Assembly: GCF_964355755.1 (NCBI RefSeq)
Contig: NC_092675.1
Coordinates: 29,846,912-29,910,911, forward strand
Direction: 5' to 3'
DNA: 64,000 nt
Source of the DNA: Antedon mediterranea
Taxonomy: Eukaryota; Echinodermata; Crinoidea; Comatulida; Antedonidae
The position numbers and the translations under genes were made by a program. Below the pieces are notes generated by a model, which did not search any database, had not been told where the DNA came from, and saw nothing but the letters and a program-made list of their open reading frames with translations. Shown here piece by piece: positions 1 to 64,000 of this stretch. Position 1 is the stretch's first letter, and each line of letters starts with the position of its first letter.

Positions 1-1900
1 CCTGTACAACACAGTTTTAATAAAAATTATCTAAATAGAATAACGTCATGAACATCATAATGAATTAAATATAAAAAATATAAATAAATAAAATATTAAT
101 AATAAATAAATATAAAAATATTCTAATAAAATATATGATCACATTACAGATCGTGTTTTGCAAATTGACAACGAGTAACAACTTAAACTTAGAATCAACA
201 AAGTGAGACTTAAAGTCGATTATTTTACTAATTTACTTTGTTGTAGAACATTGTAGTAAAGCTAAGCCAACGTGATTATGGGCTTAGAATGCTACTACTG
301 GTGGTAGTAACTAAGTCTACATGATTACAAGGGTTTTCCTCGACTGGTTTTGTATTCTTTAAGTGATCGATATATTTAGATTGATTTGCTTTCTTTACCT
401 TAATTAGCACGCGACCAATTAGTAAGTGTAATCCTATAAAGGTAGGATAAATAGGACACTATACAACAGTGTAAACACTGCTACGTCACAAGGAATGGTC
501 ACCTGACAAGGTAAATAATATACATAAAAAGACAGTTAGCTACCACACCAAGAACCAATAAAACAAAGTGTATCCTTGTTGTATCCGTATGAATTCGGTT
601 TATTGTTAGAATGCTCTCCTCCTAATAACCCTAACCCTTAAAGCATTGGCTTAATGCGTCCTCCTCACACAATTATATTTATTAATTTATGTTCTGTATT
701 ATATTGTATATTGTATTGTGTAAAACAATAAACTTGCAACTTAATACGAATACATTATTTACATCCGGGTATGTAAAATGAAAATATATATTATTATATC
801 TCTGTGTTATTTATTAATTTTTATTTGAACCATATTTAATGAGCGTGATCCATCCAGCAATTGCTGATCATTTGGGACCCTCAGAACAGATACAATACAC
901 AAAATACAACAATAACAGAAAAGTAGGCCTAACGAAAAACAAAAGCCTATAAATTAAATAAATTACATGATAATTAAAAATCTAAATAAGACTAAATTTG
1001 AAATATAACTGATAGATTAAATTAGGCAAAAATAAATAATATGTTATTTCTTTGTTTTCTATTAAAAGAAAAGTATCTTACTTAGACAACTTTGAATATA
1101 GACCTAATAACTATTTAAAACAAGGCCTAAATACTACAATGATACATTTTATAATTCATAAGAGTTGAATATTTTATATTTGATATTGTAATTTGTACTT
1201 TTTAATGTAAGATGATGTAATGAGGGATAAATATAGATGATTGATTGTCAAATGCTGAACTAATGCGTAATCTCGTATTTGTAATCATTCAGATTCAGAT
1301 TCGATTTATTAAGTCATTCATGCATAGTATAATGATAATTGATTTTCAACGATGAAGAAAAAATTTAAGGTCTATCAATAATGTTTGTGTATTGTATAAA
1401 TAGATGCCAGAGAAACAAAATTGTATAGAATTCTATAGAATGTTATAGAAACAGCATCTTTTGTGTTTCTTTATCTGAAAGGAATTACATGAATATAATT
1501 TGTAGTACTACTAATTATTTCTATTTTTTAAAAGATGGTCTATAGATTAATAGCAAGTGGTTTGTAAACAAGTGCAATCGAATATGAAGTTACCGATATC
1601 AGACAAAAAGTAAAATCCTAACAAAAGAACAAAGTTAGAAATAATTTGTGACATATGTGTAATGGAGTTTCTCCTATTCCCACCCTGAACAGAAATTGGA
1701 AAAACAAAACAAACATTTTTGTTATGTACGCAGTTTACGTACTGCAAGCTTAACTCACAGCATATATTTTACCTTATCTAACCGATTGACCTGTTGGACG
1801 CGTTAAAATATGACATATGTGTTAATTGAAAACATAAATTAAAAATCAAATCACACGTGGATGTTTAGAAATCAAGTACCTAGACGACATATGGGACAAA
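1..1900. other. AT-rich intergenic DNA upstream of neurogenin
   Basis: No coding region, RNA gene or clear transposon body is visible. The stretch is strongly AT-rich with many stops in all frames. Around 835-882 there is a short block that matches, in reverse complement, the block near 42254-42300, so it is probably the tail of a dispersed SINE-like repeat. A short open frame on the minus strand at 1547-1747 has no recognisable content. Confidence 0.6.
835..882 (-). repeat. SINE-like 3' tail fragment
   Basis: This block (containing ATCCATCCAGCAATTGCTG) is nearly the reverse complement of 42254-42300. It also resembles 41809-41850 and 41873-41910, where the core reads CATCCAGCC.AAGCTGATC. 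Four related copies in one window argue for the 3' part of a dispersed retroposon. The head of the element is not visible here. Confidence 0.45.
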
Positions 1901-1909
1901 AATGGCAGC

Positions 1910-2282
1910 TACTTCATTGGTCGATCGCCACGCGAGAAGTTTCATTCTACAATTGATACGCTTCGCTGATTGGTTAATACATGTCGGAAGCAGACGACCC
2001 GTTCTTAATTGAAGTGAACTAATGTAGTGTAAAGAGTTAACGTTGGCCGTTATGCGCAGACTCCAAATAGGAAACAGCGCACATTATGGGCATGGCTTTG
2101 GTCCCGTGTCAGTCATCGCGTGCACTATTGTTTTCGTTAGCAATAAATAGAGCGGTGATTAGTACTGAGACATCATAAAATCTGTGATAGCCAACCTGTT
2201 AACTACACAGTCAGTACCTGTCAAGATAGTTTGACATCACTATTTTTGTCATCGCTTAAGATTCTATCTAACTTTGTTCATC
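1910..2282 (+). promoter_or_regulatory. Probable neurogenin promoter and 5' UTR
   Basis: The 370 bases before the start codon are richer in GC and in varied motifs than the DNA on either side. A TATA-like AATAAATA lies at 2142-2149, which would put transcription start near 2170-2180. A CACGCG element, the class-C site used by Hes-type repressors, is at about 1930, and an E-box CACGTG lies just upstream near 1855. Hes repression of neurogenins is established knowledge; its use here is inference. Confidence 0.4.
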
Positions 2283-3488
2283 ATGGAGGTAAGTTTCATT
2301 TAACTATATTATCAGTTAATATTTTCAACATTTGTTGATATTAATTTTACATTACTTGTTCATATTTTTATTTAATTTGATTTAATCAACTATTATTAAT
2401 ATTTTAGTCAATTATTAGATATATTGTAATTTATGTAACTAAATTTTTGTTTTTTATCAGTTTAATTTATTTTAAAATTTCTTTATTAAAACAATTATTT
2501 TAAAAATAGATTAAAGTAATAGCAAACAAAATTTTACATTTTACATTACTTTTTCAATTTTGTTATTTAATTAGATTTAATAAATTTTTATGTACTTAAT
2601 CAATTAATATTTTAATTTGTGTAACTGTAAAGAAACTAAGTTTGATTTAGAATCATATATCTTTTATCAGATATACCAACTTTTTTTGTAATGCATTCGT
2701 TCAAAATTTAAATGTTTTGATATTTAAAACTAGAAATAATGTACAGAGTCAGCTTAGCTTTGTAATTGATCATTTTATTTTAAAATGCAATTCATACTCA
2801 ATTGATTTATAATGTTTATATTTTCTTTTCATAGGTTTCATGTGAATTAAAAAATAGTTTGGAAAAAGTCGACATTACGTTGAAGTCGAAAGAAAACTGT
2901 ACGTCAACCGAATCAACGCACGAAAAATCGAAAGAGAACACGAACGATATAACTGAAGATGGAAAAAGTAGAACGGGGCGTAAACGACGAAATCGTACGC
3001 GCCGCCGACGTCATCGAAGCCCGACTCAAATCTTACGAATAAAGAGAACAAGAAGAGTCAAAGCAAATGATAGAGAAAGAAACAGGATGCATTCATTGAA
3101 TGATGCGCTAGAGGGACTCAGAGAAGTCCTACCAACATTCCCGGATGAAACTAAACTCACAAAAATTGAAACATTAAGATTTGCTCATAATTACATCTGG
3201 GCACTTCGAGAAATGTTGAAAATGGACGATAAAGAGACAATGATTACGTCATCAAGTTACGATGAAGATTCTGGAATCGCAAGTCCATTATCTACATCAT
3301 CCGGTTATTCTTTTACATCTTCAGGTCAGGAGGATTGGTACGCAACATCACCCGAGTCATGCTCACAGACACCGCCGCCGTCCACACACAATGATTTTCT
3401 AATTACCCGGCCGTCGTGTGCATTACAATCCAGTACATTGATGCTGAATCAGTTTCAGAATTATTGTCCTACTCGCTGGTCGAGATAG
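2283..3488 (+). CDS. Neurog: Neurogenin-type bHLH proneural transcription factor
   Basis: Two coding exons: 2283-2288 (Met-Glu only) and 2835-3488, joined across a 546-bp intron with GT at 2289 and AG at 2833-2834. The spliced product is 219 aa. The main exon has no ATG before the conserved domain, only a TTG at 2859, so the ATG in the upstream exon (ATGGAG|GTAAGT) is the likely start. A Lys/Arg-rich stretch at about 50-64 precedes the bHLH domain at about 75-130. The basic region reads [14 protein letters not shown] and helix 2 contains [18 protein letters not shown], a neurogenin signature rather than NeuroD, Atonal or Olig. The Ser/Thr/Pro-rich C-terminus ([17 protein letters not shown]) resembles neurogenin activation tails. 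In the nucleus it would dimerise with an E-protein, bind E-boxes and drive neural fate. Confident as to subfamily; the vertebrate 1/2/3 distinction does not apply. Confidence 0.93.
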
Positions 3489-3744
3489 AAACAATTTTAC
3501 AAGAAATGAACTCTTGGTTGGAAAATCGAATAAAGAACAATGCGCATGACCACTAAGGTCACATGACACATTCCATAGTAATTCAAGTTTTGTATTTATT
3601 ATTAATATTTTATAACCGATCATGAACTATTTGTAAATAAGATTAGTGTTTCGGCTTATAGTAATTTTGTAAAATGAATTGGTTTTTGTACCGCATAGTC
3701 TATTTTATAATTCTTCTTTTTTTATTGATTGCCATAGTGATTGC

Positions 3745-3750
3745 AATAAA
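3745..3750 (+). terminator. Polyadenylation signal of neurogenin
   Basis: AATAAA lies about 257 bases after the neurogenin stop codon and is followed by T-rich sequence. It is the first good hexamer downstream and gives a short 3' UTR. Confidence 0.5.
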
Positions 3751-3759
3751 TAAGTAAAT

Positions 3760-6700
3760 TGAAAATATGATTACATTTTTTTTGTTTTTTTTATACTGTT
3801 ATTAGTTTAATTAAATTTTGATTAATTTCGAATAACTGATAGAATAGCTAGCTCTTTGTTCAACTTTGACCTCCCCATTCTTTGCCCGATTACTGTCTTT
3901 TCTCAAGTGTTCCTCATTCTTTACTCGATTGTCTAGTTACCCTCAAGTTGAATAACACCGCCCCCCCCCCCCCCCGGCAACCCCACTCCCAATGATCCTC
4001 ACCCGATTACTAAATCCAAGTTTCATTCATACTAACAGTAAATAAAATAATAAAATTGATAGACCTAATTAATTTATAGAATAATCGTTGAGGACACTCA
4101 ATGGCGGTAATATACAACGACGATTCTGACGATGAAATGATGACGATAATCGATTATGACTATTACAACTGACATAAATTCTGTTCTTAAACTATATTGG
4201 AGTATCTCCAATTTCCATGAAATGAGGACGTAATAAGTAAGTAAGCAAGTAAGAATTAAGAGTTTGGCCTAACACTAAAAACAATAATGGTCGCGAAGGA
4301 CGGTGCTTCAGATGTTCTAAACATTACCGGCGATGCATGCAGAGGGAAATGGGGCCTGAACATTGGGGCCTAAACATTGGGGCCTAAACATCCTAAATAC
4401 TGGGGCATAAACATTGCAAGAAGTGAACCTTTTGCATTTTGTTTTCAATTAGGGAAGACCGGAGCACCCCATTGAACTCGCCTATTGATAGAGATAACAA
4501 AACTACACAACAACGGATATAATGGTTCTTATTTCACTTCTTTCTGTCAAACAGTCATACAATTAATTTATTGAAATAATAATTATTTTCTAATGAATAC
4601 AATTATCGGTATACATACTTTTTCGACACAAAAGATGAACTGGCATAAAATAAATGAACGTTAGATTGGCGAAGGACGATAGTGAAGATCGATTAAACTA
4701 GATGATTTTGATTAAAATATTGATAAAGCAATCCACATCGCATTAATTTACACATCTCCTGTCCTTCGCTGCTTAATAAGCCTGTATTAATTAATCCACT
4801 ATTTAATTCGCTCATTAGGTGTTCTACTATACCTAACACATATTCACGAATCGCTTCGGTTTAACACAAAGATATTTAAGGCTGCTATTGGAAGAAGGCG
4901 GATGCATCAGATACGCAAGTCCGTGTATCATCGCTCTACGCATGATTGTTCGCCTTTAATTGTCACACTAGTAGTCCAAGGTCGCTCTTCCGCCGATTGC
5001 ACGCGTACCGCCAGCGCGTGACAAATTTCAACGTCTTTGATTTAACGCCGAACAAATATATTTATAACAATCAAGAAGTGGCCATTAGATATTATTTAGT
5101 TATTATAATATATACATATCATAAACTGAGTTTCTTAGATCGTACCGTGAATTGTGTTGCCTTTTGTATACTCCTCCAAATGGTATGAGCTGTGACAACT
5201 ATAACACAAAAGTTCAATGTATACGAGGGCGTCCTTTATAAATGATTAGCCGTTTCTGTTTCAGCTTTAGTTCAATATTGTTTTCAAGTTGAATGTTGGG
5301 AGAATTTATTTGAGGTGCAATATATATTTAATAAAACGATTAGTTGAAGTTTCTGGTGATAAAAATGCTACATAATGTCAAAGATTTTGGATTGTTTATT
5401 CATTGATGTTTAAAGAAGATATACTCAATTAAGGTATAGAGTATTGACTGTATCACGATAGTTAGACTTCTGTATCTGTAACATACAAACACCATCTCTG
5501 GTTATCGCGTACGTTCACTTGCCTCTCTAGTATTATTATGTTGTTTTCCACCAGTCGGTGTTTCGCTCTTTTGTCTGTAAAGTATTTTATTTGTTTTCAA
5601 TCTTTCTACATAACAAAAAAAAAACATATAAGTATAACAGGGGAGTAGCGGAAAAGCAAAAGTAATAACACTTTCATCTGATGTGCTTGACCAGCCCCTG
5701 TCAACTAGGACGATACGATAAAACCGAGATTATAACAATAAAAAGCATTATACGTATAAAACGTGTGTGTCAACCTAATTAGGAATGTACATTCATTAAA
5801 CTAATAACATTCACTAATATAAATCTTTGTATTGTGCAAATCGATTAAATGCAAATATTCGTATGACAACATTTCCGATCGATAAAAGCTGAAAATTAGT
5901 TTTAACAATTCTTTTCTTTAGTATAGAGGGCGCGTTTACTTTAAGATAAAGCAACAAAGAAGAAGAGAAATAAATTTGATTATGATGATAATCAACGAAC
6001 GATTGTCTTGAATGCTAATGAGAATTACATTGGATAAAGTTTGCAGGAAAGAAAGGCAATAATAAATTAACTCACCACAACATGATTATGTGGTAAAAGC
6101 ATGATTATCAACTACATAAAAGATTTTACAACGTATTATGATGTCACTGAAGGTTATCTTCTATAGATTGTTGAATAAATCAAATTAATCTAAATTTATC
6201 AATCGACGATCGACGGAGCAATTCTTGATGATGAAACAGTGTAGAAGTCGCTTCTATGTAAACTAGCACTATACCTTGTAGGCTTATAACCATTGATTTG
6301 GTCGCAATCGTAATTACATTATTCCCCATTCAGTCTTAACGTAATAAACCAATCTTTAGATTTCATTTTAGCAACAATAAATGGCAATTTTGATAAAGAT
6401 TAAATTTTAAAGCAAATTTATTGTCTGTTGGTTCTATCTCTTGATTCAGTTAAAAAACTCCCTAATTAAAGGATGGATAAACTATTTTAAAAGTTTATGC
6501 TAATAAACTAATACTCATTTTAGGCAAAGGGAGTGGAGTTGAAAGAGCTTTTGATACGTTTTAGAGTATTACATTTGTATGCAACCGAATTCATTTTTCT
6601 TTTCGTTTCCAGATCATCAGAATTACACAACAGAAAGAAATCCTGTTAAAAATAGATCATTTTTTCTCTTTGTGGTGTAATCTACCACATTTATTCGTTC

Positions 6701-7930
6701 ATCATAATTATTACAAATACATATTAACATATTACTCTCTTTTTTTCATTATTCCTTAAATTTAGGATACTCAAAGTTATAGTAAAAAGTAACAATGCAT
6801 ATAATGCTATGTACAGTGTAGTAGGCCTATATACATCGGTATATCTAAAATGGTTATATAAAATAAATAGATCATTACATTTTAGAGGAAATAAAATATA
6901 GGTCATATAGTAATCTACCTACAATTTGAAACATTGTAAAATATGAAGAAAACAATTCAAGAAAGTTTTTGACAAAAAAGGAGGTAAGGAACTGTGATAT
7001 TCACACTTAGATACTTGCGCGTGCCAAAGTGACCCACATTGTCACAAAATCAATGTTATTTCTCACATTTGGTTAAGGAGTTAATAAAACTAATAATAAT
7101 TTCCACTTCTTTCATTAGTGTATCATGTCACGTGGAGTGATGACAAAGATCGCGTTCACACTAAGTTTTCTTTTCTGTAAACCATTACGTCCTTTATACC
7201 GAGTCACTTGTGTGGAATGGCATGAAAATAAAACACGCTAACGAGAGGCACGCGAACGACAAGTAAATCTTTGGATTTTGTCATTGTTAACTAGGGTGAT
7301 TATCGTCTGACTCGGAGATAAAGCCCGCTTTGGAAAATCTACCCGATCGGACCCGAAGATCCACGGGATGCCGGAAATTCTATTGTTGTTTATTGTTTTT
7401 ACATTAGATTTTCATGTAATTCTACTTGCTACGTTGAGTACGGATTTCACTGATGAAGAGGGCAGATCAAAATCAAATACCGTTAATTGTCTGACGCCTT
7501 TTGTTGATGTCTCCACCAAGTCGCAGTCTCTATTCAATTATCTGTCAATATCTATGATTGGTCCAATGTTAACATTTTGGAGATGTTTGTAGGCATTGGT
7601 CACGTGCAGGCCTATTTATGATGAAATCCATAATTAGGTTATCAGTAATTTGATTTCGGTTAATTTGTTTGTTTGAAACCCAATTATATCGAATGATGAA
7701 TATCAGTCCACCACTTGACATCATTTCTTGAAATGTTTGGTTTTTGATAAATTAGTAATTATACGAATACATAAGAATGCTCATCCAGGTTTTAAACAAT
7801 CACCTAATACAATATATAATCATTGATTTCCGGGATCTGACTTAAACTTTGCACTTTTCACAGTAAGCATACAGTATTTTGATCGTTCTTCCAAATCTGT
7901 ATTTTAAATGTCACCTAACATCGAATAGCC
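3760..7930. other. Intergenic DNA, no gene seen
   Basis: Short open frames at 4946-5188, 6724-6906 and 7368-7592 have no domain, no homologous look and no splice partners, so I do not call them. Small features are a 15-base C run at 3961-3975 and a 14-bp direct repeat at 4351-4416. Two islands of higher complexity and GC (about 4850-5040 and 7130-7370) stand out from the AT-rich background. They could be cis-regulatory DNA of the neurogenin gene, but nothing in the sequence proves it. Confidence 0.5.
4351..4416 (+). repeat. Short direct repeat, 14-bp unit
   Basis: GGGGCCTAAACATT occurs three times in tandem with period 14, starting at 4351, 4365 and 4379. A diverged fourth copy (GGGGCATAAACATT) starts at 4402. 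Confidence 0.7.
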
Positions 7931-7934
7931 CCTG

Positions 7935-8085
7935 AGCTCTGTCTACACTATCAAACTATTTTGACAAAGAAAGTGTGATGTGCCCAAATAATTATGGTAG
8001 TGATATGCCTAAATATGGTAGTGATATGCCTATAAATATGGTAGCGATATGACATAATCATGTCCATATATGGGCACATCACATT
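7935..8085 (+). mobile_element. MITE family A, copy 1 (3' end missing)
   Basis: Begins AGCTCTGTCTACACTATCAA, the terminal inverted repeat shared by about eleven copies in this window. The family body follows: GTGTGATGTGCCCAAATA, then repeated ATGGTAGTGATATGCC units, CATGTCCATATATGGGCACATCACA. The distal inverted repeat is absent. No coding capacity. Confidence 0.85.
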
Positions 8086-8089
8086 GTAA

Positions 8090-9946
8090 GGTTTATGTTA
8101 TTTAATAGTATCAGGAAAGAATGAGACATCTCTGATATATCAAGTATATCTGCGATGGTTAAACAGTCGCCGGCCCGTGACGTCATTATGGTCACGAGTC
8201 AGTGTTTTTTTCCTCTTTTTATTAACAACATTCAAAAGGTATTGTATTTTATAATAGATTTCAAGTGGCTATCCATCCCACTTTAACCGTAAATTGATTA
8301 CAAATTACTTTCAAATGAGTCCGCTTTAAGTATTCGTAATTAATGTGAGACTCATTGATACGAAAAATCCATTGGATCACGCCTGTTGTCGCGCTGCTAA
8401 ATTACCGTCTGCTAAACTCTAGAATACCATCGTCGGATTTTTTAAATTGTCGTCTGCTTAGATTAACATGACTGTTAACTTAGGCCTGGAACGTTATTCA
8501 TTTCGAGGATAACAAGTGTATTTCGTCGCAATTAACGGATTACGTTTCACCTGCGATGCAATGTACCAAAACGAGGCTAACCAGTGAAGCGGAACCGTCG
8601 TATTGTTATCGAAGCACTTGTATGACAATGAATACAATGAAAATTATTATGGATTTTGTTATCCTCCTTATTGTCTGTTCGTTTTTTTTATGAGGGAAAC
8701 CCCACTTTTATTATGATAATCAATTTAAAATAGCATATACAACATTTTCTGTCTTCAAATATTATTATATAAGTTATTAAATTATGGTTTTCTTTATGTA
8801 ATACTGATATTTACTTTTTTGTTTTTGCAACGAAATAAAGTCAAATGATTATTTAATGTTGCTAAATTGAAATGTAACAGATGTGATGTTTATCGCTCAT
8901 GCCTTAAGGTGTGTTTTGGTTTTCCGAAAAAACTTTTAATCCGTTTAGCGATCTTTTACGTATTTAATAGTGTTGTTCAGAACAACTAATTTAATCTTGT
9001 TCTCCTAAACACGTTCCGACGAAAATTGTCTTTTTTCCCGCATACATTGAGTTTGGATAACGTGTGGTACGACCCTGAATGCACTAAGCCTACAGAATCA
9101 GAATAGCGTTGACATCTAGTTCAACGGTTCGCGTGCCTGTTTGCCCAGGGCCTCTCCCGTGGGGGAAAGCACTACAAACCACGCTAATCTTTGCCCACTG
9201 GATGCTTTCGTAAACGATTACAGAATACCATGCCTTTCATAAGTCAAAACAACACTATGCTTAAGTCTTTGTTGAGTGTGTTTATTTCACGACTTTGCCG
9301 TTTATTACCTGTTTGTATAGGCGGCCTATAGAGTTTGTCTTGACTGCACGACACGCGCGCGTATATCATTGTGGCCCACAGGCAGCTTTTTAAAAGACGT
9401 AATTGTCTTTAAATCTTTTACACTTTCAAAATTTTAGGCTTTGTACACCAAAAGTGTCATATGTTATGAAAATGAAAATTTGTGGTCGATTAGAAAAATG
9501 CAAAACAGTAAATTAATTAGGATAGCTCCCTTTGGATATTTACACGATAAGGAATATCCACAAAGAAGAACAAATCACCGTTATGCTACAAAATCTCAAA
9601 CTTCAATAATACACAATACGAATGGTGGAAAATGAAATTAAGCTTTGATTTTAATTAGCGGTTAGCTGTTGTTGATGAAATCAAATAAAACTAACATTAT
9701 TGATTATATTATTATTATTATCAGACATAAGAGATAATGCTTAAATTATTAATCAATTATGTTGTAGGAAGAAAGAAACATGGAATGCTGTAACGTACAA
9801 AACGATGTTTGCAAATAATATAAAGGCAAAAACAAGGAGTCAGGTCTTACACAATCATTACATGTTTAAAATATCTATAAACGTTCAATCTTCAGACATA
9901 CAAGAAAAAGAAAACTTGATAAAAAAAAAGTGAATAAAGTATTTCA
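8090..9946. other. Intergenic DNA, no gene seen
   Basis: No exon structure, RNA gene or repeat family is recognisable. The block at about 9060-9370 is more GC-rich than its surroundings and is a candidate regulatory island. The open frame at 9441-9635 has low-complexity composition and no recognisable domain. Confidence 0.45.
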
Positions 9947-10006
9947 CTAGGGGTCCGGCTAGGGGTCCGGCTAGGGGTCCGGCTAGGGGTCCGGCTAGGG
10001 GTCCGG
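9947..10006 (+). repeat. 12-bp tandem repeat, five copies
   Basis: CTAGGGGTCCGG is repeated five times without error (5 x 12 = 60 bp). It is GC-rich inside AT-rich DNA. No coding or RNA context is visible. Confidence 0.95.
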
Positions 10007-10402
10007 CTTACCGATAATCCTTCATAAAAAAAAGGTAAGCGAGATGGCTAATTTGGGCCGCATACAGTATGTTGATATTAAGTACCGGTAGGCTTATAAT
10101 AATTAGCCCTTCTGTCTATTGTCATTGAGTACCCCATCCCACTGCGAACTACTAATGTCGATTATTCAGGCTATTTTGTTCTCGTGTCTCCTGGTCTATA
10201 TATCAGCATTATTGTAAAGACACCCAGTTGGAGCTCAGCTAATTCACCGGTTTTTAGTGGTAGTACTTGTTTCACTGTCCCCTTCCTACTGTGAGTGTTG
10301 ATTATCTATACAAGCACTTGTTTTTAGTGATTCTATTCTAATTCGACCTAATTTCGAATGTCCATTTTCGATTATCCAATAATTGTCCACTTGCTCTATA
10401 CA

Positions 10403-12188
10403 TCTCTGTCTACACTATTACACTTTATGTGCCAAAAAATGTGATGTGGCCATATATGGACATGGTGATGTCATATCTTACTTGAATCTTACTTGAATCT
10501 TTGGGCTCATGATTAAGGCAAATGCCTTTTAAACGCCCTCCATTTCTTCTGTATTTATCTAGAATTGGTAGCAAAATTTATCTTTAGCTCTGTCTTTGTT
10601 TAGTTGATCCTTGAATGCATTTATTTTTTCTGCTTGTACTGTAGTGTGGTATAGATTGTTCCATGTGTTGACGATTCTACTTGAAAAGGAGTGGCTTCTG
10701 ATTTTCAGTCGGGCTCTTGGCTTTCTTAATTTGAATTGATGGCCCCTTGTTCTACTGTCCTCTCTAAAGTCAAAAAAGGTTTCGGCTTCAATATCATCCA
10801 AGCCCTTGATAAATTTAAACACTTGTATAATGTCCGCTCTCCTTCTTCTGTAATTCAGTGTAGGTAATCCAAGCTCTTTTAATCTCTGATCGTAAGATTT
10901 ATCTCTTAACTTTTTGACAATTTTAGTGGCCCTACGCTGCACTCTTTCAAGCTTATCCAAATCACCTTTTAGGTTTTAGGAGAGGGTACCATATACAGCT
11001 TGCGTATTCCAGATGAGGTCGAATTATACTTTTATAAAGGGGCAGGAACATATCCTTATCCATGTAATCAAAAGATCGCCTTACCAATCCAATGAGTCTA
11101 TTTGCTTTATTTACAGCTTCATTCGTTTGTAGTGAAAATTTTAAAGACTGATCAAAAGTAACTCCAAGGTCCTTTTCAGTATTGGCATTTGGCAGATCCT
11201 CGTCACCTTTCTCTGTTGGCATAGTGAATTGCATTTGTGGATTTGAATTTCCATAATGTATTACTTTACATTTATTGATGTTGAATTTCAGCTGCCATCT
11301 TTTAGACCAATCGGATAATGCCTTGAGATCATTTTGAACAGTATCATTTCTGTTTTCATGCACAACATTAAACATCTTAGTGTCATCTGCAAACATCCAT
11401 ACTTTAGATTTAACTGCATCAGGTAGGACGTTTATGAAAATTATATATAGATAAAGGGCCTAACACGCTGCCTTGAGGGACTCCGCTTTTAACCGTAGAC
11501 CATTCAGAAAATGCTGCGGCCACTCTAACTCTTTGTCTCCTCCCTGTCAAAAATTGATGTATCCATCTCAGTAGGTTTCCTTTTATTCCGTACGCTTCCA
11601 ATTTTGTTATTAATCTCTGGTGGGGGATAGAATCGAACGCCTTACTGAAATCCAAATATACAGCATCAAAGTTTTCCTCTGCATCCAGCAATTTCGTCCA
11701 TTCTTCAATCACCTCCAGCAGCAATTGTGTGACGCAAGATCTACCTTTCCGAAACCCATGCTGTGCTTTTATAATAAGGTTTCTATCATTTAGAAACTGT
11801 ATAATTTTGTCTCTCACAATTGATTCCAAAAGTTTGCATACGACAGCTTACTGGCCTGTAGTTTCCAACTTCCGTCTTGTCCCCTTTCTTAAAAATTTGT
11901 ACTACATTTGCACATTTCCAGCACTCCGGTAACTGTCCAGTCGATAGTGATTTGTTGTATATTGGCGTCAATGGAGTTGCAACAATTTCTTTAAGTTCCT
12001 TCAGTACTCTTGGATGCACGTCATCTGGTCCAGCTGATTTATTTGAGTTCATCTGCTGAAGGCATGTAAGCACTTCCTCCTTTGTCACTTCAATTGACTC
12101 CAAATGGTCATCCATATCACTACCATAATTATTTGGGCACATCGCACTTTTTTTTGTCAAACAAGTTTGATAGTGTAGACAGAGCTTA
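10403..12188 (-). mobile_element. MITE family A, copy 2, split by a retrotransposon
   Basis: The left half (10403-10477) starts CTCTGTCTACACTATTACAC and runs to GATGTCATATC. The right half (12113-12188) resumes with CATATCACTACCATA and ends with TTTGATAGTGTAGACAGAGC. Together they reproduce an uninterrupted family A element such as the copy at 19639-19791. Everything between (10478-12112) is a later insertion, and CATATC is duplicated at both junctions. Confidence 0.88.
10478..12112 (-). mobile_element. 5'-truncated non-LTR retrotransposon (CR1/jockey-like), decayed
   Basis: Reading the minus strand from 12112, the element encodes the middle and C-terminal part of a non-LTR reverse transcriptase. 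The motifs, in order, are SAGPDDVHPRVLKEL, GNYRPVS, QHGFRKGRSC, YLDFSKAFDSIPH, SGVPQGSVLGPL and the catalytic FADD, then the C-terminal LERVQRRATKIV region. At least two frame changes (near 11820 and 11400) and a stop near 10961 break it, so it is a pseudogene. The 5' end starts inside the ORF, as is usual after incomplete target-primed reverse transcription. The 3' end carries GATTCAAGTAA twice in tandem, like the short terminal repeats of CR1-type elements. It sits in a MITE with a CATATC target duplication. Confidence 0.9.
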
Positions 12189-12189
12189 A

Positions 12190-12900
12190 GAAACAACCAA
12201 CCCAAATCTTGTAGCCTTTTTCATTAATATAAATGCAGAGTTAGTTTACCTTTTCAATGTTTTGTTGTTCAAAGATATTTGATGTGTGGGTGTGTGATGA
12301 AGGCCTCATGATCAGATCAACAAATCTTATTTCGTCATGATCATAATCAGGTCATCAACTGCTGAATGTATTCTTCTGAAGCTTGCGGAGAGCTGAGACG
12401 ACAATTCTTGATGTCGTCTCTCCGCCTTTTTTTGTCTTCTATCCTGTTGATATATACCTATAATATAATCATCATAATACTATAATAATTTTAAAAATGA
12501 TTTGAATTAAACTCTAGGCCTATACCAGAATAGCAACACAAACTACACTAGACAACAAATTAATCGTTATATTATATAAAATGTGATTGTAGGGTAACTA
12601 AAACTTTTTGCCCTGATAGGAGGCGCTATTACAAAAAACGATTCACCAATTTAGCATATCTCTAGCTCAACTAAACATAATTATATTATTTAATATATAG
12701 GCCTAGATAGTTATATAGGCATGGTTTTCCTGAAACACTAATAATTATATCAATAATATCAATTTTCAGGTTTAGAAATTTTAAACTGGCCAGTGTAATT
12801 CAAAGAATTTGATACGCATGCTATGTTTTTAGTTGAGACGCTAGAAAAGGGAATTTCCCTTTTCTACCTGTCACAGTAAACATTGACACGTGACGATTTC
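12190..12900. other. Intergenic DNA and probable promoter region of ceramidase 1
   Basis: No gene is visible. The last 100 bases before the ceramidase start are less AT-rich and contain an ACACGTGACG E-box/CRE-like stretch near 12886. They may hold the promoter and 5' UTR, but no TATA box at the expected distance is clear. Confidence 0.35.
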
Positions 12901-12950
12901 ACCTGCGTGAGTGGTGAGCCTGTGGTGTTAATTCGTATCACGCCATCAAA

Positions 12951-15900
12951 ATGGGGACTTACTATTTGAAATCGACATTAATTTTAGTAATTATAAGCTT
13001 ATTTAAGAGTAGTATTGGACAGAACAATCAATATAAAGTAGGTGTTGGAATTAGTGATGTCACTGGACCAGCATCTGATGTGAACATGGTATGTATAAGT
13101 AATGGCCTATATTATCGCATTAGGCCTATTATGTATGAATTCTTTAGAAGTGTAGGCCTACTCACTGTTCATGGTTGGTTTCCATTGGTTTATAGTAGTA
13201 GCATATATAATAGGCCAATGCTATGGTAGTCAGTATTTATGTTTAGGTTTACGATGATATCAACGACTTTAATAAATAGTTGCAAGGTCTGCTTTTACTA
13301 GTAAGGAAACTTTTGGACTTTTTTTAATAACTATTTTCATATTTATGGGTCATCATGGGAAGGGGAAACTATGGGCTGAGAGAATGGGTGTGTGGGGGGG
13401 GGGGGGGGGGGCGATGATGTTGCCTATGGCCCAATGGACAGGGAAAATAAGTGTAAATGTACCAAGTCCAAGTTCATCGACAGATTGCCTATTATTTATT
13501 AACCTGTAGATAAGAATTTGAACAAATCCAGTGTATTTTTAGTGATAATGGCCAATGATGCTCAATTGCACTGTGTTAGTTAACTTAACGCTCTTATCAC
13601 AATAGCATAATTAGCCATCATACTTTTTATCTTTTTATTTGTTTAAAAATTATCATGTCATCTTTGTTGATATTTGTTTAAACGGTTTCATTTCTTATCA
13701 TTTTATTGGCCTCTTGATAAAATTAGGTTATTAAGGAGATGATAACATCATTTTGCACAGAGTCATTAGAAGATAATGTTAATGATAATGACGTGGGTCA
13801 GTATAATACAATTGACAACAATAGAAGCACTGCAGACACATCATTAAGTTTATCAACTAAAGCATTTATAAGCAAAGAAAAACTATCTAGTCATAAATAA
13901 ATATCAGGGCTTATTTGATTGTGCAAATAGAGTTGCCACTAAAAAAACTTCTAAAGCACTTTGTTGAACTTTATTTTCATACAATGTTTTTTTTTTCATT
14001 TATAAAGAGAATACTTTAAAGTACTAATACTTAGTACCTAGTTATATAAAAGTATTTGAACATATTTTGAATCTCTGGTTCAATAATTTATTAGCTTTTA
14101 TTTTATTTATTTTTTAAAATGTTATATCTTTACTTAGGTAATGTGGCCAAGGATTACCAATAGTAAATTAATCACTGTCCTATCAGCAGATAGGTGGTAA
14201 TCCCTCTGATTGTTTGATCTTCTTAAAAACATTAAATGAACCATTTTTCATTGGTTAATTTCAGATGGGATACGCTAACCCTGTCCAGGTAACGGGAGGA
14301 ATCCATCTCCGTCTTTTCAGCCGTGCCTTCATCTTCTGTCAGGATAAGTGTAATGTTTTTGTCAGTGTCGACTTGGGTATGTGCTCTCAGCTCGTAAATG
14401 ATCAGGTTAACATTTTACATTACTATTCAGATATCATTGACTTTGACTAAATCTCTGTCTACACGATCAAACTTGATGTGACAAAAAAATGTGATATGCC
14501 CATATATGGACATGATGATGTCATATTACTACCATATTTGGGCATATCACTACCATATTTTGACACATCACACTTTATTTCTTAAACTACTTTGATGGTG
14601 TAGACAGGGCTTTAGACTACATTTTCTTTAAACCTTGCTACTGTAAATTAAACTCAGCTATTTAAAAACTGTACATTTGTCCAGCTGCACGTATTTATAC
14701 CAATAAAAGGTTGATACCTAGAAGACTAAAAACAGGGAAAAAAAGAGTTGCTGATATCAGAGAAGAGTCACTTTTACCCTGCTGATACTCAAAGGATACT
14801 GTTTTGTGTCGCATGTCCTTATAGCTCTGTCTACACTATCAAAGTAGTTTGACAATAAAAGTGTGATGCGTCCAAATATGGTAGTGATGTTCCCGAATAT
14901 GGTATATGACATCATCAGGTCCATATATGGGCATCACATTTTTTTGTCACATGACGTTTGATAGTGTAGACAGAACTTTAACTTTCAATGTGAAAATGTA
15001 ACCACTGTTAATTTTGCTCTTATCAATTAAAGGTTTTCAAAAAACTTATTGAAGAAGGTCTTGGTCAGTATAATGTGAGCAACACAGTAATAAGTGGCAC
15101 ACACACGCATTCTGGACCGGGAGGCTATCATCAATATCTGCTTTTCACTTTAACCTCTCTTGGAAATGTTGATGCTAACACAAATATCTTAGTGGATGGT
15201 ATTGTAGAGGTAAGATATATAAATATTACTAAACTACTTTGTGTCTTATTTGGAATGATGTGTTTCTATAGTTAATACCATTACTGTTTATTTTCAGAGT
15301 ATTAAAAATGCACATAACAAACTTGATTTTGGCACATTGATGATGAATGAAGGAGAGTTACTTAACAGCAATATCAATCGTAGTCCAGCTGCTTACTTGA
15401 ATAATTCAGAAGAAGAGAGAAACAAGTAAATTAAATAACAACTTATTGTAATATAATAGTACAGTAATATATTTGTTGAAACACCATCTATTTAGCTTTT
15501 TACTATGTATAACCTTTCATGGTCATTGCCACACGCCAAGTCACAATATTGTTTCAAATCTATCCTCGACCATAGTTCTTTGGTCAAAAATGTCTTCTTG
15601 AATAATAACTTAAAAACAGAGGCTCAGTGTACACATAAGGCTCATGTGCACTCAAAAGAACATGACATCGTTTTGATGGTTACACATTCTGGTTCAAGTA
15701 CAGCCCCTATTGATGTAGTTATGGGGCTTGCTGTTTCTTGCAGTGCACCCAATCCCAGTATGGGAGCTACAAATGTTTAGTTGCATTTTAATTTCTGCTG
15801 GGCAAAATGTTACAAATGATCATTCGGCCTCCGAAACACGAGGGTTAAAATATAGTGTAGGCATCAAGATATTTCAAGAAAATATATTTAATTGTGGTAA

Positions 15901-18900
15901 TCATTAATGTTTTAAAATCATTGTACAGATATGCATATGATGTAGATAAAGAGATGTTTTTAATGAAGGTGATTGGTCAAAATAACTCAGATATTGGAAG
16001 TATTAAGTAAGTGCTAAATGTCAAATTTGACATATTTACTAAGTGGTCTGTTTTGATAGTATTTAATGCATTAAAAAAAATATGGTTTGTAGGCTATTAT
16101 TAATACAATGTAAACTCAAATACAGAAGAACCTCACTTTTTAGACATCTCTATTCAGGTGACACTTTCCTACAAAATGAATGAACAGATAATGCTTTACT
16201 TTGCCAAGACCCTATTCAGAAGACACATTCCAATGAAAAATTAATAAGGTGAAATGTTTTACCACTACAGCCTAGCCTCTATTCAGATGACACCTCTATT
16301 AAAGGGACATTTTGTTGGGTACTAAAGGTGTTCTACAGTACCTTTAATTAATTTATAAAGATTTCACAAAGGTTCAAACACTTAAAACTAATGTGTGATT
16401 CTCACTAGAGATGCAATACAAGGACGCACCTGCAATGCAAGCAAGTTGACCAATGACAAGCCACTGTTCAAATAATCCATCGCTTGTGATTGGTCAAATC
16501 ACTTACATTGCGTTACATCCTTACGTTGCATCACTAGTGGGAACCAAGCTTTTACAGACATGAAGAGCTGCTAAATCTTCTATCATTTTCAATTTAGTTG
16601 GTTTGCAGTACATCCTGTCAGTATGAATAGTTCAAATCGTTTGATAAGTGGAGATAATAAAGGATATGCAGCATACCTGATGGAAAAACAATTCAATGTG
16701 GATGCTCTCCCAGGCAAGGTAGAGCAGTATTGTTTCTTTGCTCTATGTTTAAAATAAATCTCTTAAACTATTGTAATAATTGATGGAGTCTCTTCATCTT
16801 GTTAACAATTATTAGTTGGCTACCAATCCAAGGGTGCTGGGTTCAAGTCCTGTCATATGTCAGGATTTTTTGCAACTCCACTCCTAAAGACTTGTAATAA
16901 TAAGTATTTGTTTATGTTGAGCATGTTGTGTATATGTTTGTCTTGTGAACGCGATTGTCACCTTTGAGAAGGATAGTGAATGAATTCACTTGTGGTTATC
17001 CTCGGAAATTTGCTTAAATGAGAATTAAAAAAAAAATAAAAAATTAATAAGTTAAATTATTGAGAATAGAGAACTTGATTGGAAATTGTAGATAGGGTCT
17101 TAGGTTTCACTTTTGGCAGGTTTTATGTAATACAGTGCAACGTTATTTGTTACCATATGTATAATAGAAAATAAAGATTGATTAATAATTAATATTCATT
17201 TTAGGGTGAATTTGTGGCTGCTTTTAGCAGTAGTAACCTTGGCGATGTATCACCTAACATCAATGGCTCATTTTGCATTGACACAGGGGAGAAATGTGAC
17301 CTTGTCACCAGTACATGCAATGGCAAGGTAAGGGGACATTTTGCATTGACACAAGAGAAGAAATGGACATTTTTAATATTGCTACTTTGATCTTATTTTC
17401 TCTGTTTTTCTTATATCAACACTTAGTTTTATTTTAATTCAATAAAAGGTTCAAATGTGCAAAGGGGCTGGACCCACCAAAAATATGTTTGAGAACACAG
17501 AAATTATTGGTAGACGCCAGTATAACAAAGCAATGGTAAGTTATGAAATTCATAATTTTATATTTCAAAATTCAACTAATAATTGACTGACTGACATTTA
17601 ATTTATTACAAATACAGTGAATCATATTTAAAAAAAAATAAAATAAATGAAAAATAATATATAATATAATATGTAAGAAAACATGTGAATGTGTTTATTT
17701 TGTTTCAAAGGAATTGTATGATGCAGCAAACATGAGCATTAGTGGACCTGTGGATTTTATTCACCAGTATGTCGATATGTCTAACTATATTGTTCCTTTA
17801 GAAAACAATGTTACAGTAAGTATTTACCATCTAATTCAATTCATAATTAATTTAATTAATGACGTAACGTTACGGTGAGTTGCGTTAAATTTTCCAATCA
17901 TTTAAAGTTGAAAATAAATAACGATAATCAAGCCGAACAGCTAATATTTACACATTTTTACGCAATCGTTCATGGTTTTGTTGGTTCTTTCATGCGTTGC
18001 TAGGACTCTTGGACGTGAGGTGATGCAAACTAAAGGTCAGCCACATACAGTTGTGAGCAATCACTGTAGGTCTAACTAAGACCCCATCTTTAAGCTCATT
18101 TTAACTATATTATTATTGTTGAAAAAGAAATATATAAAACACCTTATACCCTTCTTCTTTATCCAATCACATACTGCTATTGTCTAACCTAATCACACAT
18201 GGATGCTTAAACATTGGTTTCAGCAGAATCTAACTGCATGCGCCCTGCGACTTAGTTACATGCTTGATTTAAGTAATTAACGTTTAATTAAGCATCCTCT
18301 CTTAATTCATCTAGTGATTTCTTTTCGTTGGTATTATTTCTATATTTGATTTAGAGCTCTATTGTTTATTGCTTGATTTAATGAAATTATGATTAATTAT
18401 ATTACTGATTGGATTATGACATGAATAAAATATGATTTAATCATGATAATAATATTCGGAAAACAATGTTAATTGTTCAAAATAAAAGCAAGGAAGTTTT
18501 ACAATGTATTTCATTTCTTATAATGAACATTCTATTGTTTCAGATGTTAATTTAACTTTGTATGGAATTAAATTTATTTGATTAGAAAAAAAAGTTGAAC
18601 AGTTTCTAAAATTTACCACTATTCTTATGAAAAAATTAATGATTTTAAGTATTATCAGGAAAAAGGATTTCTTTAATTTGCAAAATCAACTATTAATTAG
18701 TGATATAATTTCTATAATTAACTTCTGTAATAAACAAATGTATTGAGATGATTCAACCATCTAACGTTTCTAGATTACAGTGTAAAGATACAGTGTTCTT
18801 TGCAAATTGTAAACTTTCTCTTCTTAAGTAGCTTCAAGTTTCTGACAATGAATTGTGCTCAGTGAAGCGTGGAATTAATTACCATAGACATGCTCCCTCT

Positions 18901-21273
18901 ATCCACCTTCATTTGTGTGATTGCGAGCTTGGAAGATCTTGTACAAAAGCGGCTAATTTAGTTTGTCTCGGCCATCGGTCGGCCTTTGCTGCCGCAACAA
19001 AATCCCACAGATTTAGAATGTTGAATTTTTAATGGTTTCAGACGAAGTGCTTGATTGATTAGTGCAGTGAACTTGTTATTTGTTTAAAGTGTACACCTGA
19101 TTTCGGCTAGAATTGTTTCTGATCTTGTTTAGAATAAATCTTTTATTGTCATTAATTTTTTCATAGTCAGCATGTTTTTTTATTTATTTTTATTTATCTA
19201 AAACATATTTATACAGGATAAAAACATATCGGGTATAGATGTAGCACCTGTTTTACATATGGTCCTGTTTTTAGAAAATAAAAGGGTAAACATGCTTGCT
19301 GTTTTTCCCTCAATGTCCTTAATTCATGATAATTCTTGTAATATTATAATTTTTATCTTCATCATTATTAGAATCACCATTAACATATTATATTAACATA
19401 TATGTTTTTCTGCCAAGAAAACAATTATCATTGTACTATGTATGAATGACTTAATTAACGAATCTGAACATTATTAGTAACATCGACCTAGGCATTAATA
19501 CAAAAGAACATTAGGTTTAATTGGAAACATCATTTAACAATTTGTAAGCCAGCTGTCCCTCTCCTTTTCCAAATTCTGTAAACTGACTCTCTTATTCACC
19601 AATATGTAAATCTTAAAAAAATATCATCATCAAAGCTTAAGCTCTGTCTACACTATCAAACTTTATGTGATGATGTGCCCATATATGGTAATGATGAAAT
19701 CATATCACTACCATTTTTAAGCATGTCACTACCATATTTGGGCACATCACACTTTTTTGTCAAACTAGTTTGATAGTGTGGACAGAGCTTTTAGAATATT
19801 TACAGTATTTTATGTTGTTTACTTACTTTTGTCAAACTAGTAGTGTGGACAGAGCTTAAGATGTTGTTTACTTACTTTTGTCAAACTAGTAGTGTAGACA
19901 GAGCTTAAGATGTTGTTTACTTACTTTTGTCAAACTAGTAGTGTAGACAGAGCTTAAGATGTTGTTTACTTACTTTTTTCAAACTAGTAGTGTAGACAGA
20001 GCTTAAGATGTTGTTTACTTACTTTTGTCAAACTAGTAGTGTAGACAGAGCTTAAGATGTTGTTTACTTACTTTTGTCAAACTAGTAGTGTAGACAGAGC
20101 TTAAGATGTTGTTTACTTACTTTTGTCAAACTAGTAGTGTAGACAGAGCTTAAGATGTTGTTTACTTACTTTTTTCAAACTAGTAGTGTAGACAGAGCTT
20201 AAGATGTTGTTTACTTACTTTTGTCAAACTAGTAGTGTAGACAGAGCTTAAGATGTTGTTTACTTTATTTTGTCAAACTAGTAGTGTAGACAGAGCTTAA
20301 GATGTTGTTTACTTACTTTTGTCAAACTAGTAGTGTAGACAGAGCTTAAGATGTTGTTTACTTACTTTTGTCAAACTAGTAGTGTAGACAGAGCTTTAAA
20401 ACATTAACTACTTTTTTTCTTTCTTATTCTATTTTAATGAGATACAGACGTAGATTTAAGGATATGCATTATAATCTTATAAATATACGCACTTTGTACA
20501 GAGTGAAATCAAAAGTTCCCACTAATATTTTATGTCTTGCGTTCTATTGTTATCGTCAACTATCAAATTTCACATTAAGAATTTTATTGTGTCATTGTTA
20601 TTGTTCGTCAGACAATTGAACAGGAAGACAACGGTAGTTAATGATCACGCTTTTCATCGTGAGAAACATCGGAAAAAGACGAGTAAAATACCATCAAAAT
20701 AAATCATGCTATTCTGTGATTATGACGGTGTTTTTGTTGGACCCACTGAAGCAAAATCAGGCCCATATCGGTTCAATCTCATTTAGGATTTATCTTGCCT
20801 TCGCACGTGTCGGAGTGGCCATGCTTAGGATTGTGTTCGTTGAAGCATTAGGAGTTAGGATTTTTGCTTGAGGCTTTGTTTGCTCTGCTAGTTTCAATCT
20901 AGTGTTTGTTTGCGCCGATGTTGCTACTTTCAATACCCCAATGTCTAGTTCATTGAACAGATTTCCAAAGTTTTAATAATCATGTTTAAACTAATTACAA
21001 CTTGTACGTATAGAATTTATTGTCAGGTGTATCAGGGTGTATTGACATTTATGTGTATAAATTGGTAGATTCCCGTAATTGCCAGTGGTCTCAAGTAAAA
21101 AAAAAATCATTTGAATTATTATAAATCCAAAGACAAAGTACTAAAAAATATGATAATGTTGTGGGTATCAATGAACAGATTAAATAAGAAAAAGATAATC
21201 AACACAATAAAAAAAAACAGCCAGAAATAAATTTCAGATATTTCAGGTCCTTCGTCAGTGCAAGTGAAATTGT

Positions 21274-21307
<34 letters not shown>

Positions 21308-24300
21308 ATAACAGCAGAAAACTTGGTTACTTCATTGTTTTAAGCACTGTGATTAAAACAATGAAGTAACCAAGTTTTCTGCTGTTATTTTATTTATGTA
21401 TGCTCTACCTTGGTATTGAGCACTCTATCCTAACGGTCTGATAATTTCAACCTGAGTATATATATATATATATATATAAACAAATCAGGCAAAGAACATT
21501 AATTCTAAACCGCCCGGTAATATACTGAAATTTAATTAATTAATTTGGAGGAAATCTGTGAGAATGAGAAAAAGTCGCCCCAACCGAGACTCGAACTCGG
21601 ACCGCCTGCTTGATATGCAGATGTCCTAACCATTAGACCACTGGGGCTTTCATGGTATTGTTCGAACTCGATTGGATAGCGACTCTTTAACATTCTCGGC
21701 GTGGTACGGCGGAACAGCACTAGTCCTCAGTTGTACGCACGCGCACCAGAGATCAAATTGATACGCCCTCATCTTACAGTATTTTTATTCACGAGGCGGG
21801 ATCTCCGAAGAGATACTTTTATATATATAAACAAATCAGGCAAAGAACATTAATTCTAAACCGCCCGGTAATATACTGAAATTTAATGAATTAATTTGAA
21901 ACGATAAAGATATATATATACAGTATATATATTCTATCTCAACTTTATTTTGACACAAACTTGAATTAGTGCAAATTATTTGGTGACATAACATTACATT
22001 TTTTTTTGTCAGGTAAAGACGTGCAAACCTGCCATGGGTTATTCATTCATTGCAGGTACAACTGATGGACCTGGTGTACTAAGTTTTAAACAAGGTAAAC
22101 ATTTATTTTTTTACATTAATAATGTGTTCCAAAAGGTATTAAAATTAAAAGAAAAACTTGTAATATAACATTGTAAATTGAATTAATGTGTATTTTTATC
22201 ATTTTTATATCTTCTTCTTCTTCTTCTTTCCAAATTTCATTGTTGATGTAACCATCATCATGTTCAGATATCATTCAGTCATCGGCCAAACCCACTCACC
22301 TACATTTCATTTTGTGATAGTAAAGAAGTTGTGAATGAATTTAATTAAGGTTTGTGAAATTATGTTTTAATTATATATACATAATATAGTTTAAAAGAAC
22401 ATGCAACACTTTTAAGAGTAAATCACACTGATGGGTTGAACATTGTGCTGGCTTGCCCACAATAATAAATTTCCTGAATATTTTGTATCATTTTAAAGAA
22501 CTTTAACAATTACTATGTAGGTGACACTGAGGGCAGTGTATTCTGGAATCTAGTTAGAAATGCTATCAAGGAGCCATCTGCAGAAGAAGTAGCTTGCCAT
22601 GCTCCCAAACCGATACTGCTACCTACTGGAGAGGTGAGAAACGTGGATCTGACTCAAAGCTTCTTTTGAGTTTGACCTCAGTGTATACCTGTTAACTCTC
22701 ATATAGCGCGTGAGTCTCACGCATGAGTGCTGATATTTTATGCCTCACGCATACGTGTCTGTTTCTCAAGCATCCATAAAAAATATTCAGAAAAACATTA
22801 TTTTGAAATTTAACTTAACAATTTGGCGAAGAGGTTAAACATAGAGATTATTTATTATAACATAGAGGGTACTATACAAGTTTAATTTAATGCCTCACGC
22901 ATTAGCCACTGAAAAAGTTGGCAGGTATATCAGTATTTTAAAACGTTTTAAAGAATACCAAATAATCAATGATTAACATAAGACTCATAAACTATTTTAA
23001 AATGCATAATAACTCCTAGTCTATCAGGCCCCTTAAACTTCTGTCCATTTTTCACATCTATTCCAGATGTCTCAGCCATGGAAGTGGCAACCTACTATTG
23101 TTGATGTCCAGTTACTCCGTATTGGTCAACTCGTCATTGCTGCTGTTCCAGGGGAATTCAGGTAAGTACATCTCCATTTTTCAAAAAACATTTATGAATT
23201 TGTTCTTGCACTGTTCTTGCATGGATAGTGTAATTTATTAATACTCATATACATATTACTTGCCAACATTCTGATCAATAAATAGAATATACAGCTATCA
23301 TCAGTAATACTAAAAGATAAATGTAAGCATCTTTTTTTTTTAAACAGCACAATGGCAGGCCGCAGGCTGAGAGAAGCTATCAAACAGGTATTCTTCCCTG
23401 TATTTCATTAATTGTTCAATATTATTAAAAGTTATTTTTCACTGTTGATTGGCTGTACTTATAAATAATCACTATTCTATATTTATTATTATTGTAAATA
23501 ATCACTGTATATATCTTATAATTAAGTTTTTGTTGTAAAAATCACTGTACTTCACATTATTATGGTAGATCATTATTATGACTAACAAATTGATCGAATA
23601 AAGTTCACAAGTACGGTAGTTATTACTAAAGAGGGCAGTAGACTACTTTTCTAATAAACACAGAACATTCTAAATAAAAGCACAGAGAAGTTCAAGCATT
23701 AGCACACTAAAAGTACAAGCATTAGCACACTAAAAGTACAAGCATTAGCACACTAAAAGTACAAGCATTAGCACACTAAAAGTACAAGCATTAGCACACT
23801 AAAAGTACAAGCATTAGCACACTAAAAGTACAAGCATTAGCACACTAAAAGTACAAGCATTAGCACACTAAAAGTACAAGCATTAGCACACTAAAAGTAC
23901 AAGCATTAGCACACTAAAAGTACAAGCATTAGCACACTAAAAGTACAAGCATTAGCACACTAAAAGTACAAGCATTAGCACACTAAAAACTAAGAAAGAA
24001 AAGCAAAGTAAAAGATATAAAATATACTGTAAACATGCTAAGAGTACTGCACAAATCAAACAATTTATTATACAGTATTTACGTTTATACAATAAAGATA
24101 TGTTTTATTTGCAGACATTAGTTGAGAATGGTATGAGTGATGATAGTAAGGTGGTTATTGCAGGCTTATCAAACACATATTCTGATTATATTGTCACCTA
24201 TGAAGAGTATCAGGTATGGTGGTTATCTATGTAAAATTAATTGAAACTATTATTTATTGTACAAATAATAATGGAAAATGAAGTGAGATATCTAAACGAA

Positions 24301-26498
24301 AATCTAGATCAGTCTGATGAAATTCTGATGAAAGTCTTTCCAATGTTGTCTCCATAGTCATTTTTGACTGAAAGATGCCTCATTGATTGAATAATATAAT
24401 TCTAATAATATATTCCTAAATAAATGAGCATTATATATTGAAAAACGCAGGCAGTTTAGTAGTTAGTTAACTTTAGACCACCACTCCCAAAATCAAATCC
24501 TGGGAATTAGCATTGTTTTCATATTGGACTATATTTTTAAAAGAAAATAAGATTGTATTTTATAATTGTTTGTAACTACTATGGTGTAGCTTTGCATCAG
24601 GGTGTTGTTATCATCCAGTACAACAGGAAGTCAAGAAGAAAATTTTATATTGTAATTTTTTAGATGTTTTTATATGAATGGTTTTATGCTATATTTGTTT
24701 TTATAGTGTTTTCTTTGTTATTATGACGAGCAATGAATTTCCTTTTTGAGGATCAATAAAAGTTATCTTATCTTATCTTATCTTGAGTAATTGGACCAAG
24801 ATAAGATGGTATTTGTTATTTATTTCTAGGTGCAACGCTATGAAGGAGCATCTACAATTTATGGTCCACACACGTTGAGCGCCTACATTCATAAATTCAA
24901 GCAATTAGCCGCGAAGATAGCATTAGTAAGTTTTAGTTTGTTTTTGTTTATTAGCTACTGCGTAAGTGTCATTTAAGTGTCATTTAACTCATTTGTATTT
25001 AATTTATTTGTACTTTTTTATGTAAGTTTTTATGAGCTCTGTATTTTAAATATTTGAATGTGTCAATGTCAATAAAAAGCAAATTTCCAAAAAAATATTG
25101 GACAAGTAAATGTTTTTCTTATCTTATTTATATGACAGCTACAGCAATTTTCATTGTTTTCCTCCTTTATCCTTAGATTCCCTGGTGTTTATTTTTTGAT
25201 GTTGTTATTTTAAAATATACTGTATTGTAATTTTGAAAGACTAAAAGAATAAATAAATTAAATTTTATTAAATTATTTATTTGTTTTGACAAGGGTACAA
25301 GTGAAGGGGAAGAAGTAGGAACAGCCCCTGTAACCACCAATTACACTGGATTCCTGCCTGATGTAAGAGCTGATCTTGGAGATGATTATGAAAAGGTGGT
25401 TGTACAACCAGATCCCAAGTACCGTAGGGTGAGTTTCTATATCATAACAGTATAAATGATTCTGTGTGTTTAAATATGACCTGTCTTTTGATACTGTACA
25501 TGGAGACTTGGTAATTTTATGCTGTATTGCTGGTAAAAATAACAAAGCAAAATGAAATTTGTATACTAAACAGATTTATTTTGCTTCAAAGGGTTCAATT
25601 GTACAAGCTGTGTTAGCCTGTGGAAATCCAAGACGAAGTGCATCAGAAATGGTAGGCATGCAGGAATTTATTAACCTTTCAAATGGAAATTAACCTATTA
25701 AAATAAAAATTAAATGTTGTAGAATTGACTAAAGCTTTCATTGTTGTGTTAGGACAGTGGACCTTATAGCTATACCTATGATTATTGTCATTTTTATTTA
25801 ACTTGATTTTCAAACAAAAACAAAAAAGATTTAAATTCTCTGTTTACATTTTTTTAGCGTGGAAAGTCCTACATGTATGTTGAAAAAAAGATGGTGGATG
25901 GAAGCTACAAGGAGATCTACAGTGATGCTGATTGGTCAACAAAGTAAGATATTTTATGCCAAAGCTGACAGTGCATATACTTTCTTACACATTCATACAA
26001 ATATAGAATGCTTTTACTGTAGAGAGAGAGAGGTGACAGGTATAGGTACCATGAAATCTTTTAACCACTTAGATTTCAAGGTACCTATACCTATATATTT
26101 AAAAATACCTTACCTTTACTGTATGTAATATATAATTTCTGCAGGGACCGTGCTTTTGAAATTCTGTTTCTATTTTTCTCCTTTTTTTCATATTTTGTAA
26201 AATCAGTAAAGTTTTTGTCAGACAATAAAGATTATTCTTGTTATACTTTATTATTTTCCTCTTTAATTTGTTTTTGTTCCATGACAGATTTGAATGGAGA
26301 AGGAAAGAAGTGAGCGCTGTGCCACCTGGATCTTACGGGGAAGCAACCTTATCCTGGAGTATCCCAATGGATATCGAACTCGGCACTTACCGTCTCAAAC
26401 ATTTAGGATATTATAGAAAAATAATAGGAGCTATGAGACAGTATGAGCAGGAAACGGAAGACTTTGAAATTGTATCAGAAAACTACAAACGGTCTTAA
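12951..26498 (+). CDS. ASAH2: Neutral ceramidase, copy 1 (19 exons)
   Basis: Hydrolyses the amide bond of ceramide to sphingosine and fatty acid. Relatives are secreted or type II membrane proteins of the plasma membrane and gut lumen. Exons: 12951-13088, 14265-14405, 15033-15209, 15298-15425, 15929-16006, 16598-16718, 17205-17327, 17449-17535, 17711-17815, 22013-22094, 22521-22633, 23067-23161, 23348-23387, 24115-24213, 24830-24925, 25294-25428, 25592-25651, 25858-25943, 26288-26498. These give 2115 coding bases, 704 aa, with all junction phases consistent. A signal peptide or anchor occupies about 1-23. Zinc-site motifs are SGTHTHSGPGG (about 114-124) and WFAVHPVSMN (His about 226). The nucleophile motif NLGDVSPN puts the catalytic Ser near 277. 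VPGEF (exon 12) and RYEGAST (exon 15) match the remaining metal-ligand regions of human ASAH2. The C-terminal Ig-like domain ends ERSADW-type (DADWSTK) and GTYRLKH. It appears intact. Confidence 0.93.
13394..13411 (+). repeat. Poly-G run
   Basis: An uninterrupted run of about 18 G in the first intron of ceramidase 1. Similar homopolymer C runs occur at 3961-3975, 32440-32458 and 33734-33753. Confidence 0.9.
14451..14612 (-). mobile_element. MITE family A, copy 3
   Basis: Starts ATCTCTGTCTACACGATCAA and ends TTTGATGGTGTAGACAGGGC, with the family body in reverse orientation between. It lies 45 bases after the donor of ceramidase 1 exon 2. Confidence 0.9.
14822..14980 (+). mobile_element. MITE family A, copy 4
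   Basis: Starts TAGCTCTGTCTACACTATCA and ends GTTTGATAGTGTAGACAGAAC. It is in the opposite orientation to copy 3 in the same intron and ends about 50 bases before the exon 3 acceptor. Confidence 0.9.
16394..16550. mobile_element. MITE family B, copy 1 (foldback element)
   Basis: The left end (GATTCTCACTAGAGATGCAA) and right end (TTGCATCACTAGTGGGAACC) are imperfect inverted repeats. The similarity extends inward to the pair TTGACCAATGACAAGC / GCTTGTGATTGGTCAAAT, so almost the whole element is a hairpin. A second copy with similar ends is at 56083-56285. It lies in intron 5 of ceramidase 1. Confidence 0.75.
16816..16950 (+). mobile_element. tRNA-derived SINE, truncated copy
   Basis: TTGGCTACCAATCCAAGGG followed by a box-B-like GGTTCAAGTCC and CTGTCATATGTCAGG matches the reverse complement of the fuller copy at 27783-28024. 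The box A portion is missing here. Further shared sequence runs to GTGTATATGTTTGTCTTGTG. Confidence 0.7.
19639..19791 (-). mobile_element. MITE family A, copy 5
   Basis: Complete copy: AAGCTCTGTCTACACTATCA at the left end, CATATCACTACC and ATTTGGGCACATCACAC inside, and TTTGATAGTGTGGACAGAGC at the right end. It directly precedes the 49-bp satellite, whose unit contains this right end. Confidence 0.92.
19812..20399 (+). repeat. 49-bp satellite derived from a MITE terminus, 12 copies
   Basis: ATGTTGTTTACTTAC marks each unit start (19812, 19861, 19910 ... 20351), giving exactly 12 x 49 bp. Each unit ends with GTAGTGTAGACAGAGCTTAAG, the family A terminal repeat, with TTTGAT deleted from its inner edge. 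Units differ at only a few positions (for example TTTTTTC for TTTTGTC near 19975 and 20171). This points to recent amplification. Confidence 0.95.
21269..21300 (+). repeat. (TA)n microsatellite
   Basis: Uninterrupted alternating TA at the left of the hairpin at 21299-21397. A second TA run is at 21457-21477, just before the tRNA unit. Confidence 0.95.
21299..21397. repeat. Perfect 45-bp inverted repeat with 9-base loop
   Basis: The arm 21299-21343 is the exact reverse complement of 21353-21397. The arm includes AACTTGGTTACTTCATTG on one side and CAATGAAGTAACCAAGTT on the other. The loop is GCACTGTGA. It is non-coding and lies in intron 9 of ceramidase 1. Confidence 0.95.
21470..21898. repeat. 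351-bp tRNA gene unit, one full plus one partial copy
   Basis: The 78 bases at 21470-21547 recur at 21821-21898 with a single mismatch, at a spacing of 351 bp. The tRNA gene lies between them. The arrangement fits one full unit and the start of a second unit of a tandem tRNA gene array, though an insertion flanked by a long duplication is also possible. Confidence 0.75.
21576..21647 (-). tRNA. tRNA gene, predicted anticodon AUC
   Basis: The minus strand folds into a full cloverleaf. The acceptor stem is GCCCCAG with TTGGGGC, the D arm GTC..GAC, the anticodon stem TCTGC/GCAGG with a seven-base loop ATATCAA (U33 present), and the T stem CCGAG/CTCGG with loop TTCGAGT. The discriminator is G. 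A TTTTT terminator for RNA polymerase III follows within 3 bases. No intron. The anticodon reads AUC, which would decode GAU (Asp); G73 is also an Asp feature, but the D arm looks more like tRNA-Glu. Isotype is therefore uncertain and a pseudogene is possible. Confidence 0.8.
23688..23986 (+). repeat. 23-bp tandem repeat, 13 copies
   Basis: AAGTACAAGCATTAGCACAC marks each unit start from 23688 to 23964, giving 13 x 23 = 299 bp. Only the first unit differs (AAGTTC). It lies in intron 13 of ceramidase 1. Confidence 0.97.
24588..24784 (+). mobile_element. 3' end of a non-LTR retrotransposon with (TTATC)n tail
   Basis: The stretch ends GAGGATCAATAAAAGTTATC followed by TTATC repeats. A 3' UTR with GATCAATAAA and a TTATC/CTTAT tail is typical of CR1/jockey-type elements in invertebrates. 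No coding part remains. The left boundary is a guess. Confidence 0.55.
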
Positions 26499-26506
26499 GT
26501 GAAGTT

Positions 26507-26512
26507 AATAAA
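26507..26512 (+). terminator. Polyadenylation signal of ceramidase 1
   Basis: AATAAA only 9 bases after the stop codon, which would make the 3' UTR very short. Confidence 0.55.
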
Positions 26513-27033
26513 GTTATTTAAAGTTCCATTACAATGAGTGAATGTTATATAATAAGATATATATTATTATTATTATTATTATTATTAGTGATTTAAAAAA
26601 CACAATCATAGAGGATTATTGTTTTCAGTGTGACAATTTTTGTGAAGAGTTCTGTCTTGATGGCTAAGACCATGGATTCGCAGACAAAACAAAATTATCA
26701 GTTAATTCTTTAACCAATAAAATGTGCATGATCAGTGATTACCAAACAACGAGATGCCCAATCACATTGCAACAATTTGTCCTCAAAGGTCAAATCTTGA
26801 AAATTATCACATTTATCTGAAAATTATCTGATTCGCGAGTGGAAACACACACAATATCTGGCGAGTCCCTAGCTGGTGAAAAAAGTCGGTGAGTATACGG
26901 TGGATAATTTTTGCTATAGCACGAAAATAAAAATCTGAAGTTATTATATTACCTATATTAAGATATCTGATAACATTTTTTACCACACCGTTTATTTTTC
27001 ATAGTATTTTAAAAATGCCTCTATATTTACAAC

Positions 27034-27360
27034 AAATAAAATTCGAACAAATATGAAACATAGGGGAACATATTGATAATGATTGGAATGTATGATCAAT
27101 AGAAATTGTTTTTCCCGCACCTGAACAACTCTGATAACGACATTATTAATTTGAGGCAGCTTGTATCTTGCGAATAAATAAATTCACATTCTCTTTCTAG
27201 TAACCACTTTGGTGATGTATTTCGTTTTTCTGTTTAATGCATTGATTATAGGCCTAATCACGAATAAAATAAAATGAAACAGTAAAAATCGAAAAATTGA
27301 AATACTAAAAAGTTTTATCCACCTATATTGTTGAAAGTAGATGTAACCTATTGAATACAT
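27034..27360 (+). repeat. Duplicated intergenic block, copy 1
   Basis: Shares long collinear stretches with 33792-34045, including CAAATATGAAACATA, TGAACAACTCTGATAACGAC and GCTTGTATCTTGCGA, and further on GAAAGTA.ATGTA..CCTATTGAA. The downstream copy has about 50 additional bases. Confidence 0.75.
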
Positions 27361-27782
27361 TTTTTATTTCATATGCATCCAACATTGAGTAACTCGCCAT
27401 TTACCTCTGTACAAGCACTAAGAATATGTAATTAATAATTGATCATCTTTGGTCTCACGTGTGTAGTATTGGAACAGTTGTTGAATAATATATTTTTATT
27501 TATATTGTTTGTATTCATATCTGAATAAAACTCCCTCATATTTGCATGAGTAAATTTATGATATCCAAACAATAATTATGAAGATCCAATGTTGGAGTTT
27601 TTTTGTTTGATTTTTAATATATTTAAAACATACTAGCATATTATTATATCAATTAAAATACTAATAATAATTAATTGGATAATTAATAATTAACAAGTTA
27701 TATGACAATATATTCGATTATTCATTTTATAACATTTAGAATAAATAACTAGCTATTTTATTTTATTTTATTTTTATTTTAT

Positions 27783-28024
27783 TTCATACTCATCCAACAG
27801 CGAGTAACCTGCCAATTACAGGATGGATAAACTATTTAATAATTTCACAAGACAAACATATACACAAGATGCTCTACATCAACAAAGACTTATTATTAAG
27901 TCTTTGGGAGTGGAGTTGTAAATTGTCATGAGAAAAAAACCCTGACATATGACAGGACTTGAACCCAGGACCCTTAGATTGGTAGCCAAGCATCATAACC
28001 ACCAAGCCACAGCTCCACTCCACT
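27783..28024 (-). mobile_element. tRNA-derived SINE
   Basis: On the minus strand it has a polymerase III box A (TGGCTTGGTGG, 27999-28009 on the plus strand) and box B (GGTTCAAGTCC, 27955-27965) at tRNA-like spacing. A body shared with 16816-16950 and part of 42202-42250 follows. This is the most complete copy in the window, about 240 bp. Confidence 0.75.
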
Positions 28025-28157
28025 CTATTATTTAATAATATAATTATTTAATGATATTTCCAAATGTATACTGTACAGTAATAGCTAAAAAACAAAAGTG
28101 GAATCTTCGTTATTATTCATAAGTCAAATTATTCAATAATTACAGATTCTGATTTGT

Positions 28158-31100
28158 TTATGGTGCTCTTTTAACCATCATCACTGTTGTCTTAAGACCT
28201 CTATCAAAAGTTTTCTCCCAGTTGATGCCCGTGTTATTATGTGTACCTGGTGTGAGATAAAGCCCATTGAGGTTTGAATGATAACAGGAATAGTACCACC
28301 AAGCACCTTTGAATTGCTCAGCACAGTTTCTACTGCCTCTCTTATCATTGTCTCTATCATACGTTGTAAATTGTTGACCATTGTGGAATGCCATCGAGTC
28401 ACCTAAACAAACAAAATATTAGATAATCTTTAGTTTTCTTCATAAATATTTAAATTAAAATTCATTTTTAAATAGTTGTGTTTCTTTGTATTATAAAATA
28501 AAAGATGTATGAAAGGGAATATAATAATTTTACAATAATAAATAACCTACAATTCGTAATTTATTTTATATTGATTTAAATTTGTCTGTAAAAGAATTGT
28601 ATGCCATTACTTAATAATCTTTTAACTCTTATATCATTATGGTTGCTTTATTTTTAAAATTTTGTGAATGTAAATGTGAAATGTAAATGTGGCTTGACTT
28701 GACAGTAGCCTAACTACAGTAGTGTGAACGACACATGCAACAACTTTCTTCTCCCCTAAGTGTCTTTTCGTGTCGAGTGCTGCCACAAAACACAACGAAA
28801 GTGTTTGAATTGACCAGCACCTACACCCACTCTTGAAAGATGATCTGGTTTCTTTTGAGTGCACACGAGCCAGATATGTACACGGAACTCCAGTTTTAAA
28901 ACCTTACATGTGAAGGCTTTCTTGGTCATAGAGTTATTATAATTTATAAGCAATGCGCTTAAATAATGGAAAACACAAGATTTTTATTTTGAATTTCATT
29001 TCTTTAACTTAATTTTGTGCGCCAGATCGATCTATATCAACTTCGAAGTGGGAGTGATCCCTAGTTGTTATCACTGGCTCCTGTTTAGGGACCACTGTCT
29101 AATTATATTGAATAAAGGTGATGAATGCTGTGACCTGGGCACTGTTAAATAAAATGGAAAAGAAAATAGCATCAGCACAGCACAACATGGAAAGAAATAT
29201 GCTCGGAATCACACGTAATAAAGACAGAAAAACAAACGAATGGGTGAGAAAAGCCCAATACATTATGAGAACTATCAAATTAAGTGGAAGTGGGCTGGAC
29301 ATATCAGTAGGAAAACAGACAATAGATGGACTTCGCTAATGACATCATGCAGACCCATGGACGGGAGCAGAAATAGAGGAAGACAAAGAGTGAGATGGTG
29401 AGATGAAATAGAGCAGCTAGAGATAGTTCACTATGACAGAAACATGCTGAGGCTTTCGTCCAGCAGCAGTGAACTGACAACGGCTGATGATGATGATGAT
29501 GATGAATGCAAACAAAAATAACAATTAAAACAAGCAGTTTGCAAGTAAACTTAGGCTGTACATTATAAGGTACAAGGATTTTCAGTTCCCCACCCACCAT
29601 TTTTTTTCCAAAATATCATTATCAATAAAACACCTGTTTATTACATAATGAAGGTATGATTTTATTTGAGTAATTAGAGAATTCTATAATTGTGTTGATC
29701 TATAAGGGAATATGTCAAAAGAAACTCTACAATATGCTTGTTTACTTGAAATGTGTTTTTTAGTGTAAAATGTATTGTAGTATACTAACCCGCTGTTCCT
29801 GTGTATCCACTGATTGTCAAAGTATAGTTAAACTCTTCGGTACCAACACAAAAGTGAGAATATCTTGCGTTCTTCATTACATTCAAGTGGTCTGTCATTT
29901 CTACCAATAGCTCAAAATGGCCATCAGATGTTAAACGGTTGATCTGTTCATTACCAAGCCAGAACTCTGAGTTCACGTTTCCAAAACCCTCTTTGTATTC
30001 TGTCCAATTACGGTAGAAATCAACTGATCCATCTTGTCTTCTCTGTATCACCTGATAATGAAAAGATCTATACTCTACTTTACTAAAACAGTGATGGAAA
30101 GCCCATCAACTGGAGTAAATAGAAATGAATGAAATGAGAACCTAACTGCCAGTAATAATAATTTGCTCCTTGGTTCTAAGTATGCAAGTTTTGGAACATT
30201 AGTATATATAATGATCGGTCTTTTTGTTAACATTTCAACATATTTGTCAACCTGAAAGTTTCCACAGCTGTGTAAAGGCGCGCGCTTCCAAAGTCATACC
30301 AATGTTTTCTGTCCCTGGCACTGTTTTAGTAATGAATTATTTTAATAATAAAAGCGTAAAAGCTGTGGCAATGATGTTGGATTAACAGTACTTCTAATTT
30401 CTTTGAATAAATTGTTGCCTACTGTATACTTACCATCCAACCTCCATCTTCCCTCATGTCACAGTACACAGTAAACTCTGGTCCTCCATCACCTGGCTGT
30501 ATCACATATTCACCACTATCAGCAGAAGGAATATGTTGTAAAATGCCACCACAGTCCCTCATTCTCTCTAAAAATAAAAATAAAAAAGTTTGATGTTTAA
30601 AAAAAGATCACACTGGTATTATTAGGAAAAATAGTTTGTATCTATTATAGAGGAAATCCAATATTCAATTGTAAAAGTAATTAGTTAATTAATAATAATT
30701 AGTAATTTATAATTCTGCAAAATTTAAACTAGTTTCCAATGGACACAACTGAATCCCTAGGTGGTAATCCCATGGGCTTAGTAGATATGCCTATAACAAG
30801 TAGTACCAAATCATAGTTTATATATACAAAACGTTCATCATTCATTTGGTTTGAATTTATAGTAGGTTAAATCAATCCTGGTAACTGTACTGTAACATTT
30901 TGAAGGACACACAAAATAAAGAGAAAATTTCCTAGGCAAATTCAACAGCAACTACCACTACCAATCAACACTGATGTGAACCTCCATATAAAGAATCAAT
31001 TTATAAGAATCAATTTATTTAATATAGAAGTTTGCAAAATTGTATACATACTTTCTTTCCTTTCAATGTAACAAAATTCAAACGTTTGAATTATGTTGTT

Positions 31101-31358
31101 TTCAACAGATGATTTTTCCAGTATTTGCTTATTGATTTGACAAACACGATCCTTCTGGTTATAGTTGACCGACAAACAATCAGATTGATTCTTTGAACAT
31201 TCCAGTAAACAATTTAGTTTGTGTATATTCTTCAACTCATAACTCCAACCTTCAAGAGCATGCCCCTCTAGGATAACCGTATAATCATATGTATTGATCG
31301 AAAGATCACTGACAACAAAGGGCAGAAGAAAGACAATTATTAAAGTTGAAGATAGCAT
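28158..31358 (-). CDS. Secreted fibrinogen-related protein with N-terminal apple/PAN-like region
   Basis: Four exons in minus-strand order: 31358-31052, 30567-30434, 30051-29790, 28402-28158. They give 948 coding bases, 315 aa, with splice phases 1, 0, 1 all consistent. Residues 1-18 form a signal peptide (MLSSTLIIVFLLPFVVSD). The next 80 residues contain cysteines spaced like an apple/PAN module (LNCLLECSKN, DCLSVNY, VCQIN, FCYIE). The fibrinogen C-terminal domain begins at about residue 107 (RDCGGIL) and includes YCDMREDGGWMVIQRRQDGS, FWLGNEQI and the calcium-site region YDRDNDKRGSRNCAEQFKGA (WW follows). It ends LKTTVMMVKRAP. Such proteins are secreted, bind acetylated sugars or other glycans and often serve in innate immunity; the ligand here is unknown. 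It lies between two ceramidase genes on the opposite strand. Confidence 0.9.
29115..29505 (+). mobile_element. RTE-type retrotransposon 3' fragment with GAT tail
   Basis: The plus strand encodes degenerate C-terminal reverse-transcriptase sequence: NMERNMLGITRNKDRKTNEW, then after a frame change KWKWAGHISRKTDNRW and PMDGSRNRGRQRVRW, with a stop. This is the conserved tail of RTE elements. It ends in GATGATGATGATGATGATGA, a typical RTE microsatellite tail. It lies in the third intron of the fibrinogen-related gene, antisense to it. Confidence 0.82.
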
Positions 31359-33791
31359 TACGACGTTTTAGAATTATGTATTGACGAATGAAACGGTTAT
31401 CGTGCCAATAAAATCTACAAGTCACCTAGCCTTCAAATACTCGACGTACGCCTGTATGAGTTTCTTAACGTTGTGGTACAAACTATTTTCATCTTATATG
31501 AAGATACAGTAGATATTCCATTATTCAACCACATCATAGACAACTCAGTGTGTACCAATCAAAATGCTGAGTGTAAGATATGATTTACATAATAATGTTT
31601 GAACAATCATGAAAATATACTCTTTTGTTTTTTTATACGCATTTTTTTTTTGTGTGTGTACAATCTATATTATAAATTATGGTTAATTCTGACATAGGCG
31701 AGAACAATGGAAAAACTTCGGGACAAATCTCTGCCTTGGATACCTACCTGATCTATCTAAGATGTACCGTGAAATGTAAATTTGATAATATTAGTTTTCA
31801 CTATTACAATATTGTTCCATATTTCTATCTTAGGAAGATATTATAAGAGTTTCTGATTTCATCGGTAGATTTTCAACTAAATTTTAATTGTACGCGGTCA
31901 AAGTAATTTCCGGGTTCACGATGAGTTCACGGGTTCACCTTGCAACTATCTGGTTTCAACTAAGTTGGCCGTTAGTGGCTATAGCCAGTTTAGTTTTTTT
32001 TGTTTATTTTCGGATCGGAACGCGCGTGTGAAGGTACAGTAGTTAAAAAATAAAAATTATATTGCAAATTAATAAAGATCAAATTAAATATACGCCATAA
32101 AGCATCGGAATATACTGTGGGAAATAGTATTATAACATTACATAGAGAGATCTGATGATAAGAAATTTTGTTTAAAATCAAGTGAAATCCCGATAGCAGA
32201 GTTTTATTGAGTAAGCTGACAGGAATAACTGTAGGCTATCTGTGTCCCGTTAGGACTGGGATGTTTGCCCATGTTGCAAGCCGTCTAAAACGTCTTCCTT
32301 CTTGGGCCAAAACGGGCCACTTTGTCGCGGAAGTTAGTTTCAAAAGATGTTTAAATTAAATAATGTATTAATTATTAGGATGGTATTTATTTGAATAAAC
32401 GTCCTCAATAACACATCACTTTGAATAATAATCGCCCACACCCCCACCCCCCCCCCCACCAACTATCTAATAAACGCCCATCCACATTTATACACACAAT
32501 AGGCATATTGTATTATATTTATAATAACACAATTTTACTATTTGTAGTAGAGTCATCGCACTGTTATCTACAATTTACCAAGCATTTGTTATTCTCTTTT
32601 ACCACTTTTCATATCTATTAGAGGATTGTATTTGATTATAAATGTTACCACATTATTAAAACTAAAAAAATAAACATATCCCTCGATAAGCACCTCTCTC
32701 AAATGAACTCCGTCTCCCACCTCCGCCCTATAATATACTCATTAAAATGTTATTAAACATCTACGACACTGTAAAACAGAGTAGGTTTAGTTTTACGAAT
32801 GTCAAGCATTTTCAATAATGGTAACCGACAGTACAAGGAGACCGTCCTTCTAAAAACTTTTTACCCGAGTCATTATCATTCCGAGAACCATCGTCTACAC
32901 TTTCTGAGGAGGGAGCGAGCGAGGCGAGCTCACCCTCTAGTATTTAAAATACAGATTACTTTCTAAAACTTTGGTTTGCTACGGTATTCGCTTTAAAATG
33001 TTTTAAATTATTTCTGTTTTATTGAGAAGCACCTGATCAAAATCTGATTCAATACCTGCAACAATTCATAATGCGTGAAGTGTCAGTTATAATATGTTAT
33101 TTCCAATTGAATCTTGTTTTCTGTTTTCAATTTGGTTTTTCTGTATGTACATCATAAAATCACCATAAAAAAAAATAAAATATTTAAATTAGATTGATTG
33201 ATTATAGACAGAAAAGTCGTACATTTGCTGTAATGTTGATGTGATAATCATGAATTCTGTGTAATATCTTTTTCTTATCTTTAAAAGTCTGACCAGTTAA
33301 AATATTGAATATAAATGAATAATTTCAGTATTCTGGATAAACAATTCTGTAGTAAACACAAAATGTAAATATATGGCGCCACTGCAATCAATAACTCGAC
33401 TCTTTAAATCTCTTTTAGGAGACATAAACATAAGAAAACGTGTTTATCCCTAAGTAATTACATATTATGTATATTTAATTTACAGACTGTATATTTATAT
33501 GTAATTAAGATAAATTAAACAAACAATATTTATTTTCCTATATTGGATTACCTTACCTTACAATGTCTTTTGATGACTGACAAAAAACAATTATTTTAAA
33601 ACGTGCAACAATATCTTACATTGCTTTCAAGTCAAAAATCTTAATGGTATCACAATTTTCAAGATTGAACAGTAAATCATACAGTTTGGTTTTCATAAAC
33701 TTGACCAACAAGTAATGGATTAATTCCCAGCCACCCCCCCACCCCCCCCCCCCTGATAAGAAAGTGCTTATTTTCAACAAGATCATGTGAC
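31359..33791. other. Intergenic DNA upstream of the fibrinogen-related gene
   Basis: No gene is visible on either strand. The promoter of the minus-strand gene should lie within a few hundred bases above 31358. C-rich homopolymer stretches are at 32440-32458 and 33734-33753. A short GC-rich patch (GGAGGGAGCGAGCGAGGCGA) lies near 32908. Confidence 0.5.
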
Positions 33792-34045
33792 ACAAATAAA
33801 ATTCCAACAAATATGAAACATAAGGGAAACTATAGACTGATAATTATTGGAATGTATGATAGACATTTTTTCCCGCACATGGCGTTTGTCTTTCTTTCCA
33901 TTCAGATGGACCGTGTAGTCATACGTCACAGCTGAACAACTCTGATAACGACATTATTTGAGGAAGCTTGTATCTTGCGATAATAAATAAATTCACAAAA
34001 CGTTATATCTATCAAAATTGCTGAAAGTATATGTAGGCCTATTGA
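33792..34045 (+). repeat. Duplicated intergenic block, copy 2
   Basis: Collinear with 27034-27360 (see that entry). A second shared block, CACAATCATAGAGGATTATTG, lies near 34583-34604 here and at 26600-26620 beside the first copy. The order of the two blocks is exchanged. Confidence 0.75.
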
Positions 34046-35160
34046 AGAATGAAACGCGCTTTAATTTTACCATTTTTACTTATTTTTTAAAACTTTATTT
34101 CAACCATTTATCTAGAAACACTAAACAGAAATTACATGATTCCCCACGATAATTTTAATGCAAACAGCAAGAGCAAGCTTTCAGCCAACCATGCCTGCAC
34201 CATGGTTGCTTTTGAAGCGTTACTACCGTAGTTATAGCCCTTTGCAAAACATACCAAAATTCCCATGTATGAAATTCCAAAAAACACCCCTAAGAAAAAT
34301 AATGGTATCGCCTAAATTCGATTGGTACAAAAAGATTTCACAAAAACAATTCACAAATTCTTTTTCGTTTTTAAGGGCAAAAATCACACACCTGTTACCA
34401 TGGCAACCGTTTGTTTTCAAAAATATTTTGGTTTTGTTATATATAAGTGTGATTAATTAGTATGAAGAAAATTAATTTTTTTGGCATTTGGCCACTTTTT
34501 AATGAAATAGTTCGATGTTTTTGTGGGTCAACCGCTCTTAAATATTCTAGGCTAATATATTATTATTAGTGATTGATTTAGAAATCACAATCATAGAGGA
34601 TTATTGCCTAAGAAAACTGGCTCTATGTCATGAAAAAGCATATTAAGCCTCAGAAAGTATTACAAATATTTTATATTTAAAAAATCTAAATTTTGAAAGT
34701 ACAACTTGATTAGTAGAATGTTTGTTATCGAAATCACTAATTTAGTTGAGCACATACTGAGCACATACTAAACTGACTTTTTTGGAGTTTGTTTATGGAC
34801 ATATGGAGATACATACAGTTAAAATAATGTATGATCCACCTGTAATACGACAAGATAACATACAATATAATATGTAATGATTGTTGCATATGGCATGTGT
34901 TGTAAGGAGTTTTATTAAATATTATAATTATAGTAGTACTTCAATGTGTGTTTGTGTTTCTGTACATCCATTACCAGTCAACAGACAACTCACAGATTAA
35001 AGAGAGCATGCAAAGTAATAACACTAATACAGGCAATTAAGAAAACAATTTCATATTATAGCTTCCATGTTTTACACACAAAATTAGCTTATTAAAAAAA
35101 GAAATTGATAATGATTTGTATATGACGTTTTTGATTGGTTCATAGTTGAGTGGGCGTGAC
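34046..35160. other. Intergenic DNA before ceramidase 2
   Basis: The open frame at 34158-34460 and its antisense partner have no recognisable domain. The stretch around 34190-34440 has an unusual composition and may be a worn transposon. No other feature is visible. Confidence 0.4.
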
Positions 35161-35168
35161 TATTTATA
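35161..35168 (+). promoter_or_regulatory. TATA box of ceramidase 2
   Basis: TATTTATA about 113 bases before the start codon would place transcription start near 35190-35195. It follows a GC-richer element (GAGTGGGCGTGAC). Confidence 0.5.
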
Positions 35169-35280
35169 CGTTACGGTTGAATGATCACCGTAGTCAGCTG
35201 ATAACTTTGTTTTGTTGTGTGTAGAGTGTGCATATGAGAGTGTGTCACATGTTTTATTTACACCCTGAACAAAAATTGCA

Positions 35281-38200
35281 ATGGCGAATTGGTTTATGAA
35301 GACGATTTACTCTGTAATTTTAGCAATAAATTCTATTTTATATCCCGCATCTGTGTTTTCAACAGATACAGAGTATGGTATTGGTATCGGTATAGCCGAC
35401 ATTACGGGCCCTGCGGCTGAAGTTAATATGGTATGTCGAATTTAGTTGTTTAGACTTAGTATAGGCTCTAGCTAGCCTCTAGTAGGCCTAGCTCACACTC
35501 ACAGTCACTCACTCTGGAGCAAGAGAGACCCAGCCAGGACTAGAGAGTACAGTGAGTGTATATAGTATAGATTAGTAGGCCTTCTTCTTAGATCTAGGTC
35601 TTTAGCCTAGTCTGATCTGAATTACACTACTGTAGCTAGGGTACAATTTTTGTTTTCAAAAATAATAAATCATTTTGGACGGAAAATCGAGTCATTCAAC
35701 AAAGAGCTACCAAATCATTGTCAGAAATAAAACATTTGGCATATCCGTATAGATTGAAGTTTTTGGGTTTACCTACACTGGAGTACAGACGATTAAGAGC
35801 GGATATGATCCAAATCTTCAGAATTATAAATGGTCTTGACGTTATAGAATGCAGAAAGTTTTTTACATCTGTTGATTGTCATGGAACTAGAGGTCATGAA
35901 TACAAGTTATATAAAAACAAGTTTAGGCTTAATTCCAGGAAGTTTTCCTTCAGTTGTAGAGTTGTGGACTCGTGGAATAGCTTACCATCTAATGTTGTAA
36001 AAGCTCCAAATTTAAATCTATTCAAGTCACTCCTCAATGATCATTGGAAGTCCCTTGACTGCAAGTTTACTTTTTCACATTTATAAACACTTTGGAACAT
36101 TATGTGTACACCCGGAGCCCTATGTACCTATATTTTGGTCAAAAGAAGACAGGAAGGGTCATATAAGCTATATTAGCTTTCTAACCGACCCAAAACATCA
36201 AGCAAGTATTATATCTGAAGAAAGAACAATGATTAAAAAAGTCCAGTGGTGTTTTTTGAAATAAGGATTTTCAAGAATCAAATACATTTATTTATTTACT
36301 TATAAGTTGTTTAATTTGTATATAGATGGGTTATGCAATGCCTGAACAGAAGTCGAGTGGAATCCATCTACGCCAGTTCAGCCGTGCTTTTATCATTGAA
36401 GATAAGAACAGTTCAAATCGAACCGTGTTTGTGTCAATTGACGCATGTATGGGAGCTCAGAGTGTCACCTTAGAAGTGAGATCATTACCTTTAAAATACA
36501 ATTTTGCTTCATACTTTAATAGTTTTCATTACTTATTTGGCCAAAATAATAAGTTTTATGTTCCTATGTCGCTCTCTGTATTTGTTTTAAAATTATAAAT
36601 TTTTTTGTAGGTTGTAAAGAAGCTGAATGTTAAATTTGGCAACTTATACACAGAACAGAACTTGGTAATCAGTGGAATTCACACACATTCTGCTCCTGCT
36701 GGATTCCTTCAGTTTGTTCTTTTTCAAGTTACTTCTCTTGGCTTTGTCAATCAAACCTACACTGCACTTGTGGACGGTATAGTAGAGGTGTGTGCTATCT
36801 TAAGCTCTGTCTATACTATTAAACTAGTTTGACAAAACAAAACAAGTGTGATGTGCCCAAATATGGAGTGATATTCCCAAATATGGTAGTAATAATAACA
36901 TCATTATGTCCATATAAGGATGGGCACATCACATTTTTATGTATTATGGTGTAAACCAAGCTTTACACCAGTTTTCTTCATTCACACTTATTCCGTTTCA
37001 CGGTGCGAAGGATAGCACTGTTTTGTTAAACAATGGAAAATAGTATATAAAATTGAATGGCGCCATATTCCATTCTGTGAAACGGAACAGATATAAATGT
37101 AGCTTAATTCAGGCTCAGTTATTAATAAATAATAGTTTGTCTTATTACTTGCAATACAGATTTTTGCCAGAAGAATTTATTAATTTAAAATGACTAATTT
37201 ATTATATTAACAAATATATTTACAAATGTTTTTGATGTTCAGAGTATAACAAGGGCCCATGAGAACATTGTTGACGGGAATGTTTACATGAATTCTGGTG
37301 AATTGCTTGAGAGTAACATAAACAGAAGTCCAAGTGCTTACGAAAATAACCCAGCTAAAGAACAAGCCAAGTAAGTTGTGCATTAATATGTACCTAAGGC
37401 TCGCCAATAACTATTTGTAATTTGTATTTTAAATATATAATGTATAAATAAAACGGAGCCTATTGCGTTTTTGCAATCTGAATTTTTAATAGTTTTTTAA
37501 CAGTATTTTAACATATAAATAGTATTTTAACATATAAGTAGTATTTTAACATATAAATAGTATTTTAACATATAAATAGTATTTTAACATATAAATAGTA
37601 TTTTAACATATAAATAGTATTTTAACATATAAATAGTAATTTAACATATAAATAGTATTTTAACATATAAATAGTAATTTAACATATAAATAGTATTTTA
37701 ACATATAAATAGTATTTTAACATATAAATAGTGTTTTAACATATAAATAGTAATTTAACATATAAATAGTATTTTAACATATAAATAGTAATTTAACATA
37801 TAAATAGTATTTTAACATATAAATAGTAATTTAACATATAAATAGTATTTTAACATATAAATAGTATTTTAACATATAAATAGTATTTTAACATTGCAAT
37901 TCATGTATGTATTTTTCTTCTTCTTTATTGTCTTAATTATGCTAAGCAAAATGAATTTTCATTTTAAAGGAGACCAATAAAATTTCTTGAATCATTCGTT
38001 ACTTTGTATTATATGCTATGTAAGAATTGCATGCAAGTGGCTTCATTAATTCATATATTCAATGTTCTGTTCCTCTATAGGTATAAATACAATGTTGATA
38101 AAACTATGGTAGTCTTGAAACTTGTGGACGCTGATGGTACAGACATTGGAATGATAAAGTAAGTTTGAATACATACCCCTGAGCCAGCAGGGCTATAGCC

Positions 38201-41200
38201 AGCATCCCAATTCCCCAGCACACAGCACTTTGCCTTGTCTGTTTTTAACTCTTGCTACAGCATTGGTCAGGCTTATAGTGCATTATGCAAAACAACTCAA
38301 TGCGCTTAACAATAAAAATAAGATGCCAGAAAGAAAAGTACAAGTTAAAAAGGTATGATCAATAAAAATTTCAAATTTTGAATGTAAGACTAAATGATAA
38401 GAAGTTAATCATTTTTTCTTAAATTAATTTCATTTGGTATTTATTTAACTATTCATTCACATTATATTCATTTATTTTTTATTCTGTAATCGAATTTACA
38501 TAGACACCATTACAGATACAAAGCGCTTAAACTAATATACATAATTGCATTATAAAACAATACAATAATAATAATACAAAAGTCAATGGACCACAAACTG
38601 GTAATATGTGTACATTATATTGGTATTACATTTTTATACTATTATTAATAACATTTTACTAAATAAGTGATAAATGTGGCAATGTTTTAGTTGGTTTGCA
38701 GTTCACTGTACAAGTATGAACAACACCAATGGACTAATAAGTGGAGATAACAAGGGATATGCGTCATTCTTAGCTGAACAACATTTTAACAAAGGAGTCG
38801 CTCCAGGCAAGGTAAACATTCACAAACTCTAAAATATTCATTACTGACCCTTTGAGCCTCAATAAATCGTATTGTAAGTATATTACCAATTTTTTATTTT
38901 GTTTTTTTTCTTTAAATTTGAAAGGGAAAATTTGTTGCAGCGTTTGCTCAGAGTAACCTTGGCGATGTGTCTCCCAATACTGATGGTGCCAAGTGTATAG
39001 ATACTGGCAAACCATGTGAACGTAATAGTAGCACCTGTGATGGAAAGGTAATTAGCATAAAATAACAAGTGTTTGATTTCAATTCACAAACAAAATTAAT
39101 AACTTTGCAGGAAATATGTAAATTAATTTGTAAATAAATAGGAGGAAATTTATGAATTGAATATTTATTTTATGTTTTATTCTTATTTTAGAATGATAAT
39201 GAAAGGTGAATGAATAATGATATTAATTGTGTGTTTTTTTTACTTTTTAAAGGTGGAAAAGTGTATAGCAAGTGGGCCAGGTGTTGACATGTTTGATAGC
39301 ACTAAAATTATAGGAACAAGTCAGTACAAAAAAGCAATGGTAAATCATTTAAATATCCTTTTTTTATCATTAATTTTATATTATCCGATTTTTATTTCCA
39401 AGACAATGTTTGTCATGTGAAGCATGTCCACCATTAAAATTAAAGCACTTTATTACTTGGGGGCCTGTTTGCTGGGTCATGTCCTGACCTGTGTGTCACC
39501 TTCCATTCAATTGGTTGTTACCCTTTAAGTGTATAAATTCAGGAACATTGCGGCGCGACCTGATAATTGTAAATGGGGTTAAAGTTTTCCCAAAGTGAAT
39601 TACGATGTAAAGATATAAACAAAAGTATTAATGCTAATATTTTATTTATCATAACATTATTGTTTTATTTATCATAACTCTATCATTTTATGTAATGTAA
39701 TATTCATTTGCAGGAATTATACACAAGTGCAACTATTAAATTGTCTGGACCTGTTCAATTCATTCATCAATTTTTGGATATGACAAATATGACTGTGAAA
39801 TACAATGATACATACAAGGTAATTATCACTCAACTTTCTTTCTTTATTTCCATTCACAAAATCATAAACATACATAAATATCATTACAAAACAAAACAAT
39901 GAAAAGAGGATAATCTCTGAAGCATAGCTTATTATACAATAAATAATCAAAAGAAGTCCTAAATGTAATCCATTCCTAGAAACACCTAGTTAATAAAAGG
40001 GTCATTAGAATTCTGTTTTAGAATTCCTAAATGCAATCCATTCCTTGATAATGTTAACAGATTGAGATGCGATAAAGAATAGCATAGCAAATTAAAGGTT
40101 CATTAGAATTCTGTTTTTAAAATCAAAATGAAATATGTCATTCTGAATAAGGTATTATATATTTCTTTTTTGTCCTTAAACAAAGAATCAATCTAGACTA
40201 TTAATAAAATGTTGTTTTGATATGATTTTAGGGTAAAACGTGCAAGCCAGCTATGGGCTTCAGCTTTGCCGCAGGTACAACTGATGGTCCTGGTGCTTTT
40301 GATTTCACACAAGGTAAAGCCTTATCCACACTATCAAACTTTATGTGACAAAAAAATGTGATTTGCCCAAATATGGAAGTGATATGATATCATCCGTAAT
40401 TTTACACAGAGGCACCTCATTTGAGAAACAATCTCTTATTTGCTAATTCATATTTAGTTTCTATGTTATATTTTATTTTAATGATTGTATAAATTGTAAA
40501 TTATTCAGGTGACACAGAAGGCAATGCATTCTGGAATGCTATCCGAGATTTGATCAAGGAACCCTCAGATGAACTTGTGGAATGTCACAAACCAAAACCA
40601 ATCCTACTTCCAACTGGAGAGGTAAGTTAAATAGGAGGCAAAACTAATTTCCTCTTAATAATTTGATAATAATTTAAAATTTTCAAGTTTTTTATATTTT
40701 AAATAATAATAATAATATTAAAATCTAGATTGATTTTCCGTATGCCTGGCAACCAACCATCGTGGATACTCAGCTTACTCGTCTCGGACAATTGTTTATT
40801 ATCGCGGTACCAGGAGAATTTACGTAAGTTTGCCAATTATACGATTCAAAAACTGAATTACAGAATTTGCCTTGTTACTGGACATACAATGCTATATGTG
40901 GAGAACAGAGAATTTGGTAGGCATCAAATGATAAATTGTTTCATCTTTATTCGGCACTTCTCATACTGTAGACCTTCTTTTGTTATAACTTTACAAGTGT
41001 TTCTATATATCCGTTTGCAGGACAATGTGCGGTCGAAGATTGCGAGACAATGTGCTTCAGGTATGTACAATTTCGCACTATTTGGAAATGTATAATGCGT
41101 TTTTCTTCTCATGGTACTTACTAGTTTCTTGTGGTCATTGCAGGTTCTTGTAGCCAATGGACTAAAAGCAGATTCTACTAAGGTGCTTATTGCTGGACTT

Positions 41201-43592
41201 TCAAACACCTATAGTGATTATATAACCACTTTAGAAGAATACCAGGTGGGTACCTCATTAACATCTTATTTGCATATTTGTACTGTATTTAGTCAACTTA
41301 AATAATGTTTTTAATCCTCTGTTATTACAAAATGATTTCGGCTAATCATATTTTGTACGAATATCATTAGTATTTCATTCTTTTTAAAAATTAGAGTGTT
41401 ATTGTTACAGGTACAGCGTTATGAAGGGGCATCAACCATCTTTGGACCCCACACATGCCAGGCATATATTAATCAGTTTAAAGCATTAGCTGAGGCTATG
41501 ATTAAGGTACGTTTTTATAAGATACAATTTGCACCTTTTCATAATGTAATTAAGTTTATTTAAAAGAGAAATCATGAATCACTATATTTTTTAATAGTCT
41601 TCATTCTTCCTTTTTTTGCTTAGAATACCAAATTGCCAGCAGGACCAAAGCCTAAACTGTTACTTGATGATCAATTATCATTTGTAACTCCAGTCATTTA
41701 TGATGGTAAGCCAATCGGCAAGGAGTTTGGAGATGTTTTAACGGATGTTGTTGCTGATTACAAGAGGGTAAGATTGGTTGATTTATTTTTATTTCAACAA
41801 TATTTTACGAGGGTGGTCCATCCAGCCAAAGCTGATCTTTAAGGACACTCACAAAAATACAATATGACAAAGAGGAGGTGCATCCAGCCGAAGCTGATCA
41901 TTAAGGACACTCACAAAAATACAATATGACAAGATAAACATGCAAAAATTCAAATTAGATTAAAATAAATTGAATTTATAAAGATAAAAAAAAAAAAATG
42001 CACATAATAAATAGAATCGAAAGGGAAATCAATTAAAACAATGAATGCAAATAAAATGCCCATCTCATAGAGAAAAGACAAAAATTGACAGAAATTGAAA
42101 ACAGAAATTTACTTTTAAATGTTGTTTGTTGTATAACCAGGGAACATGTTTGTTTTACAACCACCTACAACTGGTTCATATACCTATCAAAACCAAGGAA
42201 GACTTGTAATAAGACTTTGTTTATGTAGAGCATCTTGTGTATATGTTTGTTTGAGGGTCCCTAATGATCAGCAATTGCTGGATGGATCACCCTCTTTAAA
42301 TATGGTAAAAAAAAAAAAAAAAGATACTAAAAATGACAGCCATGTGGCCATAATTTTATAAGAACATGAAGAGTAAACCAAAATTAAGCATGTTTGTTAT
42401 TATTTCTCTACCAACTTGTTTTCTTATATTGTTTTGTATCATCATTAAGTTCAGATATTGTTTCTATAGAATACGACAGTGTCTGCTACCTTCCAAGCTG
42501 GTAATCCAAGAAATAATCTGAAAGTAAGTTTTTTTTAATAGATTGGTTTTAGAAAATTTAGTATGTCCTGTTTAGTAGGTCCTGTAGAACAGTATAGTGT
42601 GTTTTATTCTCTTAATTCTCTTTAATTTGATAATACTAGTCTCACTTTCAGGAAATTTCATTTCTAAATTGCACAAACTGCCCTCTGACCAACAACATGA
42701 CTTGGAAAATAATGTCAAATTGTTGTAGGTAAAATATTATATATTATCAACTGCCACTAAAATGTTGATAATACATTGTTTATATTACAGACTGGGGCTA
42801 CGTTCTTATCAGTTGATTACCAAGATAATAGCGGGAAATGGATTCCAAGATATACAGATGCTGATTGGTCTACAAAGTATGAAATAATTACTAATTTATT
42901 CATTTTTTCATTCAACTTTGTTTTTACAAGAGTAGCTGTAACAGCTGAATATTTTTATTTAGTAGCACAAAGAATTTGCATGGCTTTAGTCATGTTACCA
43001 AGTGAAGTTAAGCTCTGTCTACACTATCAAACTAGTTTGACAAAAAAGTGTGATGTGCCCAAATATGGTAGTGATATGCTTAAATATGGTAGTGATGGTG
43101 ACATCATCATATATATGGGCACATCACATTTTTTTGTCACATGAAGTTTGATAGTGTAGACAGAGAAGAGTTGTCAAAACAATATAGATTACCTGATAAC
43201 TTAACCAATGTAAAAGTCCTACAAAGTAGGAAGCCTTTTGCCACTTTCCCCCTGACTGTCTATATTTTTATACTACTTTACAATCACTTTGATTTGTATT
43301 GCATAGAAATAAAGTTCATCAAAACAGACATGTAAATATTCAGAGAAAGTGTATGTTATTATTAATACATTAATGTTCATATTTAATGATAAACATTATT
43401 CAATTTGACAGGTTCATTTGGAAGCGGACATCAACGATTCTTGGTCAGAGTGAGGTGACCATTGAATGGACTATTCCAAGTGATGCTCCAATCGGAACGT
43501 ATCGTTTGAAATACTATGGAGACCACAAACAAGCTGTCACAGAAACAGTACACTCATTTGAAGGCGTCTCCTCTTCTTTCAAAGTTCACTAA
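35281..43592 (+). CDS. ASAH2: Neutral ceramidase, copy 2 (19 exons)
   Basis: Paralogue of the gene at 12951-26498. Exons: 35281-35430, 36326-36475, 36611-36787, 37243-37370, 38081-38158, 38691-38811, 38925-39047, 39253-39339, 39714-39818, 40232-40313, 40509-40621, 40729-40823, 41021-41060, 41144-41245, 41411-41506, 41624-41767, 42470-42523, 42791-42876, 43412-43592. These give 2112 coding bases, 703 aa. Every junction has the same phase as in copy 1 and twelve internal exons have identical length. The N-terminus is a signal peptide or anchor (about 1-27). Zinc-site motifs are SGIHTHSAPAG (about 121-131) and WFAVHCTSMN (His about 233); the usual Pro-Val after that His is Cys-Thr here. The nucleophile motif NLGDVSPN (Ser about 284), VPGEF and RYEGAST are intact. 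The frame is open throughout, so an active enzyme is likely, possibly with altered specificity. Confidence 0.93.
35673..36086 (+). mobile_element. Non-LTR retrotransposon C-terminal fragment
   Basis: In intron 1 of ceramidase 2. The plus strand encodes QQRATKSLSEIK, LKFLGLPTLEYRRLRADMIQ, GTRGHEYKL and FSFSCRVVDSWNSLP, the conserved C-terminal region of CR1/jockey-like reverse transcriptases. It parallels the C-terminal part of the element at 10478-12112 (LGLPTLNYRRRRADIIQVFK there) but belongs to a different element. The frame is open to TAA at 36084-36086; the 5' portion is missing. Confidence 0.85.
36801..36963 (+). mobile_element. MITE family A, copy 6
   Basis: Starts TAAGCTCTGTCTATACTATTAAACTAG (first 20 bases typical) and keeps GTGTGATGTGCCCAAATATGG and GGGCACATCACATTTTTATG. 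The right terminal repeat is heavily altered. It starts 13 bases after the exon 3 donor of ceramidase 2. Confidence 0.82.
36975..37110. repeat. Imperfect inverted repeat, possible small MITE
   Basis: TTCCGTTTCACGGTG near 36990 pairs with CTGTGAAACGGAAC near 37076. The flanking ACACTTAT / ATATAAATGT are also partly complementary. This may be another short foldback element abutting MITE copy 6. Confidence 0.45.
37503..37894 (+). repeat. 19-bp tandem repeat, about 20.6 copies
   Basis: GTATTTTAACATATAAATA repeats with a strict 19-bp period from 37503 to 37894. Variants GTAATTTAAC and GTGTTTTAAC are interspersed in a partly regular pattern. It lies in intron 4 of ceramidase 2. Confidence 0.97.
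40317..40393 (-). mobile_element. MITE family A, copy 7 (partial)
   Basis: AAGCCTTATCCACACTATCA followed by AACTTTATGTGACAAAAAAA and GTGATTTGCCCAAATATGG is the left part of a family A element. The rest is lost. It begins directly after the exon 10 donor of ceramidase 2. Confidence 0.7.
41809..41935 (-). repeat. Two tandem copies of a SINE-like tail
   Basis: CATCCAGCC.AAGCTGATC followed by TAAGGACACTCACAAAAATA occurs twice, from about 41819 and 41881. The sequence resembles the blocks at 835-882 and 42254-42300. It lies in intron 16 of ceramidase 2. Confidence 0.65.
42202..42300 (+). mobile_element. SINE-like fragment
   Basis: GACTTGTAATAAGACTTTGT followed by GTAGAGCATCTTGTGTATAT matches the body of the SINE at 27783-28024. 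It continues into the GATCAGCAATTGCTGGATGG tail seen at 835-882. An A-run follows at 42307-42321. Confidence 0.65.
43011..43166 (+). mobile_element. MITE family A, copy 8
   Basis: Complete copy: AGCTCTGTCTACACTATCAA at the left, two ATATGGTAGTGAT units, GGGCACATCACATTTTTTTG, and AGTTTGATAGTGTAGACAGA at the right. It lies in intron 18 of ceramidase 2. Confidence 0.93.
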
Positions 43593-43777
43593 TAATATCA
43601 ATTTAGGGTAGTTTACTTGATTTATAAAATCAGTGACGTTTTGTTCCAATTAGCAAAGGAACCCATAAAATTGATATTTGATTTCAAGAGCTGTTACCTT
43701 GTAATTAAGTAAAGTAACAAAAAATAAGTATAAATGTTGTTAAAACTATAACCAAATATGAAACTTTATTATCCATT

Positions 43778-43783
43778 AATAAA
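43778..43783 (+). terminator. Possible polyadenylation signal of ceramidase 2
   Basis: AATAAA about 185 bases after the stop codon. Several other AATAAA-like hexamers follow in AT-rich DNA (near 43810 and 43991), so the site used is uncertain. Confidence 0.35.
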
Positions 43784-44216
43784 TAGAAGTTAAAAGTTTA
43801 AAAGTTAAATAATAAATGTAAAAAAGAATTTAAAAGAGATTATTTAATTCAGCTTTTTGTAATAACAGTACTAATTTAGATTGCTTTGTCACCAGTTAAA
43901 AACATTTATTTTGTTAAAATATCATATTTGATATGATTGATGTATTTGTATATGATAAAAGTATACACTGAGATAGTAAATATCTAGTAACAATAAAATA
44001 CCATTTTGATGGAACAATTAAAGTGCTTAAAGAAATAATTATGTTCTATATGATTTTATTTGTGCTTTTATTTATTTTGCTCTCATGAGATACAAATATT
44101 TATTTATCGACATAAATAATTATTGACTTGGGCGTGTCTAGAAATATAAATAAATGCATTCATTTAGCACACTATTATTTTTCTTTTGTAAATACACATA
44201 ATTCTGTTTACTTTAT

Positions 44217-44329
44217 GTAACAAAAAAATCTGATGCCCATGTCATATCAGTACCATATTTTGGCATTTGACTACCCTATTTGGGAACATCACACTTTTTG
44301 TCAAACTAGTTTGATAGTGTACAGAGTTT
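44217..44329 (-). mobile_element. MITE family A, copy 9 (partial)
   Basis: GTAACAAAAAAATCTGATGCCC, ATTTGGGAACATCACACTTT and CAAACTAGTTTGATAGTGTA identify the family. The left terminal repeat is lost and the right end is shortened (GTGTACAGAG). It lies between ceramidase 2 and the P4HA gene. Confidence 0.82.
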
Positions 44330-44439
44330 TATTTCAAAACATATCAGATATTGTATAATAAGTAGTGGTTGCAAAAAATAGTACTAATATTTATAATATA
44401 TGGAGAGGGCGCTTTTCAAGAAAGAAATTTGACCTTGTT

Positions 44440-44642
44440 CCCATCTTCATTTTCGAGTAGATCGCGAGTAGCGTGACGAAGAAGGAAATCCGATCCCTGT
44501 GTTTAGCAGCTAAGCAGCAAGCCTGCTTCGAGGAGGAGAGTTTCTGGAAGAAAGTGTACACGTTGACACTTTAGGCACGTAGGCCAGAGCTTAGCCACTG
44601 ACAATTTGCTTGGTTTTAGCAGTCATAACGCTTTCTGCAAAG
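44440..44642 (+). promoter_or_regulatory. Probable non-coding first exon and promoter region of P4HA
   Basis: A GC-richer block ends at a consensus donor CTGCAAAG|GTAAGT at 44642. The first coding exon opens with an acceptor just 7 bases before the ATG, so a separate upstream 5' UTR exon is needed. This is the best candidate. A further non-coding exon could start at the acceptor TATTTCAG near 45172. Confidence 0.45.
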
Positions 44643-46674
44643 GTAAGTGTATGCTCTTCTAGGCTTAACTTAGGCGTAAGTACAGGTATTTAACATTACC
44701 GTTTATTAATATTATCGTTATTATGAATATGAGTGAGGTTCCGTATCGTAAAGACAGCATAACAAATATTATTTATTTGTGAAAGCTAGGTTATCAGTTA
44801 TCGGTGTTTTGCTTAACTGACTTTTCATTGTCTGGCTGGTGTGTTAATCAAAACAAACCAGGACCAAGAACTTATATTACACATGTAGTAGACTGCAGTA
44901 GGCCTAAGTTTTAATATTTTTTAGCATTGATACACCTTTACTTTATCAGTAGACTTATTTAATTACAATTGTTAATGTTAGTGTCTACAGCCTACAGGAT
45001 TTGGTATAATAGGCCCTAGCCCACGTTTTTGTTTGTAAGAGCAGATTTTGCTTGTAAACTAAAAAGGTCTAGTGCTATTATAATACATTGTCATTGTGAG
45101 TAATTATTGTAAGTTTTAACTTTGTTTGTAACGATCAGCTTTCAAGATTAAAATTTGTGCTTTCTATTTCAGAAGGACATTGTGAATTGATTGCATAATA
45201 TCTACTGTACAGTATAAAGTAACTTTTAATTGTTAACTCACGACGTCTACCGGAAGCAATCAAGGGTTAATAAACAAACTAAATTTGAGGGTTGGTAAAC
45301 AGTTTTTGAAATACTGTATGCTAAAAGGAAAAAAAATACTGTAAAAAAAATACAGTAGTACTCGTACAGTAGTTCATATTTCTCAGTAAAAATTAAACTT
45401 TTAAAAAGTTTATTTTTTCTAATCTGTATTCGTTTAATAACTACTGGTAAAGTAAATTACTTTTTATGAAAAAACTAAAAATGATACACATGGAAGGAAT
45501 ATATAGGAATGAATGAAATAGTATAATTGGCTCTTGTACTATTGGTATAATTGATTAAAGTACAAGATTTTGTACTTTACTCCATGGTTGAAGTAAATTG
45601 TTTCAATGTACCACTGATGCATTAACATGTCACATTCCCTGAAGACCCCAACAGACACTGTAACCTTTGAAAACCCAGTCAATTCCTGCATATTTAATAA
45701 TTCTGGTTTTATCTGTATCCTTGATTGTCTGGTGGTTATTTTGTATAGACATCATTGACAAAAATATTGTAGAATTTAAACACTATGTTATACAGTAACT
45801 GATTAGCATACATGTGTAATTAATATTAAAACAAGTCAGTATGTATGTCTATATACGGATGTGATGAGGACGGATTATATACAATATTTGGAGTTAATAT
45901 CTTGTAAGGAAATTGAGTCTGACAACTCTTATAACTGAAAAGTAAGCCAAAATCACACATCTTGAAAAATAAGGTAAAAGAAATAAATTAAAACCTCATG
46001 GTCCAATATGGTTAATATATACAGTACTTGCAAAACATTTTGAGAAGATCTGTATTTTTTCTGTTACCAAATGCACTACTGTATCTTATAAAATATGTAC
46101 ATTGGTATATGTGATGTGATATTAAATAGTTGTGAAGTTTTAGCAGTAACCTGCAAGTACAGATAATATCATTATATCTTTTGAACTATAATGATTTGGT
46201 GTCATAATGTCATATTTGCAATTGAGTGAATAGTTCCAACAGGTGTGCTCTAATAGTACTCTCAGTAGATCTTACAAATCTCCAAGGCTTTCCTTTGATG
46301 ATGTATACTATACAGAGGGTCTCTCAACTTATAAAAAGAAAGCTTTATCAGATAAATGTTTTATTGAATTGCAAATTTCAATACATATTGTCAGGAAAAA
46401 TTTCATTCAAACCTACATTATGCTTGTCTCTCTTTCCTTTTCTGCTAGTGGCCAGGCATTACAGTTTACTAGTATGACAGTAATAACTCAGGGATTCTTG
46501 CAATCCTCTATTTCAGGGCAGTATAGTAAGCAAAGAATACGGTATAAAGCCCAATATACTGTACACCGTTAAACTGGTTATTATCGGGATGATTTTTGTG
46601 ATTTTTGTCCTGAAACGAAAGATCACTATTATGGAAAACTAAACATAGATATTTCTTATCTTCACAGAGTCACA

Positions 46675-49600
46675 ATGAAGTGGATGTCCTTGTTGCTATG
46701 CATGGTGGCCGTTGCTACGGCGGATAAATTCACAGCACTTGTTGAGCTTGAAAATTCTATTTATATTGAAAATAATATGGTAAATCAATTAAATAGCTAC
46801 ATTCAGGCAGAAGAAAAGAAAATGGAGCATCTTAAAGAGTAAGTAAAATATTTATATCGTTACAAGAATGATATTAATGACCTACACTACAGTATTGTTT
46901 CCACCAAGAGCAACATGATTACGTAGCTATTGAGTGCAACTGTCATTCTGCACATTCTCATATGTTTCTGAGCATGTGCAAAATGACTTTGTTACTTAAT
47001 GATAGGCTCATACCTTAGTGGCGCATCATGAAAACGAATGTACTTATATTGTTACATGACTGTACAACAATCATCTCAACTTTATTTAGGTCATCTTCGT
47101 AAATGATATAAAAAAGCTGTATCTCCCTGATAAAACAGCCAATCAACCATATCTTTCAATACAGTGTGCGATGTGGATTTAAATATATTATACAATTTTA
47201 GTTTAAAAGGATTTAAACTGGTTATTTCCTCGTAGGATAGACAGGCTTTTAGAATAAACACCTTGTTAGAGCAGTTAGTAAGTTTATTTTGCTTGTAGTA
47301 ATGTAAAATAAATGTTTTGTTGAGTATCATTGGTGAGGTCATATAGCCATGAGGTTAGCCTCATGTAGTAAAGATCATATCCATGAGGCCTCTCTAGGGT
47401 TAGCCTCATGTAGTAATTGTTAAGAAAATAATTCATTTAAATGATGAATGATTGATAATCTGGAAAATACATACTACTTTACATGATATTCAATGAAATC
47501 AGAAATGGTTGGTTAAACAGGAGTGTTGAACGCCCTGCTGTGAAACATACTATGACTGTTGTATTCAATGCAACCTTGTCATACCTGACTCAGAAAACAA
47601 GTAGTTTGTGTTGAAACGCAATAACATTTACCAAAATACTGTATACTATACTGTACATTATATAAACAAATTGTATTATTTATTATTACAGTTTTTATTT
47701 ATAATTCATAGATACTATTTTAATGTACAGTGATAATCTTAACCCTTTAAATAATCTCTTCCACTCAACAAAAATCATGCGGCTGATTTACTACAGTATA
47801 AGATATTAATAATATTAATATACGATTTATAAAAGGTTTTCCCTCCCATTTTGTAGCATCTGTACATTATGGCTAGCCAATTTTCATCAATCTTTCAAAA
47901 TTTGGTTGTAGATTCAAAATTATGATTAAAAAAAATATCCTATCCCTGTTCCACTGCCAGGAATCATGGCATCCTATCTTGTCCCACTGAATCAAATTAT
48001 TTCTACTGTAGCATTGGTTTTACATTTCCTTTATGAATCATGGCAAGGAAATACCTAAGGGCCTGTTTCTATAGAGCAGAGAATACGGTTTTGAATACCG
48101 TTCTTTTCAAGAACCGTTTTTTCTTGCCAGCAGAAATGGGTCCCCACAAAAAACCACAAAAAAGAACCGATCTTAAAAACGGTTTCAAAAACCCCAATTT
48201 ATTGCGGTCTCGATCGCAAAGAACCGTTCTGAAACCGGTTTCCGCGGAGCAATTTTTAGCTGCAACATAATCGCGGTCTCAATTTGACCCCAAAAACTGA
48301 ACTCTGCAGTCTGCTGCACTGGGATGATTGCGGTCAACTCGCAGTCAAACTCGCGCGATAGGACCTAGGCCTAAGTCATTTTTATTTCTCTAGATAGTGA
48401 GTATTTTATTTAACTAAAAAATGTTGACCGATGCTATTATGAGGTTCGTAAAAAATATGTGAAGGAAAGAAGATGAGGGGACTTGTCGGGAGTCGGAAGA
48501 AAGACTCGCGTATAATAGGCCTACATGTTTTTAAGAATATTGTAAAGCGTGTGAAAAATAGACAAGTTCAACTTGACAATATCAGAGGGTGCGACGTAGG
48601 CCTACCTATACTTTAACCAAGGACCACAATAACGTTTCAGGTAATAATTCCCCCTTCTATGATGAAATGGATGCTATTTCTTGGGGATCGCGCTATGCGA
48701 AAAAAAGTAAACATGACCTCGATCAAATCGCACTTCCGCCTAACGAACTGCATTGTGGTGTATATAATGACGTCATTCATAACGAACGCACATGGACGGA
48801 ACCGGTTTTATTGGAGTAAAAATTGAGCTGCAACGCGATCTTTATTTATAAACAACAGCCGAAACCGGTTTCCAAAAAACCGTTCTTTTTTTATTTTTCA
48901 ATAGAAACAGGCCCTAAATATACGGTAATTTAACATTTTGTTTGTGCCAAATTCCGGAGTATGAATCAATATTTTACATAATTAATTATCAAACGTCTTA
49001 CTGACAAGCATATTGATCTGTGGAATTTCATAATTATAGAAAGTGTCAGAAAGTATAGACGTCCTTCCTTTTAAATTTATCAATGGTCCTACAGGAAATG
49101 CCAGTATGTTTCCTAGAAAGAATATTAAATCATAGTCTATGTATTGTTAAAGAAATATTTTATTTTTTATTTATTTTATTTCAACACACAGCGAGAAGCC
49201 AATTACAGCATGCCTTACATAAAACAACAAAGCAGAAATATAAAAATATAAAATATCATACAGTACAGAAAGTTAAAAAAGCGTACCAACAGAGTATGCA
49301 ACAGAGCATGAACTTAATATCATTCGATAAGAATTTGTATTGGTATTAATTATTCAGTAGTAAATTTACACACAAAATGTGTAAAATTGTAGGAAACCAG
49401 TAGCCATTCAGTAACTTTTCCAACAGGAAATGGTCAGTTTAATTGACTAGACTACAAGGACGTATGAGTTGCTTTCCCATCTGGGTTGTCTGTAAAACCC
49501 TACAGTGCAATTTGGTGTACTGTACTCTAATTGATGGCCTATGCTTTAGGATAGTAGTTACCAAAATAATACAGGAACAAGGCTAACCAGGTCACGCCCT

Positions 49601-52600
49601 CAATCATCCTAGTTACTAAAATAATATGAATTGCTTTCCAGGTTGGCAAGTAAGTTAACCCGGGTGAGCCAAGAGGCAGTAGAAGACCCTGACCGATACC
49701 TCCATCATCCGGTCAACAGCTTCCTTCTCATCAAACGGTTTCACTATGATTGGCAGGAGGTGGAGAATTTCATTAGACTTGATGAGCCACGCACAGGTAA
49801 GGCTTGTTTACATATTGTATCAATTGATTTACATCTAAAAGCTATACACATGCACTACTATCATTACCTATGTTTTATGTACACTTATGCTGATCTAAAT
49901 CATAAGTAAATCAGCGGTAATTGCTAGTATCACCTCCATGTCGTTAACCCTCTATGTTCAGCCAATAAAACAGAAATTAATTTGGATAAACCACAGTTTC
50001 ACTCTGATAAACTGTAATGTAACTAAAAAATTTATGTAAGAATGTATACATAGTATACAGTACAGTAGCTTCATTTATTCATTTAAAATCTACAAAATTA
50101 TTTCAACCTTTGTACAGACTAGGTGTACAATGTGTGTAATTGAATTATAATCTAGGTCATAGTTTAAACAGAGAAGAGTTGAATTAACTCTTCCCTGGTT
50201 TAAATAACAATTCCATGTGGTAGGGCTACAATCCCGGCTACAATACTTTGATTAATAAGTTTCTATTTTGATAGTCCATTTCACAGTAGCCTCCACTTTT
50301 GTTTTAGGTCAATTCGAGCCTACTTATCTTTGTTTTGTGTTTTTTTATAGATTACATAGCAAACATCTCATCATACAAAGATATTATACCATCAGCCGAA
50401 GATGTTGAGGGCGCTGCTGTGGCATTGCTGAGGTTGCAGGATACGTACAAATTGACGACATCTGCAATATCAAATGGAAGCATACAAGGCACATGGGACA
50501 CAGAACCTCTTTCTGGTATGTGATCATTTGATATTATTAATGTTGGTTTGACTGATTTGATGAATAATGATTGACAGGTGATTCTGACTGACGGATGAAA
50601 TGTTGAGCAATTGACTTAAGCTCTGTCTACACTATCATATGATAAAAAAAGAGTGATGTGCCTAAATATGGTAGTGATATGCTTAAATATGGTAGTGATA
50701 TGACATCATCATGTCCATATATAGGCACATCATATTTTTTTTTCACAAAAATGTTGATAGTGTAGACAGAGCTTTACTTCTTGAGGTTTATTGATTAGCA
50801 ATGATACTTAACATGTAGAGAAGAGACAAGAAACAGGAAAAGGACAATTTGAATGGAAGCTATCAGATTGCTTGTAAAAAGCCAAAATAACTAAACTTCT
50901 CATAAAACTCCTCTGAAAACTAAAACCTTCCCAAACGTCCTATTTCACTCTTACTATTTAAATTGCATGTAAATTAAATTAAATCCGACATTTTGGACCT
51001 GGCCAAGAGTCTCGCGTTTTCTTCTTTTTTTCATTGTTTTTGTAAAAAAGAAATTACAAAATTATTTGTTAAGCCAGCTTAACATTTTACCTCATTCATT
51101 ATAGCTGCCGAGTGTTTTGAGATAGGCCGGGCTGCATACAACAAGGATGATCATTACCACAGTGTACTTTGGATGCAAGAGGCATATAAAAAGATGTTAA
51201 AAGAAGAGAGCACAGATACTAAGAAAATTGTTGTCTTGGACTATTTGGCTTATTCAACATATATGGTACTTTATCCTTTTATTTTGTATTTAAATATGCA
51301 TAATGTTTGTTTAGTGAAAAATTAATTGGTAATGATTTTAATGTTTTTAAGACTTTTTTACAAATTATAATTATATCAAATTCCTAACAAGTATATTTTT
51401 ACTTAAATTATAGCAAGGGAATAAAAATGCAGCTATGATGGTGACAGAAGAACTCCTTAAATTAGGTAAGAATCAGTTAATTTATTAACTTAGATATTCA
51501 AGTTATGTTGTAATGAGGATAAGCTACACTCATTAATATAGTGTATTAGAGTTGAGCTACATCACTCAAATTACAGGGTTATATCATATTATGATTTATT
51601 ATAATATTTCTCGGAAACAAGAAGAAAATCTTGTAAGAAATAATTGTTAACTTTGATTTTATCTGAAAGAAATAAATGTTTATTTGATTTGATATAAATT
51701 GTCAAAAGTTTTTCTTGTGAAAATAAATTGCAATTGAAATACAACCAATGTTTAAACTTGGCCATTTTAAAAACCATATCTGTAACCTTTGACCTTGCAG
51801 ATGACCAGCATGAACGTGCAAAAAGTAATAAAGAATATTTTGAGCATGAAATAGCAAAAGAGAAGAAAGAGAAAGAAGAGAAAAAAGAAGGAGATAACGA
51901 AGATAAAGAAGAAGAAACTGTGGAGGATGAGGACAATGACCTAATGAACATTGCTCCTGGTGATAGACCGTGGAGCGCCCTCAATGAACGTGATCGTTAT
52001 GAAGCTTTGTGTCGTGGAGATGAAAGTGTAGTTAAGGTTTGTATTAAAGTGAAATTTTGTCTTTTAAAAAAAATGTTTACATTTTAAGTTAAAAATACAT
52101 ATTCATATGATGTGAATTTAATATTATGAAATGGTAATGCAGCTTGATTGTTACCTTGCTTTCCAAGTTCTTAGGTCCAAATCCATGCTGTGACACAATA
52201 CCAAGTCTCATAATGTGACAGTTTAGCATGTGTTTAGTTTCTCATTCTTTAAGTGGCAAGTTTGTTTTTTATGTGTGCTGTAATATTTACATTGTTCAAA
52301 TACACCAGACAAATACCAAACACGTTTATGTATATTTGTTATTAGGCTATCATCAATTTGTCTTTGTACACATGTAGTTTGTGAACTGAAACATATGGAC
52401 ACAAACCACCAATTTAATTACTTAATCAAATTATCTTTCATTATCTATTTGAATACATACTTACATGGTGTAGCCATTATTGCTGACTACAGACCTAAGT
52501 GGAAGAATAACTGTGACTTTTAGCTTGAATTGCACACAGGTGTGGACGACAATCTAAGGGTCACTTTGTGTTCTATAGCTGCCACTAAACGGCACCCATG

Positions 52601-55600
52601 TCACCCTCAGCTAAACCCAAGTTTCAATGGAAAGATTTCAAAACATGACCATTTTTTTTTCAAATGTTAGGTTAAAGGGAAACCATGGCAACTAAGATGT
52701 TTCTACAAGCATAACAACGCACCAAGATTATTACTTAGTCCAATCAAAACAGAAGTTGTTTTCAAAAATCCAACTCTATTGTATTACCATGATATAATGG
52801 ATGACAGAGAAATTAAAGTTATCAAGTCATTAGCATTACCAAAGGTAAATAACTTAAATGAAATAACTTAACTGAAATAAATTAAATGAAATAACTTGCT
52901 ATGTATTTTGTTTATTTAAACTCAATTCTATTTGAATATTAAATAAGTATCTTATGAATACAATTTCATGAATACAAAATACACAATTTGTTATAGTTGA
53001 ACAGAGCCACAATTCAAAATCCTAAAACCGGTGTATTAGAATATGCTGAATACCGTATAAGTAAAAGTGCCTGGTTGAAAAGCCATGAACATGCTGTTGT
53101 GCAAAGTGTGAATAATCGTATACAAGATATTACAGGTTTAACAATGGAAACAGCTGAAGAATTACAGGTAGGAAGAACTTTAATATACATCATTATTATA
53201 TTATACATCTGTGTAAGTTAAATGTGTTTAATTTTATTTCGATAATATACATAAAGAAAACACAGATAAGAATAAGTAAACTGCAATCCAGGGCCGTAGC
53301 CAGCAGTACGGTTGGTAAGGTTTCAACATGACCACTTATTCACAGAGGCCTTTGACAACCCAGTGGATTGAACAGAGATTTCACCATTTTCTTGCAAAAA
53401 CTGGACCACTTTATTCCTTGTGGCTGATAGTATGTCCCATATATGACACCATGCTTCAGCAGTTCCACAGCAAATCTCAATAGATATACAGTAGTCCCAT
53501 AAATTGGTCATGTGATAAAATCTATTTTATTGCGACGTCTTGCTATTAGGGCAAGCATCATAAGCCACAGAGACTTCATGGTTGAACAATTTGAAAAACA
53601 TTGTATGAATAAATTATCTTTCCACTTTTCAATTACAGAACTATTTAAAAAAGTATTTCAGCTAAAAGATAACAAAACAAATACTATAATAAAATTATAT
53701 TTATTCATTTCAATAAAAAATGTTATCAAGAGCTCATTTCATAGAGTGCTTATTTTTTTAGGTTGTCAATTACGGAATAGGAGGACAGTATGAACCTCAT
53801 TTTGATTTTGCAAGGGTAAGTAGTAGGTAAATGCGGTTAAAATGGAACAGAATTTCATTAATTGGTACAATCATTTCAAGAAGTTGTATATGAATATATG
53901 TATTACTACATTGAAATAAGATAAAATTGTTTTTACCTTCAAGATGTTAAATTTTACATTTTTTTTACCAAAATGTGTGTAAAAAAGTAAAATTAGAACT
54001 TCTTCTTATTTAAAACGTTCAAAAGTTATTAATATTTATAGTAATAATTTCTGAATTTCTGTTTAATTTAAATTATAGCATACATCAGTACTGTATATTG
54101 TTTGAAATGTTTTTGTATGCAATTAATAATAACATACAGTAGTAGCTACATTTTAATATTAATAATATTGTATTGCATACAATTTATAATTGTTTATATA
54201 TATAAACAGAGAATGTATCCTTTTTCAGGTCAAAGGTTAAGCTTGCTGCTTACATGACCCAAATTCAGTTCTATTCTTTTTATAATCCCCTCATTGTAAG
54301 CATGGAGAAATTAGTATTTCAATTAATATTAAAGTGTGCCTTCACATTTGTTGTTACTATAGGTAACTTATCTATGTTAACTGTAGCATGATTTGTGTTG
54401 TATCAGGGGAGAGTGAGCACTCTTCTCTTCGTTTTGTTGTCTTTTATTTTAGCCACAGCATGGTTTTATTTCGAGCATGATTGATAACACTGGTTTAATG
54501 ATTGTTAGATTTAATTAAAAAGAATATTAATATAGTAATAAATAAAATCAGGGTTTTGCAGGTATATTTCTGTCTTCAACCTAATATTAGATAATTAATG
54601 CGATGTTAGGTATTTTTTTTACTGTATGCTTAATTAGTTTTGTGTAAAATTAAGGAAAAGGATGATCCACTAGAAACTATATGGTTAATTAGTTTTATGT
54701 CAATTGTTGAGGATCGTCAACTGGCACTAACAGGGAAAGTTTATATAATGGATGTAGGATGGTTGATTATATGCAATAGAATTCTTAAACTCAGGAAACC
54801 AGGCTTTCAAAGTTAATGAACTATATAAATATATTTTAGTATTATCAAGGAAGAGTAATATTTACTTTTCTCCAGGACTGTATTATAAAGAAATAAGAAC
54901 ATGTAATGTTTGATGTAATATTTGAGCTGATTTTTTTTACTAGAAAAATAGCAGATACTGTAATAGGGGAACCATTCCATTTAGAATTTATAACCCTGAA
55001 TTAATTATTTAATTTTTCAACTCATAGTTTAATAGTGCGAGTACAGTAGTACTAGAGTACTACTGTAATATTATTAAACTTTAAAGTATGCACTATATGA
55101 ATTTTAGGAGTAATTGCCATTATGGATTTATTTCATTTATTTTTTTTTTCTAAAAGAATGGTTTCATTAGAATTTAAAGCAAGTAGGTTTTGTGCAGGAT
55201 TTTATAAACTCTTATTTATACTTTATTCATATCGTACGATATACTTAGACTTATTAACCACTTATAAGCATGTGCACTTATTTGGCTGAAGGAGATTAGA
55301 TGTTACAGATGTTTTATTGTCTTGCAGAGACCAAATGTTTATAGCGATGGCAATAGATTAGCAACAATGCTATTTTATGTAAGTAACAAGGTGCGCCATT
55401 AGCTGGTAGGATTATTCAGTTATCATTGGTAGTCGGCACGACCCTTGTTACGCCCCTTGTCACGCCCATAATACTTGTATTTAGTACAGAAGCAATCGAA
55501 TGTGTAGTGCTTCTGTTTTGTGTTTACCATTTTACAATTATTTTGTGTGCGTTTCCATGCCATACTACTTTTCTGTGCTTTTCCGTGCCATACCACTGCT

Positions 55601-58600
55601 AACTGAATTTTCCTCCAGCAACTTATTTCTTCATTTTATATAATTATAATTTTTTGTGTTCGTAGAAAGAAGAAGTGAACGCATTCAAAGAACTTGGTAC
55701 TGGTAATAGAATTGCCACACTTCTTTTTTATGTGAGTATGGCAACAGAGAACAGTCGCAAGAACAAAAGCCACTGAGAAAAAAAGCCATTAGACGTTAAA
55801 TTATTACAGAGAGAACTAGATAGTTTTGGACATTTGTTTATTACTTTTTTTATAATTTAATTATATTATTTAATTAAAGTTCTAGACATGAAAATTCAAA
55901 ATATTGAAAATTGATGAATTATCATTTGATTGCTTTTGATTCCTGGTGGCTTTTAGTCTCGCGGCCTTTTGATTTCTACCTCACACTTTGCTGATCAACC
56001 AAGAAAGTCTTTCTTGTGTACACAAAAGTCACGCAGCTTTAACCATAATTATTTACTACTTTCTTGCAATGAATGGACCTTGAGCATGGTTCCCACTAGA
56101 ATGCAACACAGCGATGTATCAACACAAAGTGCTGTATTGCATAATGACAAATGGGTACCAACAACAAAACAGTGTTGCAAGTATCACAGGTTTGATTTCA
56201 AGCAGGCGGGTGAAAATAAAGATGTTGGAAAGGCATTTTCTTACATTGCGTAGGTTGCGTTGTGTCGCTAGTGGCAACCAAGCTTCAAAGGCAACCAGGT
56301 TTAAACAAGTTTGCAGTCTTTTAAGAGGAAAAGCTAAAATGATTCAAGTGATTTTAAATATTAAAAACATGCAATGTATTGTATTCAAATTATACCAAGC
56401 ACCATGTTTATTTATATACTTGCTACTTATAATGTTTCCTAATCATTTTAAATTCCTGGAATAGCATAGGCCAGCACATTGGGTAATTGTTTGATCTGAC
56501 CACTGATGCAAGACCTTCTGTATTGTCTGTTCATGTTCATAATAGCTTGTACTCTAAGGGCCAGGATTTGTTTAACAGGGAATGCTATCATATTAATATT
56601 CTGGCAAAAATAAAGTAGTTCATAATTTTATTTTAGTTAGGGGAATACGCACATCTATCACTCTCCACCTAGCATTACCCACATGGATCCACTCCTGACT
56701 TGAATATTTTTTTTTCGTATTCAATATAACTTGAACTATTTTGTTTTAATTGCTACAACATGCCAGTGAATGCCAGATTATTTGTCACCAAGCAAAGTGT
56801 GTTGGTAAACATAAACAATTTTTAAAAAGTACAATTATGGTTGGTGTGATCAATAATTACATATTGCTACTGTTAAATACAGGGTCTCTAATATTAACAA
56901 TGACATGCACATACTAAGTGTCCAGCTTGTTTAGGAGAGATGTCCAGTGTCACATCTCTACACACTAAAGCACACAAGTTCTTTTTATTAGCCTCATTCT
57001 AGTAATGGAACTTTATTTCTTTTGCTACCATTGGTGTTTTCTTACATTACTTATCAATTTAAACATTGAAACAAGTTAAATGTTATATTTACTCTACTCA
57101 TGCACAATTTGTTTTTGCACTCCAGAAGTTATTTTATATTTTATAACACCATGATGTTGTTCATTATTTGCTCACAATTAGGTGGTTGTACATTGCATGT
57201 TTCAGGTTTTTGTAAAATGTTTCTGAATTTGTTTGAATAAGGTGATGTTGTGGTGCTTCACGTTTTAAGCTGTAAGCTCTGTCTCTACTATCAAACTAGT
57301 TTGACAAAAAAAGTGTGATGTCACTAAATATGGTAGTGATATGCTCAAATATGATAGTGATATGACATCATCATGTCCTTGGACACATCACATAAAGTTT
57401 GATAGTGTAGACAGAGCTTAACTCTGCAGCGTTTACTGATATCCTTTGACGTTCACAGGATAAAACAAATAATGAATGTTTATGAGTAGAATGGAGTCCC
57501 CTGGTTAAATAGACCAGTCCGTCTCATGAAAATAGTTTATCCATTCCACTCATAAAAATTCCTTGTAGATTAATGAATTGGTTCAAATTTAGGTAAATAA
57601 TTTACATTGAAAGAAGATATTTTAATTACCTCTAACACAATTTCAACTAATGATTGATTGGTTTTATTTTTGTCTAAAGATTTTAATTATCTTATCTTCA
57701 ATTTGAATTGCCCTTTGTTTTTTTAGATGAGTGATGTTGAAGCAGGAGGAGCAACAGTCTTTACTGAAGTTGGTGCCAGAATGATGCCAATTAAGGTATG
57801 AATAATTCCAAATAAGGTATGAATGATGCCAAATAAGGTATGAATGATGCCAAATAAGGTATGAATAATACCAAAAATATATGAATAATGCCAAATAAGG
57901 TATGAATGATGCCAAATAAGATATGAATAATGCCAAATAAGGTATGAATAATTCCAAATAAGATATGAATGATTCCAAATAAGGTATGAATGATGCCAAA
58001 TAAGGTATGAATGATGCCAAATAAGGTATGAATGATGCCAAATAAGGTATGAATGATGCCAAATAAGGTATGAATGATGCCAAATAAGGTATGAATGATG
58101 CCAAATAAGGTATGAATGATGCCAAATAAGGTATGAATGATGCCAAATAAGGTATGAATGATGCCAAATAAGGTAGGAATGATGCCAATTAAGGTAAGAA
58201 TGATGCCAAATAAGGTATGAATGATGCCAAATAAGGTATGAATGATGCCAAATAAGGTATGAATGATGCCAAATAAGGTATGAATGATGCCAAATAAGGT
58301 ATGAATGATTCCAAATAAGGTATGAATGATGCCAAATAAGGTATGAATGATGCCAAATAAGGTATGAATGATGCCAAATAAGGTATGAATGATGCCAAAT
58401 AAGGTATGAATGATGCCAAATAAGGTATGAATGATGCCAAATAAGGTAGGAATGATGCCAAATAAGGTAAGAATGATGCCAAATAAGGTATGAATGATGC
58501 CAAATAAGGTATGAATGATGCCAAATAAGGTATGAATGATGCCAAATAAGGTAGGAATGATGCCAAATAAGGTATGAATGATGCCAAATAAGGTATGAAT

Positions 58601-61600
58601 GATGCCAAATAAGGTATGAATGATGCCAAATAAGGTAGGAATGATTCCAAATAAGGTAGGAATGATTCCAAATAAGGTATGAATGATGCCAAATAATGTA
58701 TGAATGATGCCAAATAATGTATGAATAATGCCAAATAAGGTATGAACGATTCCAAATAAGGTATGAACGATTCCAAATAAGGTATGAACGATGCCAAATA
58801 AGGTAAGAACGATGCCAAATAATGTAAGAACGATGCCAAATAATGTAAGAACGATGCCAAATAAGGTATGAATAATGCCAAATAAGGTATGAATGATTCC
58901 AAATAAGATATGAATGATTCCAAATAAGGTATGAATGATTCCAAATAAGATATGAATGATTCCAAATAAGATATGAATGATTCCAAATAAGGTATGAATG
59001 ATTCCAAATAAGGTATGAATGATGCCAAATAAGGTATGAATGATGCCAAATAAGGTATGAATGATTCCAAATAAGGTATGAATGATGCCAAAAAAGGTAT
59101 GAATGATGCCAAATAAGGTATGAATGATGCCAAATAAGGTAAGAATGATGCCAAATAAGGTAAGAATGATGCCAAATAAGGTATGAATGATGCCAAATAA
59201 GGTATGAATGATGCCAAATAAGGTATGAATGATGCCAAATAAGGTAAGAATGATGCCAAATAAGGTATGAATGATGCCAAATGAGGTATGAATGATGCCA
59301 AATGAGGTATGAATGATGCCAAATGAGGTATGAATGATGCCAAATGAGGTATGAATGATGCCAAATGAGGTATGAATGATGCCAAATGAGGTATGAATGA
59401 TGCCAAATGAGGTATGAATGATGCCAAATGAGGTATGAATGATGCCAAATGAGGTATGAATGATGCCAAATGAGGTATGAATGATGCCAAATGAGGTATG
59501 AATGATGCCAAATGAGGTATGAATGATGCCAAATGAGGTATGAATGATGCCAAATGAGGTATGAATGATGCCAAGTGAGGTATGAATGATGCCAAGTGAG
59601 GTATGAATGATGCCAAGTGAGGTATGAATGATGCCAAGTGAGGTATGAATGATGCCAAGTGAGGTATGAATGATGCCAAGTAAGGTATGAATGATGCCAA
59701 ATAAGGTATGAATGATGCCAAATAAGGTATGAATGATGCCAAATAAGGTATGAATGATGCCAAATAAGGTATGAATGATGCCAAATAAGGTATGAATGAT
59801 GCCAAATAAGGTATGAATGATGCCAAATAAGGTATGAATGATGCCAAATAAGGTATGAATGATGCCAAATAAGGTATGAATGATGCCAAATAAGGTATGA
59901 ATGATGCCAAATAAGGTATGAATGATGCCAAATAAGGTATGAATGATGCCAAATAAGGTATGAATGATGCCAAATAAGGTATGAATGATGCCAAATAAGG
60001 TATGAATGATGCCAAATAAGGTATGAATGATGCCAAATAAGGTATGAATGATGCCAAATAAGGTATGAATGATGCCAAATAAGGTATGAATGATGCCAAA
60101 TAAGGTATGAATGATGCCAAATAAGGTATGAATGATGCCAAATAAGGTATGAATGATGCCAAATAAGGTATGAATGATGCCAAATAAGGTATGAATGATG
60201 CCAATTGAGGTATGAATGATGCCAATTGAGGTATGAATGATGCCAATTGAGGTATGAATGATGCCAATTGAGGTATGAATGATGCCAATTGAGGTATGAA
60301 TGATGCCAATTGAGGTATGAATGATGCCAATTGAGGTATGAATGATGCCAATTGAGGTATGAATGATGCCAAGTGAGGTATGAATGATGCCAAGTGAGGT
60401 ATGAATGATGCCAAATGAGGTATGAATGATGCCAAATGAGGTATGAATGATGCCAAATGAGGTATGAATGATGCCAAATGAGGTATGAATGATGCCAAAT
60501 GAGGTATGAATGATGCCAAATGAGGTATGAATGATGCCAAGTGAGGTATGAATGATGCCAAGTGAGGTATGAATGATGCCAAGTGAGGTATGAATGATGC
60601 CAAGTGAGGTATGAATGATGCCAAGTGAGGTATGAATGATGCCAAGTGAGGTATGAATGATGCCAAGTGAGGTATGAATGATGCCAAGTGAGGTATGAAT
60701 GATGCCAAGTGAGGTATGAATGATGCCAAGTGAGGTATGAATGATGCCAAGTGAGGTATGAATGATGCCAAGTGAGGTATGAATGATGCCAAGTGAGGTA
60801 TGAATGATGCCAATTGAGGTATGAATGATGCCAAGTGAGGTATGAATGATGCCAAGTGAGGTATGAATGATGCCAAATGAGGTATGAATGATGCCAAATG
60901 AGGTATGAATGATGCCAAATGAGGTATGAATGATGCCAAATGAGGTATGAATGATGCCAAATGAGGTATGAATGATGCCAAATGAGGTATGAATGATGCC
61001 AAATGAGGTATGAATGATGCCAAATGAGGTATGAATGATGCCAAATGAGGTATGAATGATGCCAAATGAGGTATGAATGATGCCAAATGAGGTATGAATG
61101 ATGCCAAATGAGGTATGAATGATGCCAAATGAGGTATGAATGATGCCAAATGAGGTATGAATGATGCCAAATGAGGTATGAATGATGCCAAATAAGGTAT
61201 GAATGATGCCAAATAAGGTATGAATGATGCCAAATAAGGTATGAATGATGCCAAATAAGGTATGAATGATGCCAAATAAGGTATGAATGATGCCAAATGA
61301 GGTATGAATGATGCCAAATGAGGTATGAATGATGCCAAATGAGGTATGAATGATGCCAAATGAGGTATGAATGATGCCAAATGAGGTATGAATGATGCCA
61401 AGTGAGGTATGAATGATGCCAAATAAGGTATGAATGATGCCAAATGATGTATGAATGATGCCAAATGAGGTATGAATGATGCCAAATGAGGTATGAATGA
61501 TGCCAAGTGAGGTATGAATGATGCCAAGTGAGGTATGAATGATGCCAAGTGAGGTATGAATGATGCCAAGTGAGGTATGAATGATGCCAAGTGAGGTATG

Positions 61601-63906
61601 AATGATGCCAAATGAGGTATGAATGATGCCAAATGAGGTATGAATGATGCCAAATAAGGTATGAATGATGCCAAATAAGGTATGAATGATTCCAAATGAG
61701 GTATGAATGATTCCAAATGAGGTATGAATGATGCCAAGTGAGGTATGAATGATGCCAAGTGAGGTATGAATGATGCCAATTAAGGTAGGAATGATGCCAA
61801 ATAAGGTAGGAATGATGCCAATTAAGGTAGGAATGATTCCAAATAAGGTATGAATGATTCCAAATAAGGTATGAATGATTCCAAATAAGGTATGAATGAT
61901 TCCAAATAAGGTATGAATGATTCCAAATAAGGTATGAATGATTCCAAATAAGGTATGAATGATTCCAAATAAGGTATGAATGATTCCAAATAAGGTATGA
62001 ATGATGCCAAATAAGGTATGAATGATGCCAAATAAGGTATGAATGATGCCAAATAAGGTATGAATGATGCCAAATAAGGTATGAATGATGCCAATTAAGG
62101 TATGAATGATGCCAATTAAGGTATGAATGATGCCAATTAAGGTGCATGAATGATGCCAATTAAGGTGCATGAATGATGCCAAATAAGGTGCATGAATGAT
62201 GCCAAATAAGGTGCATGAATGATGCCAAATAAGGTGCATGAATGATGCCAAATAAGATATGAATGATGCCAAATAAGGTATGAATGATGCCAAATAAGGT
62301 ATGAATGATGCCAAATAAGGTATGAATGATGCCAAATAAGGTATGAATGATGCCAAATAAGGTATGAATGATGCCAATTGAGGTATGAATGATGCCAAAT
62401 GAGGTATGAATGATGCCAAGTGAGGTATGAATGATGCCAAATGAGGTATGAATGATGCCAAATGAGGTATGAATGATGCCAAATGAGGTATGAATGATGC
62501 CAAATGAGGTAAGAATGATGCCAAATGAGGTATGAATGATGCCAAATGAGGTATGAATGATGCCAAATGAGGTATGAATGATGCCAAATGAGGTATGAAT
62601 GATGCCAAATGAGGTATGAATGATGCCAAATGAGGTATGAATGATGCCAAATGAGGTATGAATGATGCCAAATGAGGTATGAATGATTCCAAATGAGGTA
62701 TGAATGATGCCAAATGAGGTATGAATGATGCCAAATGAGGTATGAATGATGCCAAATGAGGTATGAATGATGCCAAATGAGGTATGAATGATGCCAAATG
62801 AGGTATGAATGATGCCAAATGAGGTATGAATGATGCCAAATGAGGTAAGAATGATGCCAAATGAGGTAAGAATGATGCCAAATGAGGTATGAATGATGCC
62901 AAATGAGGTATGAATGATGCCAAATGAGGTATGAATGATGCCAAATGAGGTATGAATGATGCCAAATGAGGTATGAATGATGCCAAATGAGGTATGAATG
63001 ATGCCAAATGAGGTATGAATGATGCCAAATGAGGTATGAATGATGCCAAATGAGGTATGAATGATGCCAAATGAGGTAAGAATGATGCCAAATGAGGTAA
63101 GAATGATGCCAAATGAGGTAAGAATGATGCCAAATGAGGTATGAATGATGCCAAATGAGGTATGAATGATGCCAAATGAGGTATGAATGATGCCAAATGA
63201 GGTATGAATGATGCCAAATGAGGTATGAATGATGCCAAATGAGGTATGAATGATGCCAAATGAGGTATGAATGATGCCAAATGAGGTATGAATGATGCCA
63301 AATGAGGTATGAATGATGCCAAATGAGGTATGAATGATGCCAAATGAGGTATGAATGATGCCAAATGAGGTATGAATGATGCCAAATGAGGTATGAATGA
63401 TGCCAAGTAATGTATGAATGATGCCAAGTAATGTATGAATGATTCCAAATAATGTATGAATGATTCCAAATAATGTATGAATGATTCCAAATAAGGTATG
63501 AATGATGCCAAATAAGGTATGAATGATGCCAAATAAGGTATGAATGATGCCAAATAAGGTATGAATGATGCCAAATAAGGTATGAATGATGCCAAATAAG
63601 GTAGGAATGATGCCAAATAAGGTAGGAATGATGCCAATTAAGGTATGAGTAGTTTACATGCTCCTACGAAAACCTCCTAATATAATTATCCCTAAAAAGT
63701 GTGCAAATTGGGTGAGAATAAATTATAAATACAAGAAGCTTTAAATCTAAAAACTCAAGGTAATTTACTCAACTGTTTTAAAATGATGATATTGTTTGCT
63801 ATCTTTCAGAAATCCGCAGCATTTTGGTACAATTTGTATAAGTCTGGAGAAGGTGATTTGTTAACAAGACATGCTGGATGTCCTGTACTGGCTGGCACTA
63901 AATGGG
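46675..63906 (+). CDS. P4HA: Prolyl 4-hydroxylase alpha subunit (last exon beyond window)
   Basis: ER-lumen Fe(II)/2-oxoglutarate dioxygenase that, with protein disulfide isomerase as beta subunit, hydroxylates collagen prolines. Coding exons: 46675-46838, 49642-49796, 50351-50515, 51105-51265, 51414-51465, 51801-52036, 52671-52844, 52997-53167, 53762-53815, then 55328-55378 or 55666-55731, then 57727-57795 and 63810-63906. About 521 aa are encoded; human P4HA1 has 534, so only about 19 residues are missing at the right edge. A signal peptide spans 1-16 (MKWMSLLLCMVAVATA). The N-terminal dimer region, the TPR-like peptide-binding domain (about 108-250) and a very acidic/Lys-Glu-rich linker in exon 51801-52036 follow. 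Iron ligands are HFD (His439, Asp441) and His510 in TRHAGCP. The 2-oxoglutarate Lys is Lys520 (numbering with the 66-base alternative exon). The intron after 57795 is the giant minisatellite. Confidence 0.93.
46839..49641 (+). other. P4HA intron after first coding exon
   Basis: Holds a short imperfect direct repeat near 47345-47415 (GGTTAGCCTCATGTAGTAA twice) and the inverted-repeat element at 48059-48914. No additional exon is visible. The weak open frame at 49083-49349 is AT-rich and not coding in appearance. Confidence 0.55.
48059..48914. mobile_element. Non-autonomous PIF/Harbinger-like DNA transposon
   Basis: The ends are GGGCCTGTTTCTATAGAG at the left and CAATAGAAACAGGCCC at the right, a 14-bp perfect terminal inverted repeat. 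They are flanked by TAA on both sides (48056-48058 and 48915-48917). Subterminal AACGGTTTT / AAAACCGTT motifs are also inverted. A 3-bp TAA target duplication with GGGCCTGTTT-type ends is characteristic of the PIF/Harbinger superfamily. The 856-bp interior carries short open frames (48040-48270, 48589-48819) without transposase motifs. Confidence 0.8.
50619..50774 (+). mobile_element. MITE family A, copy 10
   Basis: Left end AGCTCTGTCTACACTATCAT, two ATATGGTAGTGATATG units, CATCATGTCCATATATAGGC, right end GTTGATAGTGTAGACAGAGC. It lies in a P4HA intron (50516-51104). Confidence 0.92.
55328..55378 (+). other. P4HA: P4HA alternative exon, type a (51 bases)
   Basis: Flanked by TTGCAG and GTAAGT, phase 0 on both sides, encoding RPNVYSDGNRLATMLFY. 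It resembles the vertebrate P4HA1 alternative exon containing the GNRLAT sequence. Its reading frame fits between 53815 and 57727 equally well as the next exon. Including both would insert a repeated segment into the catalytic domain. Confidence 0.85.
55666..55731 (+). other. P4HA: P4HA alternative exon, type b (66 bases)
   Basis: Flanked by TTCGTAG and GTGAGT, phase 0 on both sides, encoding KEEVNAFKELGTGNRIATLL and FY. The FKELGTGNRIAT core is the same as in the other vertebrate P4HA1/P4HA2 alternative exon. It is the partner of the exon at 55328-55378; the two are expected to be mutually exclusive. Confidence 0.87.
56083..56285. mobile_element. MITE family B, copy 2
   Basis: The left end AGCATGGTTCCCACTAGAAT and right end GTCGCTAGTGGCAACCAAGC are inverted repeats. 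Subterminal GCAACACAGCGA pairs roughly with TTGCGTTGTGTCGC. The ends match the copy at 16394-16550. Confidence 0.75.
57274..57419 (+). mobile_element. MITE family A, copy 11
   Basis: Left end AAGCTCTGTCTCTACTATCA, two ATATG.TAGTGATATG units, CATCATGTCC, right end GTTTGATAGTGTAGACAGAG. It lies in the P4HA intron before exon 57727-57795. A short internal piece is missing relative to other copies. Confidence 0.92.
57781..63648 (+). repeat. 21-bp minisatellite (about 279 copies) made from an exon-intron junction
   Basis: The unit is ATGATGCCAAATAAGGTATGA with position variants (AAATAAG, AAATGAG, AAGTGAG, AATTGAG, AATTAAG; GTATGA, GTAAGA, GTAGGA). The first unit begins inside the P4HA exon: 57781-57795 is coding (Met-Met-Pro-Ile-Lys) and 57796 onward is intron. 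The intronic part spans about 5850 bp and fills nearly the whole intron up to 63648. Variants occur in blocks, for example AATTGAG at about 60200-60360 and AAGTGAG at about 60540-60810. Five consecutive units at 62142-62255 carry GTGCATGA, two bases longer. Confidence 0.97.
63649..63809 (+). other. Remaining intron and acceptor before the next P4HA exon
   Basis: Ordinary AT-rich intron sequence of about 160 bases, ending in the acceptor TATCTTTCAG. It is the only non-repetitive part of this intron. Confidence 0.8.
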
Positions 63907-64000
63907 GTATGGTGTTATTGATTATATTATTACTTTTAATAATGGAGAATAATAATAATTACAGTATTAATATGACATTTTTAGTGTCATGTTATTGAAA

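Follow-up and report, generated by a model that had tools for sequence, protein, structure and literature searches.

A mirage-type minisatellite of 279 donor-like units at an exon-intron junction of a crinoid P4HA gene

Minisatellites that span exon-intron boundaries have been described in amphioxus under the name of "mirages", in the globin genes BflGb6 and BflGb9 (PMC3087553) and in Adh3 (Canestro et al. 2002, as cited), and those of troponin C and PGBD5 were added to them (PMC3902484). RT-PCR suggests that regular splicing is undisturbed by mirages, though many of their copies carry AG/GT (PMC3087553), and no aberrant mRNAs were found in the genes studied (PMC3902484). The human IFI6 gene (6-16/G1P3) carries a minisatellite with multiple splice donors (Turri et al. 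1995, cited in PMC4526556), of which two downstream repeat units are used, according to the citing paper, resulting in alternative isoforms (PMC4526556). Boundary tandem repeats are also known from human duplicated genes (PMC2812944), and a new intron can arise when a segment containing AGGT is duplicated in tandem (PMC4974935).

The P4HA gene of the crinoid Antedon mediterranea contains a very large example of the mirage phenomenon already described, and every structural feature tested was found in it: the repeat unit spans the exon-intron boundary of a real gene, the array beginning 17 bases inside the exon; the copies carry splice signals, 272 of the 279 units having kept GT at the donor position and 263 having kept AG|GT; and the interior of the array has evolved in concert, with the boundary copies excluded. 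The scale is different, as BflGb6 has 3-6 copies and the P4HA array has 279, over 5.87 kb. As in IFI6, a donor-like repeat unit is found at the end of an exon, and AAG|GTATGA and its variants pair with the 5′ end of the U1 RNA of this genome; however, downstream units of IFI6 are used and yield isoforms, whereas in P4HA any downstream donor is predicted to bring in a premature stop. The IFI6 minisatellite has about 26 twelve-bp units, a copy number much lower than that of the P4HA array. In AGGT-mediated intron gain, too, tandem duplication of an AG|GT segment changes gene structure, but there a new intron is made, while in P4HA an existing one was lengthened.

The host gene and its array

P4HA was assembled by hand from 13 exons lying in the window (the whole stretch of 64,000 nt that was analysed) and one just beyond it, all on the plus strand. 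The upstream exons, covering the approximate range 46675-57731, were placed by joined-exon translation, Pfam domains and the match to human P4HA2, and comprise 46675-46838, 49642-49796, 50351-50515, 51105-51265, 51414-51465, 51801-52036, 52671-52844, 52997-53167 and 53762-53815, followed by an alternative pair (RPNVYSDGNRLATMLFY, KEEVNAFKELGTGNRIATLLFY) at 55328-55378 and 55666-55731, either member of which keeps the frame; the two are probably mutually exclusive. Downstream of this pair lies the exon at which the array starts, 57727-57795 (MSDVEAGGATVFTEVGARMMPIK), in phase 0, with acceptor gtttttttag and donor AAG|gtatga, its last 17 bases being the first of the array. The authentic 5′ splice site, GTATGA, occupies 57796-57801 and includes an in-frame TGA (57799-57801). 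Beyond the array, an ordinary intron remainder of 161 nt (63649-63809), with acceptor tatctttcag at its end, leads to the next exon, 63810-63906 (KSAAFWYNLYKSGEGDLLTRHAGCPVLAGTKW), which presumably carries the distal iron-binding His and the 2-oxoglutarate Lys; the last exon, just outside the window, is at 64289-64359 if the numbering is continued. The array-bearing intron thus measures 6014 nt, 5853 nt of array and 161 nt of ordinary sequence.

The joined exons form an open frame without a stop, of 544 aa with exon 55666-55731 and 539 aa with exon 55328-55378, containing the P4Ha_N, TPR_P4H and 2OG-FeII_Oxy_3 domains (Pfam); the catalytic part matches human P4HA2 (7zsc) with E=1.4e-97. Because the alignment with the human protein crosses the array-exon junction without a gap (ggatvftevgarmmpikksaafwynl vs ggatvfpdlgaaiwpkkgtavfwynl), the exon end at 57795 is the one demanded by the protein, and this homology argues against an exon ending elsewhere. 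The integrity of the gene suggests that P4HA works. No second P4HA was seen, PF08336 being found solely in this gene by a search that can miss weak matches; one locus considered as a paralogue for comparison (L067) was set aside, as it looked like an EGLN-type hydroxylase.

Tandem Repeats Finder, run on the window, places the array on the plus strand at 57779-63648, with a period of 21, 279.1 copies and 97% matches, and segmentation divides it into exactly 279 units of GAATGATGCCAAATAAGGTAT and its variants, with 32 distinct sequences. The first-pass annotation, which had reported a 21-bp unit repeated about 279 times in this intron, is borne out in this respect and in the end of the array, but the start it gave, 57781, has to be moved to 57779. 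It had also described the unit as 15 exon bases plus 6 intron bases; with GA present at each end of the segment that was duplicated, this is the same unit as 17 plus 4. Unit spacings are 21 bp in 272 cases, 23 bp in five and 20 bp in one. The units without GT at the donor place are 5, 7, 9, 54, 56, 57 and 213, so that the authentic donor is followed by about 271 near-copies of itself in the same intron; positions -1, +1 and +4 of the donor are among those that vary between units.

The first 23 bases of the array, 57779-57801, span the exon tail and the donor (GAATGATGCCAATTAAGGTATGA) and, by sequence comparison and the variant map, are identical to its last unit on the plus strand, 63626-63648, which we presume to be a copy of the ancestral junction. 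AATT is found at both edges of the array and in few inner units, most units having AAAT, AAGT or similar. Neighbouring units are identical in 68% of cases and units 20 apart in 18%; units 208-212 are five consecutive 23-bp copies with one common 2-base insertion, and the units of the 5′ edge are more diverged. A search of the 354-Mb genome (18 contigs) with a 31-base pattern of one and a half units, allowing up to 3 mismatches, gave 268 forward matches; among the 100 matches listed, every one falls inside the P4HA array, to which the unit is therefore specific as far as these matches show. The same whole-genome search gave 0 reverse matches, and 0 for a reversed-pattern control.

On the minus strand, an open frame of 1478 codons (57723-62159) encodes a YLIWHHS-like heptapeptide; it is not evidence of a gene, since any repeat of 21 bp that lacks a stop in the frame concerned would give a long open frame of this kind. 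Also dispersed in the window is a short element that has inverted ends (AGCTCTGTCTACACTATCAAAC) and was matched 16 times where no match was expected, with sites at 57273-57420, 7935, 14451-14611, 14823-14977, 19640-19789, 43011-43167 and 50619-50773, and one end of it appears to have been amplified into an array of 12 copies of 49 bp at 19812-20396.

Donor choice and its consequences

How the spliceosome settles on one of several equal donors has long been asked, for the most part with a small number of engineered sites. We computed pairing of the array donors against the genome's own U1 5′ end (ATACTTACCTG), from 42 scored U1 genes of a tandem cluster on contig C5. This cluster holds at least 42 U1 snRNA genes (C5:15664856-15752909), mostly about 1.7-1.9 kb apart, and in those copies that were read the 5′ end is canonical. 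The authentic donor is one of 241 array donors with about equal computed pairing, and 22 decoys pair better than it does. Six decoys reading AAG|GTAAGA, with their +1 bases at 58194, 58467, 58803, 59139, 59160 and 59244 (58191-59249, plus strand), reach -9.5 kcal/mol, compared with -5.7 for the authentic site; six more units read GAG|GTAAGA (62509-63118). The stronger AAG|GTAAGA units had been noticed in the first-pass annotation, correctly near 58194, though the positions 58482 and 59150 do not hold. Donor strength was rejected as the reason for first-donor choice, given the 22 decoys computed to be stronger for U1.

Local RNA structure fared no better. A GGUAU-GAAUG-AUGCC hairpin is possible in most units, at a computed -5.2 kcal/mol, and its counterpart behind the authentic donor is much weaker (-0.5 kcal/mol); however, when opening was calculated from the partition function at three window sizes, the first donor did not stand out, ranking 241, 77 and 208 of 272, and with so unremarkable an opening accessibility does not account for the choice. 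Three of the seven GT-less units are among units 2-10 (hypergeometric p=0.0008), which might be read as purging of GT near the real donor, but edge decay explains it, as the 5′ edge has diverged at other positions too.

Since neither U1 pairing nor RNA opening favours the authentic donor, position must decide, if the gene works. The simplest known rule to fit a positional choice, reached in this way by elimination, would be exon definition from the upstream acceptor, across an exon of 69 nt. A preference for the intron-proximal donor has been reported for some duplicated sites, and would predict the opposite choice. The use of downstream repeat units in IFI6, which shows that such units can serve as donors, also speaks against sole use of the first donor.

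The choice would be of consequence for the protein. The first intron codons after the exon are GTA TGA, and with any later donor the in-frame TGA at 57799-57801 would be retained in the mRNA, so that the computed translation ends in ...MMPIKV*, ahead of the exon with the distal iron ligand; the first donor alone joins the exons without a gap relative to human P4HA2. Truncation by any downstream donor, as claimed from the first reading of the sequence, is supported by this computed translation, and the associated statement that correct expression needs the first donor is likewise supported, insofar as it can be predicted from the frame. The peptide MMPNKV* that was ascribed to each unit is indeed encoded by most of them, but the actual stop is another, the first TGA ending translation whichever later donor is used. 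Transcripts from later donors are expected to undergo NMD, because at least one exon junction lies more than 55 nt past the stop.

Origin of the array and alternative readings

The P4HA array is very probably a mirage-type minisatellite that arose from the exon-intron junction, with its later copies falling into the intron and the first donor being used by virtue of its position. The proposal that it was born from a 5′ splice site is supported by the exon homology and by the identical exon-spanning first and last copies. Given the codon-by-codon homology of the exon tail with human P4HA2, the repeat derives from the exon and not the exon from the repeat. Tandem duplication followed by unit-by-unit expansion would account for the identical edge copies, the homogenisation in blocks and the run of 23-bp units. 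About 21 bp spanning the junction, AGAATGATGCCAATTAAG|GTATGAGTAG, would have been duplicated in tandem, and the array would then have grown unit by unit, old copies staying at its edges. With coding bases and a functional donor both preserved in the exon-adjacent copy, all later copies would have become intronic, and the intron would have lengthened from about 167 nt to 6014 nt, about 36 times its former length, with its own splice site as the source. The spliceosome most likely recognises the exon-adjacent donor from where it lies and not from how strong it is, the other copies leaving with the intron, so the array would be tolerated and its growth nearly neutral. The ancestral empty site in relatives would be predicted to read ...CCAATTAAG|GTATGAGTAGTTTACATG.

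Several other readings were weighed against this origin. Downstream donors might be used at a regulated rate, as in IFI6, so that truncated NMD-sensitive transcripts set P4HA output; we regard this as improbable. Every downstream donor does give ...MMPIKV*, 22 decoys surpass the authentic donor in computed U1 pairing, and two downstream units are used in IFI6, but strong donors show no conserved arrangement close to the exon, the GTAAGA and GTAGGA variants are absent from the first 18 units after it, and amphioxus mirages produce no aberrant mRNAs in the genes studied (PMC3902484). There is only a slim chance that the array is functional and selected, holding U1 on the nascent transcript as a sink, a timer or a protection from premature polyadenylation. 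It does offer 272 GT donors in one intron, and it contains no AATAAA or ATTAAA, while the rest of the window has about 22 per 5.85 kb, so that premature polyadenylation inside it is unlikely; however, this absence follows from the unit sequence alone, and the donor is not specially conserved, its -1, +1 and +4 positions being variable. U1 is present at about a million per nucleus, and 272 sites per transcript would therefore be a small sink. The same structure in unrelated genes (DHX8, TDP2 and UTP6; see below) is as expected of a mutational process, and the functions as U1 sink, timer or source of nonsense transcripts suggested in the first-pass annotation are unsupported and not needed to explain the array.

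It is extremely unlikely that the repeat originated at another place in the intron and came to resemble the exon end secondarily, for example by conversion of the exon. The exon tail has diverged from the human one (MMPI vs WPK), as such conversion would allow, yet its alignment with human P4HA2 is gap-free and codon for codon, AATT is characteristic of the two array edges rather than of the inner units, and other genes have the same layout with the array edge in the exon. An assembly artefact or a pseudogene has next to no probability: long arrays are error-prone in assembly, and the exact copy number could be off, but the variants stand in ordered blocks instead of repeating one copied unit, and the P4HA frame is open and complete at 544 aa.

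Similar arrays elsewhere in the genome

Tandem arrays containing AGGTAAG, CAGGTAAGT, AGGTGAGT, AGGTATGT or AGGTAAGA were sought across the genome, the matches listed covering mainly contigs C1-C4, and multi-locus satellites were set aside. Seven of about 21 single-locus donor-motif arrays examined start at the end of an exon, with the exon tail inside the unit. Protein homology confirms three of these. In DHX8 (C1:17.776 Mb, 37-bp units) the joined exons align with human DHX8 gap-free over 102/102 residues; in TDP2 (C1:41.208 Mb, 29 copies of 31 bp) homology extends over the junction with E=3.9e-35; and the UTP6 array (C1:0.455 Mb, 31-bp units) has a homologous protein at E=4.9e-8. Four further loci (L066, L072, L077 and L080) are probable cases, having donor arrays at putative exon ends and an open frame from an acceptor-like AG to the first donor; the L077 exon has a weak TPR match. 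In computed translation, transcripts spliced at a later donor would meet a stop in 8 of 8 genes, P4HA included. Two more arrays are situated 22 bp and about 50 bp into the intron and exclude the exon (L060, in a nucleotide-sugar transporter gene, and L059). At C2:634.6-638.1 kb, the donor array at the TPR-like exon (L077 and L078) seems to be interrupted by different sequence of about 2.6 kb, which may have been inserted into it.

Arrays of the reversed motif GAATGGA, taken as a control, were found at exon ends in 0 of 6 cases, compared with 7 of 21 for donor motifs, an underpowered comparison (Fisher p=0.15), and AGGTAAG is not enriched among the minisatellites of the genome, with 796 hits vs 862 for the reversed motif, hits not being independent. 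Arrays at 3′ splice sites were fewer, 1 of 18, the single case being in DDX54, vs 7 of 21 (p=0.049, with motif coverage differing between the two), which is suggestive of an asymmetry in favour of 5′ sites. Arrays that arise by chance in a genome rich in minisatellites, and are tolerated because the copy next to the exon stays intact, would agree with these data; we do not claim attraction of arrays to splice sites.

We tentatively consider, as a possibility that is less than even, that in unrelated genes of one genome, each with tens to hundreds of near-identical donors, the exon-adjacent copy alone is used, the choice being set almost wholly by position and hardly by donor sequence, U1 pairing or local RNA structure. 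Junction counts along such arrays would tell rules based on position apart from those based on strength: P4HA supplies 272 natural donors whose local surroundings are almost alike, in a gene in which a wrong choice destroys the protein, and there are unrelated replicates in DHX8 (a splicing helicase), TDP2 and UTP6. The P4HA array is also liable to mislead gene prediction and assembly from short reads.

At the 3′ splice site of DDX54 (L100, C1:41235840-41236440), we observed a three-copy repeat with a unit that includes the acceptor and the first exon bases. Multi-locus satellites with strong donor motifs in their units occur at C3:20-23.7 Mb and C4:17.6-19.5 Mb, the units being a 34-mer (AGGTGAGTAACATTAGATCATT...), a 23-mer (AGGTATGTACACACTATAACAAA) and a 36-mer (AGGTAAGATAGTCTCAG...).
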